64,000 nucleotides of DNA, taken from assembly GCF_900142875.1 (NCBI RefSeq), contig NZ_FRCK01000002.1:372001-436000 (forward strand). Reading direction: 5' to 3'. Positions 1-64,000 of this stretch are shown here, piece by piece (the stretch's first letter is position 1; each line of letters begins with the position of its first letter). The translations under genes and the position numbers were made by a program. The notes below the pieces were generated by a model that saw only the letters and a program-made list of their open reading frames with translations, was not told the origin of the DNA and did not search any database. This DNA comes from Paracoccus solventivorans (GTDB lineage: Bacteria > Pseudomonadota > Alphaproteobacteria > Rhodobacterales > Rhodobacteraceae).

Positions 1-1190
1 ACCGCCAGCAGCCCCAGATGCGCGGGCGGGATCACCGGCCCGGATTCGGTTTCGCGCAGGGTGATGCGGCGGTCCTCCGCGCCGTGGATGCGGATCACCT
101 CGTGCCGCGTGGTGAACTCGCGCCAGCCGCCATCGGCCAGATAGCGGTCGGGGGCGCCGGGCTGGACCTCCTCCATCACGATGTCCTGATCGTCCACCCA
201 GGCCGGAGTCAGCCCCCAGGCGAGGCTCTGGTTGCGCCCGGTCAGCACCGCCGGGATTCCGGGGATGGTGCCGCCGATCACGCTGCCCGCGCGCAAATCC
301 ATCCGCGCCAGATACCACAGCGAGGGCGCGGTCAGCGCCACCTGCGGGTCGTTGGCCAGCAGCGGCGCGCCGGCGGCGGTGCGGCTGGCGCCGGCGGCAA
401 AGCCGTTGGCAGAGCTGCCGCGGCCGACGCGGATATAGCCGACCAGCCCCGCGAACCAGTCCTCGGCCGCGGCCTCGGGCACGGGGGCAAAGCGCGCGCC
501 CTCTCCGAACAGCGCCGCATAGGGGGGCAGCGGCGCTTCGCCGGCGGCGCGGACCAGATCGCCCCCCCGTTCGGGCGCGGCCAGAGAGACCCGCGCCCGC
601 GTCACCTCGGCCGCGACCTGACGCGAGGCGCCGGCGGCGACCAGCTTGAGGATCGCCAGCGAATCCGCCGGCTGCCAATAGGCGATGTCGCCGGGCAGCA
701 GGAAGAACTCGGGCGCGCCGCGGCCCAGGGCGCCTTGATTCACCTGCTCGACCCAGGCGTTCACCCCGTCGGCATAGGCCTGCAGTGCCGTCTGCGTCGC
801 CGGGTCCTGCGCGGCCAGCGAGTCCTGCGCATGGCGCCACAGCCCCAGCCGCCGCGCCAGATCGTCGGCGGCAAAGGCGCGTTCGCCGAACATCTCGGCC
901 AGCCGGCCCTGCGCGGCGCGGCGCAGCACCACCATCTGGAACAGCCGGTCCTGCGCATGGGCGAACCCCAGCGCAAAGAACGCGTCGCGGTCGGTCGAGG
1001 CGAGGATATGGGGGATGTTCTCGGTCGTGCGCACGATCTCGACCGGCTGCTCGACCCCCGCCAGCGCCAGCTCGGCGTCATAGTCGGGCAGCGAGCGGAC
1101 GGCGAAATACCACGCCAGCGCCAGCGCGCCGACAAGGACCGCGATCAGGCCGATGGTCAGCCGGACCAGCCAGCGAAACAGCGAAAGCAT
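1..1190 (-). CDS. Penicillin acylase family protein (N-terminal part, cut by window edge)
   Basis: Reading the minus strand from an ATG at 1190 gives one open frame to the window edge, about 396 residues. It begins with a single membrane anchor or signal segment (residues 3-30, rich in L, I, V, A). The alpha-subunit-like part follows (GFAHAQDRLFQM at about residue 70), then the expected autocleavage site around GRGSSANGF, where the N-terminal nucleophile of the beta subunit would lie, and the conserved ANDPQ stretch after it. These are marks of the Ntn-hydrolase penicillin amidase family, whose members hydrolyse amides such as beta-lactam side chains or acyl-homoserine lactones. The substrate cannot be told from this fragment. 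The site reads S-A-N-G-F rather than the common S-N-x-W, so activity needs testing. Full family length is 750-850 aa, so about half is missing. It is divergent from the dehydrogenase at 1311. Confidence 0.82.
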   Translation of the reverse strand, partial: MLSLFRWLVRLTIGLIAVLVGALALAWYFAVRSLPDYDAELALAGVEQPVEIVRTTENIPHILASTDRDAFFALGFAHAQDRLFQMVVLRRAAQGRLAEMFGERAFAADDLARRLGLWRHAQDSLAAQDPATQTALQAYADGVNAWVEQVNQGALGRGAPEFFLLPGDIAYWQPADSLAILKLVAAGASRQVAAEVTRARVSLAAPERGGDLVRAAGEAPLPPYAALFGEGARFAPVPEAAAEDWFAGLVGYIRVGRGSSANGFAAGASRTAAGAPLLANDPQVALTAPSLWYLARMDLRAGSVIGGTIPGIPAVLTGRNQSLAWGLTPAWVDDQDIVMEEVQPGAPDRYLADGGWREFTTRHEVIRIHGAEDRRITLRETESGPVIPPAHLGLLA

Positions 1191-1310
1191 GGGCGGCGGC
1201 GTCCTTGAAAACGGGCGGCCCCGGTTGACGGGGCCAGAGGGCAATGGAATGTGACAGGCTGATAGGGCAGCGGCCGCCGGTTTTCAACGCGGCCCGGACA
1301 GGAGGATGCA

Positions 1311-2177
1311 ATGGCGCAGGTGGCGTTTCTGGGGCTGGGCGTGATGGGATTCCCGATGGCGGGGCATCTGGCCGCCAAGGGACACGAGGTCACGGTCTAC
1401 AACCGCACGGCGGCACGGGCGCTGGACTGGACCGGCCGCCATCCCGGCCGACACGCCGCCACCCCGCGAGAGGCGGCGCAGGGCGCGCGGTTCGTCATGG
1501 CCTGCGTGGGCAACGACGACGACCTGCGCGCAGTGTGCCTGGGCCCGGACGGCGCCTTTGCCGGCATGGCCCCGGGGGCGATCTTCGTCGATCACACCAC
1601 GGTGTCGGCCGAGGTCACGCGGGAGCTGTCGGCGGCGGCGCGCGAGCTTGGCATCGGTTTCGTGGATGCGCCGGTGTCCGGCGGGCAGGCGGGCGCGGAA
1701 AACGGGCAGCTGTCGGTGATGTGCGGCGGGGCGCAGGCAGATTATGACGCCGCCGAGCCGCTGATCGCCGCCTATGCGCGCATCTGCCGGCGCATGGGCG
1801 ACAGCGGCGCGGGGCAGTTGGCGAAGATGTGCAACCAGATCGCCATCGCCGGGCTGGTGCAGGGGCTGGCCGAATCGCTGAACTTCGCGCAGCGCGCCGG
1901 ACTTTCGATCCCCGAGCTGGTCGAGGTGATCAGCCAGGGCGCCGCCGGCAGCTGGCAGATGCAGAACCGCCACGCCACCATGGCCGAGGGGCGCTATGAC
2001 TTCGGATTTGCGGTGGACTGGATGCGCAAGGACCTGGGGATCTGCCTGAAGGCCGGCGATGAGATCGGCGCCGCCCTGCCGGTCACCGCGCTGGTCGACC
2101 AGTTCTACAAGGACGTGCAGCTGATGGGCGGCGGCCGCTGGGACACCTCGTCCCTGCTCGCCCGGCTCAAGGGCTGA
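1311..2177 (+). CDS. NAD(P)-dependent beta-hydroxyacid dehydrogenase (HIBADH family)
   Basis: This 288-aa protein has the two-domain fold of the 3-hydroxyisobutyrate / tartronate-semialdehyde reductase family. The N-terminus holds the Rossmann dinucleotide motif GLGVMG (residues 7-12). The substrate-binding motif DAPVSGGQAGAENG is near residue 120, and the catalytic lysine motif GAGQLAKMCNQ near residue 165. Length matches the family (about 290 aa). It would oxidise or reduce a small beta-hydroxyacid or glyoxylate-like substrate in the cytosol, but the family is too promiscuous to name it. It stands alone: the penicillin acylase gene is divergent and the cardiolipin synthase convergent. An AGGAGG-like ribosome site lies just before the ATG. 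Confidence 0.88.
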   Translation: MAQVAFLGLGVMGFPMAGHLAAKGHEVTVYNRTAARALDWTGRHPGRHAATPREAAQGARFVMACVGNDDDLRAVCLGPDGAFAGMAPGAIFVDHTTVSAEVTRELSAAARELGIGFVDAPVSGGQAGAENGQLSVMCGGAQADYDAAEPLIAAYARICRRMGDSGAGQLAKMCNQIAIAGLVQGLAESLNFAQRAGLSIPELVEVISQGAAGSWQMQNRHATMAEGRYDFGFAVDWMRKDLGICLKAGDEIGAALPVTALVDQFYKDVQLMGGGRWDTSSLLARLKG

Positions 2178-2239
2178 CAGACCCTGCGCGCCGCTTCTTC
2201 ATCATGAAAATATCCTGGGGGGCCGGCCGCAAGGCCGGC

Positions 2240-2257
2240 GGGGGCAAAGCCCCCTTT
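2240..2257. terminator. Hairpin between convergent genes
   Basis: A 6-bp GC stem (GGGGGC, loop AAA, GCCCCC) followed by TTT lies between two convergent genes and could end transcription in both directions. It follows a larger GC-rich palindrome (GGCCGGC ... GCCGGC, about 2221-2239) and a leader ATATCCTGGGGGG that recurs near 9500, so it belongs to a repeated intergenic family. Confidence 0.5.
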
Positions 2258-2262
2258 CCCCG

Positions 2263-3720
2263 CTACATCAGCGGCGAAAACAGCCGCGCCAGCGAATCGC
2301 GGAACCGCAGCAGCGGGTTACGGGCGCGGTAGCCCTCGACGGTGAACTCGCGGCAGTCCTGCATGTCGCGCAGGAAATCCCGTTCCAGCCGCTGCGAGAA
2401 CGCCTCGTCATAGATCACCGCGTTCAGCTCGTAATTGATGCCGAAGCTGCGGATGTCGATGTTGGCCGAGCCGATGGAGCAGACCCGCCCGTCGGCGATC
2501 ACCGTCTTGGCGTGCAGATAGCCCGGCTGATACAGCAGCACCTGCGCCCCCGAGGCGGCGATTTCCCGCATATAGGTGTTCGCCGCCCAGTAGGGCACAT
2601 ATTGCCGGGCCCCGCGTTCGCTGATCATCACCCGCACATCCACCCCCGACAGCGCCGCCGCCTTGAGCGCCTCGGCGATGCTGGTGTCGAGGATGAAGAA
2701 CGGCGATTGCAGATAGACCCGTTCCCGCGCCCCCACGATCATCGCGAAATACAGCTGCCTTATCGCCTGCCATTCCGAGTCCGGCCCCGACAGCGTCAGC
2801 TGCACCGGCAGCCGCGCGTCCTGCAACTCCGCGGGGGTGGGCGGGAAATGGTCGGGCTGGAACAGGTCCTCGCCGGTGGCGTTGCGCCAGTCGACCGCGA
2901 ACACCGCCTGCAGCAGCGCCACCGACGATCCGGTCATGCGGATATTGGTGTCGCGCCACAGCCGGAAGCCGCGCGGCGGGTGCAGATGCTCACCCCCGAT
3001 GTTCAGCCCGCCGGTATGGCCGACCCGCCCGTCGATCACCGCGATCTTGCGGTGGTTGCGATAGGAAATCGTGTGCACCCGCCACAGTTTCGAGAACGGC
3101 TCGAACCGCACCCCGCCCGCCCGCATCTGGCGGATATAGCCCCGGCGCAGCATGAAGATCGAGCCCACCGGGTCGTAGAGGATGCGCACCGCCACCCCCT
3201 GCGCCGCCTTTTCGGTCAGGATCGCCTTCAGCTCTTCGCCGAAATCATCGGCATTCCAGCTGAAATACTGCAGGTGGATCGAGTGGGTGGCCCCGCGCAG
3301 ATCCTCGATCAGCCGCGGATAGGCGTTGGGCGCGTCCTGCAGCAGCTCGATCCGGTTGCGGGTGGTCACGGTCGAGCGGGTGGTGTTGCGCACCAGCTCG
3401 GACAGCGAGGCGGCCGAGCCGTCCTCGGCCTCCATCCTTGCCAGCGCCTCGCGGTGTTCGGGTTCAAGCCCGGCGATCAGCGGCGCCAGCCGCGCGTCCA
3501 GTTCCTGCCGCATCAGCTTGCCGGTCAGGCCGAAGTTCTGGTGCTGGCGTCCGAACAGCAGGTAGAGCACCACCCCCACCCCGGGCAGCAGCGCGAACAG
3601 CAGCATCCACGCCAGGGTGGCGCTGGGGCGGCGGTTCTCGGCGATGATGTAGACGCCGATGACGACGAGATAGGCGGCAAATCCAAGCGATAGGGCGGTC
3701 AGGATCGGCGCCGGCATCAT
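2263..3720 (-). CDS. cls: Cardiolipin synthase (phospholipase D superfamily)
   Basis: This 485-aa membrane enzyme condenses two phosphatidylglycerols, or PG with another phospholipid, to cardiolipin. Two N-terminal membrane helices (about residues 5-25 and 35-58) precede two HKD catalytic motifs. The first is HRKIAVIDGRVGHTGG around residue 220. The second is HAKTVIADGRVCSIGSAN around residue 400, followed by NIDIRSF, the typical end of the second active site. Length and order match bacterial ClsA-type enzymes (about 480 aa). The start is the first of two adjacent ATG codons. It is transcribed alone on the minus strand. Confidence 0.93.
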   Translation of the reverse strand: MMPAPILTALSLGFAAYLVVIGVYIIAENRRPSATLAWMLLFALLPGVGVVLYLLFGRQHQNFGLTGKLMRQELDARLAPLIAGLEPEHREALARMEAEDGSAASLSELVRNTTRSTVTTRNRIELLQDAPNAYPRLIEDLRGATHSIHLQYFSWNADDFGEELKAILTEKAAQGVAVRILYDPVGSIFMLRRGYIRQMRAGGVRFEPFSKLWRVHTISYRNHRKIAVIDGRVGHTGGLNIGGEHLHPPRGFRLWRDTNIRMTGSSVALLQAVFAVDWRNATGEDLFQPDHFPPTPAELQDARLPVQLTLSGPDSEWQAIRQLYFAMIVGARERVYLQSPFFILDTSIAEALKAAALSGVDVRVMISERGARQYVPYWAANTYMREIAASGAQVLLYQPGYLHAKTVIADGRVCSIGSANIDIRSFGINYELNAVIYDEAFSQRLERDFLRDMQDCREFTVEGYRARNPLLRFRDSLARLFSPLM

Positions 3721-3898
3721 GTCCCCTGGTGTTCGTGGTTGGGCGCATCATGGCGCGGGCGGGGGGAAAGGGCCAGACGCGGTTCGGGCGGCGCCGCCGG
3801 GGGCTGCGCGCCCCCATCGTCGTATACGACGATCCCGCGGGATATTTCCTCCACGATGAAAGCAGGGGCGGCAAAGCAGGAGCGGGGGGCAGAACGGC

Positions 3899-3930
3899 AA
3901 AAGGCCCCGTCCGGTGGGGGCGGGGCCTTT
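3899..3930 (-). terminator. Rho-independent terminator of the acrRAB operon
   Basis: An inverted repeat AAAGGCCCCG / CGGGGCCTTT with an 11-nt loop lies 22 bp after the stop codon of the RND permease. Read on the minus strand it ends in a T-rich run (CCTTTTGCC), as expected of an intrinsic terminator closing the efflux operon. Confidence 0.75.
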
Positions 3931-3952
3931 GCAAATCATGGTGCCGGTCAGG

Positions 3953-6900
3953 TCAGGCCGGTTGCGGCGCGGGGTCCTTGCGGCGGGGGCGGAACAGCCG
4001 CGTCACCATCACGAAGAACACCGGCACGAACAGCAGCGTCAGCAGGGTGCCAGTGACGGTGCCGAAGAAGGTGGCGTAGCCGATGGCGTGGCGCGCCCCC
4101 GCCCCGGCCCCCGAGGACAGCACCAGCGGCAGCACCCCCAGCCCGAAGGCCAGCGAGGTCATCAGGATCGGGCGGAACCGCAGGCGGGCGGCCTCGCGCA
4201 CGGCGGTCAGGGCGGATTCGCCCATCCCCTCCATGCGTTCGCGGGCAAAGGCCACGATCATGATGCCGTTCTTGCCGGTCAGCCCGACCACGGTCAGCAG
4301 CCCGACCTGGAAATAGACCCCGTTCGCCTGCCCGCCGACCCAGGCGCCGATCAGCGCGCCGAGGATGCCGACCGGCATCGACAGCAGCACCGCGATGGGG
4401 ATGGTCCAGCTTTCGTAAAGCGCGGCCAGGCACAGGAACACCGTCGCCAGCGCCAGCGCGTAAAGCGTCAGCGCCCCGGCCCCGGCCTCTTTTTCCTCGA
4501 GCGAGAGGCCGCTCCATTGCAGGTTGAAGCCGGGCGGCAGCTGTGCGGCCAGCGCCTCGATCTCGGCCAGCGCGTCGCCCGAGGAATAGCCGGGTGCGGG
4601 CTGGCCCTCGATCGCCATCGCGGGCAGCGCGTTGTAGCGCGTCACCTGCTGCGGCCCGAACACCCAGTCCTGGGTGGCAAAGGTCGAGAAATCGACGAAC
4701 TCGCCATTGCCGTTCTGCAGCCGCCACAGCTCCAGATCGCGCGGCGCGGTGCGGGCCCAGGGCTCGCCCTGCACATACACCCGCTTGATGCGGCCGTTGT
4801 ACAGGAAGTCGTTGACATAGGTGCCCGACCAGATCGTCGCCAGGAACGAGCCGACATCGGTCGCCGTCACGCCCACCGCGCCGGCCTTGGCCCAGTCGAT
4901 GTTCAGCTTGAACTGCGAGGCGTCCTCGACCCCGTTCGGGCGCACCGCGGTCAGCACCGGGCTTTGGCTGGCCATGCCCAGCAGCTGGTTGCGCGCGGCC
5001 AGCAGCTCTTCGTGGCTCTGGCCGGCAGCGGCCGAGAGATAGGCGGAAAACCCGCTGGCGTTGCCCAGTTCCAGCACCGCCGGGGGCACGATCGGGATCA
5101 CCAGCGCCTCGCGGATGCCGCCCATCAGCGGGCCGAAGGCGCGCCCGGCGATGGCGGCGGCAGACTGGTCGGGCTCGGGGCGTTCGGACCAGTCGGTCAG
5201 CCGCACGAACATCATCCCCATGTTCTGCCCCTGCCCCGCGAACGAGAACCCGCGCACGGCGAACACCGATTCCACGTTGCCCGCCTCGGCGGTGGTGAAA
5301 TACTCGGACACCCGGGCCATCACCGCCTCGGTCGCCTCGGCGGTGGTGCCGGTCGGGCCCTGCACGATCACCATGAGCGCGCCCTGATCCTCGTCGGGCA
5401 GGAAGGCGGTGGGGGTGCGCTGATAAAGCACCACCATCCCGCCCACGATCAGCAGATAGACCAGGATCATGCGGAACGGCCGCGCCGTGGTCGCCCGCAC
5501 GATCGCCACATAGCCATGGGTCACGTGGGTGAAGTTGCGCTCGAACCAGTTGCCGAAGCCCGAGCCGAGCCGGCCCAGCAGCCCCTGGCGCGGCGCGTGC
5601 GCATGGGAATGGGCGTGGGGCTTCAGCATGGTGGCGCACAGCGCCGGCGTGAACACCAGCGCCACCACCACCGACAGCAGCATGGCTGAAACGATGGTGA
5701 CGGCGAACTGCTTGTACATCTCACCGGTCGAGCCGCCGTAGAAGGCCATCGGCACGAACACGGCCGAGATCACCAGCCCGATGCCGACCAGCGCGCCCGA
5801 GATCTCGTCCATCGACTTGCGGGTGGCCTCGAGCGGGCCCAACCCCTCGTCGCGCATGATCCGCTCGACGTTCTCGACCACCACGATGGCGTCGTCGACC
5901 AGCAGGCCGATGGCCAGCACCATCGCCAGCATGGTCAGCGTGTTGATGGTGAACCCCAGCGCCGCCATGATCCCGAAGGTGCCCAGGATCACCACCGGCA
6001 CCGCCAGCGTCGGAATCAGCGTGGCGCGGAAGTTGTGCAGGAAGATCAGCATGACGAGAAAGACCAGCGCCATCGCCTCGATCAGCGTCTTGACCACCGC
6101 CTCGATCGAGATCAGCACGAAGGGCGTGGTGTCATAGGGGATGACGTATTCCATCCCTGCGGGCAGGAACTGCGCCAGCTCGTCCAGCTTGTCCTTGACC
6201 AGCTTCGAGGTGTCCAGCGCATTGGCCCCCGAGGCCAGCTGGATTGCCATCCCCGAGGACGGCAACCCGTTGTAGGTGCCGGCGATCTCGTAGTTTTCCG
6301 ACCCCAGCTCGGCCCGTGCCACGTCGCGCAGCAGCACCAGCCCGCCGTCGGTGTCGGCGCGCAGCACGATGCGCTCGAAATCTTCGGGGGTGCGCAGCAG
6401 CGATTGCGCGGTGATGGTGGCGTTCAGCTGCTGGCCGGGAGGCGCCGGCATGGCGCCAAAGGCGCCGGCCGAGATCTGGGCGTTCTGCGCCCGGATCGCC
6501 GCCACCACCTGCGCGGGCGAGAGGTCGTAGTATTTCAGCCGCGTCGGGTCCAGCCAGATGCGCATCGAGTATTCCGACCCGAACACCTGCACCTTGCCCA
6601 CGCCCTCGATCCGCGAGATCGGCTCGACCATGAACGAGTTGAGATAGTCCGCCAGGTCCACCGCGGTGCGCGCGCCGTCGCTGGAAATCAGCCCGACCAC
6701 CATCAGGAAGCCGGTGGCGGATTTCGACACCGCCACGCCCTGGCGGACCACCGGTTCGGGCAGGATCGCCTGCGCCCGGGCCAGCTTGTTCTGCACCTGC
6801 ACCTGCGCGATGTCGGCGTCGGTGCCCATCTCGAAGGTCAGGGTGATCGTCGCGCCGCCGGTCGAGGTGGTGGTCGAGTTGATGTAGCGCAGCCCGTCCA

Positions 6901-7114
6901 GCCCGGTCATCTCGCGCTCGATCAGCTGGACCACGGTGTCGGCCACGGTCTCGGCCGAGGCGCCGGGATAGACGGTGTTGATGACGACCGACGGCCCGGC
7001 GATGGTCGGATATTGCGAGATCGGCAGCCGCAGCACCGACAGCGTGCCCAGCCCCATGATGATGATCGCGATCACCCAGGCGAAGATCGGGCGGTCGATG
7101 AAGAAACGGGCCAT
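3953..7114 (-). CDS. acrB: RND multidrug efflux permease, HAE1 family (AcrB/MexB type)
   Basis: This 1053-aa inner-membrane proton/drug antiporter has the usual AcrB layout: TM1 at residues 9-28, a large periplasmic pore/porter loop, TM2-6 (about 340-500), a second periplasmic loop, and TM8-12. Family signatures include the N-terminus MARFFIDRPIFAWV, the proton-relay motif GLLVDDAIVVVEN with two adjacent aspartates (around residue 405), and FTPALCATML near 490. It starts 3 bp downstream of the adaptor stop codon, so the two are co-translated. Broad hydrophobic drug export with an outer-membrane channel encoded elsewhere is expected. No outer-membrane factor gene is present here. Confidence 0.95.
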   Translation of the reverse strand: MARFFIDRPIFAWVIAIIIMGLGTLSVLRLPISQYPTIAGPSVVINTVYPGASAETVADTVVQLIEREMTGLDGLRYINSTTTSTGGATITLTFEMGTDADIAQVQVQNKLARAQAILPEPVVRQGVAVSKSATGFLMVVGLISSDGARTAVDLADYLNSFMVEPISRIEGVGKVQVFGSEYSMRIWLDPTRLKYYDLSPAQVVAAIRAQNAQISAGAFGAMPAPPGQQLNATITAQSLLRTPEDFERIVLRADTDGGLVLLRDVARAELGSENYEIAGTYNGLPSSGMAIQLASGANALDTSKLVKDKLDELAQFLPAGMEYVIPYDTTPFVLISIEAVVKTLIEAMALVFLVMLIFLHNFRATLIPTLAVPVVILGTFGIMAALGFTINTLTMLAMVLAIGLLVDDAIVVVENVERIMRDEGLGPLEATRKSMDEISGALVGIGLVISAVFVPMAFYGGSTGEMYKQFAVTIVSAMLLSVVVALVFTPALCATMLKPHAHSHAHAPRQGLLGRLGSGFGNWFERNFTHVTHGYVAIVRATTARPFRMILVYLLIVGGMVVLYQRTPTAFLPDEDQGALMVIVQGPTGTTAEATEAVMARVSEYFTTAEAGNVESVFAVRGFSFAGQGQNMGMMFVRLTDWSERPEPDQSAAAIAGRAFGPLMGGIREALVIPIVPPAVLELGNASGFSAYLSAAAGQSHEELLAARNQLLGMASQSPVLTAVRPNGVEDASQFKLNIDWAKAGAVGVTATDVGSFLATIWSGTYVNDFLYNGRIKRVYVQGEPWARTAPRDLELWRLQNGNGEFVDFSTFATQDWVFGPQQVTRYNALPAMAIEGQPAPGYSSGDALAEIEALAAQLPPGFNLQWSGLSLEEKEAGAGALTLYALALATVFLCLAALYESWTIPIAVLLSMPVGILGALIGAWVGGQANGVYFQVGLLTVVGLTGKNGIMIVAFARERMEGMGESALTAVREAARLRFRPILMTSLAFGLGVLPLVLSSGAGAGARHAIGYATFFGTVTGTLLTLLFVPVFFVMVTRLFRPRRKDPAPQPA

Positions 7115-7117
7115 GGG

Positions 7118-8419
7118 TCAGTTCCCCTGCGGCGCGGCGGTGTCGGCAGCATCGGCGGCGTCACCCGCGTCCGCACCCGCTTCCGGCGCCTCGGCGTTCA
7201 CAGCGTCACCCGCTTCCGCACCCGCTTCCGCCGCGGCATCCGGCGCAGCGTCGGAGGCAGCATCGGCGGGGGCCGCATCGGGTGCAGCCCCGGCGGCGGG
7301 CGTAGGCTGCTGGCCGGGAATAACGGTGATCGGGGCGCCCGGCCCGGTCTTCTGGAAGCCCGAGGTGATGATCCGGTCCCCGGGCTCCAGCCCGGCCGTC
7401 ACCACCCAGTTGCTGCCGTCCGAGGTCAGCACCTCGAGCGTGCGCACCGCCACGGTGTCGTTCTCGACCACCCAGGCGTGCGGCGTGCCCTGGGTGTCGC
7501 GCATCACCGCCGATTGCGGGACCAGGTAGACGTCCTTTTCCTCGGCCTGCGGCAGGATCACCTCGACGTAAAGCCCCGGCAGCAGCAGGTGCTGGGGGTT
7601 GGGGAACGAGATGCGCAGCGTGATCATGCCGGTGGTCGGCTCGACCTGCGGCTCGGCGGCGCGCAGCTCGCCGCGCAGCGGATAATGCTCGCCGGTCGGC
7701 AGGATCAGCGTCGCCTGGCGGTGTTCCGGGGTGGTGGCGTGTTGGGTCTGCTGCCAGCGCAGCAGGTCGTTGGCCGATTGCGTCACGTCGACATGCACCG
7801 GGTCCAGCGCCCGGATCGTCGCCAGCGGGTTGGCCTGCTGCGCGGCGACCAGCGCGCCGGTGCTGACCTGCGAAAATCCGATCACGCCCGAGATGGCCGC
7901 GCGGATCGTGGTGCGGTCCAGGTCGATCTCGGCCGATTGCAGCTGCGCCTTGGCCAGCTGCAGCGCCGCATCGGCGGCGTCGCGGGCGGCGACGGCGCTG
8001 TCCAGCCGCTGGCCCGAGCCGGTATTGCTCTCGAACAGCTCCTGGGCGCGCTCGGCCTCGCGGATGGCCAGGTCGTAATTCGCCTGCGCCTGCGCCACCG
8101 CCGCCTGCGCCGCCGCGACCGCCGCCGCATAGGTGTCGGATTCGATCTGGTAGAGCGGCTGCCCCGCCTCGATCACCGTGCCTTCCTCGAACAGGCGCTC
8201 GCGGATGATGCCGGCGACCTGCGGGCGCACCTCGGAGACGGTCGAGGCCTTGATCCGCCCCGGCAGCCTTGCGGTAACGGTGTAGTCGGTGGGCTGGGCC
8301 TCGATCACCGTGACCGGGGTCGGCGGCGGGCCGTCCTCCTGCGCCCGCGCGGCTGGGACCGGGCCCAGCACCAGCGCGGCGGCGAGGCCAAGAGACAAGA
8401 GAATCGGGGTGCGAGGCAT
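7118..8419 (-). CDS. acrA: RND efflux periplasmic adaptor (membrane fusion protein)
   Basis: The open frame runs further upstream, but the ATG at 8419 gives a proper signal peptide (MPRTPILLSLGLAAALVLGP, cleavage after ARAQ) and a 433-aa protein of family length. Residues 40-330 follow the adaptor pattern: PGRIKASTVSEVRPQVAGII (barrel/lipoyl half), an alpha-helical hairpin rich in Ala and Gln, the second lipoyl half with DRTTIRAAISGVIG, and the beta-barrel and membrane-proximal domains. The protein links the AcrB-like permease to an outer-membrane channel. Its last 65 residues are an unusual Ala/Asp/Glu-rich, low-complexity acidic tail encoded by imperfect DNA repeats (7135-7290). That tail is not part of the conserved adaptor fold. 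Confidence 0.93.
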   Translation of the reverse strand: MPRTPILLSLGLAAALVLGPVPAARAQEDGPPPTPVTVIEAQPTDYTVTARLPGRIKASTVSEVRPQVAGIIRERLFEEGTVIEAGQPLYQIESDTYAAAVAAAQAAVAQAQANYDLAIREAERAQELFESNTGSGQRLDSAVAARDAADAALQLAKAQLQSAEIDLDRTTIRAAISGVIGFSQVSTGALVAAQQANPLATIRALDPVHVDVTQSANDLLRWQQTQHATTPEHRQATLILPTGEHYPLRGELRAAEPQVEPTTGMITLRISFPNPQHLLLPGLYVEVILPQAEEKDVYLVPQSAVMRDTQGTPHAWVVENDTVAVRTLEVLTSDGSNWVVTAGLEPGDRIITSGFQKTGPGAPITVIPGQQPTPAAGAAPDAAPADAASDAAPDAAAEAGAEAGDAVNAEAPEAGADAGDAADAADTAAPQGN

Positions 8420-8505
8420 CGGGGGCAGCTTTCGGTGATCAGGTGGGGGTTCGGGATTCGCGGCGGTCCCGGCTGGGTTTTTTCGACGGGTTTCGGGCCT
8501 GGTTG

Positions 8506-9195
8506 TCAATCCGCCAAAACCTCCGACTCGGGGACGGGGACGGCCGGCGGGTCGCGGGGACCGGCGCCGCCGGCATCCGCCCGGCCGCTGCCATCCGCGC
8601 GCAGCGCCGCGAACTGGCGGCGCACCAGCTTTTCGCCGTAGCCGGCCAGCGGGAACCCCTGGTCCGACCGCAGCCATTCGCCCAGCAGCCCAAGAAAGGT
8701 GACATGGACCATCACCGCCGCCTCGTGCGGGGTGAAATCGGGGTGCAGCGAGCCCTCGTCGCGCGCCCGCTGCATCACCCGCAGCATCAGGCTCCACAGT
8801 TCGCATTCGAGCCGCGACAGCGCCGCCCGCCCGGCCGGGCCGATCCCCAGGTCGGACATGATGCGGAACATCCGCTGCCGGCTCTCGTTCACCTCGAAGT
8901 CGCGCAGCGCCTCGAGCCCGGCGTGCAGCAGCTGGTCCAGCGGATCGCAGGGCCCGCCCGCATCGGCGGCCGCGGCCAGGAACTGTTCCTGCGGCAGCAG
9001 GATGCGGGCGTGCAGCGCCGTCAGCAGCTCGGCCTTGTCCTTGAAATGCCAGTAGAACGCCCCTCGCGTCACCCCCGCCGCGCGCGAGATCATCTCGAGC
9101 GTGGTGGCAGCGTAGCCCCGTTCGCAGAACGCCTGTTCGGCGGCGTCGAGGATCGCATTGCGGGTCTGTTCTGAATCGTCCTTGCGGCGGCGCAT
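8506..9195 (-). CDS. acrR: TetR/AcrR family repressor of the efflux operon
   Basis: This 229-aa regulator has an N-terminal TetR helix-turn-helix (residues 10-57: TRNAILDAAEQAFCERGYAA followed by TTLEMISRAAGVTRGAFYWH), typical of AcrR/TtgR/SmeT. The C-terminal ligand-binding domain is about 150 residues. It is the first gene of a co-directional acrR-acrA-acrB unit, unlike E. coli where acrR is divergent, so it probably represses itself together with the pump. A palindrome strongly resembling the E. coli AcrR operator lies 35 bp upstream of its start (9230-9253). Residues after about 195 are Gly/Ala/Pro-rich and probably disordered. Confidence 0.92.
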   Translation of the reverse strand: MRRRKDDSEQTRNAILDAAEQAFCERGYAATTLEMISRAAGVTRGAFYWHFKDKAELLTALHARILLPQEQFLAAAADAGGPCDPLDQLLHAGLEALRDFEVNESRQRMFRIMSDLGIGPAGRAALSRLECELWSLMLRVMQRARDEGSLHPDFTPHEAAVMVHVTFLGLLGEWLRSDQGFPLAGYGEKLVRRQFAALRADGSGRADAGGAGPRDPPAVPVPESEVLAD

Positions 9196-9229
9196 ATGGG
9201 GTCGGGCCTGGATTTGTGCCCGCCGCCCT

Positions 9230-9253
9230 TACCAACATTCACGAATGTATGTA
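9230..9253. promoter_or_regulatory. AcrR-type operator
   Basis: On the minus strand the 24 bp read as half-sites TACATACATTC and GTGAATGTTGGTA. The E. coli AcrR operator, as I recall it, has half-sites TACATACATTT and GTGAATGTATGTA, so only a few positions differ. It sits directly upstream of the acrR start, at the place where a repressor would block the acrRAB promoter. Confidence 0.75.
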
Positions 9254-9378
9254 AACCCCGCCCGGGCTGGAAACCGCCGCCGAACCATGGGCATATTCCC
9301 CGGTGCCGCAACGGAACTCGGCCCGGGGCGCGGCCGTTGGCCCACAGGACAGCCCCAGGGACAAAGGAAACTTCTGCA

Positions 9379-9453
9379 ATGAACTCCATCATCTACATCG
9401 TCGGGCTGGTCGTCGTCGTGCTGTTCATCCTTTCGATGCTGGGCCTGCGCTGA
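9379..9453 (+). CDS. Small single-span membrane protein (24 aa)
   Basis: The frame MNSIIYIVGLVVVVLFILSM plus four residues ending in LGLR is a single predicted transmembrane helix with a positively charged end. A purine-rich ribosome site (AAAGGAAA) lies about 10 nt upstream of the ATG. Very short proteins of this type occur in Rhodobacteraceae, but I know of no assigned function. It lies between the divergent acrR and the downstream typA. The hydrophobic composition in a GC-rich context, and the good ribosome site, argue that it is translated. Confidence 0.6.
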   Translation: MNSIIYIVGLVVVVLFILSMLGLR

Positions 9454-9646
9454 CCGTTCTGCCCCGCCCCGCGGCGCCCGGGTCTTTCATCTTGCCGCAA
9501 GTATCCTGGGGGGTCCGGGGGCAGGCAGCCCCCGGGTTCCGGCCCCGGCTTCCGCAGCGCCACGGGCACCGGCCCCGCAATTCCGGGTGGCGTTCCCGCC
9601 GCTGCTGCGATAGGTCGCGCCCAAAGCTGCAAGACAGGCCCCCCGC

Positions 9647-11467
9647 ATGGACATCCGCAACATCGCGATCATCGCTCACGTCGACCACGGCAAGACGACG
9701 CTGGTCGACCAGCTGCTCAAGCAGTCGGGATCGTTCCGCGAGAACCAGGCCGTGGCCGAGCGGATCATGGATTCCGGCGACATCGAGCGTGAGCGCGGCA
9801 TCACCATCCTGGCCAAGGCGACCTCGGTCGAATGGAAGGGCACGCGCATCAACATCGTCGACACCCCCGGCCACGCCGATTTCGGCGGCGAGGTCGAGCG
9901 GATCCTGTCGATGGTCGATGGCGTCTGCCTGCTGGTGGACGCGGCCGAAGGGCCGATGCCGCAGACCAAGTTCGTGACCTCCAAGGCGCTGGCGCTGGGG
10001 TTGAAACCCATCGTGGTGCTGAACAAGGTCGACAAGCCCGCCGCCGACCCCGACCAGACCCTGAACGAGGTCTTCGACCTGTTCGCCAATCTGGGCGCCT
10101 CGGACGCGCAGCTGGATTTCCCGCATGTCTATGCCTCGGGGGTGAACGGCTGGGCGGTGGCCTCGCTCGACGACCCGCGCGAGGGGATGGGCGCGCTGTT
10201 CGACCTGATCCTGCGCCATGTGGAGCCGCCCCGGCAGTTGGCCCGCCGCGACGAGCCGTTCCGGATGCTGGCCACCACCCTGGGGGTGGACCCGTTCCTG
10301 GGCCGGTTGCTGACCGGCCGGGTCGAGGCCGGCACCGCCCGCGCCGGCGACACCGTCAAGGCGCTGTCGCGCGACGGCCAGCGGGTGGAACAGTTCCGCA
10401 TCTCCAAGGTGCTGGCGTTCCGCGGGCTCACCCAGACGCCGATCGACCAGGCGGTGGCGGGCGATATCGTGACGCTGGCGGGGATGGCGAAAGCCACCGT
10501 CGCCGACACCATCTGCGCCCCTGAGGTCGACACCCCCCTGCCCGCGCAGCCCATCGACCCGCCGACGATCTCGGTCACCTTCGGGATCAACGACAGCCCG
10601 CTCGCGGGCCGCGACGGCAGCAAGGTGCAGTCCCGCGTCATCCGCGAGCGTCTGCTGAAAGAGGCCGAATCCAACGTCGCGATCCGGGTCGAGGATACCC
10701 CGGGCGGCGAGGCCTTCGTCGTCTCGGGCCGCGGCGAATTGCAGATGGGCGTGCTGATCGAGAACATGCGCCGCGAGGGGTTCGAGCTGTCGATTTCCCG
10801 CCCGCGCGTGATCTTCCACGAAGAGGACGGCCAGCGGCTGGAGCCGGTCGAGGAAGTCATCATCGACGTCGACGACGACTTCACCGGCGTGGTCATCGAG
10901 AAGCTGACCGGCGACCGCAAGGGCGAGCTAATCGACATGCGCCCGGCCGGCCACGGCAAGACCCGCGTCGTCGCGCATGTGCCCTCGCGCGGGCTGATCG
11001 GCTATCAGGGCGAGTTCATGACCGACACCCGCGGCAACGGAGTGCTGAACCGCATCTTCCACGGCTGGACCCCCTACAAGGGCCCGATCCAGGGCCGCCG
11101 CCAGGGCGTGCTGATTTCCATGGAGGACGGGGTGTCCGTCGCCTATGCGCTGTGGAATCTGGAAGAACGCGGGCGGCTGTTCATCGGCGCGCAGGAACAG
11201 GTCTACCAGGGGATGATCATCGGCGAGCATTCCCGCGACAACGACCTGGAAGTGAACCCGCTCAAGGGCAAGAAGCTGACCAACATCCGCGCCTCGGGCT
11301 CGGACGAGGCGGTGCGACTGACGCCGCCGGTGCGGATGTCGCTGGAAGAGGCGATCGCCTATATCGCCGACGACGAGCTGGTCGAGGTCACGCCCAAGAT
11401 CGTGCGGCTGCGCAAGCGCTTCCTGGACCCGCATGAACGCAAGCGCCAGGCCCGCGCGGAAACCTGA
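9647..11467 (+). CDS. typA: Translational GTPase TypA/BipA
   Basis: This 606-aa ribosome-associated GTPase of the EF-G-like group is involved in 50S assembly and stress adaptation. The G-domain motifs are all present: [10 protein letters not shown] (P-loop, residues 9-18), RERGITI (switch I), [14 protein letters not shown] (switch II, about 75-88) and NKVDKP (about 129). Later domains include the EF-G III/V-like segments and the TypA-specific C-terminal domain ([17 protein letters not shown], then the conserved end [13 protein letters not shown]). Length agrees with E. coli BipA (607 aa). The upstream 9480-9600 stretch carries an intergenic repeat (TATCCTGGGGGG followed by a GGGGGC/GCCCCC hairpin). 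Confidence 0.96.
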
Positions 11468-11576
11468 CCCGGGACTGCAATTCCGCGCAAAGACACGAAA
11501 ATTCGCTTGCGATCCGTCGGACCCTGACCCAAGGTTCGCCGGCTTGGTGGCGATCTGACAAACAGACAACCCTGAA

Positions 11577-12194
11577 ATGACGACTTCGACGGAAAATGAC
11601 GCTGGCCGCTCGGTCATGGACCGATTGCTGCATTCCGCAGTGGATCAGCTGCGCGAAATCCCCACGTTCCGGGTCAGGGTGGACGAGGTTGCGGACCGGG
11701 CCGGCATTCCGCGGCAAGAGGCGCGGGCGATCTTTCCCGAGGATGCGGCGCTGAACGAATCCCTCGCCGGGTTTGCCATGGTGCAGATGGCCGACGCGAT
11801 GACCCAGGCGCTGATCGCGGCGCCCGGCGGCGACAACCGCGCCGCGCTGATCGGCCTGTCCGAGGCCTATGTGAACTGGGCACGCCGCAACCGCGCGCTT
11901 TACGGCGCCATCTCGAGCCGGCTGCTGCAGCCCTCGGGCGCCGATTCGATCGTGCGGCGCTATGATGCCAGCTTTGCGCCGCTGGTCCGCCGCTACCTGA
12001 GCGAGGACAAACCGGGCAGCACCACCCGCCGCGCCGCGCTGGCGCGGGCGGCGATGTTCGGACTGACCGATCTCATCCTGGAGCGGCGCGAGACCATCTG
12101 GCTGCTGCCGCACCAGGACCTTGATGCCGAGATCTCGGCCACCATCGCCGAGCTTGTGGACCTGCTGCTGACCGGACGGCCCGCCGGGGGCTGA
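11577..12194 (+). CDS. TetR-like transcriptional regulator
   Basis: This 205-aa protein has an N-terminal region (residues 12-60) that fits a TetR helix-turn-helix: FRVRVDEVADRAGIPRQEA then AIFPEDAALNESL. The C-terminal part (about 95-190) resembles the WHG-type effector domain (NWARRNRALYGAISSRL). The HTH is diverged: the usual F/Y-Y-x-F after the recognition helix reads ARAIF. Ligand and target genes are unknown. It follows typA by 109 bp on the same strand and precedes a convergent ferredoxin gene. Confidence 0.72.
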   Translation: MTTSTENDAGRSVMDRLLHSAVDQLREIPTFRVRVDEVADRAGIPRQEARAIFPEDAALNESLAGFAMVQMADAMTQALIAAPGGDNRAALIGLSEAYVNWARRNRALYGAISSRLLQPSGADSIVRRYDASFAPLVRRYLSEDKPGSTTRRAALARAAMFGLTDLILERRETIWLLPHQDLDAEISATIAELVDLLLTGRPAGG

Positions 12195-12219
12195 GCGGCC
12201 CCGCCCCCGGGCCGGGCCC

Positions 12220-12744
<525 letters not shown>

Positions 12745-12802
12745 TCATGGGTGAGACATCCCGTCCCGTCCGCGCGGCGGGGTTGGCCGGGGCGCACCCC
12801 CT

Positions 12803-12833
12803 CGGGTTTCTTTCTGGTCCAAATACCCATGCG
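12803..12833 (-). repeat. Inverted intergenic repeat, copy B
   Basis: This is the reverse complement of the 12626-12656 element (CGGGTTTCTTTCTGG then TCCAAATACCCATGCG). Each copy sits next to the end of a minus-strand gene region. A 150-bp segment without a convincing gene lies between the two copies. Confidence 0.7.
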
Positions 12834-12854
12834 CCCCGTGCCGCCAGGATCAGC

Positions 12855-14072
12855 TCATGCCCGTTTCAGCGCCAGCACCGCGTTCAGCCCGCCAAAGGCG
12901 AAGGCGTTGGACAGCACCGCCCCGACCCTTGCCTCGCGCGCCTGGTTCGGCACCACGTCCAGCGCGCATTCCGGGTCCGGCTCTTCATAGCCGATGGTGG
13001 GGGCGATGATCCCGTCGCGCAGCGCCATGATGCAGGCCAGCAGCTCGACCGCGCCGGTGCCGCCGATCAGATGCCCGTGCATGGATTTCGTGGACGAGAT
13101 CAGCAGCCGGTCGGCGTGCTGGCCGAAGGCATGGGCGACGGCGGCACATTCGGTCTTGTCGTTGGCGGCGGTGCCGGTGCCATGCGCGTTGATATAGCCG
13201 ATCTCGTCGGGGTTCAGCCCGGCGTCGCGCATCGCCCCGGCGATGGCGCGTTCCGCGCCCTGGGCCGAGGGCATCACGATGTCCTGCGCATCCGCCGACA
13301 TGGCGAAACCCACCACCTCGGCCAGGATCTCGGCGCCGCGGGCAGCGGCATGGTCCCAGTCCTCGAAGACGAAGACCCCGGCGCCCTCGCCCTGCACCAT
13401 GCCGTTGCGGTTGGCGGAAAACGGCCGGCAGGCGTCGCGCGACATCACGCGCAGCCCCTCCCACGCCTTGATGCCGCCGAAACACAGCATCGCCTCGGCG
13501 CCCCCCGAAAGCATCACCCGCGCCGCGCCCGCGCGCACCATCTGGAACGCCAGCCCCATGGCGTGATTGGACGAGGCGCAGGCCGTCGCCACGGTGAACG
13601 AAGGGCCGCGCAGCCCGAACTCCATGCTGACATGGCTGGTGGCGGCGTTGTTCATCAGCTTGGGCACGACAAAGGGGTGGACGCGGTTCTTCCCCTCTTC
13701 GAAGACGGCGCGGTAATTCTCGTCCCAGGTGTTCAGCCCGCCTCCGGCGGTGCCCAGCACCACCCCCGAACACAGCCCCAGCTCGCCCTGGAAGCTCAGC
13801 CCGGACTGCGCCACCGCTTGTTTCGCGGCCAGCATGGTGAACTGGGTAAAGCGGTCGTAAAGCGCGATCTGCTGGCGGTTGAAATGATCCTCGGCGCGCC
13901 AGTCCCGCACCTGCGCGCCGATGCGGACCGACAGGCGCTCGACGTCGCGGAACTCCAGCGGGCTGATGCCGCAGCGCCCCTCGCGCATCGCCGCCAGGGT
14001 CTGCGGCACGTCGCGGCCCAGCGCGTTGACCGTGCCGGCCCCGGTGATCGCGACCCGCCGCGGACCGCTCAT
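12855..14072 (-). CDS. Beta-ketoacyl-ACP synthase (FabF-like) of the lipid A-linked cluster
   Basis: This 405-aa condensing enzyme carries the complete KAS I/II catalytic triad: Cys in TACASSNHAMG (about residue 165), His in NAHGTGTAANDKTE (about 300) and His in HGHLIGGTGAVE (about 335). It would extend an acyl chain carried on an acyl carrier protein using malonyl-ACP. Its start overlaps the stop of the ACP gene by 4 bp, and lpxD is next upstream, so it is translationally coupled to a dedicated ACP and an acyltransferase of lipid A synthesis. This parallels the acpXL/fabF-XL clusters of rhizobia, which make very long acyl chains for lipid A. Making a special lipid A acyl chain is therefore an inference from context, not shown by sequence alone. 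Confidence 0.9.
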   Translation of the reverse strand: MSGPRRVAITGAGTVNALGRDVPQTLAAMREGRCGISPLEFRDVERLSVRIGAQVRDWRAEDHFNRQQIALYDRFTQFTMLAAKQAVAQSGLSFQGELGLCSGVVLGTAGGGLNTWDENYRAVFEEGKNRVHPFVVPKLMNNAATSHVSMEFGLRGPSFTVATACASSNHAMGLAFQMVRAGAARVMLSGGAEAMLCFGGIKAWEGLRVMSRDACRPFSANRNGMVQGEGAGVFVFEDWDHAAARGAEILAEVVGFAMSADAQDIVMPSAQGAERAIAGAMRDAGLNPDEIGYINAHGTGTAANDKTECAAVAHAFGQHADRLLISSTKSMHGHLIGGTGAVELLACIMALRDGIIAPTIGYEEPDPECALDVVPNQAREARVGAVLSNAFAFGGLNAVLALKRA

Positions 14073-14341
14073 CCGCGCTCGGCGATCAGCCGTTCCACCG
14101 CCGCGATGATCGCGCCCATCGAGGAGATGTCGAAGTCGGATTTCTCCGGCTCGTTGGCATTGAACGGGATGGTGATGTCGAACGCCTCTTCGATGGCGAA
14201 GATCGATTCGACCAGCCCGAGGCTGTCGACCCCCAGCTCGGCCGGGCTGGCGTCCGGGGTGATCTGCGCGGGGTCGAGCATGGCCTGTTCGGCGATGATC
14301 GCCACGATGCGGTCATGAATGCTGGGGGTGCTGGTCGACAT
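14069..14341 (-). CDS. Dedicated acyl carrier protein (AcpXL-like)
   Basis: This acidic 90-aa protein carries the phosphopantetheine attachment motif GVDSLGLVE (Ser at about residue 41), helices typical of ACPs (DRIVAIIAEQ at the N-terminus, AIIAAVERLIAE at the C-terminus) and an extra stretch before the last helix, as in AcpXL. The housekeeping AcpP of alphaproteobacteria has a differently spaced DSLD motif, so this is a second, pathway-specific ACP. It overlaps the ketosynthase gene and lies 15 bp after lpxD. Confidence 0.87.
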   Translation of the reverse strand: MSTSTPSIHDRIVAIIAEQAMLDPAQITPDASPAELGVDSLGLVESIFAIEEAFDITIPFNANEPEKSDFDISSMGAIIAAVERLIAERG

Positions 14342-14356
14342 GAAAGCGCCTCTGTC

Positions 14357-15457
14357 TCAGTCCTTCTGCATCAGCCGGGCCACGGTCTTCTGCAGCTCGG
14401 CGAATTGCGCGGCCATGCGCGGCAGGCGGCGCACCGCCTTGTTGATTTCCAGCTGGGTTTCCATCCTGGTGGCCGGTGAGCCCAGCACCACCCGCCCCGC
14501 CGGCACGTTGGTAAAGATCTTGCTGGCGCCGCCGGCGATCACGTCGTCGCCGATGAAGATGTTGTCGTTCACCCCGCAATGCCCGGCCAGCACCACCCGG
14601 TCGCCGATCCGGGCCGAGCCCGCGACCCCGGCCAGCCCGCACAACAGGCAGTCGCGGCCGATGCGGACGTTGTGGCCGACCTGCACCAGGCTGTCGATCT
14701 TGGTTCCCGACCCGACCGAGGTGTCCCGGATGGTGCCGCGGTCGATGGTGGCGTTCGCCCCGATCTCGACGTCGTCGCCCAGGGTGACGCCGCCCAGCGA
14801 ATGGATGCGCACCCAGTGCTGGTCGCGGATCTCGCTGCGGGCGCCGAGGGTGTGGCGGATTTCCTCGATCCCCGAGACCTCGGGGGTGACGAATGAGAAC
14901 CCGTCGCCGCCGATCACCGCCCCGGACTGCACGATCAGCCGCTCGCCGGCGGTCACGCCATGGGCGATGCGCACGCCTGCGTGGATGGTGGCGTCCCGGC
15001 CGATCACGCTCTCCGCGCCGATGCTGGCATGGGCGCCGATCCGGGCGCCGCCGCCCAGCCGCACCCGCGGCCCGATCACCACGAAGGGCCCGATCGAGGC
15101 ACCCTCGCCGATCTCTGCGCTGGGGTCGATCACCGCGGAGGGGTGGATGCCGGCGGGAAACTCGGCGCCGCGGTCCAGTGCGCGGGTGACCCCGGCCATC
15201 GCCAGCCGCGGCCGCGCCACGATGGCGGCGCCGGCCAGGCCCAGCGCCTGCGGGTCCATGCCTTCGGACAGCAGCGCCACGGCGCCGGGGACCAGGTCGG
15301 CGGCGAACTTGGGCGACATCGCCATGGCGATCCGCGCCGCGCCGTCCGCCGCGGGGGCGGCGTCGGCGGGCTCGGCCGCGCCGGTGATCCGCAGCGCGCC
15401 ATCGCCCCACAGCCGCGCCCCGAGATCGCGCGCAAGATCTTCCAAGGTTATCGTCAT
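14357..15457 (-). CDS. lpxD: UDP-3-O-(3-hydroxyacyl)glucosamine N-acyltransferase LpxD
   Basis: This 366-aa enzyme of the Raetz pathway transfers a 3-hydroxyacyl chain from ACP to the 2-amine of UDP-3-O-acyl-glucosamine. An N-terminal uridine-binding domain (about residues 1-100) is followed by a left-handed parallel beta-helix of hexapeptide repeats (I-G-x-x-x-x units, about 105-320). The catalytic His lies in the QVGHNVRIG region, and the C-terminal helix ends QFAELQKTVARLMQKD. Length is a little above E. coli LpxD (341 aa). The usual neighbours (bamA, fabZ, lpxA) are absent, so this may be a second, cluster-specific LpxD paired with its own ACP. Confidence 0.93.
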   Translation of the reverse strand: MTITLEDLARDLGARLWGDGALRITGAAEPADAAPAADGAARIAMAMSPKFAADLVPGAVALLSEGMDPQALGLAGAAIVARPRLAMAGVTRALDRGAEFPAGIHPSAVIDPSAEIGEGASIGPFVVIGPRVRLGGGARIGAHASIGAESVIGRDATIHAGVRIAHGVTAGERLIVQSGAVIGGDGFSFVTPEVSGIEEIRHTLGARSEIRDQHWVRIHSLGGVTLGDDVEIGANATIDRGTIRDTSVGSGTKIDSLVQVGHNVRIGRDCLLCGLAGVAGSARIGDRVVLAGHCGVNDNIFIGDDVIAGGASKIFTNVPAGRVVLGSPATRMETQLEINKAVRRLPRMAAQFAELQKTVARLMQKD

Positions 15458-15478
15458 GCCGCTCTCCTTGCGATGGTC

Positions 15479-17107
15479 CTACTGCGCCAGCGCGGCCGTT
15501 TCCAGCCCGGTGGCCCCGGCCTCGGCGGCGGCCTGCTGCAACGCGCGCCACACCGCCGGGTCGCGGTCGTAGATGTCGCGGAAATGGCGGATGGTGCCGT
15601 CCTCGTCCACGGTGGTGGTGAAATAGACCAGATGCACCGGCTGGCCGGCGGCCTTCAGGAACCGCTCGGTCCCCGACTGGCGGGCGCGGGCATAGGTGGC
15701 GGCCGGGTCGGCGCTGGCGCCTTCCAGCAGCACATGGGCCAGCTCGACCGGCTTCTGCACCCGGATGCAGCCGTTGGAGAACGCGCGCACCGATTCGCTG
15801 AAAAGTCCTTTGGTTGGCGTGTCATGCAGATAGATGTTCATGCTGTTGGGGAAGATGAACTTGACCTCTCCCAAGGCGTTGTCGGCGCTGGGTTTCTGGC
15901 GCAGCCGATAGGGAAAGCTCTTGGCGGTATAGCGCGAGAAATCGACCGAGGCGCGGTCCACCACCCGGCCGCGGCTGTCCACCACGTCCAGATGCGCGGC
16001 GGCAAAGCGGTTCTGCTGCAGCCGCGGCAGATAGTCCCGGATCGCCATGCTGCGCGGCACGTTCCAGCTGGGGTTGACCACCACGTTCTGCATCACGTCG
16101 GAAAACTCGGGCGTGCGCCAGTCGTCGCGGTCCTTGCCGATCACTGCGCGGCTTTCATAGATGGTGCGGCCGCCGTCCTTCACCCGCACGTTGAACTCGG
16201 GCAGGTTCACCCAGATCATCCGCGTGTCCAGGTCGTGGCCGTTCATCCAGCGCATCCGTTCCAGCGCGATCAGCAGGTCGCGCGAATCGGCGTCCCTACC
16301 CCCGTTCAGGCGGTCGAGGGTGCGCGGCCCGGCCACCCCATCGGGCGCGAGCCCCACCCGGGCCTGATAGGCGCGAAGCTGCCGGGCGAGATCGGCGTCG
16401 AACAGCTCGGGCTCGGCCGAGTCGGCCGCGAATCCCGCCGCCGCCAGCCGGGCGCGCAGCAGCGCGACGGCCGGGTCGCGCGCGCCCTCGCGCCAGGCGC
16501 CGGCGGGCACCTGCGGCAGGTCGGGGTCGATGGCAGGGCCGGTCCGCGCCGCCAGCGCCGCCTGTAACACACGGTATTCGGGGGTCTGCGGCGCGACCGA
16601 GGCCAGCGCGGCCGTCGGGTCCGGGGCCTCGACAAAGCGCCGCAGCAGCTGGTCGAGCGGCGTTCGCAGCACATCGCGGCGGATTTCCGGGTGGACGCGG
16701 CGCGGCTCGAGGATGCCGCCGCCGACGTCATGGGTCCAGCGGGCAAAGCTGCGGGCAAAGGCGAGCTCGGTCTCGACCGGCGCCGGCATCGCGGCATCCA
16801 GCCGGCGCAGACGTTCGACGCCATAAACATCGGGCAGCCCGTGCGCCGCCGCCTGCCCCACCTCGGCAATCAGCGCGGCCCGCAGCGGCGCCCCCTCGGG
16901 CGCGGCAAAGACCGGCTGCAAGCCGGTTCCGCCGTACCACGCCGCCAGCCCCGGGTCGTCCGACACCCCCCGCGCCAGTGCCCAATCCGCAGCGCCGAAG
17001 TCGAGTCGCGGCGCCGGCGCGCCGGCAGCGGCGGCGGTTGGCAGCGCCACGGCCGCCGCCAGCAGAATCGCCCCCATGCGACAAAGGAAAAGCGGGCAGA
17101 GCATCAT
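15479..17107 (-). CDS. L,D-transpeptidase, YcbB/LdtD family
   Basis: The open frame extends far upstream, but a start near 17107 (17104 is an alternative) yields a signal peptide (MLCPLFLCRMGAILLAAAVA) and about 542 aa, the family length. The N-terminal scaffold domain is followed by a peptidoglycan-binding repeat (about residues 205-265: LRAYQARVGLAPDGVAGPRT) and a YkuD catalytic domain. The active-site motif is complete: His in YLHDTPTKGLF and the nucleophile Cys in FSNGCIRV. The protein makes 3-3 cross-links in peptidoglycan or acts as a related periplasmic transpeptidase. It is 21 bp upstream of lpxD on the same strand, so it may head an envelope operon, and it is divergent from the DUF882 protein at 17402. 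Confidence 0.9.
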   Translation of the reverse strand: MMLCPLFLCRMGAILLAAAVALPTAAAAGAPAPRLDFGAADWALARGVSDDPGLAAWYGGTGLQPVFAAPEGAPLRAALIAEVGQAAAHGLPDVYGVERLRRLDAAMPAPVETELAFARSFARWTHDVGGGILEPRRVHPEIRRDVLRTPLDQLLRRFVEAPDPTAALASVAPQTPEYRVLQAALAARTGPAIDPDLPQVPAGAWREGARDPAVALLRARLAAAGFAADSAEPELFDADLARQLRAYQARVGLAPDGVAGPRTLDRLNGGRDADSRDLLIALERMRWMNGHDLDTRMIWVNLPEFNVRVKDGGRTIYESRAVIGKDRDDWRTPEFSDVMQNVVVNPSWNVPRSMAIRDYLPRLQQNRFAAAHLDVVDSRGRVVDRASVDFSRYTAKSFPYRLRQKPSADNALGEVKFIFPNSMNIYLHDTPTKGLFSESVRAFSNGCIRVQKPVELAHVLLEGASADPAATYARARQSGTERFLKAAGQPVHLVYFTTTVDEDGTIRHFRDIYDRDPAVWRALQQAAAEAGATGLETAALAQ

Positions 17108-17401
17108 GCGGAATCCTGACAGGTCATCCCCAGACATATGCGACAGAATCGCGCAGATGGAACCGGCGAGGGCCGGGATTGCGGCCCCGAGCGTTGCATT
17201 GCGGATACAGTGCTGTGGGCCATCTGCTGCACCCTGGTCACGATCGGCAGGATTTCGCCTATGATGGCATGAAATCGCCTGCCACGGGAACTCACGGTTC
17301 CGCAACCGTGCCCGCGGTGACATATTGTTAAGCAGTCCGGGGTAAACCGGCACCGTCAGGCGACTGGCGCAAAGAAGAACGCAGGACAGGCGGATCTGAA
17401 C

Positions 17402-17959
17402 ATGACCTTCGAATTCTCGCGACGCGGCATTCTCGGCGTGTTCGCGGCAACCACGGTTGCGGCGGCTCCGGTTATGGCGAATGCCTTTGGCCTCATGCGC
17501 GGCGCCGGCGATTACCGGCGCGTCCGGATGTATTCCGGCCGGACGGGCGAAAGCCTCGATACGGTCTATTGGGTGGATGGCAAGTATATCCGCGATTCCC
17601 TCAATGAGATCAACATTTTCATGCGGGACTGGCGCACCGGGCAGGTGATCGGGATCGACCCGCGGACCATCGACATCGCTGCCGCCAGCCACCGGCTGCT
17701 GCAGACCAACGAACCCTACATGATGCTGTCGGGCTACCGCTCGCCCAAGACCAACGCCATGCTGCGCGCCCAAAGCAGCGGCGTCGCGAAAAGCTCGCTG
17801 CACATGAGCGGCAAGGCCGCGGATCTGCGGCTGAAATCGCGGTCGGTCGGGCAGATGTACAAGGCCGCGGCCTCGTGCCGGGCGGGCGGCGTCGGCAAAT
17901 ACTCGCGCTCGAACTTCGTCCATATGGACTGCGGCCCGCTGCGGACCTGGGGCTCCTGA
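17402..17959 (+). CDS. DUF882/YcbK-type M15-like peptidoglycan protein (Tat-exported)
   Basis: This 185-aa protein has a twin-arginine-like start (SRRGILGVFAATTVAAAP) and a probable cleavage after VMANA. The rest is a DUF882/YcbK domain related to M15 peptidases and the MepK endopeptidase. Two metal-binding signatures are visible: SSLHMSGKAADLR (His and Asp) and NFVHMDCGP (His). E. coli MepK cuts 3-3 peptidoglycan cross-links, the products of L,D-transpeptidases. The divergent neighbour is exactly such a transpeptidase, which suggests a make-and-cut pair. That pairing is an inference. Confidence 0.88.
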   Translation: MTFEFSRRGILGVFAATTVAAAPVMANAFGLMRGAGDYRRVRMYSGRTGESLDTVYWVDGKYIRDSLNEINIFMRDWRTGQVIGIDPRTIDIAAASHRLLQTNEPYMMLSGYRSPKTNAMLRAQSSGVAKSSLHMSGKAADLRLKSRSVGQMYKAAASCRAGGVGKYSRSNFVHMDCGPLRTWGS

Positions 17960-17985
17960 GTTCATCCTCCGGCGCAAGCCTTGCG

Positions 17986-18010
17986 AAGCCCGCATATTCC
18001 TGCGGGCTTT
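17986..18010 (+). terminator. Rho-independent terminator after the DUF882 gene
   Basis: A perfect 9-bp stem (AAGCCCGCA / TGCGGGCTT) with a 6-nt loop and a short T end lies 27 bp after the stop codon at 17959, before the next gene (manC) starts at 18081. Confidence 0.85.
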
Positions 18011-18080
18011 CGCATTTTCACGCGGCGGTGCATGAGGGAGATATCCGCCCGCGCCGCCGGGCCCTTCGCGGAGAGCCGAC

Positions 18081-19508
18081 ATGTCCAGCGTGATTCCCGT
18101 TCTTCTGTCCGGCGGCTCGGGGACAAGGCTGTGGCCGGTCTCGCGCAAGTCCTTTCCCAAGCAATTCGCGCCGCTGACGGGTGAAGAATCGCTGTTCCAG
18201 GCCTCGGCGCTGCGGCTGTCGGGGCCGCGCTACGCGCCGCCGCTGGTGCTGACCAACGCCGATTTCCGCTTCATCGTGACCGAGCAGCTGGCCGAGGCGG
18301 GAATCACCCCCGCCGGCATCCTGATCGAGCCGGCCGGCCGCAACACCGCCCCCGCGATCCTGGCGGCGGCGCTGCATGTCGCGCGCGACAACCCCGATTC
18401 GCTGCTGCTGGTCGCGCCCTCGGACCACGTGGTGCCGGATGCCGAGGCCTTCGGCCGCGCCGTCGACCAGGGCATCGCCCCGGCGCTGGCCGGCCGCATC
18501 GTCACCTTCGGGATCGAGCCCACCCGCCCCGAGACCGGCTATGGCTATCTGGAGTGCGAGGACGACGCCGGTCCCGGCCCCACCACGCTGCGCCGCTTTG
18601 TCGAGAAACCCGACGCCGAGACCGCCGAATCCATGCTTAGGGCCGGCAATTTCCTGTGGAATGCCGGGATTTTCCTGTTCACCGCCCGCAGCATGATCGA
18701 GGCCTTCCGCGCCCATGCCCCGCAATTCCTCGACCCGGTGCAGGCGGCGCTGGACGGCGCCACCCGCGACCTAGGTTTCCTGCGGCTTGCCCCCGAACCG
18801 TGGGAGACGCTGCCGGAGCTGTCGATCGACTATGCGGTGATGGAAAAGGCCGACAACCTGTCGGTGGTGCGATTCGCCGAGCATTGGTCGGACCTGGGCG
18901 GCTGGGACGCGATCTGGCGCGAGGCGCAGATCGACCGCCCGGCCTGGCGGGGGGTGGTGGCCGATTCGCGCTCGACCGCGATCGACTGCGACGACGTGCT
19001 GCTGCGCTCGGACGACGAGGACATGCAGGTCGTCGGCATCGGGCTGAAGAACACCATGGTCGTGGCCACGCGCGACGCGGTGCTGGTCGCCGACATGGAC
19101 CGCGCGCAGGACGTGCGCCAGGCGGTGACCGCGCTGAAGTCCCGCGGCCTGCGGCAGGCGGAAAGCTTCCGCCGCGACCACCGCCCCTGGGGCTGGTTCG
19201 AGACGCTGGTGATGGGCGAGCGTTTCCAGGTCAAGCGCATCGTCGTCCACCCCGGCGCGGCGCTTTCGCTGCAAAGCCACGTCCATCGGGCGGAACATTG
19301 GATCGTGGTCAGCGGCACCGCCAAGGTGACGGTGGACGACAAGGTGTCGCTGATCACGGAGAACCAGTCGATCTACGTGCCCCTGGGCGCGGTCCACCGG
19401 ATGGAGAACCCGGGCAAGGTGCCGATGGTGCTGATCGAGGTGCAGACCGGCGTTTATCTGGGCGAGGACGACATCATCCGCTACGACGACGTCTACGCCC
19501 GCAACTGA
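18081..19508 (+). CDS. manC: Mannose-1-phosphate guanylyltransferase / mannose-6-phosphate isomerase
   Basis: This 475-aa bifunctional enzyme provides GDP-mannose for polysaccharides. The N-terminal nucleotidyltransferase has the pyrophosphorylase signature LLSGGSGTRLWPVSRKSFPK (residues 8-27) and the sugar-binding FVEKPD motif near 170. The C-terminal type II PMI cupin (about 345-470) shows HPGAALSLQSHVHRAEHW and VPLGAVHRMENPG with metal-ligand histidines. Length matches the ManC/AlgA/XanB family. No glycosyltransferases are adjacent. The gene is followed by a repeat-filled intergenic region. Confidence 0.95.
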   Translation: MSSVIPVLLSGGSGTRLWPVSRKSFPKQFAPLTGEESLFQASALRLSGPRYAPPLVLTNADFRFIVTEQLAEAGITPAGILIEPAGRNTAPAILAAALHVARDNPDSLLLVAPSDHVVPDAEAFGRAVDQGIAPALAGRIVTFGIEPTRPETGYGYLECEDDAGPGPTTLRRFVEKPDAETAESMLRAGNFLWNAGIFLFTARSMIEAFRAHAPQFLDPVQAALDGATRDLGFLRLAPEPWETLPELSIDYAVMEKADNLSVVRFAEHWSDLGGWDAIWREAQIDRPAWRGVVADSRSTAIDCDDVLLRSDDEDMQVVGIGLKNTMVVATRDAVLVADMDRAQDVRQAVTALKSRGLRQAESFRRDHRPWGWFETLVMGERFQVKRIVVHPGAALSLQSHVHRAEHWIVVSGTAKVTVDDKVSLITENQSIYVPLGAVHRMENPGKVPMVLIEVQTGVYLGEDDIIRYDDVYARN

Positions 19509-20194
19509 ACCGCCGGCTGATTCGGCGGAGCGGCCGTCGGCATGTGCTGGGGGGGGGCGGTGGAGCGTGTTCAAGCGTCGCAGGTAAGCGTCGCAGACTG
19601 CTTGCTTCATCCGCGCTGCAACTAACGGTCGGTTGAGAGGAGGGAGATTGATGCGGCCTGCCCGCTGCAGTCAGTCGCCAGCGGCCTGCCTCGTTGCCAC
19701 CAGCCACCAGCGACCTCCCCGTTGCCACCAGCCGCCAGTTGTCTGTTTCTTGCGCAGCCGCCGCAGTTTCATTCAGGCCGTTGTATTGGCCCGGTCTACT
19801 CCCTCCGGCCCCTGCGCCGCCACAGGCCGTCGACAAGAGGATATAGATGCGGTTGGATGTTACCGCCCCCGCCAGCGGCTTCGCCGTTATCACCGGCCGC
19901 CAGTTGCCTGCTCCTGCGCAGCCGCCGCAGTTTCATTCAGGCCGTTGTATTGCCCCGACCTCCTCCCTGTGACCCCTGCGCCGCCACAGGCCGTCGGCAA
20001 GAGGATATAGATGCGGCCTGGATGTTACCGCCCGCCACCAACGGCTTGCCCGTTGCCACCAGCCGCCAGCTGCCTGCTTCTTGCGCCGCCGCCGTAGTTT
20101 CCTTCAGACCATTGTATTGCTCCGTCCTTGTCCCTGCGCGGCGCTCCTTGGCGCATAGCGGCAATCCACTGGTCCTCGCATCGCCCGTTCCGGC
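19509..20194. repeat. Gene-free region with three imperfect tandem repeats of about 165 bp
   Basis: Three copies begin near 19721, 19886 and 20052, a spacing of 165 and 166 bp. Each contains GCCGCCAGTTGCCTG or a close variant, then GCAGCCGCCGCAGTTTC and TTCAGGCCGTTGTATTG. Copies 1 and 2 continue into CTGCGCCGCCACAGGCCGTC and AAGAGGATATAGATGCGG. A partial unit lies near 19673. Copy 3 is the most diverged. Short reading frames occur on both strands, but the 166-bp step breaks the frame between copies, so a repeat protein is unlikely. The region lies between convergent genes (manC and the cyclase). It may be a tandem-duplicated regulatory, structural or RNA-coding element. I see no known family. 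Confidence 0.75.
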
Positions 20195-21199
20195 TTACAC
20201 CCCGCCATTGCCCCGGCCCCCCGCCAGGCCAGCCTCCCCATGATCACCCGGAGCGATGCGGAGCAGGCCCTGCCCCTCGCGTTTGGCGCGGTAAAGTGCT
20301 GCATCGGCGTCGGATTCCATCCGGCTCCAGTCGATGCGGGCGTAACGCGAGGAGATTGCCACCCCGAGGCTGGCGGAAATCCGGCTGACCGCCCCGGCGA
20401 TGCGGGCCGGGGCCTCGATCCGCCGCACGATCCGCCGGCCCAGCTGCTCGAGCGCGGCGGGGTCCGAGATTCCGGGCAGCAGCAGCACGAATTCATCACC
20501 GCCGGTGCGGGCGATGGTGTCGCAGCTGCGGGTGATCGCGCGCAGCCGCGCCGCGACCTCGCACAGCATGGCGTCGCCCACCGCATGGCCGCGGCTGTCG
20601 TTCAGCTCCTTGAAACGGTCGAGGTCCATCGCGACCAGCGCGAAATGGCCGGGCGCCGCGTGCAGGGTCCCCTGGCGCAGCGCCTCGAAGGACAGCTGCA
20701 GCCCGCGGCGGTTGCTCAGCCCGGTCAGCGGGTCGGTGAAGGCCTGCGCCTCGGCCCGCCGCCGCGCCTCCTCCAGCCGCAGATTGGCCTGCGACAGCTC
20801 GTCCATCATCGCATTGTTGGCCTCGTGCAGGAACAGGAACTCCATCGCGAGGTCCGAGGGCGCAAAGTCGCGGTCGGTCAGCTCGTGGTTGCGGATCGCC
20901 TCGACCAGCCCGATCCCCAGCCCGAGGTTGAAGACCAGCCCGCCGTCCGCCAGCGCGATCGCCCGCCCCCGCAGCACCTGCCCGGGGTCGGCGCGGCTGC
21001 GCAGGAACACCCGCTCGGCCGCCGCAAGCTGCGCCAGGCTGGCGCCGGCGACCGGCCCGACCGGCTCGAACGCCGCATCGAAATCGCGGACCGGGCCGAC
21101 CATGCGCTGCAGGGTGGAGCCGGCCGACAGCACCCGCCCGGCGGCATCGACATGCAGATGCATCGGCATCAGCATCAGCGCGGCGCGTTCCAGGTTCAT
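20195..21199 (-). CDS. HNOBA-domain diguanylate cyclase
   Basis: This 334-aa protein is predicted to make cyclic di-GMP in the cytosol. The N-terminal half (residues 1-140) matches the H-NOX-associated (HNOBA) PAS-like domain: MHLHVDAAGRVLSAGSTLQR, then LADGGLVFNLGLGIG and TDRDFAPSDLAMEFLFLHEA. A signalling helix of about 20 residues leads into a GGDEF domain with an intact active site (GGDEF, 233-237), the DPLTGLSNRR start, and an RxxD product-inhibition site at 224-227. The gene overlaps the upstream H-NOX-like gene by 4 bp, so sensor and cyclase are probably made as partners. An orphan sensing input other than heme is likely, given the partner. Confidence 0.9.
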   Translation of the reverse strand: MNLERAALMLMPMHLHVDAAGRVLSAGSTLQRMVGPVRDFDAAFEPVGPVAGASLAQLAAAERVFLRSRADPGQVLRGRAIALADGGLVFNLGLGIGLVEAIRNHELTDRDFAPSDLAMEFLFLHEANNAMMDELSQANLRLEEARRRAEAQAFTDPLTGLSNRRGLQLSFEALRQGTLHAAPGHFALVAMDLDRFKELNDSRGHAVGDAMLCEVAARLRAITRSCDTIARTGGDEFVLLLPGISDPAALEQLGRRIVRRIEAPARIAGAVSRISASLGVAISSRYARIDWSRMESDADAALYRAKREGQGLLRIAPGDHGEAGLAGGRGNGGV

Positions 21200-21762
21200 G
21201 CCGCGCCCACGCTGGGGTCGCTGATCGAAAACGGCCGCCCCTCGTTGAAATCGACGACCGGGACATCGACCAGGATGGCATCGCCCCGGATCTCGATCAC
21301 CGCCAGCACCCCGTAATCATCGGCCATGGCGTGCAGCACCCCGGCCAGCGCGTGCAGCCAGACCTCGTCGCAGGCGGGGGTGAGCTTCCATCCACGAGGC
21401 AGCGGCGCCACCGAAATCGCCGGCAGCTCGAGATCGCGCAGCACCAGCCGGGCCCGGCCGCGCAATTCGTCGAGCGTGGTGACGAAGGAGGCGAAATCCC
21501 GCCCGGCGAAACGCAGCAGCCGCCGGATCGCCGAGCGCTGCGCGACCCAGGCGCCGATATCCCCGGCCAGTTCCGGGGGCGAGCAGCCGACCAGCGCCGC
21601 AATCTCGTGCAAGAGCCGGCGCGCCGTCGAATCATCCTGTTCGCACATCAGCTCGACCCCCCGCGGATCGACGCCCGCGGCGGTCGCCGCCGCCGTCCAC
21701 ACCGCGTCGCCATGGGTCTGGCGCGCGAAATATTCGATCGAGCGGTTGACGAGGCCGTGCAT
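21196..21762 (-). CDS. H-NOX (HNOB) family protein lacking the heme-ligand motifs
   Basis: This 188-aa protein has the H-NOX fold pattern: start MHGLVNRSIEYFARQTHGDA, the ALVGCSPPELAGDIGAWV helix, RRLLRFAGRDFASFVTTLDEL and a C-terminal GVLHAMADDYG segment. In heme-binding H-NOX the proximal His follows the LxxL(H) helix end and a YxSxR motif holds the heme propionates. Here the expected His position is Arg101 (LDELRGRARL) and the YxSxR position reads WKLTP. So it probably does not bind heme in the canonical way. It overlaps the HNOBA cyclase by 4 bp, implying that it regulates that enzyme. I recall related alphaproteobacterial copies that also lack the His, so this may be a distinct subfamily. 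Confidence 0.82.
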   Translation of the reverse strand: MHGLVNRSIEYFARQTHGDAVWTAAATAAGVDPRGVELMCEQDDSTARRLLHEIAALVGCSPPELAGDIGAWVAQRSAIRRLLRFAGRDFASFVTTLDELRGRARLVLRDLELPAISVAPLPRGWKLTPACDEVWLHALAGVLHAMADDYGVLAVIEIRGDAILVDVPVVDFNEGRPFSISDPSVGAA

Positions 21763-21818
21763 CCGATTCCCTCTGTTGCCCCGCCTCTATGGCCAGCAGA
21801 CGTTAAGATGCGGTGAAT

Positions 21819-22097
21819 TCAGTCCGGGAATCCGCAGGACAGCGCCTCGCGGATCTGCGCGACCTTCAACGGAGGCCAGCCCGATTCCGCGGCAAAGCCG
21901 GTCAGGCGCTCGTCGCTGGCGCAGATGAAATCGACCAGCGCGGTGGCGAAGGCCGGCGTCGGATCGGCGGCAAGCCCCCGCAGATCGCCCGGCAGCAGCC
22001 CGCTTTCGGCGACCAGCGCGCCGATCAGATCGGGGTTGCGCAACAGGTGGTCGAGGATCGCCTGCGCCAGCAGGTCAAGGGATTTCCGGTCGATCAT
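21819..22097 (-). CDS. DUF3572 family protein
   Basis: Starting at the ATG at 22097 (MIDRKSLDLLAQAILDHLL) gives 92 aa. The helical pattern and the segments GALVAESGLLPGDLRGLA, DFICASDERLTGFA and WPPLKVAQIREAL match DUF3572, a small alphaproteobacterial family of unknown function. It is commonly found beside PleD-like response-regulator cyclases, and here it is divergent from one, 120 bp away. No catalytic residues are evident. Confidence 0.75.
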   Translation of the reverse strand: MIDRKSLDLLAQAILDHLLRNPDLIGALVAESGLLPGDLRGLAADPTPAFATALVDFICASDERLTGFAAESGWPPLKVAQIREALSCGFPD

Positions 22098-22217
22098 GCC
22101 CGATGCTTGGCCCCGGCCGGCGGATTTCGCAAGCACCGACTGCGGCGGCGGAAACGCTTTGTTAATGGTTTCGGTCTAGGAGTGAGTCGGGAGAGCACAG
22201 GCTGCGGGGGCGGAAAA

Positions 22218-23756
22218 TTGATCGAGGGGCCAATCCTGGTGGTCGACGGCGCGGCCACGAACCGGATCACGCTCAAGGTGCGCCTGGCGGCGGCCTGTTA
22301 CCAGCCGCTGACCGCGCGCACCGGGGCTGAAGCGCTGGAGGCGCTGGAGGGCGCCCGGCCCAGCATGGTGCTGATCGGCGGGGCTCCGGGCGACATGGAC
22401 GCGATCGAGCTGTGCCGCCGGATCACCGCCGGCTCGACGGTGCCGGTGGTGATGACGGTCCCGCAAGAGCGGCGAATCGCCGCGCTCGAGGCCGGGGCGG
22501 CGGCGGTGCTGGACATGCCGATCGACGAGATGGCGCTGTTCGCACGGATCCGCGGGCTGATGCGCAACCAGCTTGCCGGCGTGGCCGGGCATGGCGGTAC
22601 CCATGGGCCAGGGTTGGCCGAAGGGCAGCAGCCGTTCCGGCACGAGGCGCCCCCCCGCCCCTGCACGGCGCTGCTGATTGCGGGAGATGCCGGCGCCGGG
22701 CTGGGCTGGCGCCACGCGCTGCTGCCGCGGCTTTCGGCGCATCTGCGGATCGCCGACCCCGAGCGCGCCCTGGCCGAGGCGGCGATGGGGATGGTGCCGG
22801 ACCTCTATCTCGTCGCCGCCGACATGATGCAGCCGGGCGACGGGCTGCGGCTGCTGTCCGAGCTGCGCTCGCGCCGCTCGTCACGGAACGCGGCGTTTGC
22901 GGTGGTGCTGGACCCGGCGCGGCTGGAGATGATGTCGGTGGCGCTGGACCTGGGGGCGGGGGACGTGCTGACCTCGGGTTTCACCGGCGGCAAGGCGGCG
23001 GACGAGGCCGCGCTGCGGCTGACCGCGCTGATCCGCCGCAAGCTGGCCGCCGACGCCCAGCGCGAGGCGGCCGAGCGGGAACGCTCGCTGGCCTGGATCG
23101 ACCCGCTGACCGGGCTTCCGAACCGGCGCTTTGCGCTGCCGCGGCTGGCCGAGCATTGCCAGGGCGGGCCCGGGCGGCCGGGCTGCGCGGTGGTCGCCAT
23201 GGACATCGACCGCTTCAAGGAGGTGAACGACCGCTACGGCCATGCCGCCGGCGACGCGGTGCTGGCCGAGATCGCGGCGCGGCTGGAACGCTGCGTCCCG
23301 GCGCCGGGCTTCGTGGCCCGCGTGGGGGGCGAAGAATTCCTGACCGTGCTGCCGGGCCTTGCCGAGACCGAGGCGGCCGAGCTGGCACAGATCATGCGGG
23401 CGCAGGTCTCGGGGACCGCCGTGCACCTGCCCGGCCGCGACCCGGGGCTGGCGCTGCGGATCACCCTCTCTGCGGGGATCGCCTGCCATGGCGCAGGCCC
23501 GGGCGGCGCGGGTCATTCCGGCGGAGCCTGTGGCGGCAGCCGCCAGGCAGGCGAGGGCCATGCGAGCCTGATCCACCCGGGCGAGAGCCATGCGGGCAGG
23601 CTTCATGCGGGCGAAGGCCAGCCATGGGCCAGCCACCCCGACACCGGCCGCGCGGCGGCCGCGGCGCTGCTGGAACGGGCGGATGCCGCATTGCTGCGCG
23701 CCAAGCGCCGCGGCCGCGACCGGCTGATGGTCTGGCGCGAGGAAGCCGCGGCATGA
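22218..23756 (+). CDS. PleD-like response regulator diguanylate cyclase with degenerate receivers
   Basis: A TTG start at 22218 places the first receiver strand correctly (IEGPILVVD) and gives about 512 aa. No ATG lies nearby in frame; GTG at 22182 is an alternative. The order is REC-REC-GGDEF, as in PleD. The cyclase has DPLTGLPNRR and GGEEF (about residues 370-374) and should be active, but no RxxD inhibitory site precedes it. Both receivers look unable to accept phosphate. In the first, the acidic pair reads VVDG and the phospho-Asp position reads LIGGAP. In the second, the Asp is displaced (LVAADMMQPGDG). A glycine/histidine-rich insert of about 55 residues (about 424-480, repeated GEGHA/GESHA/AGEGQ units) splits the GGDEF domain just before its last helix. 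Confidence 0.85.
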   Translation: MIEGPILVVDGAATNRITLKVRLAAACYQPLTARTGAEALEALEGARPSMVLIGGAPGDMDAIELCRRITAGSTVPVVMTVPQERRIAALEAGAAAVLDMPIDEMALFARIRGLMRNQLAGVAGHGGTHGPGLAEGQQPFRHEAPPRPCTALLIAGDAGAGLGWRHALLPRLSAHLRIADPERALAEAAMGMVPDLYLVAADMMQPGDGLRLLSELRSRRSSRNAAFAVVLDPARLEMMSVALDLGAGDVLTSGFTGGKAADEAALRLTALIRRKLAADAQREAAERERSLAWIDPLTGLPNRRFALPRLAEHCQGGPGRPGCAVVAMDIDRFKEVNDRYGHAAGDAVLAEIAARLERCVPAPGFVARVGGEEFLTVLPGLAETEAAELAQIMRAQVSGTAVHLPGRDPGLALRITLSAGIACHGAGPGGAGHSGGACGGSRQAGEGHASLIHPGESHAGRLHAGEGQPWASHPDTGRAAAAALLERADAALLRAKRRGRDRLMVWREEAAA

Positions 23757-24246
23757 GCGCGCCCCGGCTGCCGCGGCTGATCCGCCCTGTCGCCGACCCG
23801 CGGTCGCAACGGGGCGACCGCGGCCACGCTTGCAGACGCTGGTTGATCCGCTCTTGCCGCCAGCCTCCCGTCGCCGCGGAACGGGACCGCGGGTACGCTT
23901 GCAGACGCTAGCCGAGCCGCTCTTGCTGCCCGAGCCGGAGCACCGCCGCAACGGCCGTCCGAGGCATCCTCGCCGCCCGATCCGCTCTTGCCGCCGGAGC
24001 CGCCCTCGCCGCGGCCACCGTAGCCCTCGCCGCAGCCACCGCAGCCATCGCAGCCATCGCAGCCATCGCAGCCATCGCAGCGGCGAAACCGCGCGCCTTC
24101 CCGGCGGACAAGCCGCTTGCCGCAGCGCCGCGCCGCTGCTATGGCGGCCGCCATGAACGGTTATTCCACCACTATCTGCATTACCGTCTGAGCAAGCGCA
24201 GGCGGGCCGTTCACGCGCGACATGGACCCCGCCACAGGGGGAACTC
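23757..24246. repeat. Gene-free GC-rich region with short repeats, upstream of cysS
   Basis: This stretch has no convincing gene. From 23800 to 24000 there are imperfect repeats of about 70 bp sharing ACGCTTGCAGACGCT (near 23827 and 23896) and GATCCGCTCTTGCCGCC-type units (near 23847, 23918 and 23979). From 24032 to 24080 there is a microsatellite of the 9-mer CAGCCATCG in about five copies. A less GC-rich island at 24153-24191 could encode a 12-aa peptide, [12 protein letters not shown], ending 55 bp before the cysS start. It may be only a promoter region or it may be a leader peptide. Many short ORFs on both strands here are a by-product of the repeats. Confidence 0.6.
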
Positions 24247-25695
24247 ATGGTCGAAATCCAGCTGACCAACACCCGCAGCCGCTCGAAAGAGCGCCTGGTC
24301 CCGATCGACCCGCAGAACCTGCGGATGTATCTGTGCGGCCCGACCGTCTACGACCGGGCGCATCTGGGCAATGCGCGGCCGGTGGTGGTGTTCGACGTGC
24401 TCTATCGGCTGCTGCGGCATGTCCATGGCGCGCGCCACGTCACCTATGTGCGCAACTTCACCGACGTTGATGACAAGATCAACGCGGCGGCGCTGGCCCG
24501 GCAGCAACAGGGCGACTCCCGCCCGCTGGAAGAGCTGATCCGCGAGCGCACCGAGGAAACCATCGGCTGGTATCACGCCGACATGGACGCGCTGGGGGCG
24601 CTGCGCCCCGACCACGAACCGAGGGCCACCGACTATATCCCGCAGATGATCGCCATGATCGAGGATCTGGTCGCCAAGGGCCACGCCTATGCAGCCGAAG
24701 GCCATGTGCTGTTCGACGTGCGCTCGTTTCCAGAATACGGGCAGCTCTCGGGACGCTCGGTCGACGACATGATCGCCGGCGCGCGGGTCGAGATCGCGCC
24801 GTTCAAGCGCGACCCGATGGATTTCGTGCTGTGGAAGCCTTCGGACGCCGAGTTGCCGGGCTGGGACAGCCCCTGGGGCCGCGGCCGTCCGGGCTGGCAT
24901 ATCGAATGCTCGGCCATGTCCGAGGCGCTGCTGGGCCGCTCATTCGACATCCACGGCGGCGGCATCGACCTGCAATTCCCCCACCACGAAAACGAGATCG
25001 CGCAAAGCTGCTGCGCCCACCCGCATGACGAGTTCGCCCGGATCTGGCTGCATAACGAGATGCTGCAGGTCGAGGGCAGGAAAATGTCGAAAAGCCTCGG
25101 CAATTTCTTCACCGTCCGCGACCTGCTGGACCAGGGCATCCCGGGCGAGGTGATCCGCTTCGTCTTCCTGATGACGCATTACCGCAAGCCGATGGACTGG
25201 ACCGCCGACAAGGCCCGCGAGGCCGAGGCGGTGCTGCGCCGCTGGCGTGGTCTTGTCGCGGGCATCGAGCCCGCGGCAAGCCCGGCGCACGCCGTCGTCG
25301 CCGCGCTGGCCGACGACCTGAACACCGCGGGCGCCATCGCCGAACTGCACCGCATTGCCGAGGCGATCCGCAACCCGGATGCCATGCCCGACGACCTGCG
25401 GCAGCTCGCAGACGGCGACGCACTGGAGCTCAACCGCATCTTCCTCGCCAGCGCCGGGATGCTGGGGCTGCTGACCGACGCACTCGGCGGCTGGATCGCC
25501 CCTGCGCCCGACCTTTCGCCGCTGGCCGCACGGATGCAGATGCTGCGCGCCGAGGCCAAGGCCAGCAAGGATTTTTCGGCCGTGGACGCCCTGAAAACCG
25601 CATTGACCGAGGCCGGGGTCGAGGTCCGCATGACCGCGCAGGGGGTGGAACTGCTCCCCAGCGCCGGCTTCGATGCATCGAGATTGCCGCAATAA
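24247..25695 (+). CDS. cysS: Cysteinyl-tRNA synthetase
   Basis: This 482-aa class I aminoacyl-tRNA synthetase charges tRNA-Cys. The HIGH-type motif appears as [11 protein letters not shown] (about residues 37-47) after the zinc-site CGPT. The KMSKS motif is exact ([12 protein letters not shown], about 277-288). The metal site residues are in [14 protein letters not shown] and HHENEIAQS. Length agrees with E. coli CysRS (461 aa). An AGGGGGAA-type ribosome site precedes the ATG. Confidence 0.97.
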
Positions 25696-25723
25696 CCACC
25701 AGCCAGCCAAAAGGGCCAAGCCC

Positions 25724-27340
25724 ATGACGCGCCAGCGCCTTTACCTTTACGACACCACGCTGCGCGACGGGCAGCAGACGCAGGGCGTGCAGTTCTCGGC
25801 CGCGGAAAAGGCCGAGATCGCGCGGATGCTCGACGCTCTGGGGGTGGATTACATCGAGGGCGGCTGGCCCGGCGCCAACCCCACCGACAGCGATTTCTTT
25901 GCCGATGCGCCGGCGACGCGGGCCACGATGACCGCATTCGGCATGACCAAGCGCGCCGGGCGTTCGGCCGCAAACGACGATGTGCTGGCGGCGGTGCTGG
26001 ATGCGGGGACAAGGGCGGTCTGCCTGGTCGGCAAGACCCACGATTACCACGTGACCGAGGCGCTGGGGATCGGGCTGGACGACAACCTCGCCTGCATCGC
26101 GGACTCGGTCGCCCATGTGGTGGCGCAGGGGCGCGAGGCGCTGTTCGACGCCGAGCATTTCTTTGACGGCTACACCGCCAACCCGGCCTATGCGCTGTCC
26201 TGCCTGCAGGCGGCAATGGAGGCGGGCGCGCGCTGGATCGTGCTGTGCGACACCAACGGCGGCACCCTGCCCGCCCGGGTGGGCGAGGTTACCCGCGCGG
26301 TGATCGCCGCCGGCATCCCCGGCGAGCGGCTGGGCATCCACGCCCATGACGACACCGGCAACGCCGTCGCCTGTTCGCTGGCCGCGATCGAGGCCGGGGC
26401 GCGGCAGGTGCAGGGCACGCTGAACGGGTTGGGCGAGCGCTGCGGCAACGCCAGCCTGACCAGCCTGATCCCGACGCTGCTGCTGAAGGAACCCTTCCGC
26501 TCGACCCTGACCACGGGGGTGGGGCCTAAGGCGCTGGAAAGCCTGACCCGGATCTCGCGGCGGCTGGACGAGATCCTGAACCGGGTGCCGCTGCGCGCCG
26601 CGCCCTATGTCGGGGCCTCGGCATTCGCACACAAGGCCGGGCTGCACGCCAGCGCCATCCTCAAGGCGCCGCAGACCTATGAGCATGTGGACCCTGCGAC
26701 CGTCGGCAACGAACGGGTGATCCCGATGTCGAACCAGGCAGGGCAGTCGAACCTGCGCGCCCGGCTGGCCGGTGCGGGGATCGAGGTCGCCCCCGGCGAC
26801 CCGGCGCTGCCGCGCATCCTCGCCGCGGTCAAGCAGCGCGAGGACCAGGGCTATGCCTATGATTCCGCCCAGGCTTCCTTTGAGCTGCTGGCGCGCGAAG
26901 AGCTGGGCGCCCTGCCCGATTTCTTCGAGGTCGAGCGCTATCGCGTCACCGTCGAGCGGCGGATGAACGCGCTGGGACGCCGCATTTCCGTCAGCGAGGC
27001 GGTGGTGGTGGCCCGTGTCGGCGGGCAACGGGTGATGTCGGTCAGCGACGGGCTGGGCGAGAATGGCGAGGATGCCGGGCCGGTCCATGCGCTGTGGCGG
27101 GCGCTGGCCAAGGACCTGGGGCCGTGGCAGGGCTCGATCGACCAGATGGCGCTGGCGGATTTCCGGGTGCGGATCATCGGCGCCGGCACCGACGCGGTGA
27201 CGCGGGTGACCATCGATTCCATCGACCGCAGCGGCGCGGCCTGGTCCACCGTGGGCGTGTCGCCGAACATCGTCGATGCCAGTTTCGAGGCGCTGATCGA
27301 CGCGATCCGCTGGAAGCTGATCCATGACGGCGCGGCATGA
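25724..27340 (+). CDS. cimA: (R)-citramalate synthase
   Basis: This 538-aa enzyme condenses pyruvate with acetyl-CoA to (R)-citramalate, a threonine-independent entry into isoleucine synthesis. It has the alpha-isopropylmalate synthase family fold: LYDTTLRDGQQTQG at the N-terminus (catalytic Arg/Asp), the metal-binding IHAHDDTGNAVA and the GLGERCGNA glycine loop. A C-terminal LeuA-type allosteric domain (about 400-538) is present. The ATG at 25724 is preferred, because the longer in-frame start adds 17 unconserved residues. It follows cysS by 28 bp and overlaps the next gene, so the three form an operon. Confidence 0.93.
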   Translation: MTRQRLYLYDTTLRDGQQTQGVQFSAAEKAEIARMLDALGVDYIEGGWPGANPTDSDFFADAPATRATMTAFGMTKRAGRSAANDDVLAAVLDAGTRAVCLVGKTHDYHVTEALGIGLDDNLACIADSVAHVVAQGREALFDAEHFFDGYTANPAYALSCLQAAMEAGARWIVLCDTNGGTLPARVGEVTRAVIAAGIPGERLGIHAHDDTGNAVACSLAAIEAGARQVQGTLNGLGERCGNASLTSLIPTLLLKEPFRSTLTTGVGPKALESLTRISRRLDEILNRVPLRAAPYVGASAFAHKAGLHASAILKAPQTYEHVDPATVGNERVIPMSNQAGQSNLRARLAGAGIEVAPGDPALPRILAAVKQREDQGYAYDSAQASFELLAREELGALPDFFEVERYRVTVERRMNALGRRISVSEAVVVARVGGQRVMSVSDGLGENGEDAGPVHALWRALAKDLGPWQGSIDQMALADFRVRIIGAGTDAVTRVTIDSIDRSGAAWSTVGVSPNIVDASFEALIDAIRWKLIHDGAA

Positions 27341-28092
27341 CGGCTGAGGCGCTCGACGCGCTCGCGCAGCGGCTGCGGGGTGAGGACCCGGACCGCTGGG
27401 CGATGGCGATGCTGGCCGCCCCCGCCGCGCGGCCGCGGCTGCTGACGCTGTACGCGCTGAACGCCGAGCTTGCCCGCACCGCACTGTCGGCGCGCGACCC
27501 GCTGCTGGCCGGGATGCGGGTGCAGTGGTGGGCCGAGCAGCTGGCGGCGCTGCGCGACGCGCCCCCGCCCCCGCACGAACTGCTGTCGCCGCTATGGTCC
27601 GCCTGGGGGGCCGACGCCGCGGCGTTCGCCCCGCTGGCCGAGGCGCGGCTGCACGACGCCGACCGCGAGCCCTTTGCCACCCCCGACGCGGTGGTCGCCT
27701 ATGCCGACGCCACCGGCGCCGCGCTGATGGCCCATGCCGCGCAGGCGCTGGGGGCCGCGGATGGGCCTGCCCTGCGCGCGCAAGGCCGCGGCGCCGCGCT
27801 GGTCGCCTGGCTGCGCGCCCGCCCCGCACTGCAGGAGCTGGGATTGGGCCTTGCCCGCCCCGAGCCCGCAGCCCTGCAATCGCTGGCCCGCACCGCCGCT
27901 GCCGCCTTTGCCGAGGCCGCCCGCTCCCGCCGCGAGATCCCGCGCGAGGCCGCCCCGGCGCTGTTCCCCGGCCCCGCCATCCGCCCCGCTCTGCGCGCCG
28001 CGCTGGCGGCAACCACCCCCGCCGCGCCGTCCGAATTCACCCGCCGCGCAGCACTCGCCCGGCTGGCGCTGACCGGCCGCTGGTGGCTGTGA
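27337..28092 (+). CDS. Squalene/phytoene synthase family protein (NDUFAF6-like)
   Basis: This 251-aa protein starts inside the stop of cimA (ATGA overlap). It shows family marks such as LLTLYALNAELART and MRVQWWAEQLAAL. The two aspartate-rich DxxxD motifs that hold prenyl diphosphates in real phytoene synthases are not evident. Shorter homologues lacking them resemble the mitochondrial complex I assembly factor NDUFAF6, so a non-catalytic or unknown role is more likely than carotenoid synthesis. The C-terminal half is Ala/Pro/Arg-rich. Confidence 0.75.
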   Translation: MTAEALDALAQRLRGEDPDRWAMAMLAAPAARPRLLTLYALNAELARTALSARDPLLAGMRVQWWAEQLAALRDAPPPPHELLSPLWSAWGADAAAFAPLAEARLHDADREPFATPDAVVAYADATGAALMAHAAQALGAADGPALRAQGRGAALVAWLRARPALQELGLGLARPEPAALQSLARTAAAAFAEAARSRREIPREAAPALFPGPAIRPALRAALAATTPAAPSEFTRRAALARLALTGRWWL

Positions 28093-28143
28093 TCCACAGC
28101 GAAACCCACCCCCGCATTCGCTTGATCGCCCGCCCGCCCCACG

Positions 28144-29838
28144 CTAACACCCGCGCACGGAGGCGTGGCAGAGTGGTTTAATGCACCGGTCTTGAAAACC
28201 GACGTGGGGGCAACTCCACCGTGGGTTCGAATCCCACCGCCTCCGCCACTTCAGTCCCTGAGTGGGCACTGAGTTTACGCCACTTCCCGCCACGAGCGTC
28301 TGTAGCAGCCGGGACTTCGATCCCATGATACGAACCTCGCCCTCGGCGACCTCGACACGCTGAGCAAGCGCGCGCAGGTGATCGCGGCGATAGCCTCCAC
28401 CTTCCAGCCGGATACGTTGGCGCGCTGTCGTGGCGAACTTTCGAAGCATCTGCGGCGTGACGGCCTTTTGCCCCGAGTTCTGGAGCATGGCCTGCGCCCG
28501 GTCGGAATCCACCTTGGCCTGGTCACGAATGGCTTTGAGGCCGTCGATGCGGTCTTTCAGCGCCGGATCGTTCAGATCGGCAACACCTGACTCGATGGCG
28601 TCATAGAGGCGTTTGAGCCGCAGTTCCGATTCGGCTGAGCGCTTGTTCAATTCGGCGATATGCTCGCGGCGGCGCTCGGCATGTTCTTCCCTGCGGTCGA
28701 GCGCGGCGGCAAGAATCATTTCCAGACGCTCGGGCCGGAGAAGCTGCTTTTCAAGGTGATTGACGACCAGATCGTCCAGCTTCTCCATCGGAACGGCCAT
28801 GCCACTGCACGCGGTCGGTCCCTGTCGCGCTTTCATCGAGCAGGCGTAATAGCGATAGCGCCCGCCCTTGCCGGTGCGGATGGTCATGGCCCCACCGCAC
28901 TTGGCGCAATGGATCAGGCCGGTCAGCATGGTCGGGCCGCTGATGACGCGGGCGGGCATGACCTTGGGATTGCGCGCCTTGAGCAGCTTCTGCACGGTGT
29001 CGAACGTGTCACGGTCGATGATCGGCGGGACGGGAACCATCACGATCTCGCTGACCGGCTTCAATTCCTTGGTCTTGCTGCGTTTGTTGAACTCATGCTC
29101 GCCCATATAGGTGCGGCGGGTCAGGATGCGGTGAACCTGCCCGATGCCCCAACGCCCGCCGTCGCGGGTGAAGATGCGGCGGCTATTGAGATAGGAAACG
29201 ATGTTCTTCACGCCCATCTGGCCGGTGGTGCCGTCGCCTTCCAGCGCGAGGCGATAGATCAGCCGCACCGTGTCGGCGTGCAGCGGGTCGATTTCCAGCT
29301 TCTTCTTGGTCTTGGCCCCGCGCTGCTCGGCGGCGACGGTGCGATAGCCGATAGGAGGAAGCGAGCCGTTCCAGAAGCCTTGGCGGGCATTCTCCTTCAA
29401 GGCCCGCATGACGTGCTTGGCATTTTCCTTGGACTGGTATTCATCGAACAGCGCCATGATCTGCCGCATCATGACGTGCATAGGGTCATCCCCCATTTCC
29501 TGGGTGATCGAGACCAGCTTCACGCCATTCTTCGCCAGCTTGCGGACATAGAACTCAAGCTCGAAGTGATCGCGGAAGAACCGGCTGAACGAATGGACCA
29601 CGACGACATCGAACGGCGCGGGCTTGCTGGTCCCCGCCTCAATCATGCGCTGGAACTCGGGGCGGCGGTCGTTCGTGGCTGATGCGCCGGGTTCGATGAA
29701 AGTCTCGACCAGTTGCAGACCACGGGATTCGCAATAGGCTTCACCCTGCCGCTTCTGGTCGGGAATGGAGACATCATGCTCGGCCTGCCGCGCCGTCGAA
29801 ACGCGCAGATAGAGGGCGGCGCGCAGCGGCACGGTCAT
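28144..29838 (-). CDS. Large serine recombinase (site-specific integrase) reading through tRNA-Ser
   Basis: From the ATG at 29838 this is 564 aa. The N-terminal resolvase domain has the catalytic Ser in ALYLRVSTARQ (residue 14) and the DRRPEFQRMI and VVVHSFSRFFRDHF segments. A recombinase domain (about 180-290), a zinc ribbon (CAKCGGAMTIRTG and a later Cys pair near YACSMKA) and a coiled coil of about 60 residues follow. This is the full architecture of large serine integrases. The last 35 or so residues are the antisense translation of tRNA-Ser (RWDSNPRWSCPH is a familiar tRNA artefact), and the stop codon lies beyond the tRNA in chromosomal DNA. The gene therefore borrows its end from the target, which marks 28248 as the element boundary. 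Confidence 0.92.
   Translation of the reverse strand: MTVPLRAALYLRVSTARQAEHDVSIPDQKRQGEAYCESRGLQLVETFIEPGASATNDRRPEFQRMIEAGTSKPAPFDVVVVHSFSRFFRDHFELEFYVRKLAKNGVKLVSITQEMGDDPMHVMMRQIMALFDEYQSKENAKHVMRALKENARQGFWNGSLPPIGYRTVAAEQRGAKTKKKLEIDPLHADTVRLIYRLALEGDGTTGQMGVKNIVSYLNSRRIFTRDGGRWGIGQVHRILTRRTYMGEHEFNKRSKTKELKPVSEIVMVPVPPIIDRDTFDTVQKLLKARNPKVMPARVISGPTMLTGLIHCAKCGGAMTIRTGKGGRYRYYACSMKARQGPTACSGMAVPMEKLDDLVVNHLEKQLLRPERLEMILAAALDRREEHAERRREHIAELNKRSAESELRLKRLYDAIESGVADLNDPALKDRIDGLKAIRDQAKVDSDRAQAMLQNSGQKAVTPQMLRKFATTARQRIRLEGGGYRRDHLRALAQRVEVAEGEVRIMGSKSRLLQTLVAGSGVNSVPTQGLKWRRRWDSNPRWSCPHVGFQDRCIKPLCHASVRGC
28159..28248 (+). tRNA. tRNA-Ser(UGA)
   Basis: This 90-nt tRNA folds cleanly. The 7-bp acceptor is GGAGGCG / CGCCTCC, with discriminator G and an encoded CCA. 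The anticodon loop CTTGAAA has anticodon TGA, the class II long variable arm is GTGGGGGCAACTCCAC, and the T arm is GTGGG-TTCGAAT-CCCAC. It follows the cysS-cimA operon and is the apparent integration target of the element that starts immediately after it. Confidence 0.97.
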
Positions 29839-29896
29839 GGTGATGTCTCCTTCACAATCGTGGCTCGGCCCCAACCATCGGACCGCATGGACGCGC

Positions 29897-30205
29897 TCAG
29901 GCCGCTTTCTCCAACGGGCGCGCGCGCTCAACTCGTTCGCGCTCCTTGGGCGTGTTCATCACCTCCCAAAGATCGCTTCGCCGCTGCACGTTGAGCCAGA
30001 AGTCAGGGCTGGTGCCGAACACGCGGGCCAGGATCAGCGCCGTCGCCGCCGTCACGTTCCTGCGATTGCCGCATAGCTCGTTGACGTGCTTGCGCTGGAC
30101 GCCCATCGCCTCGGCAAGCGCGCCCTGTGTCAGCCCCATCGGCTGCATGAACTCCTCGGTCAGTATCTCGCCGACGGTCGCCGGCTTGCGCTTGGTGGTC
30201 AGCAT
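29897..30205 (-). CDS. higA: HigA-family antitoxin
   Basis: Using the ATG at 30205 (MLTTKRKPATVGEILTEEFM) gives 102 aa with a Xre-type helix-turn-helix of the HigA/VapI addiction-module family: PMGLTQGALAEAMGVQRKHV, then ELCGNRRNVTAATALILARV. It is 13 bp downstream of the toxin gene, in the inverted toxin-first order typical of higBA. It would neutralise HigB and repress the operon. In the element it probably stabilises inheritance. Confidence 0.93.
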   Translation of the reverse strand: MLTTKRKPATVGEILTEEFMQPMGLTQGALAEAMGVQRKHVNELCGNRRNVTAATALILARVFGTSPDFWLNVQRRSDLWEVMNTPKERERVERARPLEKAA

Positions 30206-30218
30206 GTTCGCCTCACTT

Positions 30219-30515
30219 TCATCGGTAACTGTGGTCGTCCAGATAAATCCCGTCAGCCTCACCGCGCTCACCATCCCAGCGGAAGATCAACCGCCATTGC
30301 TGGTTGACGCGGATCGAATGCAGTCCTGCCAGATTGCCGCGCAGCTTCTCGAAGTGATTGCTGGGCGGCACGCGCAAGTCCTGATCGGTCACGGCGTCGT
30401 CAATCATCTGGAGCTTGCGGAACAAGCGGGCCTCAAGATCGGGCGGGATGTTGCGGGAACGAACATCATCCACAAAGAAGGCCCGAAGCCAGTCGTCCCG
30501 AAAGCCTACGATCAC
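30219..30515 (-). CDS. higB: HigB-family toxin (RelE superfamily)
   Basis: This 98-aa basic protein has the HigB pattern: start MIVGFRDDWLRAFF, RLFRKLQMIDDA, the NHFEKLRGNLAGLHSIRVNQ core and WRLIFRWDG. The family cleaves mRNA at the ribosome. The C-terminal YLDDHSYR is the usual end. Toxin-antitoxin order, spacing and strand match higBA operons. Confidence 0.93.
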   Translation of the reverse strand: MIVGFRDDWLRAFFVDDVRSRNIPPDLEARLFRKLQMIDDAVTDQDLRVPPSNHFEKLRGNLAGLHSIRVNQQWRLIFRWDGERGEADGIYLDDHSYR

Positions 30516-30576
30516 AGGTTCACTCCAACAATGGGCATATGTACCACACTATAACTCACATTGCAACGGAAACGGC

Positions 30577-30846
30577 TCAACTGTCCGGGCCAAACAATTC
30601 ATCGAACAGGTCGCCAAACCATCGCTCGAACACCTCAATCTCGGCTTCCGTAACCGGAACAGGGTCGGGCCAGTCGTCGGTCACGGTCCATGTACTGAGG
30701 TCGTGTTTCGGCGGTCTGCCGGGGAACGGCCACGAATAGCCCAGCAATTCCTCAAGCTGCTCCGACGCCGTGGGCGGGCGTTTGACACGCCGGGACCGGG
30801 ATGCCGCCTCCGGCTTGCTGTCCCTGCGATCAGAGGGCATCGGCAT
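30577..30846 (-). CDS. Hypothetical protein linked to the AlpA regulator
   Basis: This 89-aa protein has a basic N-terminus (residues 1-25) and an acidic, Trp/Phe-rich C-terminus (EIEVFERWFGDLFDELF). It overlaps the upstream alpA-like gene by 17 bp and so is probably co-translated with it. I recognise no domain. The gene order suggests a regulatory or accessory role in the mobile element. Confidence 0.6.
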   Translation of the reverse strand: MPMPSDRRDSKPEAASRSRRVKRPPTASEQLEELLGYSWPFPGRPPKHDLSTWTVTDDWPDPVPVTEAEIEVFERWFGDLFDELFGPDS

Positions 30847-31048
30847 CGAACTCGCTGCGCGGCCTCCACCTGACGGGATCGGCGACCCAGTGATTGATGT
30901 CGGATTCCTTCCATCCCGCGCCGTTGGCGCTGATTTTGAGCTGGGGCGGGAACGTGCCCTCGGCGATCTTACGGTAGATGGTGGACCGGGACAGCCCGGT
31001 GCGGGCGAGAACGGTCTTCAAACGGACGATACGGTCTGGTTGGCGCAT
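30830..31048 (-). CDS. AlpA-family excisionase-like regulator
   Basis: This 72-aa winged-helix MerR/Xis-type protein has the AlpA signature: RIVRLKTVLARTGLSRSTIY, then RKIAEGTFPPQLKI and the GWKESDINHWVADPV end. AlpA proteins act as excisionase or activator of excision genes in prophages and integrative elements. Its place two modules away from the recombinase fits a role in controlling excision. Confidence 0.9.
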   Translation of the reverse strand: MRQPDRIVRLKTVLARTGLSRSTIYRKIAEGTFPPQLKISANGAGWKESDINHWVADPVRWRPRSEFDADAL

Positions 31049-31598
31049 GGTCGTGCTGCCTCCTGCTGGTCGTTTTTGACGATTGCAGAGACCAGACAGA
31101 GCAACGAATTATCGTTGTGCAATAGATATTTAGTTGGCGTAGTAGTGTGGCGTAGAAGCGACGGTAAATAGGATGGTTCTACGGCCCGACTCTCCACCCA
31201 TGCCGTATTCGATGCTATGGATGAACATGAGTTTTGCGCTGGGCGGCATCCTGATTCGAGCGGGATTTCCCGGCTGCGGTTGGCGAGGATGGATTCCAGT
31301 TGAGGATTTCTACGGATGCGCCAAAAGTGCGAGGCATGGCCCTCTCGGCGTTCCGGCCGTCATGTTGCACGTTTCGGGAGTTTTGCGAACTGAAGCGTGC
31401 TGGGCCAGAGCAGGTCAAGGGCAAGGAGCGTTTCGAGGGCTTCGCCCAGACGTTTGCCATTCGGCTTCAGCAGAGCAGCAGCTTCCTGAGCGAGATCCCC
31501 GACGATATTGCAGCATCACCGACAAAAGAAAACGATAGTCGATGTGACCTTTGATCCCTCCGATTTACACTTGAGGCAACGTATTTGGTCCTACGGGG
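31049..31598. other. Gene-poor 550-bp spacer with a possible gene remnant
   Basis: No complete gene is supported here, although several short ORFs exist on both strands. The minus-strand frame that ends at 31360 (about 31360-31512) reads like a genuine protein C-terminus (GDLAQEAAALLKPNGKRL, ending AKLPKRAT), but it has no start codon and meets a stop just upstream. It may be the tail of a decayed gene. The upstream promoter region of alpA must also lie in this spacer. Confidence 0.4.
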
Positions 31599-31934
31599 TC
31601 AATCGTCGAGCAGGCCGCCGTCATTCAGGATTTCGGCGTTGGTCCCGAGAAAGTAGTGCCGGCGCTTTCCATCCTTCACGACGCTATACCCGACCGTGCA
31701 CTGTACCGGCTCGATCTCACTGAGCGCCGGACGAACGATCTCCCGGAAGACAGCATGCGCCTGGCGGACATCGCCATCCTCATGAAGGACGATCCAGAAC
31801 GGCATTTCCTTGTAGTGGGAATGCAACTCCCCGTTGGCATCCTTCCAGGCTCGGCCGGTCTCGCTGCGAACCTTCGCCAGAAGGTCGTCGTGGATCGGAT
31901 TTATCCTCTTCCAGTCTATCTCTGTCCAATGCAC
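31599..31934 (-). CDS. Small hypothetical protein, last of the immunity-like cluster
   Basis: This 111-aa protein starts MHWTEIDWKRINPIHDDLLA and contains SHYKEMPFWIVLHEDGD. It is acidic and cytosolic with no signal peptide. It lies 26 bp after the ComJ-like gene on the same strand, in a run of four small genes. Composition, size and company resemble immunity proteins of polymorphic toxins, but no family is recognised. Confidence 0.6.
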   Translation of the reverse strand: MHWTEIDWKRINPIHDDLLAKVRSETGRAWKDANGELHSHYKEMPFWIVLHEDGDVRQAHAVFREIVRPALSEIEPVQCTVGYSVVKDGKRRHYFLGTNAEILNDGGLLDD

Positions 31935-31960
31935 GACTCGTCCTCCGCCTGCGGCCGCTT

Positions 31961-32431
31961 CTATTTCGCCGCTTCGGCGTCGCGGCGCAGGACCGTATCG
32001 GCGGTGATGTCGCCGCCCTTCTTCAGGATGCGGAACTCCGGCGTGGCGCTCTGCGAGAAGGTCAGCCGCAGCGTATAGGCATGGTCGCTTCCGCCTGAAA
32101 ACGCCTGCCAGGTGAGGTTATAGCTCCCATTCGGAACAACGACGCTGTGCGGATCGAAGATGGCGCCGATTTGCAACGGGCCGGCGACGTAGAAGGGAAC
32201 CTGCACCGCCCACAGCGCCTGCGGGTCCGGAACGGCGCCACGGGAGACCTCGACCTGTATCCGGCACTCGCCGTCATGATCCGGCACGCCGAAGGAAACG
32301 AGGCCGTCCGACCAGGCAAAGCCTTGCGCCACATGCTCGTCGGTCCACAGCAGGCCGATCCCCGCATGGCTTTCAGTCTGGACCAGCACCTGCGTGTATA
32401 AGATAGTCGCTGGGAAATCAGCCAGCATCAT
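31961..32431 (-). CDS. ComJ/Nin-family nuclease inhibitor
   Basis: This 156-aa protein resembles the ComJ (Nin) family: TQVLVQTESHAGIGLLWTDE near the start, AQGFAWSDGLVSFGVPDHDG, then CRIQVEVSRG and a C-terminal ...SATPEFRILKKGG. In Bacillus, Nin binds and inhibits the NucA nuclease. In proteobacteria such proteins often occur as immunity partners of secreted nuclease toxins. No nuclease gene is adjacent. It overlaps the upstream 162-aa gene by 4 bp. Confidence 0.72.
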   Translation of the reverse strand: MMLADFPATILYTQVLVQTESHAGIGLLWTDEHVAQGFAWSDGLVSFGVPDHDGECRIQVEVSRGAVPDPQALWAVQVPFYVAGPLQIGAIFDPHSVVVPNGSYNLTWQAFSGGSDHAYTLRLTFSQSATPEFRILKKGGDITADTVLRRDAEAAK

Positions 32432-32916
32432 GCGTCATCTCCTTGCGGATCACGACCGGCGATCGTGTAGCGCCTGCCCATTTCAACGAGATAGTCGGAC
32501 CGCTTTCCCTTGAAATAGTCTTCACGGGCATAGTCGTGGAAATCATACGCGAAGATGCCGGCCGAGCGAATGGCTTCCAGCGTCGGCTGGGGAGCGAAGA
32601 TGACGAAGAACTCATGTTCGAGCGGCTGCCAGATATAGGTTCGCGCTGCCTCGAACGCGACCAGAACGCTTTCATAACCGAGGGCGAAGGACTGGCGTCC
32701 GGCTTCATCCAAGCTCAATCCCGCGAGGTGAAGTGGTTCCCGTTGATACTGGCAGCTCCAGAGTTCCGCCTGCTCGGCTCCCACCAGCCTGCCGACAGCG
32801 GCGATTTCGGCGGGAATTGCCAATTCGGGAAACGGTCGCGCCGCAAGACCGGCGGCGCGGATCGCCCTGGCGTCGAGCTCTGCCCCGTCGGGAATGAATC
32901 GTGCAAAGCTGTCCAT
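32428..32916 (-). CDS. Hypothetical protein coupled to ComJ
   Basis: This 162-aa cytosolic protein begins MDSFARFIPDGAELDARAIR and contains Trp/Tyr-rich segments (YIWQPLEHEFFVIFAP). I recognise no family. Its stop overlaps the ComJ-like start, so the two are probably translated together. It may be a second immunity protein or a stabilising partner. Confidence 0.62.
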   Translation of the reverse strand: MDSFARFIPDGAELDARAIRAAGLAARPFPELAIPAEIAAVGRLVGAEQAELWSCQYQREPLHLAGLSLDEAGRQSFALGYESVLVAFEAARTYIWQPLEHEFFVIFAPQPTLEAIRSAGIFAYDFHDYAREDYFKGKRSDYLVEMGRRYTIAGRDPQGDDA

Positions 32917-32930
32917 TTCGTTTCCTTTCG

Positions 32931-33323
32931 TCAGCGTTCTCTCCTGCGTTCACTGACGATTTCCTCGGCCTGGAGCGGACCATCGCACAGCGACAGGCTC
33001 GTCCAGGAATGGTTCCGGTCAATGAGGCTCCGCCATTCGATGCCGAGGCGCAACGGGCCGTCCTGCGTCTGAAGATCGAGAATCGTACCCAGCCAGTCTC
33101 CCTCCTCGTGCCACAGCACACCCTCGTGGAGGGTCACATCTTCCGGGCGAAACGTAGCGGCCAGCCGGTAATCCATGGATTCGTCGCTGCGAAGCGCATC
33201 GTCGCAATGGAACAGCTCGAAGACGAAGCGCACCCGTCCGGCGTCATCCTGCGTGATCGCATCCACGCCCTTGTCGTCCAGATCGTAGGTGTCGATGAAA
33301 TCTTGCAAAGAGGCGCTCAGCAT
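32931..33323 (-). CDS. Hypothetical immunity-like protein
   Basis: The frame runs further upstream through a tRNA-like sequence, so the ATG at 33323 (MLSASLQDFIDTYDLDDKG) is taken as the start, giving 130 aa. The protein is acidic with alternating beta-strand-like segments (RVRFVFELFHCDD, GDWLGTILDLQ). It is the first gene of the four-gene minus-strand run ending at 31599. The function is unknown. Confidence 0.62.
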   Translation of the reverse strand: MLSASLQDFIDTYDLDDKGVDAITQDDAGRVRFVFELFHCDDALRSDESMDYRLAATFRPEDVTLHEGVLWHEEGDWLGTILDLQTQDGPLRLGIEWRSLIDRNHSWTSLSLCDGPLQAEEIVSERRRER

Positions 33324-33407
33324 CGTCCTGCCCGGTTGTTCACGCGATAATCTGGCGCCCGCATCATGCACAGCAGATCGTGAGGATGCATCCACCCGCT
33401 CCAGAGA

Positions 33408-33520
33408 CGAGGCGACAGGATTCGAACCTGCGCGCGCCGTGAGAGTCCTGAAGGCCTCAAAGCCCGGAGCGGGCCTCTTTCGAAGCCGCCGCCCGCGATA
33501 AACCTCTCTGCCACGCCTCG
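33408..33520 (-). tRNA. tRNA-Ser-like sequence, oversized and probably degenerate
   Basis: On the minus strand a perfect 7-bp acceptor stem (CGAGGCG / CGCCTCG), TGGCAGAGAGGTTTA as in tRNA-Ser D arms, and a good T arm (GCAGG-TTCGAAT-CCTGT) are present. The middle is odd. A possible anticodon loop TTCGAAA (anticodon CGA, Ser) has a stem with two mismatches, and the variable region is about 41 nt, making 113 nt in total. The long variable region contains its own hairpin (TGAGGCCT / AGGACTCTCA). No CCA is encoded. It is either a decayed or rearranged tRNA-Ser or an unusual element-borne tRNA. The element's integration target is another tRNA-Ser. Confidence 0.45.
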
Positions 33521-33662
33521 TATGTGCCAATATAGCCATTTGCAGCAAAGATGTAACCGTCTGGCGGTTTGCCCGGCTTGGCGGGACCTTTATGCTTGCG
33601 TGACGATTCGATCTGCAATCCTCGGAGGCGATTCACTGCACGAAAATACCGGAACCGGCCCG

Positions 33663-34112
33663 ATGATCGACTTGCGCAACGCCCGCGGCCTGCCGGGCTC
33701 CGTTCCCTATCTTGCGCTCGCCGGCCTGTTCGTGGCGTCGCAGTTCGCCTTGCCCCTGTACGAGTTTCTGCCGGCCGTTCCACTCGTGGCGTCGATGGCG
33801 CTGTTGGCGGTCGGGCTCTACTGGTTGATCGCCATGGCCTGCCTGCGCTCGGCCCCGCGCATCTGGCGTCCCGAAAGCACCTGGTATCGCGCCAACCTGA
33901 AGCCGTTCGCGGCGGACGAGCGGGATGCGTTGGCTTCCGCCATTCGCGATGAACTCGCGCCGCGCCTGCAACGCGAATTGATGATCATGGCCGCGACCGG
34001 CGCGGCTGTGGGCACGATGGATTTCAGCACGGTCGCCATCGTGCGGGCGGCCCTCTGCATGTGGCTGGCCGGATCGCTTCTCGGCCTTCGGCGAGGCGGT
34101 GAAAGGGACTGA
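33663..34112 (+). CDS. Hypothetical membrane protein
   Basis: Starting at 33663 (MIDLRNARGLPGSVPYLALA) gives 149 aa with two predicted membrane spans near residues 15-35 and 38-60 and a hydrophobic C-terminal segment. It lies 2 bp before a DUF3396 gene on the same strand, so they are probably coupled. No family is recognised. Immunity proteins against membrane-active toxins are often membrane proteins like this one. Confidence 0.6.
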   Translation: MIDLRNARGLPGSVPYLALAGLFVASQFALPLYEFLPAVPLVASMALLAVGLYWLIAMACLRSAPRIWRPESTWYRANLKPFAADERDALASAIRDELAPRLQRELMIMAATGAAVGTMDFSTVAIVRAALCMWLAGSLLGLRRGGERD

Positions 34113-34114
34113 CC

Positions 34115-35128
34115 ATGGACCGCCGCATGGATTACGAGACGCTTGACGACGCGCTCATCCCCCACCGCCACAGCGGCAAGCCGATCATGCGTATCGGCGT
34201 GCGGGCGCAGTTCTACTTCCCGAACGGCCCGGAGCCGCGGGTGCGGACCTCGGCAGTCGATGCGCTCGCCGCCTATGCAAGGCTCGCCGGCCCGCATGTC
34301 ACGCGCATCCTGCCGAACGACTCGAAACGTCTTTCGGCTCTCGCCAAGGCGGATTTTCCGGAAAGGCAACGCAGGCAGGCGACCGAAGCCGAGGCGGTCA
34401 AGGCGTTCGGCATCACGATCTGCGAGGACCGGGAGATTCCTCTTTGGCATGGCGTGGCGCAACTGGTCGGAGACTACGCGCCGGACTGGCTGTCGTATTT
34501 CCATGCGGTGTTGCCCGCTTCGTTCATGAAGGAAGACCCGGACCGCTATGTCGCGGCGGTTGTGGAATGGGCCTCGATCGTGAAGCCAGATTACGGCTCG
34601 GCCGGCTTCGCCCTCATCGCGGAACCGGGGATGGAGCTTCAGTGGCCCGACGAAAGCTGGCCGATCCTATCGCGCTTCTGCGGGCTCGACTTTCCCGGCG
34701 CCTTCAACCTGAGCAGGAAGCCCGGCCGCATCCAGGCCGTGAACTGGCTGACCGTCCTCGGCGACGCCGCGCTCACCGCCATCGGCGGGCGCGAGCGGCT
34801 GGAGGCGCGCCTTGCGCGGGCATGGGTGGACATCGCGCCGGCCGCGCCCGGCTTTGCCCTTCACGATTTCGACGGCGGCGTCGTCATCCGCGCGGGGGGC
34901 TATCCGCAGATGGGCGATCTTCAGGAGGAAGGCGTCCCCGAAACCTATCATGCCGTCAGCGCCGCCTTGCGCCCGATCGTCTTCACCGGATATCGGGACC
35001 GGCCGGGCGACCTGATCAAGCTGCCCGCAAGGCTAGATCGTCACAGCGAAACGCTGAACTGGATCTTTCGCTTCGACAGGGACGGCCGCCCCGAACCAGC
35101 CGCGGAGCCGGCACCGGAGGCCACATGA
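34115..35128 (+). CDS. DUF3396 family, type VI secretion immunity-like protein
   Basis: This 337-aa protein resembles DUF3396 proteins, annotated as type VI immunity family: MRIGVRAQFYFPNGPEPRVR near the start, YFHAVLPASFMKEDPDRYV in the middle and GGYPQMGDLQEEGVPETYHA near the end. Members neutralise effectors delivered by rival cells. No effector or T6SS gene is nearby, so it would be an orphan immunity gene carried by the element. The assignment comes from my reading of the pattern only. Confidence 0.7.
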   Translation: MDRRMDYETLDDALIPHRHSGKPIMRIGVRAQFYFPNGPEPRVRTSAVDALAAYARLAGPHVTRILPNDSKRLSALAKADFPERQRRQATEAEAVKAFGITICEDREIPLWHGVAQLVGDYAPDWLSYFHAVLPASFMKEDPDRYVAAVVEWASIVKPDYGSAGFALIAEPGMELQWPDESWPILSRFCGLDFPGAFNLSRKPGRIQAVNWLTVLGDAALTAIGGRERLEARLARAWVDIAPAAPGFALHDFDGGVVIRAGGYPQMGDLQEEGVPETYHAVSAALRPIVFTGYRDRPGDLIKLPARLDRHSETLNWIFRFDRDGRPEPAAEPAPEAT

Positions 35129-35223
35129 CCGGTTTCTTCAGGGTGATCGGCGGCTTCACCGTCGAGCATTGGCCGACGGCAATTCTCGGCGTGCCGATCC
35201 TGCCGATCGGCGTCTGGACGTAA
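35125..35223 (+). CDS. Possible small protein (32 aa)
   Basis: An ATGA overlap with the DUF3396 stop opens a 32-codon frame (MTGFFRVIGGFTVEHWPT, ending GVPILPIGVWT). It is hydrophobic with no recognised family. The overlap suggests translational coupling, but its length makes it uncertain. Confidence 0.35.
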   Translation: MTGFFRVIGGFTVEHWPTAILGVPILPIGVWT

Positions 35224-35251
35224 TACAAGACCTGAGGAAGACCCGATCCCA

Positions 35252-35626
35252 ATGAACACGCTTTTCGCCATCAAAGGCTCCATTATTGCCGGCTTCGTCG
35301 TCGCGGCCCTCGGCCTGTTCAGCATGGGCATGCTGGGCGTCGGACTCTATTACGCCTGCTATCCGCTCCTTGCGCCCCTCTACGGAAATCTGAACGACTG
35401 GAGCGGCGATGATGTCTGGCCCGCGACGATCTGGGCCGGCATGCTATGGGCGATCTGGTTCCCTGTCGCCGGCCTTGTCGATCTCAGGTGGAAGCGGGCC
35501 GGACAATCGAGTGTCCTGCGCGTCCTCTCCTGGCTTGCCATCCTGTGGGTGGGGGCTAGCCTCGTCTGGCTCTACGTCGCATCGACAAGTTCATACATTC
35601 GCTTCCCGACATCGGGGGGCATGTGA
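35252..35626 (+). CDS. Hypothetical membrane protein
   Basis: This 124-aa protein starts MNTLFAIKGSIIAGFVVAAL and has three or four predicted transmembrane helices (about residues 8-33, 55-78, 90-112). It lies between the immunity-like gene and a secreted protein. No family is recognised. Confidence 0.6.
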   Translation: MNTLFAIKGSIIAGFVVAALGLFSMGMLGVGLYYACYPLLAPLYGNLNDWSGDDVWPATIWAGMLWAIWFPVAGLVDLRWKRAGQSSVLRVLSWLAILWVGASLVWLYVASTSSYIRFPTSGGM

Positions 35627-35672
35627 AGGATTTGCAACGTGGAAACGGCAATGCCCGCATCCGCGCCACGGA

Positions 35673-36119
35673 ATGAGACGAATGAAACCAGTGCTGTTTT
35701 TTCTTGTCATCCTCGCGCTTTTCCCGGCGTCCAGCGAAGCCGGGCCCGTCGACCTCGGCCTGATGTGCCGCGCCGATGCCAAATCGACGGTCCATTGGTC
35801 CAGCGCTATCGCCTATGGTGTCGAGGTGCCGCCGCCACAGGTTACGGGAACGCACCCGCTGGCCGAGGCCGATCTGTTCGGCCTCGACATTGACGATGCC
35901 GAGCGGCTTGGCCTTCTGACCTCGGATGCGAGCGGGGCGTTGCATCACCGGCGCTGTTCGACAGTGCTCTGCACCGTTGACGATGCGCGCAAGACGCTGG
36001 CCATCTGTGCCGACAAGGCAGGCTGCAAGATCGTCGGCGCGGTCCGGCTGCGGACCTTCTACCCACTCTATCTGGCCGACACGGAGGGTGAGCATGTCTG
36101 CGCTCAGCGTTGGAAGTGA
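35673..36119 (+). CDS. Hypothetical exported protein
   Basis: Starting at 35673 gives 148 aa with a signal peptide (MRRMKPVLFFLVILALFPAS, cleavage near SSEAG). The mature part has several cysteines (MCRADA, RRCSTVLCT, ICADKAGC, HVCAQ), suggesting disulfides in the periplasm. No family is recognised. It is the last of the plus-strand immunity-like run and ends 199 bp before the convergent relaxase gene. Confidence 0.62.
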   Translation: MRRMKPVLFFLVILALFPASSEAGPVDLGLMCRADAKSTVHWSSAIAYGVEVPPPQVTGTHPLAEADLFGLDIDDAERLGLLTSDASGALHHRRCSTVLCTVDDARKTLAICADKAGCKIVGAVRLRTFYPLYLADTEGEHVCAQRWK

Positions 36120-36318
36120 TTTGCGCAATATGGTCGGCCGGTTCGGCTAAGGGCGGGTCGCCTCGGAGAGCTTTCCTTGTTCGCGGAAATCCTAAAACCT
36201 CCACCAGATCGGCAGTCCCCAGAAAATCAGGCGGTTTCGTGTCGCAAGTTTTTGTCGCAGGTCGCGAACGACACGCGACACGATATGCGACAAGGGGGCG
36301 GTGGCTAACAGGACGGTT

Positions 36319-39306
36319 TTACAACCCGATGCCCCTTCCCCTGCCGAGGCCGTGACTGAGGGCGAGTTGCCGACCGAGCCTCATGCCTGAGTCGAAATCC
36401 ATGTCGATGCCGAGTTGCTTCTTGCGACCTTCGAGCAGGGATTCCATCTGGGGATCGCGCTCAAGGCTCATTGCCATGTTGCCCATCTCGGCGCGGGCGG
36501 CCTTGTAGCCGGAATAGTTGCCCGCCGCATATTGGCGGTCGCCGGTCTGCCTGAGGTCGCGAAAACGTTCCACGAAGCGGTCGGCGCGCAGATCGGGGTT
36601 CTGGCGCATTTCGGTTTCCAGTTGCAGGGCGCGTCTGGCGGGCAAGGCGCGGTCGGCATCACCTGAAGCGACATCGGCGGCGAATCCGGGATTCCGTTTA
36701 TAGACGGCCTCGGCGTCGCGGGAGCCATGAGGGCGCATATCGTCAAATCCGGCGCGGGCCTCATGCAGTTCCTGCACCTGCTCGGGCGTCGCCGAGATAC
36801 CCCGGTCCTGCGCCTTGAAGACCGCATCCACGGCACGGGCATGACGGACAAAGGCCCGGCCACGGGCGCGGCGCAACGCGGCCTCGGGGTCTTCCCCGAT
36901 CTGCCGCTCCACCACCGGCTTTCCGGTCCTTTCCCTTTCCGGTCGTCTCACACCATCAGCGCCAGGCGCGGCGTCACCGGGCTGGCGCAGACCGTCCAGC
37001 ATCCCATCGACAGCATCGCGCAGCCGCTCCGGCATCAGCCTGCGCATGATCTGGGCGACACGGGCGCGGAAGGTGATGCCGCGCCGTTCGGCATAGTCCT
37101 GGGCCGGGTCGATCTGTTCGTAATCCGTCGCCATGTCTTTGGCCCGGTCACGCGACAGGGTGTTGATGAGTTTATCCTGACTGGTGAAGTCGTCGCGGCC
37201 ATAGTGCAGGTCCATGCCGTCGCGGTGGCGCGACAGGGCGACATAGCTGCCATGGGCGTCCATGCCCGGTGTCGCCAGAACATGGGTGCGATCCACCGTC
37301 ATGCCCTGCGCCTTATGGATTGTCGCAGCGTAACCATGGTCGATGCGGTCGTAGTCTTTCAGATCAAAAGAGATGCCGCGTCCGTCATCGGTCTGCACGG
37401 TCATGCTCTCCGAGCTGACCTGTTCGATGGTGCCGAGCGTGCCGTTCTTGACGCCAAGGCCGCGCTCGTTTTGCAGAAACATGACGCGATCCCCGCTGGC
37501 AAAATTCCGGTCGCCGCGCTCGACGGTCACGCGCACATCCTCGCCCAGATCACCCGCCGTCCGCATACGGTCACGGGCCGCCTCGTTGAGTTCGCGCACC
37601 TCGGCGTTGGTGTGGGTGAGAATGATGCGGCTCGCGTCCGGCGATGCCTGCCGGTCGCGGCCCCAGCGGTCGATCAGATCGCCGCGCGCCTGCTCGCGGG
37701 TCTCGGCGGCATGCATCATGCCGTGACGGTCATAGGCGGCGATGGCATTGCCGGTCCTGCCGGTCGCCAGATCGCGAGTCGCGTCCCGCTGCCAGTCCTC
37801 GCGCTGGCGGCGCACCTCGCCGATTTCCGCACCGCCATGACGTTCATGGATCGAACGGAACGCGGCGCCCGCCTCAATGGATTGCAACTGCTGCGGATCG
37901 CCGACCAGCACCACCTTGGCACCGGCTTCCGCCGCATGGGAAAGCACGCGCTCCAATTGCCGCGTGCCGACCATGCCCGCCTCGTCGATGACCAGCACAT
38001 CGCGGGACGTCAGCATGTCGTGGCCCTGTCCCCAGCCATGTTCCATGCTGGCGATGGTGCGGGACGCAATGCCCGATCCGCCTTCAAGGTTTTCAGCCGC
38101 GATGCCTGACAGGGCAACACCGCAAACCTCAAAGCCTGCCGCCTCCCATGCCTCGCGGGCGACGCCGAGCATGGCGCTCTTTCCCGTCCCGGCATAGCCG
38201 ACGACGATGCCAAGATCGCGCCCGTCCGTGACATGCGCCAGCGCGTCGGCCTGCTCGCCGGAAAGAACAAGGCCGCGTTGTTCAGCGCGCGCCAATGCCA
38301 TGTCGCGATGCGTATCGTTCACCTCGTGACGTTCCTTCACGGCCATCATCTCGGCAGCACGGTGAAGGCGCTGTTCCGCCTCGATCATGTTGCGGGTGGT
38401 GAAGCGATCCTCGCCGCGCCCGTCCTGCCCGAGTTCGACCAGATCGGGCGAGCCGCGCATTGCGCCCATGACCTCGTTGAACTGCTCGATCCCGTCGCTG
38501 TGCCGGTGCGCGAACTTCGCCATGTCGCGCCGCGTGAAGGTCGATTGCTGCTGTGTGATCGCGTCCAGCGCTACCGATGGATCGGCGATGATCCGCGCGC
38601 CGTTGTTGCGGGCGATCTCACGGTGCATGTCGGCGCGGTCGGCGGCCTCAATGCCTTCGCCCTCGATGCGTTGCGCGGGTGCCCCGATCTGGCTTTGCGG
38701 CTCAAGCCCGATGCCCTGGGCCTCAAGGCTGCGATGGTCAATGCGGGCGTCAATGTCGAGTTCGGCAAGGCGCTCGTTGACATGTTCGGCCCAGCGTTCG
38801 CGCCAGCGCTCCACCATCTCCGTGCGGTTCCAGTCCCGCACTTTTGGGCCGAAACCGTTCTCGTCCACGCTGCGCATGGTCAGCATGACATGGGCATGAG
38901 GTTTGGGGCTTCCGTCCTCGGCCATGTCCCAATGCACGTTCACATCGGCGATCATGCCCTGATCGACAAATTCGGCTTGGGCGAAATCGCGGGCAAGTTC
39001 GATGCCTTGCGCCTGTGTCATCTCGCGCGGAATGGCGAACTCCACCTCGCGGGCGAGCTGGGCGTCCTTGCGTACCTCGAACGCCTCGACATCGTTCCAG
39101 AGCCGTTCGCGGTCGCCAAGATGCTCCGGTGCTCCTTCCGGCAACATGATCTCGGAATGGACGACGCCGCGCTTGTTGGAAAAGTCCTGCACGCGGTCGA
39201 TACGCTCGTCGCGCATCCGCGAGGCCGAGCGGTAGGCGGCGGACGCCACCGCGCTCGACCCGGCCTTGCGGCCAATGACCTTGACGTGAAGATGATAGAT
39301 CGCCAT
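36319..39306 (-). CDS. traA: MOBQ/Ti-type conjugative relaxase-helicase TraA
   Basis: Using the ATG at 39306 (MAIYHLHVKVIGRKAGSSAV) gives 995 aa. The N-terminal MobA/MobL relaxase domain has the catalytic Tyr in AAYRSASRM (residue 25) and the metal-binding HUH-like PKPHAHVMLTMR (about 134-145). A TraI/RecD-like helicase domain follows, with Walker A GYAGTGKSAMLG and VLVIDEAGMVGTRQ (Walker B). This two-domain layout is typical of Ti-plasmid TraA and alphaproteobacterial mobilisation elements. It nicks the oriT found 30-60 bp upstream of its start. It is divergent from traC/traD, as in Ti plasmids. Confidence 0.94.
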   Translation of the reverse strand: MAIYHLHVKVIGRKAGSSAVASAAYRSASRMRDERIDRVQDFSNKRGVVHSEIMLPEGAPEHLGDRERLWNDVEAFEVRKDAQLAREVEFAIPREMTQAQGIELARDFAQAEFVDQGMIADVNVHWDMAEDGSPKPHAHVMLTMRSVDENGFGPKVRDWNRTEMVERWRERWAEHVNERLAELDIDARIDHRSLEAQGIGLEPQSQIGAPAQRIEGEGIEAADRADMHREIARNNGARIIADPSVALDAITQQQSTFTRRDMAKFAHRHSDGIEQFNEVMGAMRGSPDLVELGQDGRGEDRFTTRNMIEAEQRLHRAAEMMAVKERHEVNDTHRDMALARAEQRGLVLSGEQADALAHVTDGRDLGIVVGYAGTGKSAMLGVAREAWEAAGFEVCGVALSGIAAENLEGGSGIASRTIASMEHGWGQGHDMLTSRDVLVIDEAGMVGTRQLERVLSHAAEAGAKVVLVGDPQQLQSIEAGAAFRSIHERHGGAEIGEVRRQREDWQRDATRDLATGRTGNAIAAYDRHGMMHAAETREQARGDLIDRWGRDRQASPDASRIILTHTNAEVRELNEAARDRMRTAGDLGEDVRVTVERGDRNFASGDRVMFLQNERGLGVKNGTLGTIEQVSSESMTVQTDDGRGISFDLKDYDRIDHGYAATIHKAQGMTVDRTHVLATPGMDAHGSYVALSRHRDGMDLHYGRDDFTSQDKLINTLSRDRAKDMATDYEQIDPAQDYAERRGITFRARVAQIMRRLMPERLRDAVDGMLDGLRQPGDAAPGADGVRRPERERTGKPVVERQIGEDPEAALRRARGRAFVRHARAVDAVFKAQDRGISATPEQVQELHEARAGFDDMRPHGSRDAEAVYKRNPGFAADVASGDADRALPARRALQLETEMRQNPDLRADRFVERFRDLRQTGDRQYAAGNYSGYKAARAEMGNMAMSLERDPQMESLLEGRKKQLGIDMDFDSGMRLGRQLALSHGLGRGRGIGL

Positions 39307-39335
39307 CGCGATCAAGCATTGGCACGGCCAAGCGC

Positions 39336-39366
39336 ACGTCGGAACGACGTATAAGCGCGCCCTCCC
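39336..39366 (+). other. oriT: Origin of transfer (oriT) with nic site
   Basis: In the divergent traA-traC intergenic space, a perfect inverted repeat ACGTCG-GAA-CGACGT (39336-39350) is followed directly by ATAAGCGCGCCCT (39351-39363). RSF1010 and Ti oriTs have an inverted repeat followed by TAAGTGCG/CCCT or TATAATTGCGCCCT, so nicking is predicted between G39359 and C39360. The MOBQ relaxase encoded beside it fits this type of site. Confidence 0.8.
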
Positions 39367-39477
39367 TCGAAAAAATCTCGGGATGGACCGGGCCGTGCCA
39401 CACCGTCCCGGCAACATAGAAGCAATCCGCAACGCGCTCAACTATTATCGCTGCATCAACAGCTTATGGAGGACGCA

Positions 39478-39804
39478 ATGCGCAAGCCGCGGGACTTTGA
39501 TGCGGAATTGAAGGCCCTGGAAGACAAGGCGCGTGAACTGAAACAGCGCAAGGTTCAGCAGCTTGGCGAACTGGTCATCGCCGCCGGGGCGGACGGCCTC
39601 ACCGCCGACGAACTGGCTGGGGCGCTGGTCGTGCTGGCCGAAACGACCGATGCCGGAAAGAGGGAGGCATGGGCGAAGCGCGGCGCGGCATTCTTTCAAG
39701 GGCGGTCGCGGCGATCTGCGTCAGCGTCTGACCGCAACACTGACGGCGCTCAATCGCAACCGGGCAGCGCGCAACCGGCATCAGGCGGCACGGGCGCGCA
39801 ATGA
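39478..39804 (+). CDS. traC: Conjugal transfer protein TraC
   Basis: The start at 39478 is chosen because a GGAGG ribosome site lies 7 nt before it; the in-frame ATG at 39466 overlaps that site. The 108-aa protein begins MRKPRDFDAELKALEDKARE. It is rich in charged coiled-coil residues, matches the small TraC accessory proteins of Ti-type transfer regions, and contains TADELAGALVVLAETTDAGK. Such proteins assist relaxosome assembly. The C-terminal part is low-complexity. Confidence 0.82.
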   Translation: MRKPRDFDAELKALEDKARELKQRKVQQLGELVIAAGADGLTADELAGALVVLAETTDAGKREAWAKRGAAFFQGRSRRSASASDRNTDGAQSQPGSAQPASGGTGAQ

Positions 39805-39805
39805 C

Positions 39806-40072
39806 ATGCGAACATGGCAGGTCGAACGCCGCAAGCGCACCCGGCATCTCATCGAACTGGGCGGTCTCATTTTCAAAGCGGGCATCGTGGACCTGACCGG
39901 CGACGACCGCGCGACCATTCTTGGCGCGCTCATCTGGATGGCCGACAAGCTCCGAAGCGATGAGCGCGACAAAGCAATCGCGCTCTGGGCCGAAAAGGGA
40001 AAGAGCGCGTTCGAGGCGGAACACTCAGCAGGCGCACACAACAAGCCACAGCCACAGCTGGATGGGGCGTGA
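39806..40072 (+). CDS. traD: Conjugal transfer protein TraD (small Ti-type)
   Basis: This 88-aa protein starts MRTWQVERRKRTRHLIELGG and continues LIFKAGIVDLTGDDRATILG. This is the pattern of the small TraD of Ti-type systems (not the coupling-protein TraD of F). It begins 1 bp after the traC stop and is probably coupled to it. It would act in the relaxosome with TraA and TraC. A coupling protein TraG is not present. Confidence 0.8.
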   Translation: MRTWQVERRKRTRHLIELGGLIFKAGIVDLTGDDRATILGALIWMADKLRSDERDKAIALWAEKGKSAFEAEHSAGAHNKPQPQLDGA

Positions 40073-40291
40073 CCGATGGCGGGCGGCGCGGAGACCCGTT
40101 CGGCCCGCTCGATATTTTGACTCTGGCCCTCCTACTGAGGCTCCCGGAGAACGGCCCGGTCAATATCGCCCAGCTTCATTGACACACGATCCTACTCTGG
40201 CACATCAATGCCGTCGGGGGGTGGTTACATTATCAACGCCCCGTCAATCCTTGGCCTGTCTTGCAAGATCGGGGCATGCCGAGTGAGGCTA

Positions 40292-41404
40292 CTACTTCAG
40301 GAAGGCGCGGAACCTCTGCAGCGCCAGCCAGAACAGCGCCCCTCCGATCACCGCCAGCGCGAGGAACTGCGGCCAGACGACATCGAACCCGGCGCCACGG
40401 AACAGAATGGCCTGCGACAGGATTATGAAATGCGTGTTGGGCGCGGCCAGCATGATGAACTGGATGATTTCAGGCATGGATTCGCGCGGCGTCATGGCGC
40501 CCGACAGCACCTGTAACGGCAGCAGCACCAGCATCATCAGCAGCGCGAACTGAGGCATGGTCCCGGCCACTGTCGCCATGAATATCCCCAGCGAAGTCAT
40601 CGCGAACATCATCAGCACCGCTCCGCCCAGGAACAGCGGTACAGAACCCTGCACCGGCACCGCCATCAGCGTCTGAACCACGACCATCAGGGAGAAGGCC
40701 GAACCGAGCAGAACGACAAAACCCATCGACCAGATCTTGGACAGCATGATCTCGGTCGCTGTCACCGGCATGACCAGCAGATGCTCGACCGTGCCGTGTT
40801 CCTTTTCCCGGATCAGCGCCGCGCCGGTCAGGATCAGTGAGAGCATGGTGATCGACTGGATCACGCTGGAAATCGCCCCGAACCAGCTGGGATCGAGCGC
40901 GGGGTTGTAGCGGGCGCGCAAGGCCAACCCGACCGGCAGGGCGGTCTGCGTCCGATGACCGGCTACATATTCCGAAACTTCGCTGGAAACGATCTGGCTG
41001 ACATAACCGCCCCCGGTAAAGGCCTGGCTCATCCGGGTGGCGTCGACGCTGAGCTGGATTTCCGGTGACTTGCCCGCCAGCACGTCGCGTTCAAAGTCCG
41101 GGGGTATATCCAGTGCGAAAGTATCAAGGCCGGCATCCATCCGCCTGTCGACTTCGGCAGCCGTGATCAGATTCGGAGGAACGAAATACGGTGGATAGAA
41201 GGCAGAAGTGATCCGCGAGGACAGCTGCGACTGATCCTCGTCAACGATCGAGATCGCCGCCTTGCTCAGCGCGTCGGGGCGGGAGTTGGCCGAGGTCCAA
41301 ACCGAAAGACTGAAGGAATAGGCAATCAGGATCAGCATGATCCAGTCCCGAGCAAGGCCACGCAGTTCCTTGGTTCCGAGGTTCCAGACGTTCTTCAGAT
41401 CCAT
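40292..41404 (-). CDS. yhhJ: ABC-2 type transporter permease (YhhJ/YbhR-like)
   Basis: This 370-aa membrane protein has one N-terminal helix (about 20-40), a periplasmic domain (about 45-175) and five C-terminal helices (175-370) with EKEHGTVEHLLVMPVTATEI, a hallmark of ABC-2 permeases. It is 4 bp after the RbbA-like gene and the third gene of a HlyD-ABC-permease operon like E. coli yhiI-rbbA-yhhJ. It probably exports a hydrophobic drug, lipid or toxic compound. Confidence 0.9.
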   Translation of the reverse strand: MDLKNVWNLGTKELRGLARDWIMLILIAYSFSLSVWTSANSRPDALSKAAISIVDEDQSQLSSRITSAFYPPYFVPPNLITAAEVDRRMDAGLDTFALDIPPDFERDVLAGKSPEIQLSVDATRMSQAFTGGGYVSQIVSSEVSEYVAGHRTQTALPVGLALRARYNPALDPSWFGAISSVIQSITMLSLILTGAALIREKEHGTVEHLLVMPVTATEIMLSKIWSMGFVVLLGSAFSLMVVVQTLMAVPVQGSVPLFLGGAVLMMFAMTSLGIFMATVAGTMPQFALLMMLVLLPLQVLSGAMTPRESMPEIIQFIMLAAPNTHFIILSQAILFRGAGFDVVWPQFLALAVIGGALFWLALQRFRAFLK

Positions 41405-41408
41405 GACC

Positions 41409-44159
41409 CTATCCCGCCTGCTTTTTCAGGAAAGTCGCGGCCAGGGCAAGGATCACCGGAACAGCAAGCCCCATCGCCAGCATCGGCCCGAGCATTTCAG
41501 CGAAGCCGAAGGCCTTGGAAAAGGCGCCCCGCGCCGCGGTGACGAACCAGGTCGTTGGGTAGATCTCGCCGATCAAGCGTCCGAAGCCTTGCAGGGACGA
41601 AACCGGATCAATCAACCCTGAATAGGACACAGCCGGAATCATTGTCAGCAGCGCGGTGGCGAACAGCGCCGCCACCTGGCTTGAGATGAAGACCGACACC
41701 AGAAAGCCAAGCGCCGTCGATGCCGTCACGTAGATCAGCGCGGCTACCGTCAAGCCTGCGAAACTGCCGGTGAACGGCACGCCAAAGAAGAACACGGCCA
41801 ATGCCATCATCAGGAAGAAGTTGACCATGGCAAGGCCAATATAGGGCAGTTGCTTTCCCAGCAGGAATTCCAGCCGCGTGACCGGCGTGACGTAGAAATT
41901 GATGATCGAGCCCAACTCTTTCTCCCGCGCCACCGAAAGGGTGGTCAGGATCGCGGGAATCATCAACAGCAGCATCGGAATGACCGCCGGCGCCATGGCG
42001 ACGATGCTTTTTACATCCGGGTTATAACGATAGCGGATGACAAGCTGGAAATCCGCGGTTGAGGCTCTGTCGCCGTAAGCTTCGCGCATTTTGCGCGTGA
42101 TCCAGTCGCCATGCATCCCCTGGATATAGCCTTGGACCGTATTGGCAAGGGACGGGTTAGCCCCGTCAAACCAGGCGCCGATCTCGACGCTGCGGCCACG
42201 TGCGACATCGGCGGCGAAACCGGGAGGGATCTCGATGGCAAGGCTGATGTCTCCCGCACGCATCCGTGCGTCGATATCCTCATAGCTTGTGAGCGGCGCC
42301 TTTTCGATGAAGTAGCGCGATCCGGCGATGTCCTGGACATAGTCGCGGCTTGCGGTGGTCTGGTCATGGTCGAGGACCGCGAAGGTGAGATCCTCGACAT
42401 CCATGTTGATGCCGAAACCGATGACGATCATCAGAAGCACCGAGCCGATCAGGGCCATGGCCAGCCGGATCGGATCGCGCTGCAACTGCAGGCTTTCAAG
42501 CCTCGAATAGCTGATCAGGCGGCGAAGACTGTAGCCGCCGGTTTCGTTGTGACGGGCCGGCGCTGTTCCGGACGAAGCCGGCACAGTAGCGGGCTCTGGC
42601 GCGGGTTCAGGCGCAGTGTCGTCGATCGCCTCTTGCAGATAAGCGACAAAGGCATCCTCAAGGGTCGCACAGCCTTTGGATTTCGTGATCGCCTCCGCCG
42701 TGTCGCTGACCAGCACCTTGCCCGCATGCATCAGGCTGATGCGGTCGCACCATTCGGCCTCGTTCATGAAATGGGTCGAGACAAAGATGGTGACGCCATC
42801 CTTGCGCGACAGTTCCGCAAGGATGCGCCAGAAGCCGTTCCTCGCCACAGGATCGACCCCGGAAGTCGGCTCGTCGAGGATCAGTATCTCGGGGCCGTGG
42901 ATCATCGCCACCGCCAGCGACAGCCGTTGACGGATGCCCAGAGGCAGCGCCTCGGGGAGTGTGTCGGTCACATCCTCAAGATCGAAGCGGGTGATCATCT
43001 CCTGAACGCGTGCGGGAATCATTTCCGGATCCATCGCGAAAAGCTTCGCGTGCAGCTCCAGGTTCTGAAACACCGTAAGCTCGGAGTAGAGAGAGAACGC
43101 TTGAGACATGAATCCGACACGGCGGCGCACCGCCATATCGCGTGCATCGACCTCATGCCCGAACAGCTTTGCCGTCCCCTCGGTCGGCTCCAGCAGCCCG
43201 GTCAGCATCTTCATCGTCGTGGTCTTGCCGCAGCCATTCGAGCCGAGGAAGCCAAAAATCTCGCCCTTGGAAATGCGGAATCTGACATTGTCGACGGCAG
43301 TGAAATCGCCGAACCGCTGGGTCAGCCCCTCGGCCTCGATGGCGATCTCGCTGTCGCCGCCTTCGCGCGGCGGAATGACAACGGCGACATCGTCACCCCG
43401 GTCGTCTTCAGGCAAAAGCGCGATGAAGGCGGCATCCAGATCCGCCGCGCCGGTCCGGCCGAGCAGTTCGGCGGTGGTCCCGATCGCCAGCACCTCGCCC
43501 GCATTCATCGCCACCAGCCAGTCGAAACGCGCGGCCTCCTCCATATAGGCGGTGGCGGTGATCACGCTCATACCGGGGCGGTCCTTGCGGATCCGGTCGA
43601 TCAGATCCCAGAACTGACGGCGTGAGAGAGGATCGACACCGGTGGTCGGCTCATCGAGGATCAGGAAATCCGGGTCATGGATGAGCGCGCAGCACAGGCC
43701 GAGCTTCTGTTTCATGCCGCCCGAGAGCTTTGCCGCCGGACGGTTGCGAAACGGCGACATGCCGGTGGCGGCCAACAGGTCGGTGATGCGCCGCGCACGC
43801 TCGACATTGTCGTGGCCGAAAAGGCTGCCGAAGAAATCGAGATTCTCTTCGACCGATAGCGTGGGATAGAGGTTCTTGCCCAGGCCCTGTGGCATATAGG
43901 CGATGCGCGGGCAGACCCGCCCCCGGTGCCCGGCATCGCGCATGTCGCCACCCAGAACCGCGACGCGCCCCTCCTGGATCACGCGCGCTCCGGCCAGTAG
44001 CGACAACAGGCTGGACTTGCCCACCCCGTCGGGGCCGATCAGTCCGACCATCATGCCGGCGGGAACGTCCAGCGTCACATTGTCCAGCGCCGTGACCTTG
44101 CCGTAACGCAGCGTCAGGCCGGCAACTGTCGCTACGGGCGGATGTTCGGCCCCGATCAT
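41409..44159 (-). CDS. rbbA: RbbA/YhiH-like fusion of two ABC ATPases and an ABC-2 permease
   Basis: This 916-aa protein has two ABC ATPase domains and a membrane part. The first ATPase has Walker [12 protein letters not shown] (about 35), signature [10 protein letters not shown] and Walker [13 protein letters not shown]. The second has Walker [15 protein letters not shown] (about 310), a degenerate signature [12 protein letters not shown], and [12 protein letters not shown]. The C-terminal half has an ABC-2 membrane domain with about six helices (560-916), including [18 protein letters not shown]. In E. coli RbbA associates with ribosomes, but the fused permease and the HlyD and YhhJ partners point to export. 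It overlaps the HlyD gene by 4 bp. Confidence 0.9.
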
Positions 44160-45220
44160 TTCACGATATTGGCAAGTGTGGCCGGCCAGTCGACCGATGG
44201 ATCAAGCCGCAGATAGGCCATGCCCGGCAGGCCGGTCTTGACGTATTCGATATAGCGGACAAGCAGTTCCGGGTCGATCCGCGCACGGATGCGGAACATC
44301 AGCTTTTCGCGTTCGTCGGCGGTTTCGACCGTCTTGGGGGTGAACTGCGCCACGTCTGCCACATAGCTGACCGTCGCAGGGATCACATAGTCGGGGGCGG
44401 CATCCATGACCAGCCGCACTTCGGATCCGACCTGCACCCGCCCGGCCTGCGAGGTGGGCAGGAAGATCGTCATGTAGACGTCGCCCAGATCGACAAGGCT
44501 GAGGATACGGCCACCCGAGGCGACGATCTCACCTTCTTCTGCGACGCGGTACTGGATGCGGCCGTCGCGGGGCGAAACCAGCGTCGCGTCGTTGATCGAG
44601 GCCGTGATCGAATCGATCGACGCCTGTGCGGCCTCGACCGCAGCCTGGGCGTCCACCACCTGCGCCTGTGCGGAATTGATGCCGGCCTGGGCGGCGGCAT
44701 CCGAGGCCTCGGCCGAGGCGACACCCGCCTTTGCCTGGCGATCCTGCGCCCGGTCGTCGTCAACCACCTGCTGGGAAGTCGTGTTCGACAGAAGAAGCCG
44801 TTCCGAGCGCGCCAGCTTCCGCGCCGCCGCATCCGCCACCGCTTCCGCCTGATCGACTCTGGCTACTGAAGCACGCTTTTCCGCTTCTGCCTTTGCGACC
44901 AGGACCTTCGCGGTCTCGACCGCGATTTCAGCCCGGCGCAGCTGTGCCTCGGCCTGCCGTTTCTGGGCGTTGAGCTGGACGATATCCATTTGCACCAGAA
45001 CAGCGCCAGCCTTGACGAAGTCTCCTTCGGCAGCCGTGATGTCGGCGATGCGTCCCCCAGTCAGGGCCGCGATGTCGATCTCGGTTGCCTCGATCCGCCC
45101 GTTCGCACTGACGATGCCGTCGGGCAAGGCCGGTGCCTTCAGTTTGCCCCAAGCAAAATAAGCCGCGACGACCGCGACCGCCAGAATGACCGGGATGAGA
45201 TACTTCGATCTTTTCTTCAC
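44156..45220 (-). CDS. yhiI: HlyD-family membrane fusion protein (YhiI-like)
   Basis: This 354-aa protein has an N-terminal membrane anchor (residues 7-24), a lipoyl-like half ([20 protein letters not shown]), a long Ala/Glu-rich coiled-coil hairpin (about 85-215) and the returning half ([20 protein letters not shown]) with a barrel domain. It links the two ABC components to the periplasm or an outer-membrane channel. It is the first gene of the export operon. Its start lies 206 bp from the FNR-type box of the divergent arginine operon. Confidence 0.92.
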
Positions 45221-45543
45221 GAACTGGTCCTCAAGTACGGCAATTTATGGCCTCACGTCGCGTTTGAGGGTACCGGGGCAAACTATCTAGCGCAAGCACG
45301 CCTCGACGATTGTCTTTGGCAAGGTAGCGGAGTCTTTGCCTCTGGATGGCGATGGCAAGTTTCCGTCTGATGCGACGGTGGCGGGATTAGTTACAGTAAA
45401 ACTACCACAAGGAAATCCGACCCGACTTGATGCACGTCAATGACCGCATTGAGTGCGGCCTTGACAATAGATAGGCGAAATCGTTGCTATGCGATAGAAT
45501 CACAGGCAAAATGCGCAGGGAGACGCGCCGGAAGGAGTTTTCA
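45221..45543. other. Divergent intergenic region between exporter and arginine operon
   Basis: This 323-bp spacer has no gene and is noticeably richer in A+T than its flanks. It holds the FNR-type box at 45427-45440, a possible -10 element (GACAAT, 45463-45468) and an AAGGAG ribosome site just before the YfcC-like start at 45544. The promoter of the exporter operon must lie near its left end, but no clear box was seen. Confidence 0.6.
45427..45440 (+). promoter_or_regulatory. FNR/ANR-type box of the arginine deiminase operon
   Basis: The sequence TTGATGCACGTCAA matches the FNR consensus TTGAT-N4-ATCAA at 9 of 10 positions. Its centre (45433.5) lies about 41 bp before a start point that would go with the -10 candidate GACAAT at 45463-45468. 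This is the class II geometry for FNR activation. Pseudomonas arcDABC is controlled by ANR through the same kind of site. Confidence 0.65.
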
Positions 45544-46992
45544 ATGACCGAAGAAACGATGCAACGCGACGATCCGGCACAAGAGCTTTCGTCCCGTTTT
45601 CCGACTGCATACACGATCCTTTTTCTTCTCATCGTATTTGTCGCCGCTCTGACCTGGATCATTCCCGCTGGCCAATATGACCGCGTGATGAACGAGGAAG
45701 TCGGCCGCGAGGTAGCCGTGGTCGGAACCTACCGCGAGGTCGAGCGGAACCCACAGGGCTTCGTCCACGTGATGCTTGCGCCTGTTGCGGGCTTTTACGA
45801 TCCCGACAGCAACGCGGCGAACGCCATCGACGTCGCGCTTTTCGTGCTGTTCCTTGGCGGGTTTCTGGGCGTCGTGAACGCCACCGGAGCGATAGACACA
45901 GGGATCAGGACGGCGATGTCGGCAGTGAAGGGACGCGAGATCTGGATGATCCCGATCATGATGTCCCTCTTCGCGCTGGGCGGGACGACCTACGGCATGG
46001 CCGAGGAAACGCTGGCCTTTTATGCAATCCTCATCCCGGTAGTGATTGCGGCGGGCTATGACGCGGTGACGGGTGTGGCCATCATCCTGATCGGCGCAGG
46101 GATCGGCGTGCTGGGCTCGACCATCAACCCTTTTGCCACGGTCATCGCCTCCAATGCGGCCGGTGTCGCATTCACCGAAGGAATGACCCTCCGCCTGGTG
46201 ATCCTGCTGGGTGGACTGGTGATCTGCGCGGCCTATGTCATGCGCTATGCGCATCGAATCAAGGCCGATCCCTCACGCTCGGTCGTGGCCGGGCAGGCCG
46301 AATCGCATCGCAAAGTGTTCTTGCAGGGCAAGGCCGGCAAGGATGCAGATACTGCCTTGACCGGCACGCAGAAGCTCGTCCTTGTCATCTTCGCCATGAC
46401 CTTTGCGGTGATGATCTGGGGCGTTGCCGGCCAGGGCTGGTGGATGGCGCAAATGGGAGCATTGTTTCTCGGATCGGCCATCGTTATCGGGCTGGTGGCG
46501 CGGATGGGCGAAAAAAAACTTACCGGCAATTTCGTGGACGGTGCGCGTGACCTTCTCGGCGTGGCGCTTGTGATAGGTCTCGCCCGCGGCATCGTCGTCA
46601 TCATGGACCATGGGCGGATTGCCGACACTATTCTGCATGGCGCCGAGCAAACGCTGGGAGGGCTGGGCGAACTGGCCTTCATCAACCTGATGCTCTGGAT
46701 CGAGATCGGGATGAGTTTTTTCGTGCCGTCCTCGTCGGGGCTCGCCGTGCTGTCGATGCCGATTCTTGCGCCGCTTGCCGACTTTGCAGGTGTCGGCCGT
46801 GATCTAGTGGTGACAGCCTATCAGTCGGCAAACGGCTTGGTAAACCTCATCAACCCCACCTTCGCGGTGGTGATCGGCGGTCTCGCCATCGGCCGTGTGT
46901 CATACGACCGCTGGATCGTCTTCATCTGGCCGCTGATGCTGATCCTGTTGGCGTTCATCTCGGTGGTACTTACCCTTGGTGCGCTTCTGTAA
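45544..46992 (+). CDS. YfcC-family membrane carrier, probable arginine/ornithine exchanger
   Basis: This 482-aa protein has about 12 transmembrane helices of the YfcC/DcuC superfamily: start MTEETMQRDDPAQELSSRFP, the first helix with FLLIVFVAALTWIIPAGQYD, and motifs GGTTYGMAEETLAFYAI and GVLGSTINPFATVIASNAAG. It heads the arc operon, 15 bp before arcA, in the position where arcD sits elsewhere. So it probably swaps arginine for ornithine, although it is not of the classical ArcD (APC) family. The ATG at 45544 has an AAGGAG ribosome site. Confidence 0.85.
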   Translation: MTEETMQRDDPAQELSSRFPTAYTILFLLIVFVAALTWIIPAGQYDRVMNEEVGREVAVVGTYREVERNPQGFVHVMLAPVAGFYDPDSNAANAIDVALFVLFLGGFLGVVNATGAIDTGIRTAMSAVKGREIWMIPIMMSLFALGGTTYGMAEETLAFYAILIPVVIAAGYDAVTGVAIILIGAGIGVLGSTINPFATVIASNAAGVAFTEGMTLRLVILLGGLVICAAYVMRYAHRIKADPSRSVVAGQAESHRKVFLQGKAGKDADTALTGTQKLVLVIFAMTFAVMIWGVAGQGWWMAQMGALFLGSAIVIGLVARMGEKKLTGNFVDGARDLLGVALVIGLARGIVVIMDHGRIADTILHGAEQTLGGLGELAFINLMLWIEIGMSFFVPSSSGLAVLSMPILAPLADFAGVGRDLVVTAYQSANGLVNLINPTFAVVIGGLAIGRVSYDRWIVFIWPLMLILLAFISVVLTLGALL

Positions 46993-47007
46993 GAGAAAGG
47001 AAATGCC

Positions 47008-48237
47008 ATGTCTGATCGTACTCTCGGTGTTCACTCCGAAACCGGCAAGTTGCATCAGGTGATTGTGTGCCGCCCCGGCCTTGCCCATCGCCGTCTGACC
47101 CCGGACAATTGCCAGGAACTGCTGTTCGACGACGTCTTCTGGGTCAAGCAGGCTCAAAAGGATCACGACGTGTTCTCCTCTGTCATGCGCGAGGAAGGCA
47201 TCGAAGTGCTGGACGTGAACGACCTGCTGGCCGAAACGCTGGATGTGGCCGAAGGTCGCAAATATGTGCTGGATCACCGCATCAACCGCGATCAGGTCGG
47301 CGTCGGCATGCTGTCGGATCTCCGCGCCTGGATGGAGGAACTGCCCGGCGTTAGGCTGGCCGAATACCTGTTGGGCGGGCTGGCCACCAGCGACCTGCCG
47401 TTCAAGCCGCATGGCCTGTTCGGTGCTTATCTGGGCTATCAGGGCCTGATCCTGCCGCCGCTGCCCAACGCGCTGTTCACCCGCGACAACTCGGCCTGGA
47501 TCTACGGCGGCGTATCCGTCAACCCGATGCATTGGCCGGCGCGCCGTCCCGAGACGCTGCTGAACACCGCGATCTACAAGTTTCATCCGAAGTTTGCCGG
47601 CAAGGCGGAAATCTACTTCGGAGACCCAGCTGTCGATCATGGGCTGTCGACCGTCGAAGGCGGCGATGTGATGCCGGTCGGCAATGGCGCCGTGCTGGTG
47701 GGCATGGGCGAACGGTCCTCGCCGCAGGGCATCGGGCAATTGGCGGTTTCGCTGTTCGAAAAAGGAGCCGCCCATCGGGTTCTGGCTTTCGCCATCCCCA
47801 AGTCGCGCGCCGCGATGCATCTTGACACGATCTTCACCCTTTGCGGCGGCAACGTGGTGACGACTTTCAAGGAAGTGGCAGATGAACTGGTCTGTTACGA
47901 CATAGGCCCCGGCAAGGGCGGAGCGCCGGTGGAATTCCGCCACGATCCGCGTCCAATTTTCGAGATCGTGGCGGAGGTTCTGGGCTACAAGTCGCTGGAA
48001 CTGGTGCCGACCGGCGGCAACACCGAAGAGGAACGCAAGCGCGAGCAGTGGAATGACGGCAACAACGTGCTCTGCCTGCGTCCCGGCGTGGTCGTCGGCT
48101 ATGACCGCAACGATGACACCAATGCGGCGTTGAAGGCCGCCGGCATCGAGGTGCGCGCCATTCCCGGCGCCGAACTGGGCCGGGGCCGCGGCGGCAGCCA
48201 CTGCATGTCCTGTCCCACCATCCGCGACGCAGTTTGA
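47008..48237 (+). CDS. arcA: Arginine deiminase
   Basis: This 409-aa enzyme hydrolyses arginine to citrulline and ammonia. Catalytic features are all present: [19 protein letters not shown] (substrate Asp/Glu), [13 protein letters not shown] (catalytic His) and [13 protein letters not shown], whose Cys is the nucleophile. Length matches Pseudomonas ArcA (418 aa). It is the first enzyme of the arginine deiminase pathway encoded by this operon and gives ATP under low oxygen through ArcC. Confidence 0.97.
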
Positions 48238-48248
48238 GGAGGCGCACA

Positions 48249-49250
48249 ATGGCTTTCAACCTGAAGAACCGTCATTTCCTGACCCTGCGGGACTTCACCC
48301 CGCAGGAGATCGGCTATCTTCTCAAGCTCTCCGCCGATCTGAAGGCCGCGAAATACGCGGGCACCGAGGTTCCGACGCTCAGGGGCAAGGAGATCGCGCT
48401 GATCTTCGAGAAGGACAGCACCCGCACCCGCGTCGGCTTCGAGGTGGCGGCGCATGACCAGGGCGCGACCGTGACCTATCTTGGCCCCTCGGGCAATCAC
48501 ATGGGCCACAAGGAGACCGTCAAGGATACCGCCCGGGTGCTGGGCCGTGTCTATGACGCGATCGAGTACCGCGGCTTCGGGCAAGAGGTGGTGCAAACCC
48601 TGGCCGACTGGTCCGGCGTGCCGGTCTATAACGGGCTGACGGACGAATTCCACCCGACCCAGATCCTCGCCGATTTCCTGACGATGCAGGAACATGCCGA
48701 AAAGCCGTTGCGCGAGGTATCCTATTGCTTCCTCGGCGATGCCCGCAACAATATGGGTGACAGCCTGCTGATCGGCGGTGCCAAGATGGGCATGGATGTG
48801 CGGCTTTGCGCCCCTCGGACACTGTGGCCCACGACCGAAGTCCAGGACTATGCAAAGGCCGTCGCAAAAGACACCGGCGCGCGGATCACCCTGACCGATT
48901 CCATCGACGAGGGCGTGAAGGGCGTGGATTTCGTCTATACCGATGTCTGGCTTTCGATGGGCGAGGCCAAGGAGAAGTGGGCCGACCGCATCAAGCTGCT
49001 GATACCCTATCAGGTCAATGCCGATGTGATGAACAAGACCGGCAACCCGCGCGCCCGTTTCATGCATTGCCTGCCCGCCTTCCACAATACCGAGACGACG
49101 GTTGGCCAGCAGATCAAGGACGAGTACGGTCTGGACTGCATGGAAGTGACCGAGGAGGTCTTTGAAGGGCCGGCCTCGATCGTCTTCGATCAGGCCGAGA
49201 ACCGGCTGCACACGATCAAGGCGGTTCTGGTCGCCACCCTGGGGGGCTGA
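48249..49250 (+). CDS. arcB: Ornithine carbamoyltransferase, catabolic
   Basis: This 333-aa enzyme starts at ATG 48249 with a GAGGAGG ribosome site. Carbamoyl-phosphate binding is by [10 protein letters not shown], and [12 protein letters not shown] and [10 protein letters not shown] supply the remaining substrate ligands. In this operon it works in the phosphorolytic direction, converting citrulline plus phosphate to ornithine and carbamoyl phosphate. It overlaps no neighbour but is 11 bp after arcA and 2 bp before arcC. Confidence 0.95.
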
Positions 49251-49252
49251 AC

Positions 49253-50158
49253 ATGCTTGTCGTGGCAGCACTTGGCGGGAATGCGCTGCTCCGGCGCGGG
49301 GAGCCTCTGACGGCCGAGAACCAGCGGGCCAATGTGCGCCAGGCCGCGCGCGCACTGGCCTGCATCGTCGAGGCCGGGCACAGGCTGGTCATCACGCACG
49401 GCAACGGTCCGCAGGTCGGGTTGCTGGCGCTTCAGGGCGCGGCCTACAAGCCGGACGAGGCCTATCCGCTGGATGTGCTCGGGGCCGAAACCGGCGGCAT
49501 GATCGGCTACATGATCGAACAGGAACTGGAGAACGCACTGGGCCACACGCGGCCTGTCGCCACGCTCCTGACACAGGTGATTGTGGACGCTGACGATCCG
49601 GCCTTTCACAAACCCACGAAGTTCATCGGCCCGGTCTATGAACGCAAAGAAGCCGAGGCCCGCGCAAACGCGGCCGGTTGGACCATCGCGCAGGATGGGG
49701 ACAAGTGGCGCCGCGTCGTGCCCTCGCCCATGCCGAAGGAAATCCCCGACATTCGTGTGCTGCAGCTTCTCCTGGATCGGGATGTGATCATTATCTGCAC
49801 CGGCGGAGGCGGCATTCCGGTGCTGCGGCAGCGCGACGGCAGCATGAGCGGCATCGAGGCGGTGATCGACAAGGACGCCGCCAGCGCGCTTCTCGCGCGC
49901 CAGATCGGAGCCGATGCCCTTCTGCTGCTGACCGACGTGGACGCGGTCTATCGCGGTTTCGGCACCCCGACAGAGGCACCGATCGCCACATTGACACCAG
50001 ACGAGGCACGCGTACTCGATCTTCCCGCCGGGTCGATGGGACCGAAGATGACAGCTGCGGCAGACTTTGCGGATCAGGGTGGGCTGGCGGGTATCGGCCG
50101 GCTTGATCAGGCTGTGGAAATTCTGGAACGGCGCGCAGGCACGCGCGTCCAGAATTGA
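49253..50158 (+). CDS. arcC: Carbamate kinase
   Basis: This 301-aa enzyme makes ATP, ammonia and CO2 from carbamoyl phosphate and ADP, the energy-yielding step of the pathway. The amino-acid-kinase fold is evident from [32 protein letters not shown] and the C-terminal [13 protein letters not shown] motif. Length fits ArcC (about 310 aa). It is the last gene of the operon. Confidence 0.95.
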
Positions 50159-50466
50159 CATTGTGGTCTAAAAGGGAGTCTGATCTCAACGTAATAATGA
50201 AGGACCGAAGAGGAAATCAAGATCTCCAATCACCAAAGCCTGCCGAGCAGGTGGTAAGGGACGTCGCGCCGAGCGCGACGGCACCTCTTAGCGAGCGACA
50301 AGAGACGGATCCTGCTGAACGATTGCGTGCAAGAGCCGGGTTTGGAACCGTGTCGGCAGATGTCTGTCATCGGACAATCGAATGGCACTGGATCAATCCG
50401 AATCCCCTCCGCGCGATAATGAGTTCATCGGTGCATGACCATCATTTTTACTTCGTGACTAGCTAA
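50159..50466. other. Spacer between the arginine and NQR operons
   Basis: This 308-bp stretch is between convergent operons. It has a strong hairpin at 50262-50280 (CGTCGCGC-CGA-GCGCGACG) without a clear T tail. A frame beginning with TTG at 50155 could code for 103 aa, but it has no ribosome site of note and no recognisable domain, so I do not call it a gene. Confidence 0.55.
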
Positions 50467-50880
50467 TCAAGGCCCTGAACTGTGCTCGGAGGCAGTCAGG
50501 ATCGCAGCGAAGAGATCCGACCGGTGCAGCATGCCGGCCACCTCGCCGTCGCGCAGCACGGGATAGACACGGTGCGAGCGCGCCAGGAACTCTTCGGCGG
50601 CGGAGACAAGGTCGAGATCGACAGTGAGCGCGCGTACCTCCCGGGTCATGAAGTCGGCAACCGCTCCGCCCCATTGCTGGTAGTAGCTGGCGTTCAACAT
50701 CGGGCGGAAGCAGTCCTTCTCCGTCAGGATACCGACCAGCCCTCCACGATCGTCGATGACCGGCGCCGAGGCCATGCGTTGCCTGGCGAAGGCCGCGACC
50801 GCTTCACGGATCGGCATCTCGGGAGACAGGCGCGGAAACTCCGCACGCATGATGTGCTCGACGGTGGTGCCCATGGTCAT
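50467..50880 (-). CDS. CBS-pair domain protein at the end of the NQR operon
   Basis: From the ATG at 50880 this is a 137-aa protein consisting essentially of two CBS repeats: IREAVAAFARQRMASAPVID with VGILTEKD, then ADFMTREVRALTVDLDLVSA with HRVYPVLRDGEVAG. Such pairs bind AMP, ATP or related nucleotides and report energy state. It overlaps nqrM by 4 bp (ATGA), so it is translated with the NQR assembly genes. It may regulate the complex or something else in the same region. Confidence 0.88.
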   Translation of the reverse strand: MTMGTTVEHIMRAEFPRLSPEMPIREAVAAFARQRMASAPVIDDRGGLVGILTEKDCFRPMLNASYYQQWGGAVADFMTREVRALTVDLDLVSAAEEFLARSHRVYPVLRDGEVAGMLHRSDLFAAILTASEHSSGP

Positions 50881-51044
50881 CGCCGGTTCTCCTCCTTCGC
50901 GTGCGGACAGCCGTCGCAGCGCGTTCCGCCGACACAGGCAAGGCCATCGCAACCCCGGCTCGGCGCCCCCCGGCCCATCATCAGGCCAGCGCCGAGGCCG
51001 ATGGCGGACAGGCAGACGATCAGAATTGCGAGAAGCGCTTCCAT
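50877..51044 (-). CDS. nqrM: Na+-NQR maturation protein NqrM
   Basis: This 55-aa protein is one N-terminal transmembrane helix (MEALLAILIVCLSAIGLGAG) followed by a short tail with four cysteines (GCDGLACVGGTRCDGCPH). That is the pattern of NqrM, which delivers iron to the NqrD/NqrE site. It lies right after apbE and ends in a 4-bp overlap with the CBS gene. NqrM is specific for NQR, so its presence separates this operon from Rnf. Confidence 0.85.
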   Translation of the reverse strand: MEALLAILIVCLSAIGLGAGLMMGRGAPSRGCDGLACVGGTRCDGCPHAKEENRR

Positions 51045-51053
51045 CGGCGGACC

Positions 51054-52037
51054 TCAGGCGAGATGCTTTTCGACCGCGCCGGTCGCAACGCTTCGCAGGC
51101 CGACACCGTCGCGGAACAGGAACAGCGCGGCGATATCTCGGTTGCGCGCCAGCTCCGGCCCGGCCTCGCCGGCCGCCATCAGCGCCGTCGCCCAGCCGTC
51201 GGCCTCGCGCGCTGAGGCCGTCAGCACGCTCACCGAGGCAAGCGCGCCTTCGACCGGCTCCCGCGTGGCGGGGTCGATGATGTGGCTGTAGCGGCGCGGG
51301 CCGATGTTGTAGCCGTTGGCGCGATCGCCCGACGTCGCGACCGCGAGGCTGTCCAGCCGCAGCATGCCGACGAAGCCTTCCGCTTCAGGTCGCGGGTCCT
51401 CGATGCCCACCTGCCAGACGCGTCCCGACGGATGCCGTCCACGAGCGGCTAGCTCGCCACCGAAGTCGATCAGGAAGTCGTCGTGGCCGGCATCCAGCAG
51501 CAGGCCGGCCATGCGGTCGAGCGCGTGGCCTTTCGCGATGCCGCACAGGTCGAGCGTGAGACCCGGTCTCGTCTTTGCGATGTGGTCGTTGGCCACGGAC
51601 AGGCCGCGCCAACCTCCGGGCATCGCCTCGCCATGGTCGATCGGCCCGAAACCCCAGCGCGCGACCAGCGGGCCGACCGTCGGGTCGAAGTGGCCGCTGC
51701 TGCTCTCGGCGATGATGAGAGCCGAATGCGCCACTTCCGCGACCTCGTCGGCAACGGCCATGTCTCCGGCGCCGGCGTCATTGAAACGGGAAATCACGCT
51801 GTCGGCCCGCCACGGTGAGAAGACGAGGTCCAGATCGGCGAGCAGCGCTTCGATGTGAGCCTGCAAGGCGGCGGTTGGCGTGCCTGCCGGCAGCGAAACG
51901 CTCCAGCCGGTACCGAACGCGGCTCCGCCGATGCCCGCCAGCGGCGAGACGCCGCGCGCGACGGCGGGAGCCGCGACACAGGCGGCGCCGAGGGCGAGGA
52001 AGCGACGCCGGTCGATGAGGGTGGACATGGGGCGCAT
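51054..52037 (-). CDS. apbE: FAD:protein FMN transferase ApbE
   Basis: This 327-aa protein starts at 52037 or 52028 and has a Tat-like signal (DRRRFLALGAACVAAPAVA). It is the Mg-dependent flavin transferase that attaches FMN to Thr of NqrB/NqrC. Motifs: FGTGWSVSL, the DPTVGPLVARWGFGP segment, DLCGIAKGHALDRM, and the C-terminal YSHIIDPATREPVEGALASV. It lies in the nqr operon, 4 bp after nqrF, as expected for a partner in flavinylation of NqrC. Confidence 0.93.
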   Translation of the reverse strand: MRPMSTLIDRRRFLALGAACVAAPAVARGVSPLAGIGGAAFGTGWSVSLPAGTPTAALQAHIEALLADLDLVFSPWRADSVISRFNDAGAGDMAVADEVAEVAHSALIIAESSSGHFDPTVGPLVARWGFGPIDHGEAMPGGWRGLSVANDHIAKTRPGLTLDLCGIAKGHALDRMAGLLLDAGHDDFLIDFGGELAARGRHPSGRVWQVGIEDPRPEAEGFVGMLRLDSLAVATSGDRANGYNIGPRRYSHIIDPATREPVEGALASVSVLTASAREADGWATALMAAGEAGPELARNRDIAALFLFRDGVGLRSVATGAVEKHLA

Positions 52038-52040
52038 GGG

Positions 52041-53261
52041 TCAGCCTCCGAAATCGTCATTGTAGATGGAATGCGGCTCGACACCCAGCCGGTTCAACAT
52101 GGCGAGCACGGCCGAAATCATCACCGGCGGTCCGCAGAGATAGTATTCGCATTCCTCCGGCGCGGGATGGCCGGCCAGCACCTTGCGCACCGTGTCGTGG
52201 ATGAAGCCGGTTGCGCCGGTCCAGCGGTCGGACGGAGCGGGGTCGGAGAGGGCCGGAACCCAGGTGAAGTTCGGGTGCCTTGCTGCGATCTCCTCGAACT
52301 CATCGACATAGAAGAGGTCGGCTGCCGTGCGCGCGCCGTAGAAATAGGACATGCGCCGCGTCGTGCCGAGACCGATCTGCTCGTGGATCATGGCGCGCAG
52401 CGGCGCCATGCCGACGCCGCCGCCGATGAACACCATCTCGCGCTGCGTGGGCTGGACGTGGAACTCGCCGAACGGGCCTCCCGTCTCGACCGTATCGCCC
52501 GGCTTCAGCGAGAACAGCCAGGAGGAGACAACGCCGGGCGGGATGTTGTGCTCGCGACCGGCCGGCGGCACGGCGAGCCGGATGTTGAAGACGATGCGGC
52601 CGGCATCCAGCGGCCGGCTGGCGACGGAATAGGCGCGCGTCACGGGCTTCGGTGATGCCGACTTCAATGACGACCAGCCGGCGATGCGCCAAGCTTGGGC
52701 ATGCGCCGGGTCGATTTCCATCGTCGCGAAGTCGAGCGCGTAGGCGGGCGCTGTGAGCTGGGCGAAGCCGCCGGCGCGGAAACGGAAGTCTCGGCCGGCC
52801 GGCAGCTCCAGCACCAGCTCGCGGATAAGCGGCGCCAGCATGCGACTGGACAGGACCTTGCAGGGAAAGGAGTCCGCCGCCAGCACGTCGGCTGCGACGG
52901 TGACCTCGACCGGGCCGCGCAGCTTGGTCTGGCAGGCGAGGCGCACATGGTCGCGCCGCTCGGCAGGTGACAGCAGGCCCATCTCGGTCGCCTGCGGGTC
53001 GCCCAGACCCTCGCCCTCGACTGCGACGCGACAGAGACCGCAGGTGCCTGCGCCGCCGCAGGCGGCCGGAATGGCGATACCAGCGCCATGGAGGACGGCA
53101 AGCAACTGGTCGCCACGCGCCGCGTCGATTTGCTTGCCGCCGTTGACCGTGACGGCGACCGCGCCTGGCGGGATGAGCCGCCCGCGCGCAAGAATCAGCG
53201 CCGTCGTCAACGCAACGATCAGCAGGATGATGAACACAGTGCCCAACACGACCTCGGTCAT
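52041..53261 (-). CDS. nqrF: Na+-NQR subunit F (NADH-oxidising)
   Basis: From the ATG at 53261 (MTEVVLGTVFIILLIVALTT) this is 406 aa, the same size as V. cholerae NqrF. An N-terminal membrane helix is followed by a 2Fe-2S domain with Cys at 68, 74, 77 and 110 (ACGGAGTCGLC). Next come an FAD domain (RAYSVASRP) and an NADH domain (IGGGVGMAPLRAM, YYLCGPPVM). It passes electrons from NADH into the complex. Its start overlaps nqrE by 4 bp. Confidence 0.95.
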   Translation of the reverse strand: MTEVVLGTVFIILLIVALTTALILARGRLIPPGAVAVTVNGGKQIDAARGDQLLAVLHGAGIAIPAACGGAGTCGLCRVAVEGEGLGDPQATEMGLLSPAERRDHVRLACQTKLRGPVEVTVAADVLAADSFPCKVLSSRMLAPLIRELVLELPAGRDFRFRAGGFAQLTAPAYALDFATMEIDPAHAQAWRIAGWSSLKSASPKPVTRAYSVASRPLDAGRIVFNIRLAVPPAGREHNIPPGVVSSWLFSLKPGDTVETGGPFGEFHVQPTQREMVFIGGGVGMAPLRAMIHEQIGLGTTRRMSYFYGARTAADLFYVDEFEEIAARHPNFTWVPALSDPAPSDRWTGATGFIHDTVRKVLAGHPAPEECEYYLCGPPVMISAVLAMLNRLGVEPHSIYNDDFGG

Positions 53262-53869
53262 TGGGCTGCCATCTGTGCGAAAGAGGAGAAGCCGAGCGAC
53301 ATCATGCCGGTAATCAGGAAGGCGACGCCGAGGCCCCGCAGCCCTGCGGGCAGGTCGGCATAAGCAAGTCGAGCACGCACCGCGCCAAGCAGAATCACGG
53401 CCAGAGCGAAGCCTGCCCCGCTTCCGAGACCATAGACGACAGCCTCGGCGAGATCGTAACGCCGCTCGACCATGAACAGGCTGCCGCCGAGGATCGCACA
53501 GTGGATCGCAAGCAGCGGCAGGAATGCGCCGAACGCGGCCTGAACACGCGGTAGATAGCGCTCGAGCACCATTTCCAGCAGTTGCACGCTTGCCGCGACA
53601 ACGCCGATGAAGGTTAGCAGCGACAGATAGGACAGGTCCACCTCCGGCATACCGGCCCAGCCCCAAGCACCCGGCGCCAGCACCGCGTTGTAGATGAGCT
53701 GGTTGAGGGGAACCGTGACACCCATCACCACGATGACCGCGACGCCAAGGCCGAAAGCCGTGTCGGTGCGGCGCGACAGCGCCAGGAAGGTGCACAGGCC
53801 GAGGAAATAGGTGAGCGGCATGTTCTCGATGAACATCGCCCGCAGGAAGAGCGCGCCGAGATCGGCCAT
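53258..53869 (-). CDS. nqrE: Na+-NQR subunit E
   Basis: This 203-aa protein has six transmembrane helices. Cys26 (FLGLCTFLAL) and Cys124 (AIHCAILGG) match the pair that helps to hold the membrane Fe/2Fe-2S centre between NqrD and NqrE. It is coupled to nqrF by a 4-bp overlap. Confidence 0.95.
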   Translation of the reverse strand: MADLGALFLRAMFIENMPLTYFLGLCTFLALSRRTDTAFGLGVAVIVVMGVTVPLNQLIYNAVLAPGAWGWAGMPEVDLSYLSLLTFIGVVAASVQLLEMVLERYLPRVQAAFGAFLPLLAIHCAILGGSLFMVERRYDLAEAVVYGLGSGAGFALAVILLGAVRARLAYADLPAGLRGLGVAFLITGMMSLGFSSFAQMAAQ

Positions 53870-54531
53870 CAGCGTTCCTCCTCGATCTCATGCGGCGCGA
53901 AGTCGGGCTCATCCGCCTGCTCGGGCCAGATGCTGCGCATCGTCCAGACCAGCGCCCCGAGCAGAAAGAAGGCGCTGGGGGCGAGCAGCATCAGGCTGAG
54001 CGGCGTGAACCAGCCGCCCTGATCGGCTAGCGGCAGCACCTGATAGCCAAGAAGCTTGCCTGAGCCGAACAGTTCGCGGCAGGCCCCAACCAGCATCAAC
54101 ACAAGCCCATAGCCAAGCCCGCTGCCGAGTGCGTCGACCATGGACGGCAGCGGCGGGTTCGTGCGGGCGAAGGATTCGGTCCGTCCGAGAACGATGCAGT
54201 TGGTGGCGATCAGGCTGACGAATACCGACAGGCGCTGGCTGAGCCCGTAGAAGTAGGCCTGCAGGACCTGATCGATGACGATCACCAGCGAGGCAACGAT
54301 GATGATCTGCACGATGATGCGGATCGTGTTCGGGATGTGGCGGCGGATCGCGCTGATGATGCCGGCGGCGAGCACCACCACCACAGTCAGCGAGATCGAC
54401 ATGGTGAGCGCGGTGTCGAGCGAGGTGGTTACGGCAAGGGCCGAGCAGATGCCGAGGATTTGCAGCGTCACCGGGTTCTGACGGATCAGCGGCGTCGTCA
54501 GCGTGCCCCAAAGGCTCACGTTGCTCGCCAT
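53869..54531 (-). CDS. nqrD: Na+-NQR subunit D
   Basis: This 220-aa protein has six transmembrane helices. Cys29 (GICSALAVTTSLDTAL) and Cys112 (TNCIVLGRTESFA) occupy the same positions as in V. cholerae NqrD, which supports a working iron centre with NqrE. Start and stop are tightly packed: 3 bp after nqrC and 1 bp overlap with nqrE. Confidence 0.95.
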   Translation of the reverse strand: MASNVSLWGTLTTPLIRQNPVTLQILGICSALAVTTSLDTALTMSISLTVVVVLAAGIISAIRRHIPNTIRIIVQIIIVASLVIVIDQVLQAYFYGLSQRLSVFVSLIATNCIVLGRTESFARTNPPLPSMVDALGSGLGYGLVLMLVGACRELFGSGKLLGYQVLPLADQGGWFTPLSLMLLAPSAFFLLGALVWTMRSIWPEQADEPDFAPHEIEEER

Positions 54532-54534
54532 CGC

Positions 54535-55335
54535 CTAGAACTCTCCGCGACGGATGGCGGTCATTAACGGGCCGTAGCCCTTCGGTCCGGTCCAGAAGCG
54601 CACCATCTGGGTGACGGCGTTACTGGTACGGGTGGCGCCGGTGATGCCGTCGACCTCATATTCGGTTCGGGCCTGTCCGCGCGCAACGGCGAAGCGCGGG
54701 ACACCGATCTCGTCAAAAAGACGCTTGCTGGCAAAGCTTTGCTGCCATTGCGCCTCCTCAATGCGCGCGCCGAGGCCCGGCGTCTCCGCCTGTTCTGTAA
54801 TTGCTATGCCTGCCAGCGTAGCCATGTCGCCGCGCAAGGCCAGCAGTGCCTGGATACGACCGCCATAGCCGGTGCCTGCCATCGGCAGGATGACCAGCGA
54901 GACGGCATCGCCCCTGCGCAGCAGATAGATCTGCGCATAGTTCGGCCGGCTGCCGATTCCGGCGAGATCGTCGCCGGCGGCGAGCGTCGTCCAGTTCGAG
55001 ACGTCGGCGAGCGCCGTGTCCAGGGTCTCAGGCGTGACGTCGGTCGCTGCGGCGCCGGCATCGAGGTTGACGACCACCGTGGACAAGGCGTCGCCGCCCG
55101 CCTCTTCGACCAGTTCCGACATGCCGGGCACGGCCGCAATCAACGCTTCGAGCCGGGCCTGCTGCTCGGCGGCGCGGTTCTGTGTCTGGATTGGCCTCAG
55201 TACAACTGTCGCGCCGGTGACGAGAACCGCGCAGATGGCGGACACCAGAAAGGCTACGACCAACGTCTTGGCGCGGCTGTCATTCGGGGTGGCAAGGAAG
55301 CGTCGCCACAGCGACAGCGGATTGAGGTCAGCCAA
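54535..55335 (-). CDS. nqrC: Na+-NQR subunit C (covalent FMN carrier)
   Basis: A TTG start at 55335 (MADLNPLSLWRRFLATPND) is preferred because GGAGGA lies 6-11 nt upstream of it, and it gives 266 aa, close to family size. A membrane anchor (residues 24-44) leads into a periplasmic domain. The FMN attachment motif is present near the end: DGITGATRTS, with Thr235 as the acceptor. It overlaps the end of nqrB by 8 bp. Confidence 0.92.
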   Translation of the reverse strand: MADLNPLSLWRRFLATPNDSRAKTLVVAFLVSAICAVLVTGATVVLRPIQTQNRAAEQQARLEALIAAVPGMSELVEEAGGDALSTVVVNLDAGAAATDVTPETLDTALADVSNWTTLAAGDDLAGIGSRPNYAQIYLLRRGDAVSLVILPMAGTGYGGRIQALLALRGDMATLAGIAITEQAETPGLGARIEEAQWQQSFASKRLFDEIGVPRFAVARGQARTEYEVDGITGATRTSNAVTQMVRFWTGPKGYGPLMTAIRRGEF

Positions 55336-56101
55336 GATGCTTCCTCCGCGCAAGCCATCGGCGCATGGCAATTTCATCGAGGAGCGGTGCAGCCAGAGAG
55401 GTCAGGAGTGCCGCCGAGATCGCAACCTGAACCGCAGCCGCTCCCTGCCAGCCTGAAGCGAACACCATCACGAGCGCGGCGTAGAGCAAGCCATTAAGCC
55501 AGCGACCCAGATCCGTCGCCGCGCTGGTCACCGGGTCGCAGACCAACAGGACGAGCACCACCGCTGCCGCTGTCAGGAACGGCATGGCGAGCATACCGCC
55601 ATACCATGCAATCACGAGCACTGCGGTCGCGCTCACCGCGATGCGCCACGCCATCACGCCTACAAGCATACCGATTGCCGCCATAGCAATCGCGGCCCAA
55701 CCCAACTGGATCGGCAGCACGGGCCACGGCGCAGCCGGAAAGCCAAAGCCGAGAAAGGCGATGGCGACGGTGGCCGGGTTGACCACGTTGCGCCCCCATC
55801 CGCCGAAAGCGAGTTCGCCCGCCACGACGCCGAAGCTGATGCCGATCAGCATCGGCAGCAGGCCGAGTTCGGCCGGTGCCAGAACCGCGACGGCGAACGC
55901 CGTCAGCGCGCCGGCGAAGGACGGAGGCTGCGCACGCGCAAGCATGAAGGCGAGGTGCCACAGGCCGGCGGCGATGAGCACGAAGACGAGACGCAGCGCG
56001 CCCTGCATACCCGTCGCGAGAAGCCAAGTCACCGCCAGGGGCATCGCTGCCGCCAGCAACAATAGCGCAACGGTCTCGCGATCCCAGATACCCCGTGTCA
56101 T
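55328..56101 (-). CDS. nqrB: Na+-NQR subunit B, short form lacking the FMN loop
   Basis: From the ATG at 56101 this is 257 aa, against 410-415 aa for standard NqrB. It retains the membrane core: GISFGVVAGELAFGGWGRNV, then VNPATVAIAFLGFGFP and CDPVTSAATDLGRWLNGLLY. It lacks the N-terminal extension of about 50 residues and also the loop after the NPA-AFL helix that normally holds SGAT, the site of covalent FMN attachment. In its place FGFPAAPWPVLPIQLGW runs straight into the next helix. No frame break is present, so the short form looks genuine. Confidence 0.88.
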   Translation of the reverse strand: MTRGIWDRETVALLLLAAAMPLAVTWLLATGMQGALRLVFVLIAAGLWHLAFMLARAQPPSFAGALTAFAVAVLAPAELGLLPMLIGISFGVVAGELAFGGWGRNVVNPATVAIAFLGFGFPAAPWPVLPIQLGWAAIAMAAIGMLVGVMAWRIAVSATAVLVIAWYGGMLAMPFLTAAAVVLVLLVCDPVTSAATDLGRWLNGLLYAALVMVFASGWQGAAAVQVAISAALLTSLAAPLLDEIAMRRWLARRKHLG

Positions 56102-57327
56102 GCGATCTCCTCGGCCGCGATACGGTCCAGCATGGCGCGCAGCATGGCGGTGAGGTGCGGCGCGGCCGCTGTGATGTAGTCGGCGAGCGCCACGTCCTCT
56201 TCGACCAGCGACAATGCACCAAGCCGCATGGCGGTCTCGGAATCGTTCGCCGCAAGCGCACGCACCAGCAGTGCGGCGGGCAGGATGCCGCCGAAGGCAT
56301 GGTCGAGCGCAGCGGTCGGGATGATCGGCAGCGGTCGGCTGGAGCGGCGGAGCGCAGCCGAAAACCAATGCGGCGACCGCTCCGTACCGGTCCCGGCGAT
56401 CGCTGCGACCTGCCTCCGCCACGGGCCGAGCCAGCGACCTTCCACCCCGTCCAGCGATGAACCCGACAGCAGGCGGTGCGGGCCGGGTTTCACGATGTCG
56501 AAGGTCAGCGCGCGCAGATCGGCGCCTGGCTGACAGCGCACCAGGCGATGTTCGCGCAGCGCCCCTCCCGACACTGAAACAAGTCTCGTCTCCGGCACAA
56601 GCCCGGTTTCGAGGAAGGAGCCAAGGCCGACGACGTCCTCGGCATGAACATCCCAGACCGGGCGGCCCGGCGCGGCGGGAAAGCGGGCGGCGATCTGCAG
56701 CCCGGCCAGACCATGAGGGTGGAACGGCCCGATCCTGGTCAGTCGGATGCGGTCGTTGCCGACGTCGAGGTCGTCCAGGTCGGCGGCGCCGTCATGGCAC
56801 ACGTACACGGGACCGTTGGTCAGGCTCGCCAACGCCTGACAACCTCGCAAGAAGGCGTCGAGACGGCCCGCCAGCGCCAACTGCGGCAGTGGCGCGTCCG
56901 GCCTCGTGTCGAGCGCCATGACGAAGATCGCTGCCGGCTGCTCGGCTGGCAGCGGCACGCGTCCGAAAGGGCGCGACCGGAAAAGCGGCCACATGCCAGC
57001 CGACAGCAGCAGCGCGCGCACGGCCACCGGGTCATTTTCGGCGCGTGCGGCGGACACATCGTGTTCGTGACGTCCGGCCTTTGCATCGTGGAAGAAGAGG
57101 ATGTGGGAGAGCCGCTTGCCCGGTCCGAGATCAGCCGCAGCAACCTCGCCCGCGACCGGCGCAACGAGAGTCAGATCGGGATGCCGGCGCGAGCGCAGCA
57201 CCGGAGCGCCTTGTGCAACCTTGTCACCAGCCGCAACAAGGATGTCGGCGCGGAAATCATCGCTGGGGCGGGCAAACAGCGCGCACTGGTCCGTGATGTG
57301 AACCCGGATGTCGGCGCTCGCAGGCAT
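56098..57327 (-). CDS. nqrA: Na+-NQR subunit A
   Basis: This 409-aa cytoplasmic subunit matches V. cholerae NqrA along its length: HPDLTLVAPVAGEVAAADLG near the start, LLSAGMWPLFRSRPFGRVP, SLTNGPVYVCHDG, PFHPHGLAGLQIAARFP and LGALSLVEEDVALADYI near the end. NqrA binds quinone at the cytoplasmic side. The ATG at 57327 is used; a GTG at 57345 in frame is possible. It is the first gene of the operon and ends in a 4-bp overlap with nqrB. Confidence 0.93.
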   Translation of the reverse strand: MPASADIRVHITDQCALFARPSDDFRADILVAAGDKVAQGAPVLRSRRHPDLTLVAPVAGEVAAADLGPGKRLSHILFFHDAKAGRHEHDVSAARAENDPVAVRALLLSAGMWPLFRSRPFGRVPLPAEQPAAIFVMALDTRPDAPLPQLALAGRLDAFLRGCQALASLTNGPVYVCHDGAADLDDLDVGNDRIRLTRIGPFHPHGLAGLQIAARFPAAPGRPVWDVHAEDVVGLGSFLETGLVPETRLVSVSGGALREHRLVRCQPGADLRALTFDIVKPGPHRLLSGSSLDGVEGRWLGPWRRQVAAIAGTGTERSPHWFSAALRRSSRPLPIIPTAALDHAFGGILPAALLVRALAANDSETAMRLGALSLVEEDVALADYITAAAPHLTAMLRAMLDRIAAEEIA

Positions 57328-57388
57328 GGCAAGAGCTTTCGGCACGGTCAGTCTGCCCGCCAGCGACTCCGGTATTTGACGCTGCTCT

Positions 57389-57402
57389 TTGATCTGGATC
57401 AG
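57389..57402 (+). promoter_or_regulatory. FNR-like box between nqrA and the penta-heme cytochrome
   Basis: TTGATCTGGATCAG fits the FNR consensus TTGAT-N4-ATCAA at 9 of 10 positions. Its centre lies about 41 bp from a plausible start point near 57437, with TCGAAT (57425-57430) as the -10. This would drive the cytochrome gene. A similar geometry on the nqr side is not evident, although shared control cannot be excluded. Confidence 0.5.
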
Positions 57403-57487
57403 TACGGCTATCCTTGCTCTACCATCGAATACCTTGTTAGTTTGAGGCTAACAAAGTCCGTTTACCCCAGCAAGTTGCGAGGCATGG

Positions 57488-58651
57488 ATGCGCCGAATCC
57501 TGATACCGCTCGTCGCTCTCTGCACGATCCTGCCGGCTGCCAGTGCGTATCTCAGCCACACCATGAGCAGCAACGCGCAGGAGGCCAACGGCGAAACTCC
57601 AATCTACGTCATGCCCAAATCGGGACCCTTTGCTCCCGAACAGGTAGCGATCCCGCAAAGTGAATACATCGCGGCGTGGGCGCGTTCGGGCCATTCGGAC
57701 GCGTCGTCGGTTTCCTTTTCCTACTGGAACGATGCAGGGTCCATCCCACCTGTTTGCTCTGTCTGCCATTCAGGCGTCGGCTTTCGATCGTTCCACGGCC
57801 TGGACGGCAGCACGCCTGGCCTGCCCGAGCATCCGGTGCCGGTAGGGGGTGTCGTCGACTGTGAGACCTGCCACAATCCCGGACTGGCGTCGATAAGCGC
57901 GATCTCGCTGCCGAGCGGCCTCAGCCACCCCGTCAATGCCGGAGAGGCATCTTGCATGACCTGTCACCAGAGTCGGGCGGCGGGCGCCATGGTCGAACGC
58001 GCGGTGAGCGGCAAGGCTGAAGACACCCCCGATCCCGCCCTCACATTCATCAATCCACATTATGCGACGGCTGCGGCGACGCTGCTCGGCGGCTATGGCG
58101 GGATGGGCTATCAATACGCTGGGAAAGACTATTCCGGCCGCTTCCTGCATGCACGCCCGGTCTCGACCTGCGCATCCTGCCACGACCCGCATAGTCTGAG
58201 CGTGGCGGAAGAGACCTGTCTGACCTGCCACGCCGACGGCAAGGCGGAAAACATCCGCATTTCGCGCAACAGCTTCGACGGCAGCGGCGACCTGAAAAAA
58301 GGCATACGCGCCGACATTGCAGCCAACGCGGCGCGGCTCATGGGAATGCTGGAGGACTATGCGACCAGGGTCGCCGGCGTGCCGATCCACTACGACGGCC
58401 ACCAGCATCCCTATTTCTTCACGGACGCCAATGGCGATGGTGTCGCCGACTTGGCGGACGGCAAGCCGGTTCCCTATAATGCGTGGACCCCGCGCTTGCT
58501 GAGGGCAGCCTACAACTGGAAGTTCATCGGTTCCGATGCTGGCATCCACGTCCACAACCCCCACTATGCGCTGGAGTTGCTTTACGATTCGATGGAGGAC
58601 TTGGCCGACCCGCTGGACATCGATTTTGCCGGGTTGAACCTGATGCGGTGA
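57488..58651 (+). CDS. Penta-heme periplasmic cytochrome c
   Basis: This 387-aa protein has a signal peptide (MRRILIPLVALCTILPAAS) and five CxxCH heme sites: CSVCH, CETCH, CMTCH, CASCH and CLTCH. The C-terminal part has a calcium-binding-like DANGDGVADLADG loop and several histidines that may be distal heme ligands. The fold is not that of a known nitrite or sulfite reductase that I can recognise. The gene is divergent from nqrA across an FNR-like box, suggesting anaerobic expression and a role as a periplasmic electron carrier or terminal reductase. Confidence 0.85.
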   Translation: MRRILIPLVALCTILPAASAYLSHTMSSNAQEANGETPIYVMPKSGPFAPEQVAIPQSEYIAAWARSGHSDASSVSFSYWNDAGSIPPVCSVCHSGVGFRSFHGLDGSTPGLPEHPVPVGGVVDCETCHNPGLASISAISLPSGLSHPVNAGEASCMTCHQSRAAGAMVERAVSGKAEDTPDPALTFINPHYATAAATLLGGYGGMGYQYAGKDYSGRFLHARPVSTCASCHDPHSLSVAEETCLTCHADGKAENIRISRNSFDGSGDLKKGIRADIAANAARLMGMLEDYATRVAGVPIHYDGHQHPYFFTDANGDGVADLADGKPVPYNAWTPRLLRAAYNWKFIGSDAGIHVHNPHYALELLYDSMEDLADPLDIDFAGLNLMR

Positions 58652-58807
58652 GACCCGTGATGCCTCGGACGATCGGTGACAGTCATTGCCTAGCATCGCT
58701 CCGGCAGCGTTCTGCGGGAGAAATGCGGAGGCACGCTCGATTGTGGCGGACGACGGCGCGAGATGACTGCGCCTCGGGCGCAAAACTGGTCAAAAAGGAG
58801 AAATGGC

Positions 58808-59587
58808 ATGTCTGTCAAAGATAAGATTGTACTGATCACGGGAGCAAGTCAGGGAATAGGGCGAGGCATCGCGCTGCGTCTGGCGAAGGACGGGGCCAAT
58901 GTCGCACTCGTCGACATCAAGGCCGACAAGCTGGAAGACGTGCGCAAGGAAGTGGAGACGCTTGGCGCAAAGGCCACCACCTTTGTCACTGATGTCAGCA
59001 AGCGCGACGAGGTCTATGCTGCGATCGATCACGCCGAGAAAGAACTCGGGGGCTTCGACGTTATCATCAACAACGCCGGAATCGCACAGGTGAAGCCGCT
59101 GGCCGATGTGCAGCCCGAGGACCTCGACCGCATCTTCCGGATCAATATCGACGGCGTCGTCTGGGGAATCCAGGCTGCGGCCGCCAAGTTCAAGGCGCGC
59201 GGTCGCAAAGGCAAGATCATCAACGCCTCGTCAATCGCCGGCCATGACGGCTTCGCCATGCTTGGTGTCTATTCGGCGACCAAATTCGCCGTGCGCGCGT
59301 TGACGCAGGCTGCAGCCAAGGAATATGCCAGTGCCGGCATCACCGTGAACGCCTACTGTCCCGGTATCGTCGGCACGGACATGTGGGTCGAGATCGACGA
59401 GCGCTTCTCGGAGCTGACTGGCGCTGCCAAGGGCTCGACCTACAAGAAGTTCGTTGAAGGTATTGCGCTCGGCCGGGCCCAGACGCCGGAGGACGTGGCA
59501 GCCCTGGTCGCCTTTTTGTCGAGCGATGATTCCGACTACATCACCGGCCAGGCAATCCTGACCGATGGTGGTATCGTTTACCGTTGA
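58808..59587 (+). CDS. budC: Short-chain dehydrogenase, acetoin reductase / 2,3-butanediol dehydrogenase type
   Basis: From the ATG at 58808, preceded by AAGGAG, this is 259 aa. Classical SDR features: [13 protein letters not shown] (cofactor), NNAG, the catalytic Ser in [10 protein letters not shown], Tyr/Lys in YSATK (about residues 154-158) and PGIVGTDMW. The C-terminal end [12 protein letters not shown] and the overall sequence are closest to meso-2,3-butanediol dehydrogenases (BudC/ButA). It would reoxidise NADH by reducing diacetyl or acetoin. No acetoin synthesis genes are adjacent. Confidence 0.87.
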
Positions 59588-59717
59588 TCCGACACCTTTG
59601 CGTGACGGTAGCGCAAGATCGCATCTCGTTGCTCCCGCCGACTGTTCGCCTGGTGGGCGGTGTTCGTTACCCACCAGTCCAGACGACGCAGACGTTTTCG
59701 CTCACGGCACGATGATC

Positions 59718-60815
59718 TCATTCCAACGAGGATCGGTCTGCCTCCGCTGGCGGAATCAGTGTTGAGCCATTCGATGTGCCGCGGGTGGTCGTGAACATGT
59801 CCCATACAGCGATGAACATGGCAGCAACCATTGGACCGATGACGAACCCGTTGAGGCCAGCGATCGAAATGCCGCCGAGGGTGGAGATCAGGACCAGGTA
59901 GTCCGGCATCCTTGTGGACTTGCCGACAAGCACGGGCCGCAGGAGATTGTCGATGAGACCGATAACCAGCATGCCGTAGGCAACCAGGATGATCGCTTTC
60001 CAGGTCGCCCCAGATATCAACAGATAGAGCGCGACGGGTAGCCAGACGATGCTCGCCCCGACAGCCGGCAGCAGCGCGAAGAAGGCCATTACCACCGCCC
60101 ATAACACGGGCGCATGAAGACCAAGCAGCCAGAAGATCAGACCGCCGAGCGCGCCCTGCAGGGCGGCAACGAGGACTGAGCCCTTGACGGTCGCGCGAAC
60201 GACGACCGTGAACTTCTCGATGAGTGCGTCCCGCTGCGCGGCGTGCAACGGGATGGCGTCCTTGATCCGGCGCGTCCGGCTCGAGCCGTCCCTCAACAGG
60301 AAGAACAGCAGGTACAGCATCACGCCGAGAGCCACGATGAACTCGAACGTGGCCTGCCCGACGGTCACCGCGCGCGCGAGGAGCGACTGGAGGAACTGGG
60401 TGAACAGTTGTGACAGCCGCTCGCGGATCGTCTCGAAGTTGGAAAGATCGAAACGGTCAAGCAGGTCTTTGACCCAGGCGGGCAGTGTCTTGCCGACGTC
60501 GTTGAGATACTGATTTACATCCAGCCGTCCCGACTGGATGCTATTGTAGAGGCTGTTGGCCTCGACCACCAGCGACGATGCGATCAGCATCAGCGGAACG
60601 ATGACCAGGAGAACGACCAGCACGACCGTAAGCATGGCCGCGAGGCCGGCGCGCCGGCCCGTCGCCTTCAAAAGGCGACGATAAAGCGGGGCGAAGACGA
60701 TTGCGGCTACGATGCCCCAGAGCACCGCACCGAAGTAGGGCCATATGATGTAACCGAATGCGAGCGAGGTCCCGACGAGGAGCCACAGAAATGCTTGGTC
60801 CTCTATTGTGCGCAT
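59718..60815 (-). CDS. AI-2E family permease (PerM/YdiK type)
   Basis: The ATG at 60815 (MRTIEDQAFLWLLVGTSLAF) has a GGAG ribosome site, so it is preferred over the start at 60863, giving 365 aa. About seven to eight membrane helices and the family segments LPAVGASIVWLPVALYLL and GLIDNLLRPVLVG are visible. Members export small molecules or ions (for example Na+/H+ or autoinducer-2). The substrate is unknown. It is 130 bp from the convergent SDR gene and follows the ATPase gene on the same strand. Confidence 0.88.
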   Translation of the reverse strand: MRTIEDQAFLWLLVGTSLAFGYIIWPYFGAVLWGIVAAIVFAPLYRRLLKATGRRAGLAAMLTVVLVVLLVIVPLMLIASSLVVEANSLYNSIQSGRLDVNQYLNDVGKTLPAWVKDLLDRFDLSNFETIRERLSQLFTQFLQSLLARAVTVGQATFEFIVALGVMLYLLFFLLRDGSSRTRRIKDAIPLHAAQRDALIEKFTVVVRATVKGSVLVAALQGALGGLIFWLLGLHAPVLWAVVMAFFALLPAVGASIVWLPVALYLLISGATWKAIILVAYGMLVIGLIDNLLRPVLVGKSTRMPDYLVLISTLGGISIAGLNGFVIGPMVAAMFIAVWDMFTTTRGTSNGSTLIPPAEADRSSLE

Positions 60816-60923
60816 TTGGGTCTCCACGATGCTCCAACAGAGGCGCAGCGGCCTGCCGAACATTCATACATCCTTCTGCTGAAAGACTGGTAAGGCGCGC
60901 CGACGCTCAGCGGCACCGCCCAT

Positions 60924-63746
60924 TCAGGACGCATGGCTTGCAACACTCAGGCGACGCAGCACCCATTTTCGAGTTTCGGCGTACCATAGCACCATGCTTC
61001 CCATCAGCGCGCATAGAAGCCATTGATCGAGCGACAGAGGATTGGTGCCGAAAGCGACGTTAAGCGGCGCGACATGGACCACCGCCACCTGCAGCACGAC
61101 GGCGAAAACGACAGCGCCCCAAAGCCAGCGATTGCCGAACAGGTTGATAAAGGCGCTCACTGTCTCGGACCGCGCGCTGAAGCAGTTGAACAGCTGCGCG
61201 AAGACCAGCACGGTGAAGCCGGCCGTGCGCGCCTCGGCCAATGTGTGGTTGCCTTCAATCAATCCCGCCGGCAGATAAAAATCGATGGTGAGCAGGGTGG
61301 CCACCGCCATCACCAGCCCGATCTCGATGACACCCCTCCACATCGGGCTGTCGATCGCACGCTCGCCGGCGCGGCGCGGTGGCCTCGCCATGACGTCCTC
61401 CGTTTCCGGGTCCACGCCCATCGCGAGCGCGGGACCGGAATCGGTGATCAGATTGATCCAGAGGATTTGCGTGGCGAGCAGCGGGGCGATCAGGCCCTGG
61501 CCGCTACTCCCACCGTCCAGCCCAATCACGCCGGCGCCGACGACGCCGAAAAACACCGTCAGCACCTCACCCATGTTCGAGGAGAGGAGATAGCGCAGGA
61601 ACTTCCGGATATTGTCGAAGATCGCGCGGCCCTCGCGGACCGCCGCGACGATGGTGGCGAAATTGTCGTCCGCCAGGATCATCTTGGCGGCTTCCTTCGT
61701 AACCTCGGCGCCGGTGATGCCCATCGCAATCCCGATATCCGCCGATTTCAGCGCCGGCGCGTCGTTCACACCGTCTCCGGTCATCGCGACCACATTGCCA
61801 TCGGCTTGCAAGGCATCGACGATGCGCAGCTTGTGGACGGGCGCCACCCGGGCATAGACGGTTGTCTTCCGCACAGCGGCGGCAAGGGCGCTTTCGTCCA
61901 GGCTATCCAGGTCGGCGCCGGTCAACACCCTTGCGTCCGGACCGGCGATGCCGAGCATGGCGGCGATGCGAGCCGCGGTGCGCGGATGATCGCCGGTAAT
62001 CATCATGACGCGGATGCCCGCACGATGCGCCTCAGCGATCGCCAGGGCGGCTTCCTCGCGCGGCGGATCGATGATGCCTACGATACCGACGAAGATCAGG
62101 TCCTGTTCGAGACCCTCCCCCGGGGCTACACTTTCCTCCTCCGCAAGTGGCCGGTATGCAACGGCAAGCGTGCGCAGCGCCTCGCCTGAAAGGCGTTCAA
62201 CGTCGCCCAGCGCTTCAGCGCGACGAGCGTCGTCAAACGATACGATATCCATGCCGACCCGAACGCGGCTGCACCGGCCGATCAACACATCGGGTGCTCC
62301 CTTCGTGATGATGACCAGTTCGCCTTCATGTTCGAGGTCGCGCTCGATGCTCGACATCATCTTGCGGTCGGAACTGAACGGGATTTCCGTGACGCGCTCG
62401 AAGCGCTTCTTTCGGCGGTTATCGATACCGAGTTTCCTTTCCGCCACCAGAAACGCCGCTTCAGTGGGATCGCCCTGAATTTCCCACGTCCCGTCTTGCG
62501 TTTGCCGAAGGTCGGCATTGCTCGCGAGACTTCCGCCGCTAAGCACCACGATGTGCTCGGCCCTTGCGGCGGCGCCCAGCGGTGTGTGGTTCACTGTCTC
62601 GATCCGGCCCTGCGGCGCGTAGCCGACACCGGTGACGCTGCTATCTCCGGAGGCTGTCACTATGCGCTGGATCGTCATTTCCGAGCGCGTCAACGTCCCC
62701 GTCTTATCCGAACAGATGACCGTGGCCGCACCGAGGGTTTCGACAGAGGACAGGTTCTTTACTACGGCCTTGTGGGCCGCCATGCGTTGAACGCCGAGCG
62801 CCAGCACCAACGACAGGATTGCCGGCAAGCCCTCAGGGACGGCCGCGACAGCGAGTGAAACACCGAGCAGCAGCACGTCAACGACATCGCCGACATCATC
62901 GATCGGCGACAAGATCAGGATCGTCGCCACCACGATTGCAGCAATGACGACCACGGCGACACCCAGCATTCGTCCGATAAGTGCCACCTCCCTCTGAAGC
63001 GGCGTTGCCCCTTCCTGGGTTTCGTCGAGCATCGTGGCGATCGCGCCCATTTCGGTACGCATGCCGGTCGCGGTCACGACCGCGCGGCCGGTTCCCTGGA
63101 CGACAGCCGTGCCTTTGAAAACCATCGGCGTCCGCTCCGCGAGCGGTGCTGGAACTGGTAAAGGTTTCGGATCTTTCAGCACCGCTTCGCTTTCGCCTGT
63201 GAGCGACGCTTCCTGAACGCTGAGCGCGGTTGCGGCGAGAAGCCGTGCGTCCGCGCCCACGGCATCGCCTTCTTCAAGGAGCAACACGTCACCCGGAACC
63301 AGTTCAGCGCTCGGAACCCGCCGGCGCTCGCCATCACGAAGAACCGATGACGTCACCGCCGTCATCCGGGCCAAGGCAGCGACGGCGTTGGCGGCCTTTC
63401 GTTCCTGGGTAAAGCCAAGTGCTGCGTTGAAAAAGATGACAGCTGCGATCACGACTGCATCGACAGGCCAGCTCTCATGGCCCTCGATCAGCCAGGCCGC
63501 AGTCGCCACAGCCACCGCGGCGAGCAGGAGATACGTCAAAGGATCAGCAAATTGCGCCAGGATACGTCGCCAGAGCGGTCGTTGCACCCTCTGCCGCAAC
63601 TCGTTGGGGCCATACTGCTCCTGACGCCGCGAGACCTCCGCTGTTGTAAGGCCGACAGCGGGGTCGACGCCAAGCGCGTGCGCAACCGCGTCGGAAGATT
63701 CGAAAGAAGGATCACCCGTCATGGGCGCAAAAGTTTGCACGATCAT
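60924..63746 (-). CDS. P2A-type cation-transporting ATPase (Ca2+-ATPase like)
   Basis: From the ATG at 63746 this is 940 aa; other in-frame starts lie at 63770 and 63722. The cation ATPase N-domain is followed by TGES (actuator), the phosphorylation motif CSDKTGTLTRSE, TGDGVNDAPALK (hinge) and the TM4 motif AAVPEGLPAIL. TM6 has LWINLITDSGPALAMG, as in P2A pumps. The full set of SERCA calcium ligands was not checked, so the ion (Ca2+, Mn2+ or Na+) is open. It is upstream of the AI-2E gene on the same strand. Confidence 0.9.
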   Translation of the reverse strand: MIVQTFAPMTGDPSFESSDAVAHALGVDPAVGLTTAEVSRRQEQYGPNELRQRVQRPLWRRILAQFADPLTYLLLAAVAVATAAWLIEGHESWPVDAVVIAAVIFFNAALGFTQERKAANAVAALARMTAVTSSVLRDGERRRVPSAELVPGDVLLLEEGDAVGADARLLAATALSVQEASLTGESEAVLKDPKPLPVPAPLAERTPMVFKGTAVVQGTGRAVVTATGMRTEMGAIATMLDETQEGATPLQREVALIGRMLGVAVVVIAAIVVATILILSPIDDVGDVVDVLLLGVSLAVAAVPEGLPAILSLVLALGVQRMAAHKAVVKNLSSVETLGAATVICSDKTGTLTRSEMTIQRIVTASGDSSVTGVGYAPQGRIETVNHTPLGAAARAEHIVVLSGGSLASNADLRQTQDGTWEIQGDPTEAAFLVAERKLGIDNRRKKRFERVTEIPFSSDRKMMSSIERDLEHEGELVIITKGAPDVLIGRCSRVRVGMDIVSFDDARRAEALGDVERLSGEALRTLAVAYRPLAEEESVAPGEGLEQDLIFVGIVGIIDPPREEAALAIAEAHRAGIRVMMITGDHPRTAARIAAMLGIAGPDARVLTGADLDSLDESALAAAVRKTTVYARVAPVHKLRIVDALQADGNVVAMTGDGVNDAPALKSADIGIAMGITGAEVTKEAAKMILADDNFATIVAAVREGRAIFDNIRKFLRYLLSSNMGEVLTVFFGVVGAGVIGLDGGSSGQGLIAPLLATQILWINLITDSGPALAMGVDPETEDVMARPPRRAGERAIDSPMWRGVIEIGLVMAVATLLTIDFYLPAGLIEGNHTLAEARTAGFTVLVFAQLFNCFSARSETVSAFINLFGNRWLWGAVVFAVVLQVAVVHVAPLNVAFGTNPLSLDQWLLCALMGSMVLWYAETRKWVLRRLSVASHAS

Positions 63747-63854
63747 TCCAACATCTCTGCGGGTTACCATTAGCGGCAATGCAGTCCGCAGTTGGTCGTG
63801 TCCCCGCCCTTCTTTGCAGAAACGTTGTACAATAATATGATCTTCGAGCCTCTG

Positions 63855-64000
63855 TCAGCCAGCGACCAGCTTCCTGGCGGCCAAAGCTTTGAGAGCGACC
63901 CGGGTTGCCGGCGCCGGCTTCGAATTCAATGTCCGTCCCGCCAGCCAGGAAGATGAGGTGGGATTGCGGATTTCGGTACGCATATTGTGCGCAAGGACTT
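63855..64000 (-). CDS. Possible C-terminal end of a gene running off the window
   Basis: The minus-strand frame ending in TGA at 63855 is open to the window edge for about 48 codons (ending ATRVALKALAARKLVAG). It lies 108 bp upstream of the ATPase and could be the tail of the preceding gene, but a second frame is also open here and no domain is recognisable. Confidence 0.3.
   Translation of the reverse strand, partial: VLAHNMRTEIRNPTSSSWLAGRTLNSKPAPATRVALKALAARKLVAG

Follow-up and report, generated by a model that had tools for sequence, protein, structure and literature searches.

In the Na+-NQR of Vibrio cholerae, helices AH-I and AH-II of the NqrB N-terminus close on ubiquinone, which F159 also touches, and reduced FMN-NqrB has been proposed to trigger Na+ passage through NqrB (PMC10643135, in the parts of that paper available here). 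An engineered V. cholerae structure carrying NqrB-T236Y also exists (9ud3, according to the accessible portion of its record). Two-subunit Nqr/Rnf-like complexes are proposed, in the available sections of two papers (PMC8238504, PMC11334425), to send NAD(P)H electrons outward. The literature searched, outside which most subscription journals lie, yielded no short or FMN-less NqrB and no NQR with a multiheme cytochrome; the term nqr is absent from the accessible text of the Thioclava electrotropha paper (PMC9226611), and that of the Gallionellaceae paper (PMC10734462) covers RNF only.

The window analyzed here is a stretch of 64,000 nucleotides from Paracoccus solventivorans (contig NZ_FRCK01000002.1, positions 372,001 to 436,000). 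It holds all six genes nqrABCDEF together, as do relatives, in the minus-strand operon order nqrA-nqrB-nqrC-nqrD-nqrE-nqrF-apbE-(nqrM-like)-CBS, with a gene for a multiheme cytochrome (MHC) divergent from the operon. The features, in window positions, are as follows.

56098-57345, minus strand: nqrA, diverged (196.1 bits to TIGR01936, cut-off 321.05); an alternative start at 57327 is possible
55328-56101, minus strand: short nqrB, 257 aa, a membrane core that lacks both the FMN loop and the N-terminal quinone arm
54535-55335, minus strand: nqrC, with the FMN-attachment motif DGITGAT; start TTG at 55335 or farther upstream
53869-54531, minus strand: nqrD, both cluster Cys retained
53258-53869, minus strand: nqrE, both cluster Cys retained
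52041-53261, minus strand: nqrF, with 2Fe-2S, FAD and NADH domains (409.5 bits to TIGR01941, cut-off 295)
51054-52037, minus strand: apbE, FAD:protein FMN transferase family
50877-51044, minus strand: nqrM-like (tentative), a 55-aa Cys-rich protein
50467-50880, minus strand: two-CBS-domain protein, the last gene of the operon, with a match in 74 of the 80 loci
57488-58651, plus strand: divergent pentaheme cytochrome (MHC), with five CXXCH and, by eye, a signal-like N-terminus
57389-57402, plus strand: FNR-like palindrome between nqrA and MHC, one mismatch to TTGATN4ATCAA

NqrC, NqrD, NqrE and NqrF pass their NCBIfam cut-offs (TIGR01938-TIGR01941); NqrA misses its own, as given above, and NqrB reaches 57.1 of 349.9 bits against TIGR01937 (nqrB), in two stretches. 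The family match of apbE and the five CXXCH counted in the cytochrome agree with the initial annotation, which had placed an apbE in the operon and a penta-heme cytochrome divergent from it. Its nqrM call is plausible only: the 55-aa protein is Cys-rich, and a relative at the same place in genome G034 matches PF04400 below the cut-off (19.4 of 22 bits), but the window protein matches nothing in Pfam or NCBIfam. A gene cluster at 45511-50158, ending in arcC (carbamate kinase), directly adjoins the nqr operon and, from its other genes, presumably encodes an arginine deiminase pathway. At 28144-39306 lie what we take to be a serine-recombinase-like protein and a 995-aa MobA/MobL-like protein, suggesting an integrated mobile element.

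The nqrB gene (55328-56101, minus strand) translates into 257 aa with no internal stop. A 4-base overlap of its start (ATG) with the end of nqrA supports the short N-terminus; from the GTG at 56422, a longer reading frame would extend deep into nqrA. The protein matches PF03116 in two stretches (E 2.3e-16, 60.5 bits, cut-off 27.7), and no second PF03116 protein was found in the window's genome at E up to 0.001. An AlphaFold model predicts an all-helical core (pLDDT 92) that superposes on residues 48-412 of V. cholerae NqrB with Z 25.8 and an rmsd of 2.4 A over 251 residues. The initial annotation had described an NqrB without frameshift that lacks both the SGAT loop and the N-terminal extension, and both losses are confirmed: the model aligns only from residue 48 onward, and a motif search of the window NqrB found no [ST]GA[ST], and hence no SGAT-like Thr in the retained sequence.

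The loss of the loop is shared by relatives. The search for further short NqrBs that had been suggested brought the collection to 94 proteins, including that of the window (81 in a main clade and 13 divergent), and the FMN Thr is absent in all 94. The loop is 13-20 residues long in these proteins versus 56-61 in 12 canonical NqrBs, and it is exactly 13 residues long in 81/81 main-clade proteins. A Trp within the shortened loop of the window NqrB, W126, is invariant in a 60-sequence main-clade alignment and might face the NqrC flavin. Matches to a flavinylation motif in loci L018, L068, L096 and L170 fall at unrelated places and were dismissed as chance; another, in L169, falls close to the end of a 321-aa frame that is probably a fusion with NqrC.

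These counts bear on the trivial explanation, namely that the operon is degenerate or that a sequencing artefact hides the loop. Broken copies do occur, in G773 (L169), in G815 (L185) and on the Paracoccus aminophilus plasmid pAMI8. As a general account, however, the explanation is already refuted by the loop and FMN Thr counts, and it is very improbable: 94 short proteins come from many genera, and the cofactor ligands are conserved. Orthologues with 57-65% identity are present in 10 other genomes of the genus and, together with the constant 13-residue loop, show that the short NqrB is due neither to chance nor to a frameshift. On pAMI8 (L177, 7706-14076), a recombinase and a Tn3 transposase occupy the expected place of nqrDEF after a short-type nqrABC, and cydB and a truncated haemoglobin lie upstream.

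A contig scan returned 152 relatives, and the 80 loci cited throughout are the best 80 of these by NqrB similarity, a set biased to the main clade in which some loci come from the same genome (as L053 and L089 do) or from the same species. We take these loci to be alphaproteobacterial, mostly Rhodobacteraceae and Rhizobiales, with Granulosicoccus the one exception. In a family sample of 248 genomes taken as Rhodobacteraceae, 68 have an NqrB match; 30 of these score at least 110 bits and are short NqrBs, and the remainder score at most 67 bits and nearly always lie in frames of at least 400 residues. Both kinds occur together in G896 and G921. Among the matches listed for a phylum sample of 398 genomes, the five strongest are short NqrBs, all in the window's family, and the others sit in frames of at least 320 residues. 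A short NqrB is also present in G176, from another family of the same class; in the orders of G176 and G419, matches occur in 1/4 and 2/15 genomes, respectively, counting G176 and G419 themselves. Additionally, the short-NqrB system is found in at least four plasmid records, and none of 12 pattern matches among viral contigs is a relative. Environmental strains with the system include Shinella sp. HZN7 and Paracoccus seriniphilus.

A joint tree of NqrD and NqrE (41 taxa, rooted on two RNF) places 26 short systems in one clade with UFBoot 92, or 96 without G176. These are 20 of the 80 main loci, the window and five of the 13 divergent members, with G1042 outside; L169, which is broken, and L175, which has no separate NqrD, were excluded. 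Support is 100 for the main clade, 97 for the short systems plus G419, 97 for the canonical systems and 94 for all NQR. The sister of the short clade, G419, keeps SGAT and lacks the quinone arm. It (L162) and G1042 (L195) share the order nqrABCDEF-apbE-CBS, a loop of 56 residues bearing SGAT, and the missing arm; at the positions of G141, F159 and T162 they have W/G, L/Y and M/V in one or the other. From these two loci, the quinone arm was probably lost before the FMN loop. The CBS gene was considered as a mark of the clade and is not diagnostic, as 7 of 12 canonical loci also have a distant CBS gene nearby (26-29% identity), though in a different arrangement; the arrangement alone is therefore special. 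In L170 (G176:C102) the order is nqrBCDEF-apbE-CBS, with no nqrA in the stretch seen and with the riboflavin ligands also changed.

The half of the enzyme that receives electrons is conserved. The NqrC FMN motif is found in 83 of 85 proteins, the two misses (L066 and L080) being contig-end fragments in which nqrC is cut off after about 330 and 470 bases. The cluster Cys of NqrD and NqrE are kept in 82-83 of 83 and the Fe-S Cys of NqrF in 83/83. Each cofactor assignment that had been made for these subunits from the window alone, that is, the FMN threonine of NqrC, the iron cysteines of NqrD and NqrE, and the 2Fe-2S, FAD and NADH motifs of NqrF, finds support in the window and, for the NqrC motif and the cluster and Fe-S cysteines, in relatives as well.

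The quinone end of NqrB has changed. Residues are numbered as in V. cholerae NqrB by alignment, and the roles of the scored residues other than G140 and D397 follow the accessible portions of PMC9325719 and PMC10643135; two conserved glycines are mentioned in the available text of PMC4014512. The quinone arm is visible in all 12 canonical N-termini (two motif tests caught 6 and 7 of the 12) and absent in the window NqrB, L162 and L195; its absence in the other short NqrBs was read from alignments rather than scored singly. F159 is kept in 0/94 short NqrBs and G140 in 1/94, and D397 is kept in 94/94; for G140 and D397 the roles are assumed. G141 is kept in 63/81 main-clade and 0/13 divergent proteins. 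In the window NqrB the residues at G140, G141 and F159 are A, G and G, respectively, so that G141 alone is retained. The riboflavin ligands are better preserved in the main clade: N200 in 81/81 (6/13 divergent), N203 in 73/81 (4/13), T162 in 67/81 (6/13) and D346 in 77/81 plus three Glu (12/13). All four are retained in the window, and main-clade NqrB probably still binds riboflavin, as far as its ligands tell. The aromatic gate of the Na+ path, F338/F342, is Phe in 0/81 main-clade proteins at both positions and in 9/13 and 11/13 divergent ones, which leaves pumping by the main clade uncertain.

One interpretation of these residues is a simplified NADH:quinone reductase in which the NqrC FMN swings into the vacated place and reduces the NqrB riboflavin directly, with a modified quinone site and the MHC as an accessory. 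The retained riboflavin ligands and G141 mean that main-clade NqrB may still reduce quinone, the invariant D397 and the intact NqrB fold are in keeping with this, and there is a precedent: in two-subunit Nqr/Rnf-like complexes without the Thr, the partner flavin was modelled near an apparent non-covalent flavin site (PMC11334425, in the part available). However, the quinone arm is gone, F159 is lost throughout and G140 in 93/94, fewer than half of the divergent members keep N200 or N203 and none keeps G141, the G176 locus is without nqrA, and the tight linkage to the MHC would be left unexplained. This interpretation, the main rival of the one favored below, is considered doubtful.

The linkage in question is close. 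The MHC is matched in 77/80 loci, and in two of the three misses (L038, L076) the contig starts too near nqrB; in the third (L018), presumably a transposase-like gene lies directly upstream of nqrB. Among 101 relatives, an orthologue is present in all 11 genomes with main-type NqrB, and the one further match (G053) is a 40% paralogue only. In the family sample, strong MHC matches occur in 26/30 short-NqrB genomes versus 13/218 others (Fisher p 1.5e-21, relatedness uncorrected), with weak matches in G814 (41 bits) and G957 (19 bits) left uncounted. Of the 26, 24 adjoin nqrB, that of G815 is adjacent but broken, and that of G955 lies on another contig. The MHC thus belongs to the short-NqrB system. 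As a counterpoint to a cytochrome outlet, MHC relatives also stand alone: the 13 matches outside short-NqrB genomes have scores of 336-374 bits, similar to that of a paralogue without nqr genes in the window's genome. A second pentaheme cytochrome (G000:C14:301610-302680, L098; also L099, L100 and L101) is about 40% identical to the window MHC and has no nqr genes around it. On a Defluviimonas plasmid (L178, 9935-19033), a 43% homologue has genes for PepSY, cytochrome b, DUF2271 and FMN transferase in its vicinity, a neighborhood that is another flavin-linked electron route.

Five CXXCH motifs are present in 81/82 MHCs, the exception (L169) being broken, and five further His are invariant in 78/78 (L016, L019, L080 and L169 left out); a sixth is invariant in a 48-sequence main-clade alignment. 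This pattern is more in keeping with bis-His hemes that carry electrons than with a catalytic role. The predicted structure of the MHC is poor (pLDDT 71.5), a fold search gave no match at E up to 0.001, and the best sequence match among solved structures has E 0.025.

In a few loci, the place of the MHC is taken by something else. No MHC match was found in the genomes G034, G837, G905, G1035, G176 and G419, and G814 has a weak one only. Four loci without the MHC carry another redox gene and two show none. Divergent from nqrA in G814 are a tetraheme cytochrome (PF14537, E 7e-12), whose best match among solved structures is flavocytochrome c3 (E 4e-7), and FAD_binding_2 pieces of a frame-broken flavoprotein; in G905 there is a CISCH-bearing EB_dh protein (PF09459, E 1e-56); and in G034 and Shinella sp. 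PSBB067 a nitroreductase-family gene follows CBS, with a TAT match in G034 and none in PSBB067. The PSBB067 record is absent from the five plasmid records with an MHC. Partner replacement rests on these four loci, and completeness is 88% for the genome G034 and 91% for G905. In G837 and G176, which have a short NqrB and no MHC in the genome, no partner was seen nearby; the partner position in G837 is held by what we take to be a SelO-like gene. In G1035, also without an MHC, the contig ends inside nqrB.

An NqrB that has lost both its quinone arm and its FMN, together with a redox gene that is tightly linked yet replaceable, best fits electrons leaving at NqrC. The favored reading, with a probability of roughly 0.5, is an NQR-derived complex with an unchanged input half and a re-plumbed output, in which electrons leave the NqrC FMN for a periplasmic acceptor. 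NADH would reduce NqrF (FAD, 2Fe-2S), and the 2Fe-2S cluster of NqrD/E would carry the electrons across the membrane to the covalent FMN of NqrC, which would pass them to a dedicated periplasmic acceptor. In the window and most relatives this would be the MHC, and in some side branches other redox proteins. The route through an NqrB FMN to quinone would not be the main one, and NqrB would be retained as a membrane docking or ion-pathway subunit. A periplasmic multiheme cytochrome probably takes the electrons; we infer their direction, the contact of NqrC with the MHC (a divergent gene position is no proof of contact), any ion pumping and the acceptor beyond the MHC. The initial annotation had offered riboflavin and the divergent cytochrome as alternative destinations, or else a simplified NQR whose coupling mechanism has changed. 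Co-occurrence, conserved gene order and partner replacement favor the cytochrome, and the ligands retained in the main clade keep riboflavin in play; the periplasmic and the riboflavin/quinone routes may coexist.

A broader reading, put forward tentatively and at somewhat less than even odds, is a distinct branch of the NQR/RNF superfamily, an NADH:periplasmic-acceptor oxidoreductase, possibly still pumping ions, whose quinone outlet would have been dismantled and in which, after loss of the NqrB FMN, the NqrC FMN would be a plug-in port for interchangeable partners: the pentaheme cytochrome, the tetraheme cytochrome with its fumarate-reductase-like flavoprotein, the EB_dh cytochrome and the nitroreductase.

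The sequence between nqrA and the MHC also bears on the direction of flow. TTGATN4ATCAA-like sites with at most two mismatches occur in this gap in 27/77 loci versus 14/178 other intergenic regions (p 3e-7), and those with at most one mismatch in 8/77 versus 2/178 (p 0.001), with relatedness uncorrected in both comparisons. The window has two FNR-like sites with one mismatch, against 0.66 expected, and 13 of 100 shuffles gave two or more; the second (45427-45440) precedes the cluster ending in arcC. Anaerobic induction of the system is suggested. A link to denitrification was considered and dropped, nosZ (PF18764) being present in 10/30 short-NqrB genomes versus 58/218 others (p 0.51, no enrichment).

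Reverse operation, in which periplasmic donors reduce the MHC, electrons enter at NqrC and NAD+ is reduced at NqrF at the expense of the ion gradient, would find a parallel in the related RNF, known to run backwards on an ion gradient (PMC12174285, in its accessible text). A cation/proton antiporter gene adjoins the MHC in 14/80 loci, on the same strand in 13, and would suit such a role; PF00999 is matched by both genes scanned, one of the 14 and the L187 gene, and antiporter-like genes are visible by eye within L167, L185, L194 and L162. Reverse operation is nonetheless improbable, as the FNR-like sites and the fumarate-reductase-like and nitroreductase-family partners suggest, if indirectly, that a periplasmic acceptor is reduced.

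Compared with known systems, the complex resembles RNF in that the window NqrB superposes on RnfD (Z 24.6), and five plasmid annotations name the short NqrB subunit D of the RnfABCDGE type. Unlike RNF, it has the NADH-oxidizing NqrF instead of RnfB, and its NqrD and NqrE group with NQR and not with the two RNF; neither RnfB nor RnfC is among the matches listed, and the operon proteins match the NqrF and NqrA models best. The Methanosarcina RNF with MmcA is likewise a redox pump with a multiheme c-type cytochrome as outlet, but that system is an RNF, archaeal and ferredoxin-oxidizing (PMC11024163, PMC12174285, in the portions available). Two-subunit Nqr/Rnf-like complexes share an NqrB/RnfD-like domain without the flavinylated Thr (PMC8238504, PMC11334425, likewise in part). 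Unlike those complexes as they appear there, the present one has all six NQR subunits with the NqrD/E cluster and no fused NAD domain, the window NqrB matching PF03116 only.

The closest relative is Na+-NQR of the V. cholerae type, with which the system shares the six subunits in order, the cofactor ligands of NqrF, NqrD, NqrE and NqrC, ApbE and the NqrB fold. It differs from Na+-NQR in an NqrB without the FMN loop and the N-terminal quinone arm, in changed quinone-site residues, and in a cytochrome gene divergent from nqrA. Judged by its genes, it is an NQR by descent and in five subunits, yet it lacks two defining features of NqrB. A natural clade that has lost the NqrB FMN but retained the steps before it offers a test of which redox step drives pumping and, if the favored reading is true, the complex would carry electrons from NADH to the periplasm without necessarily using the quinone pool.
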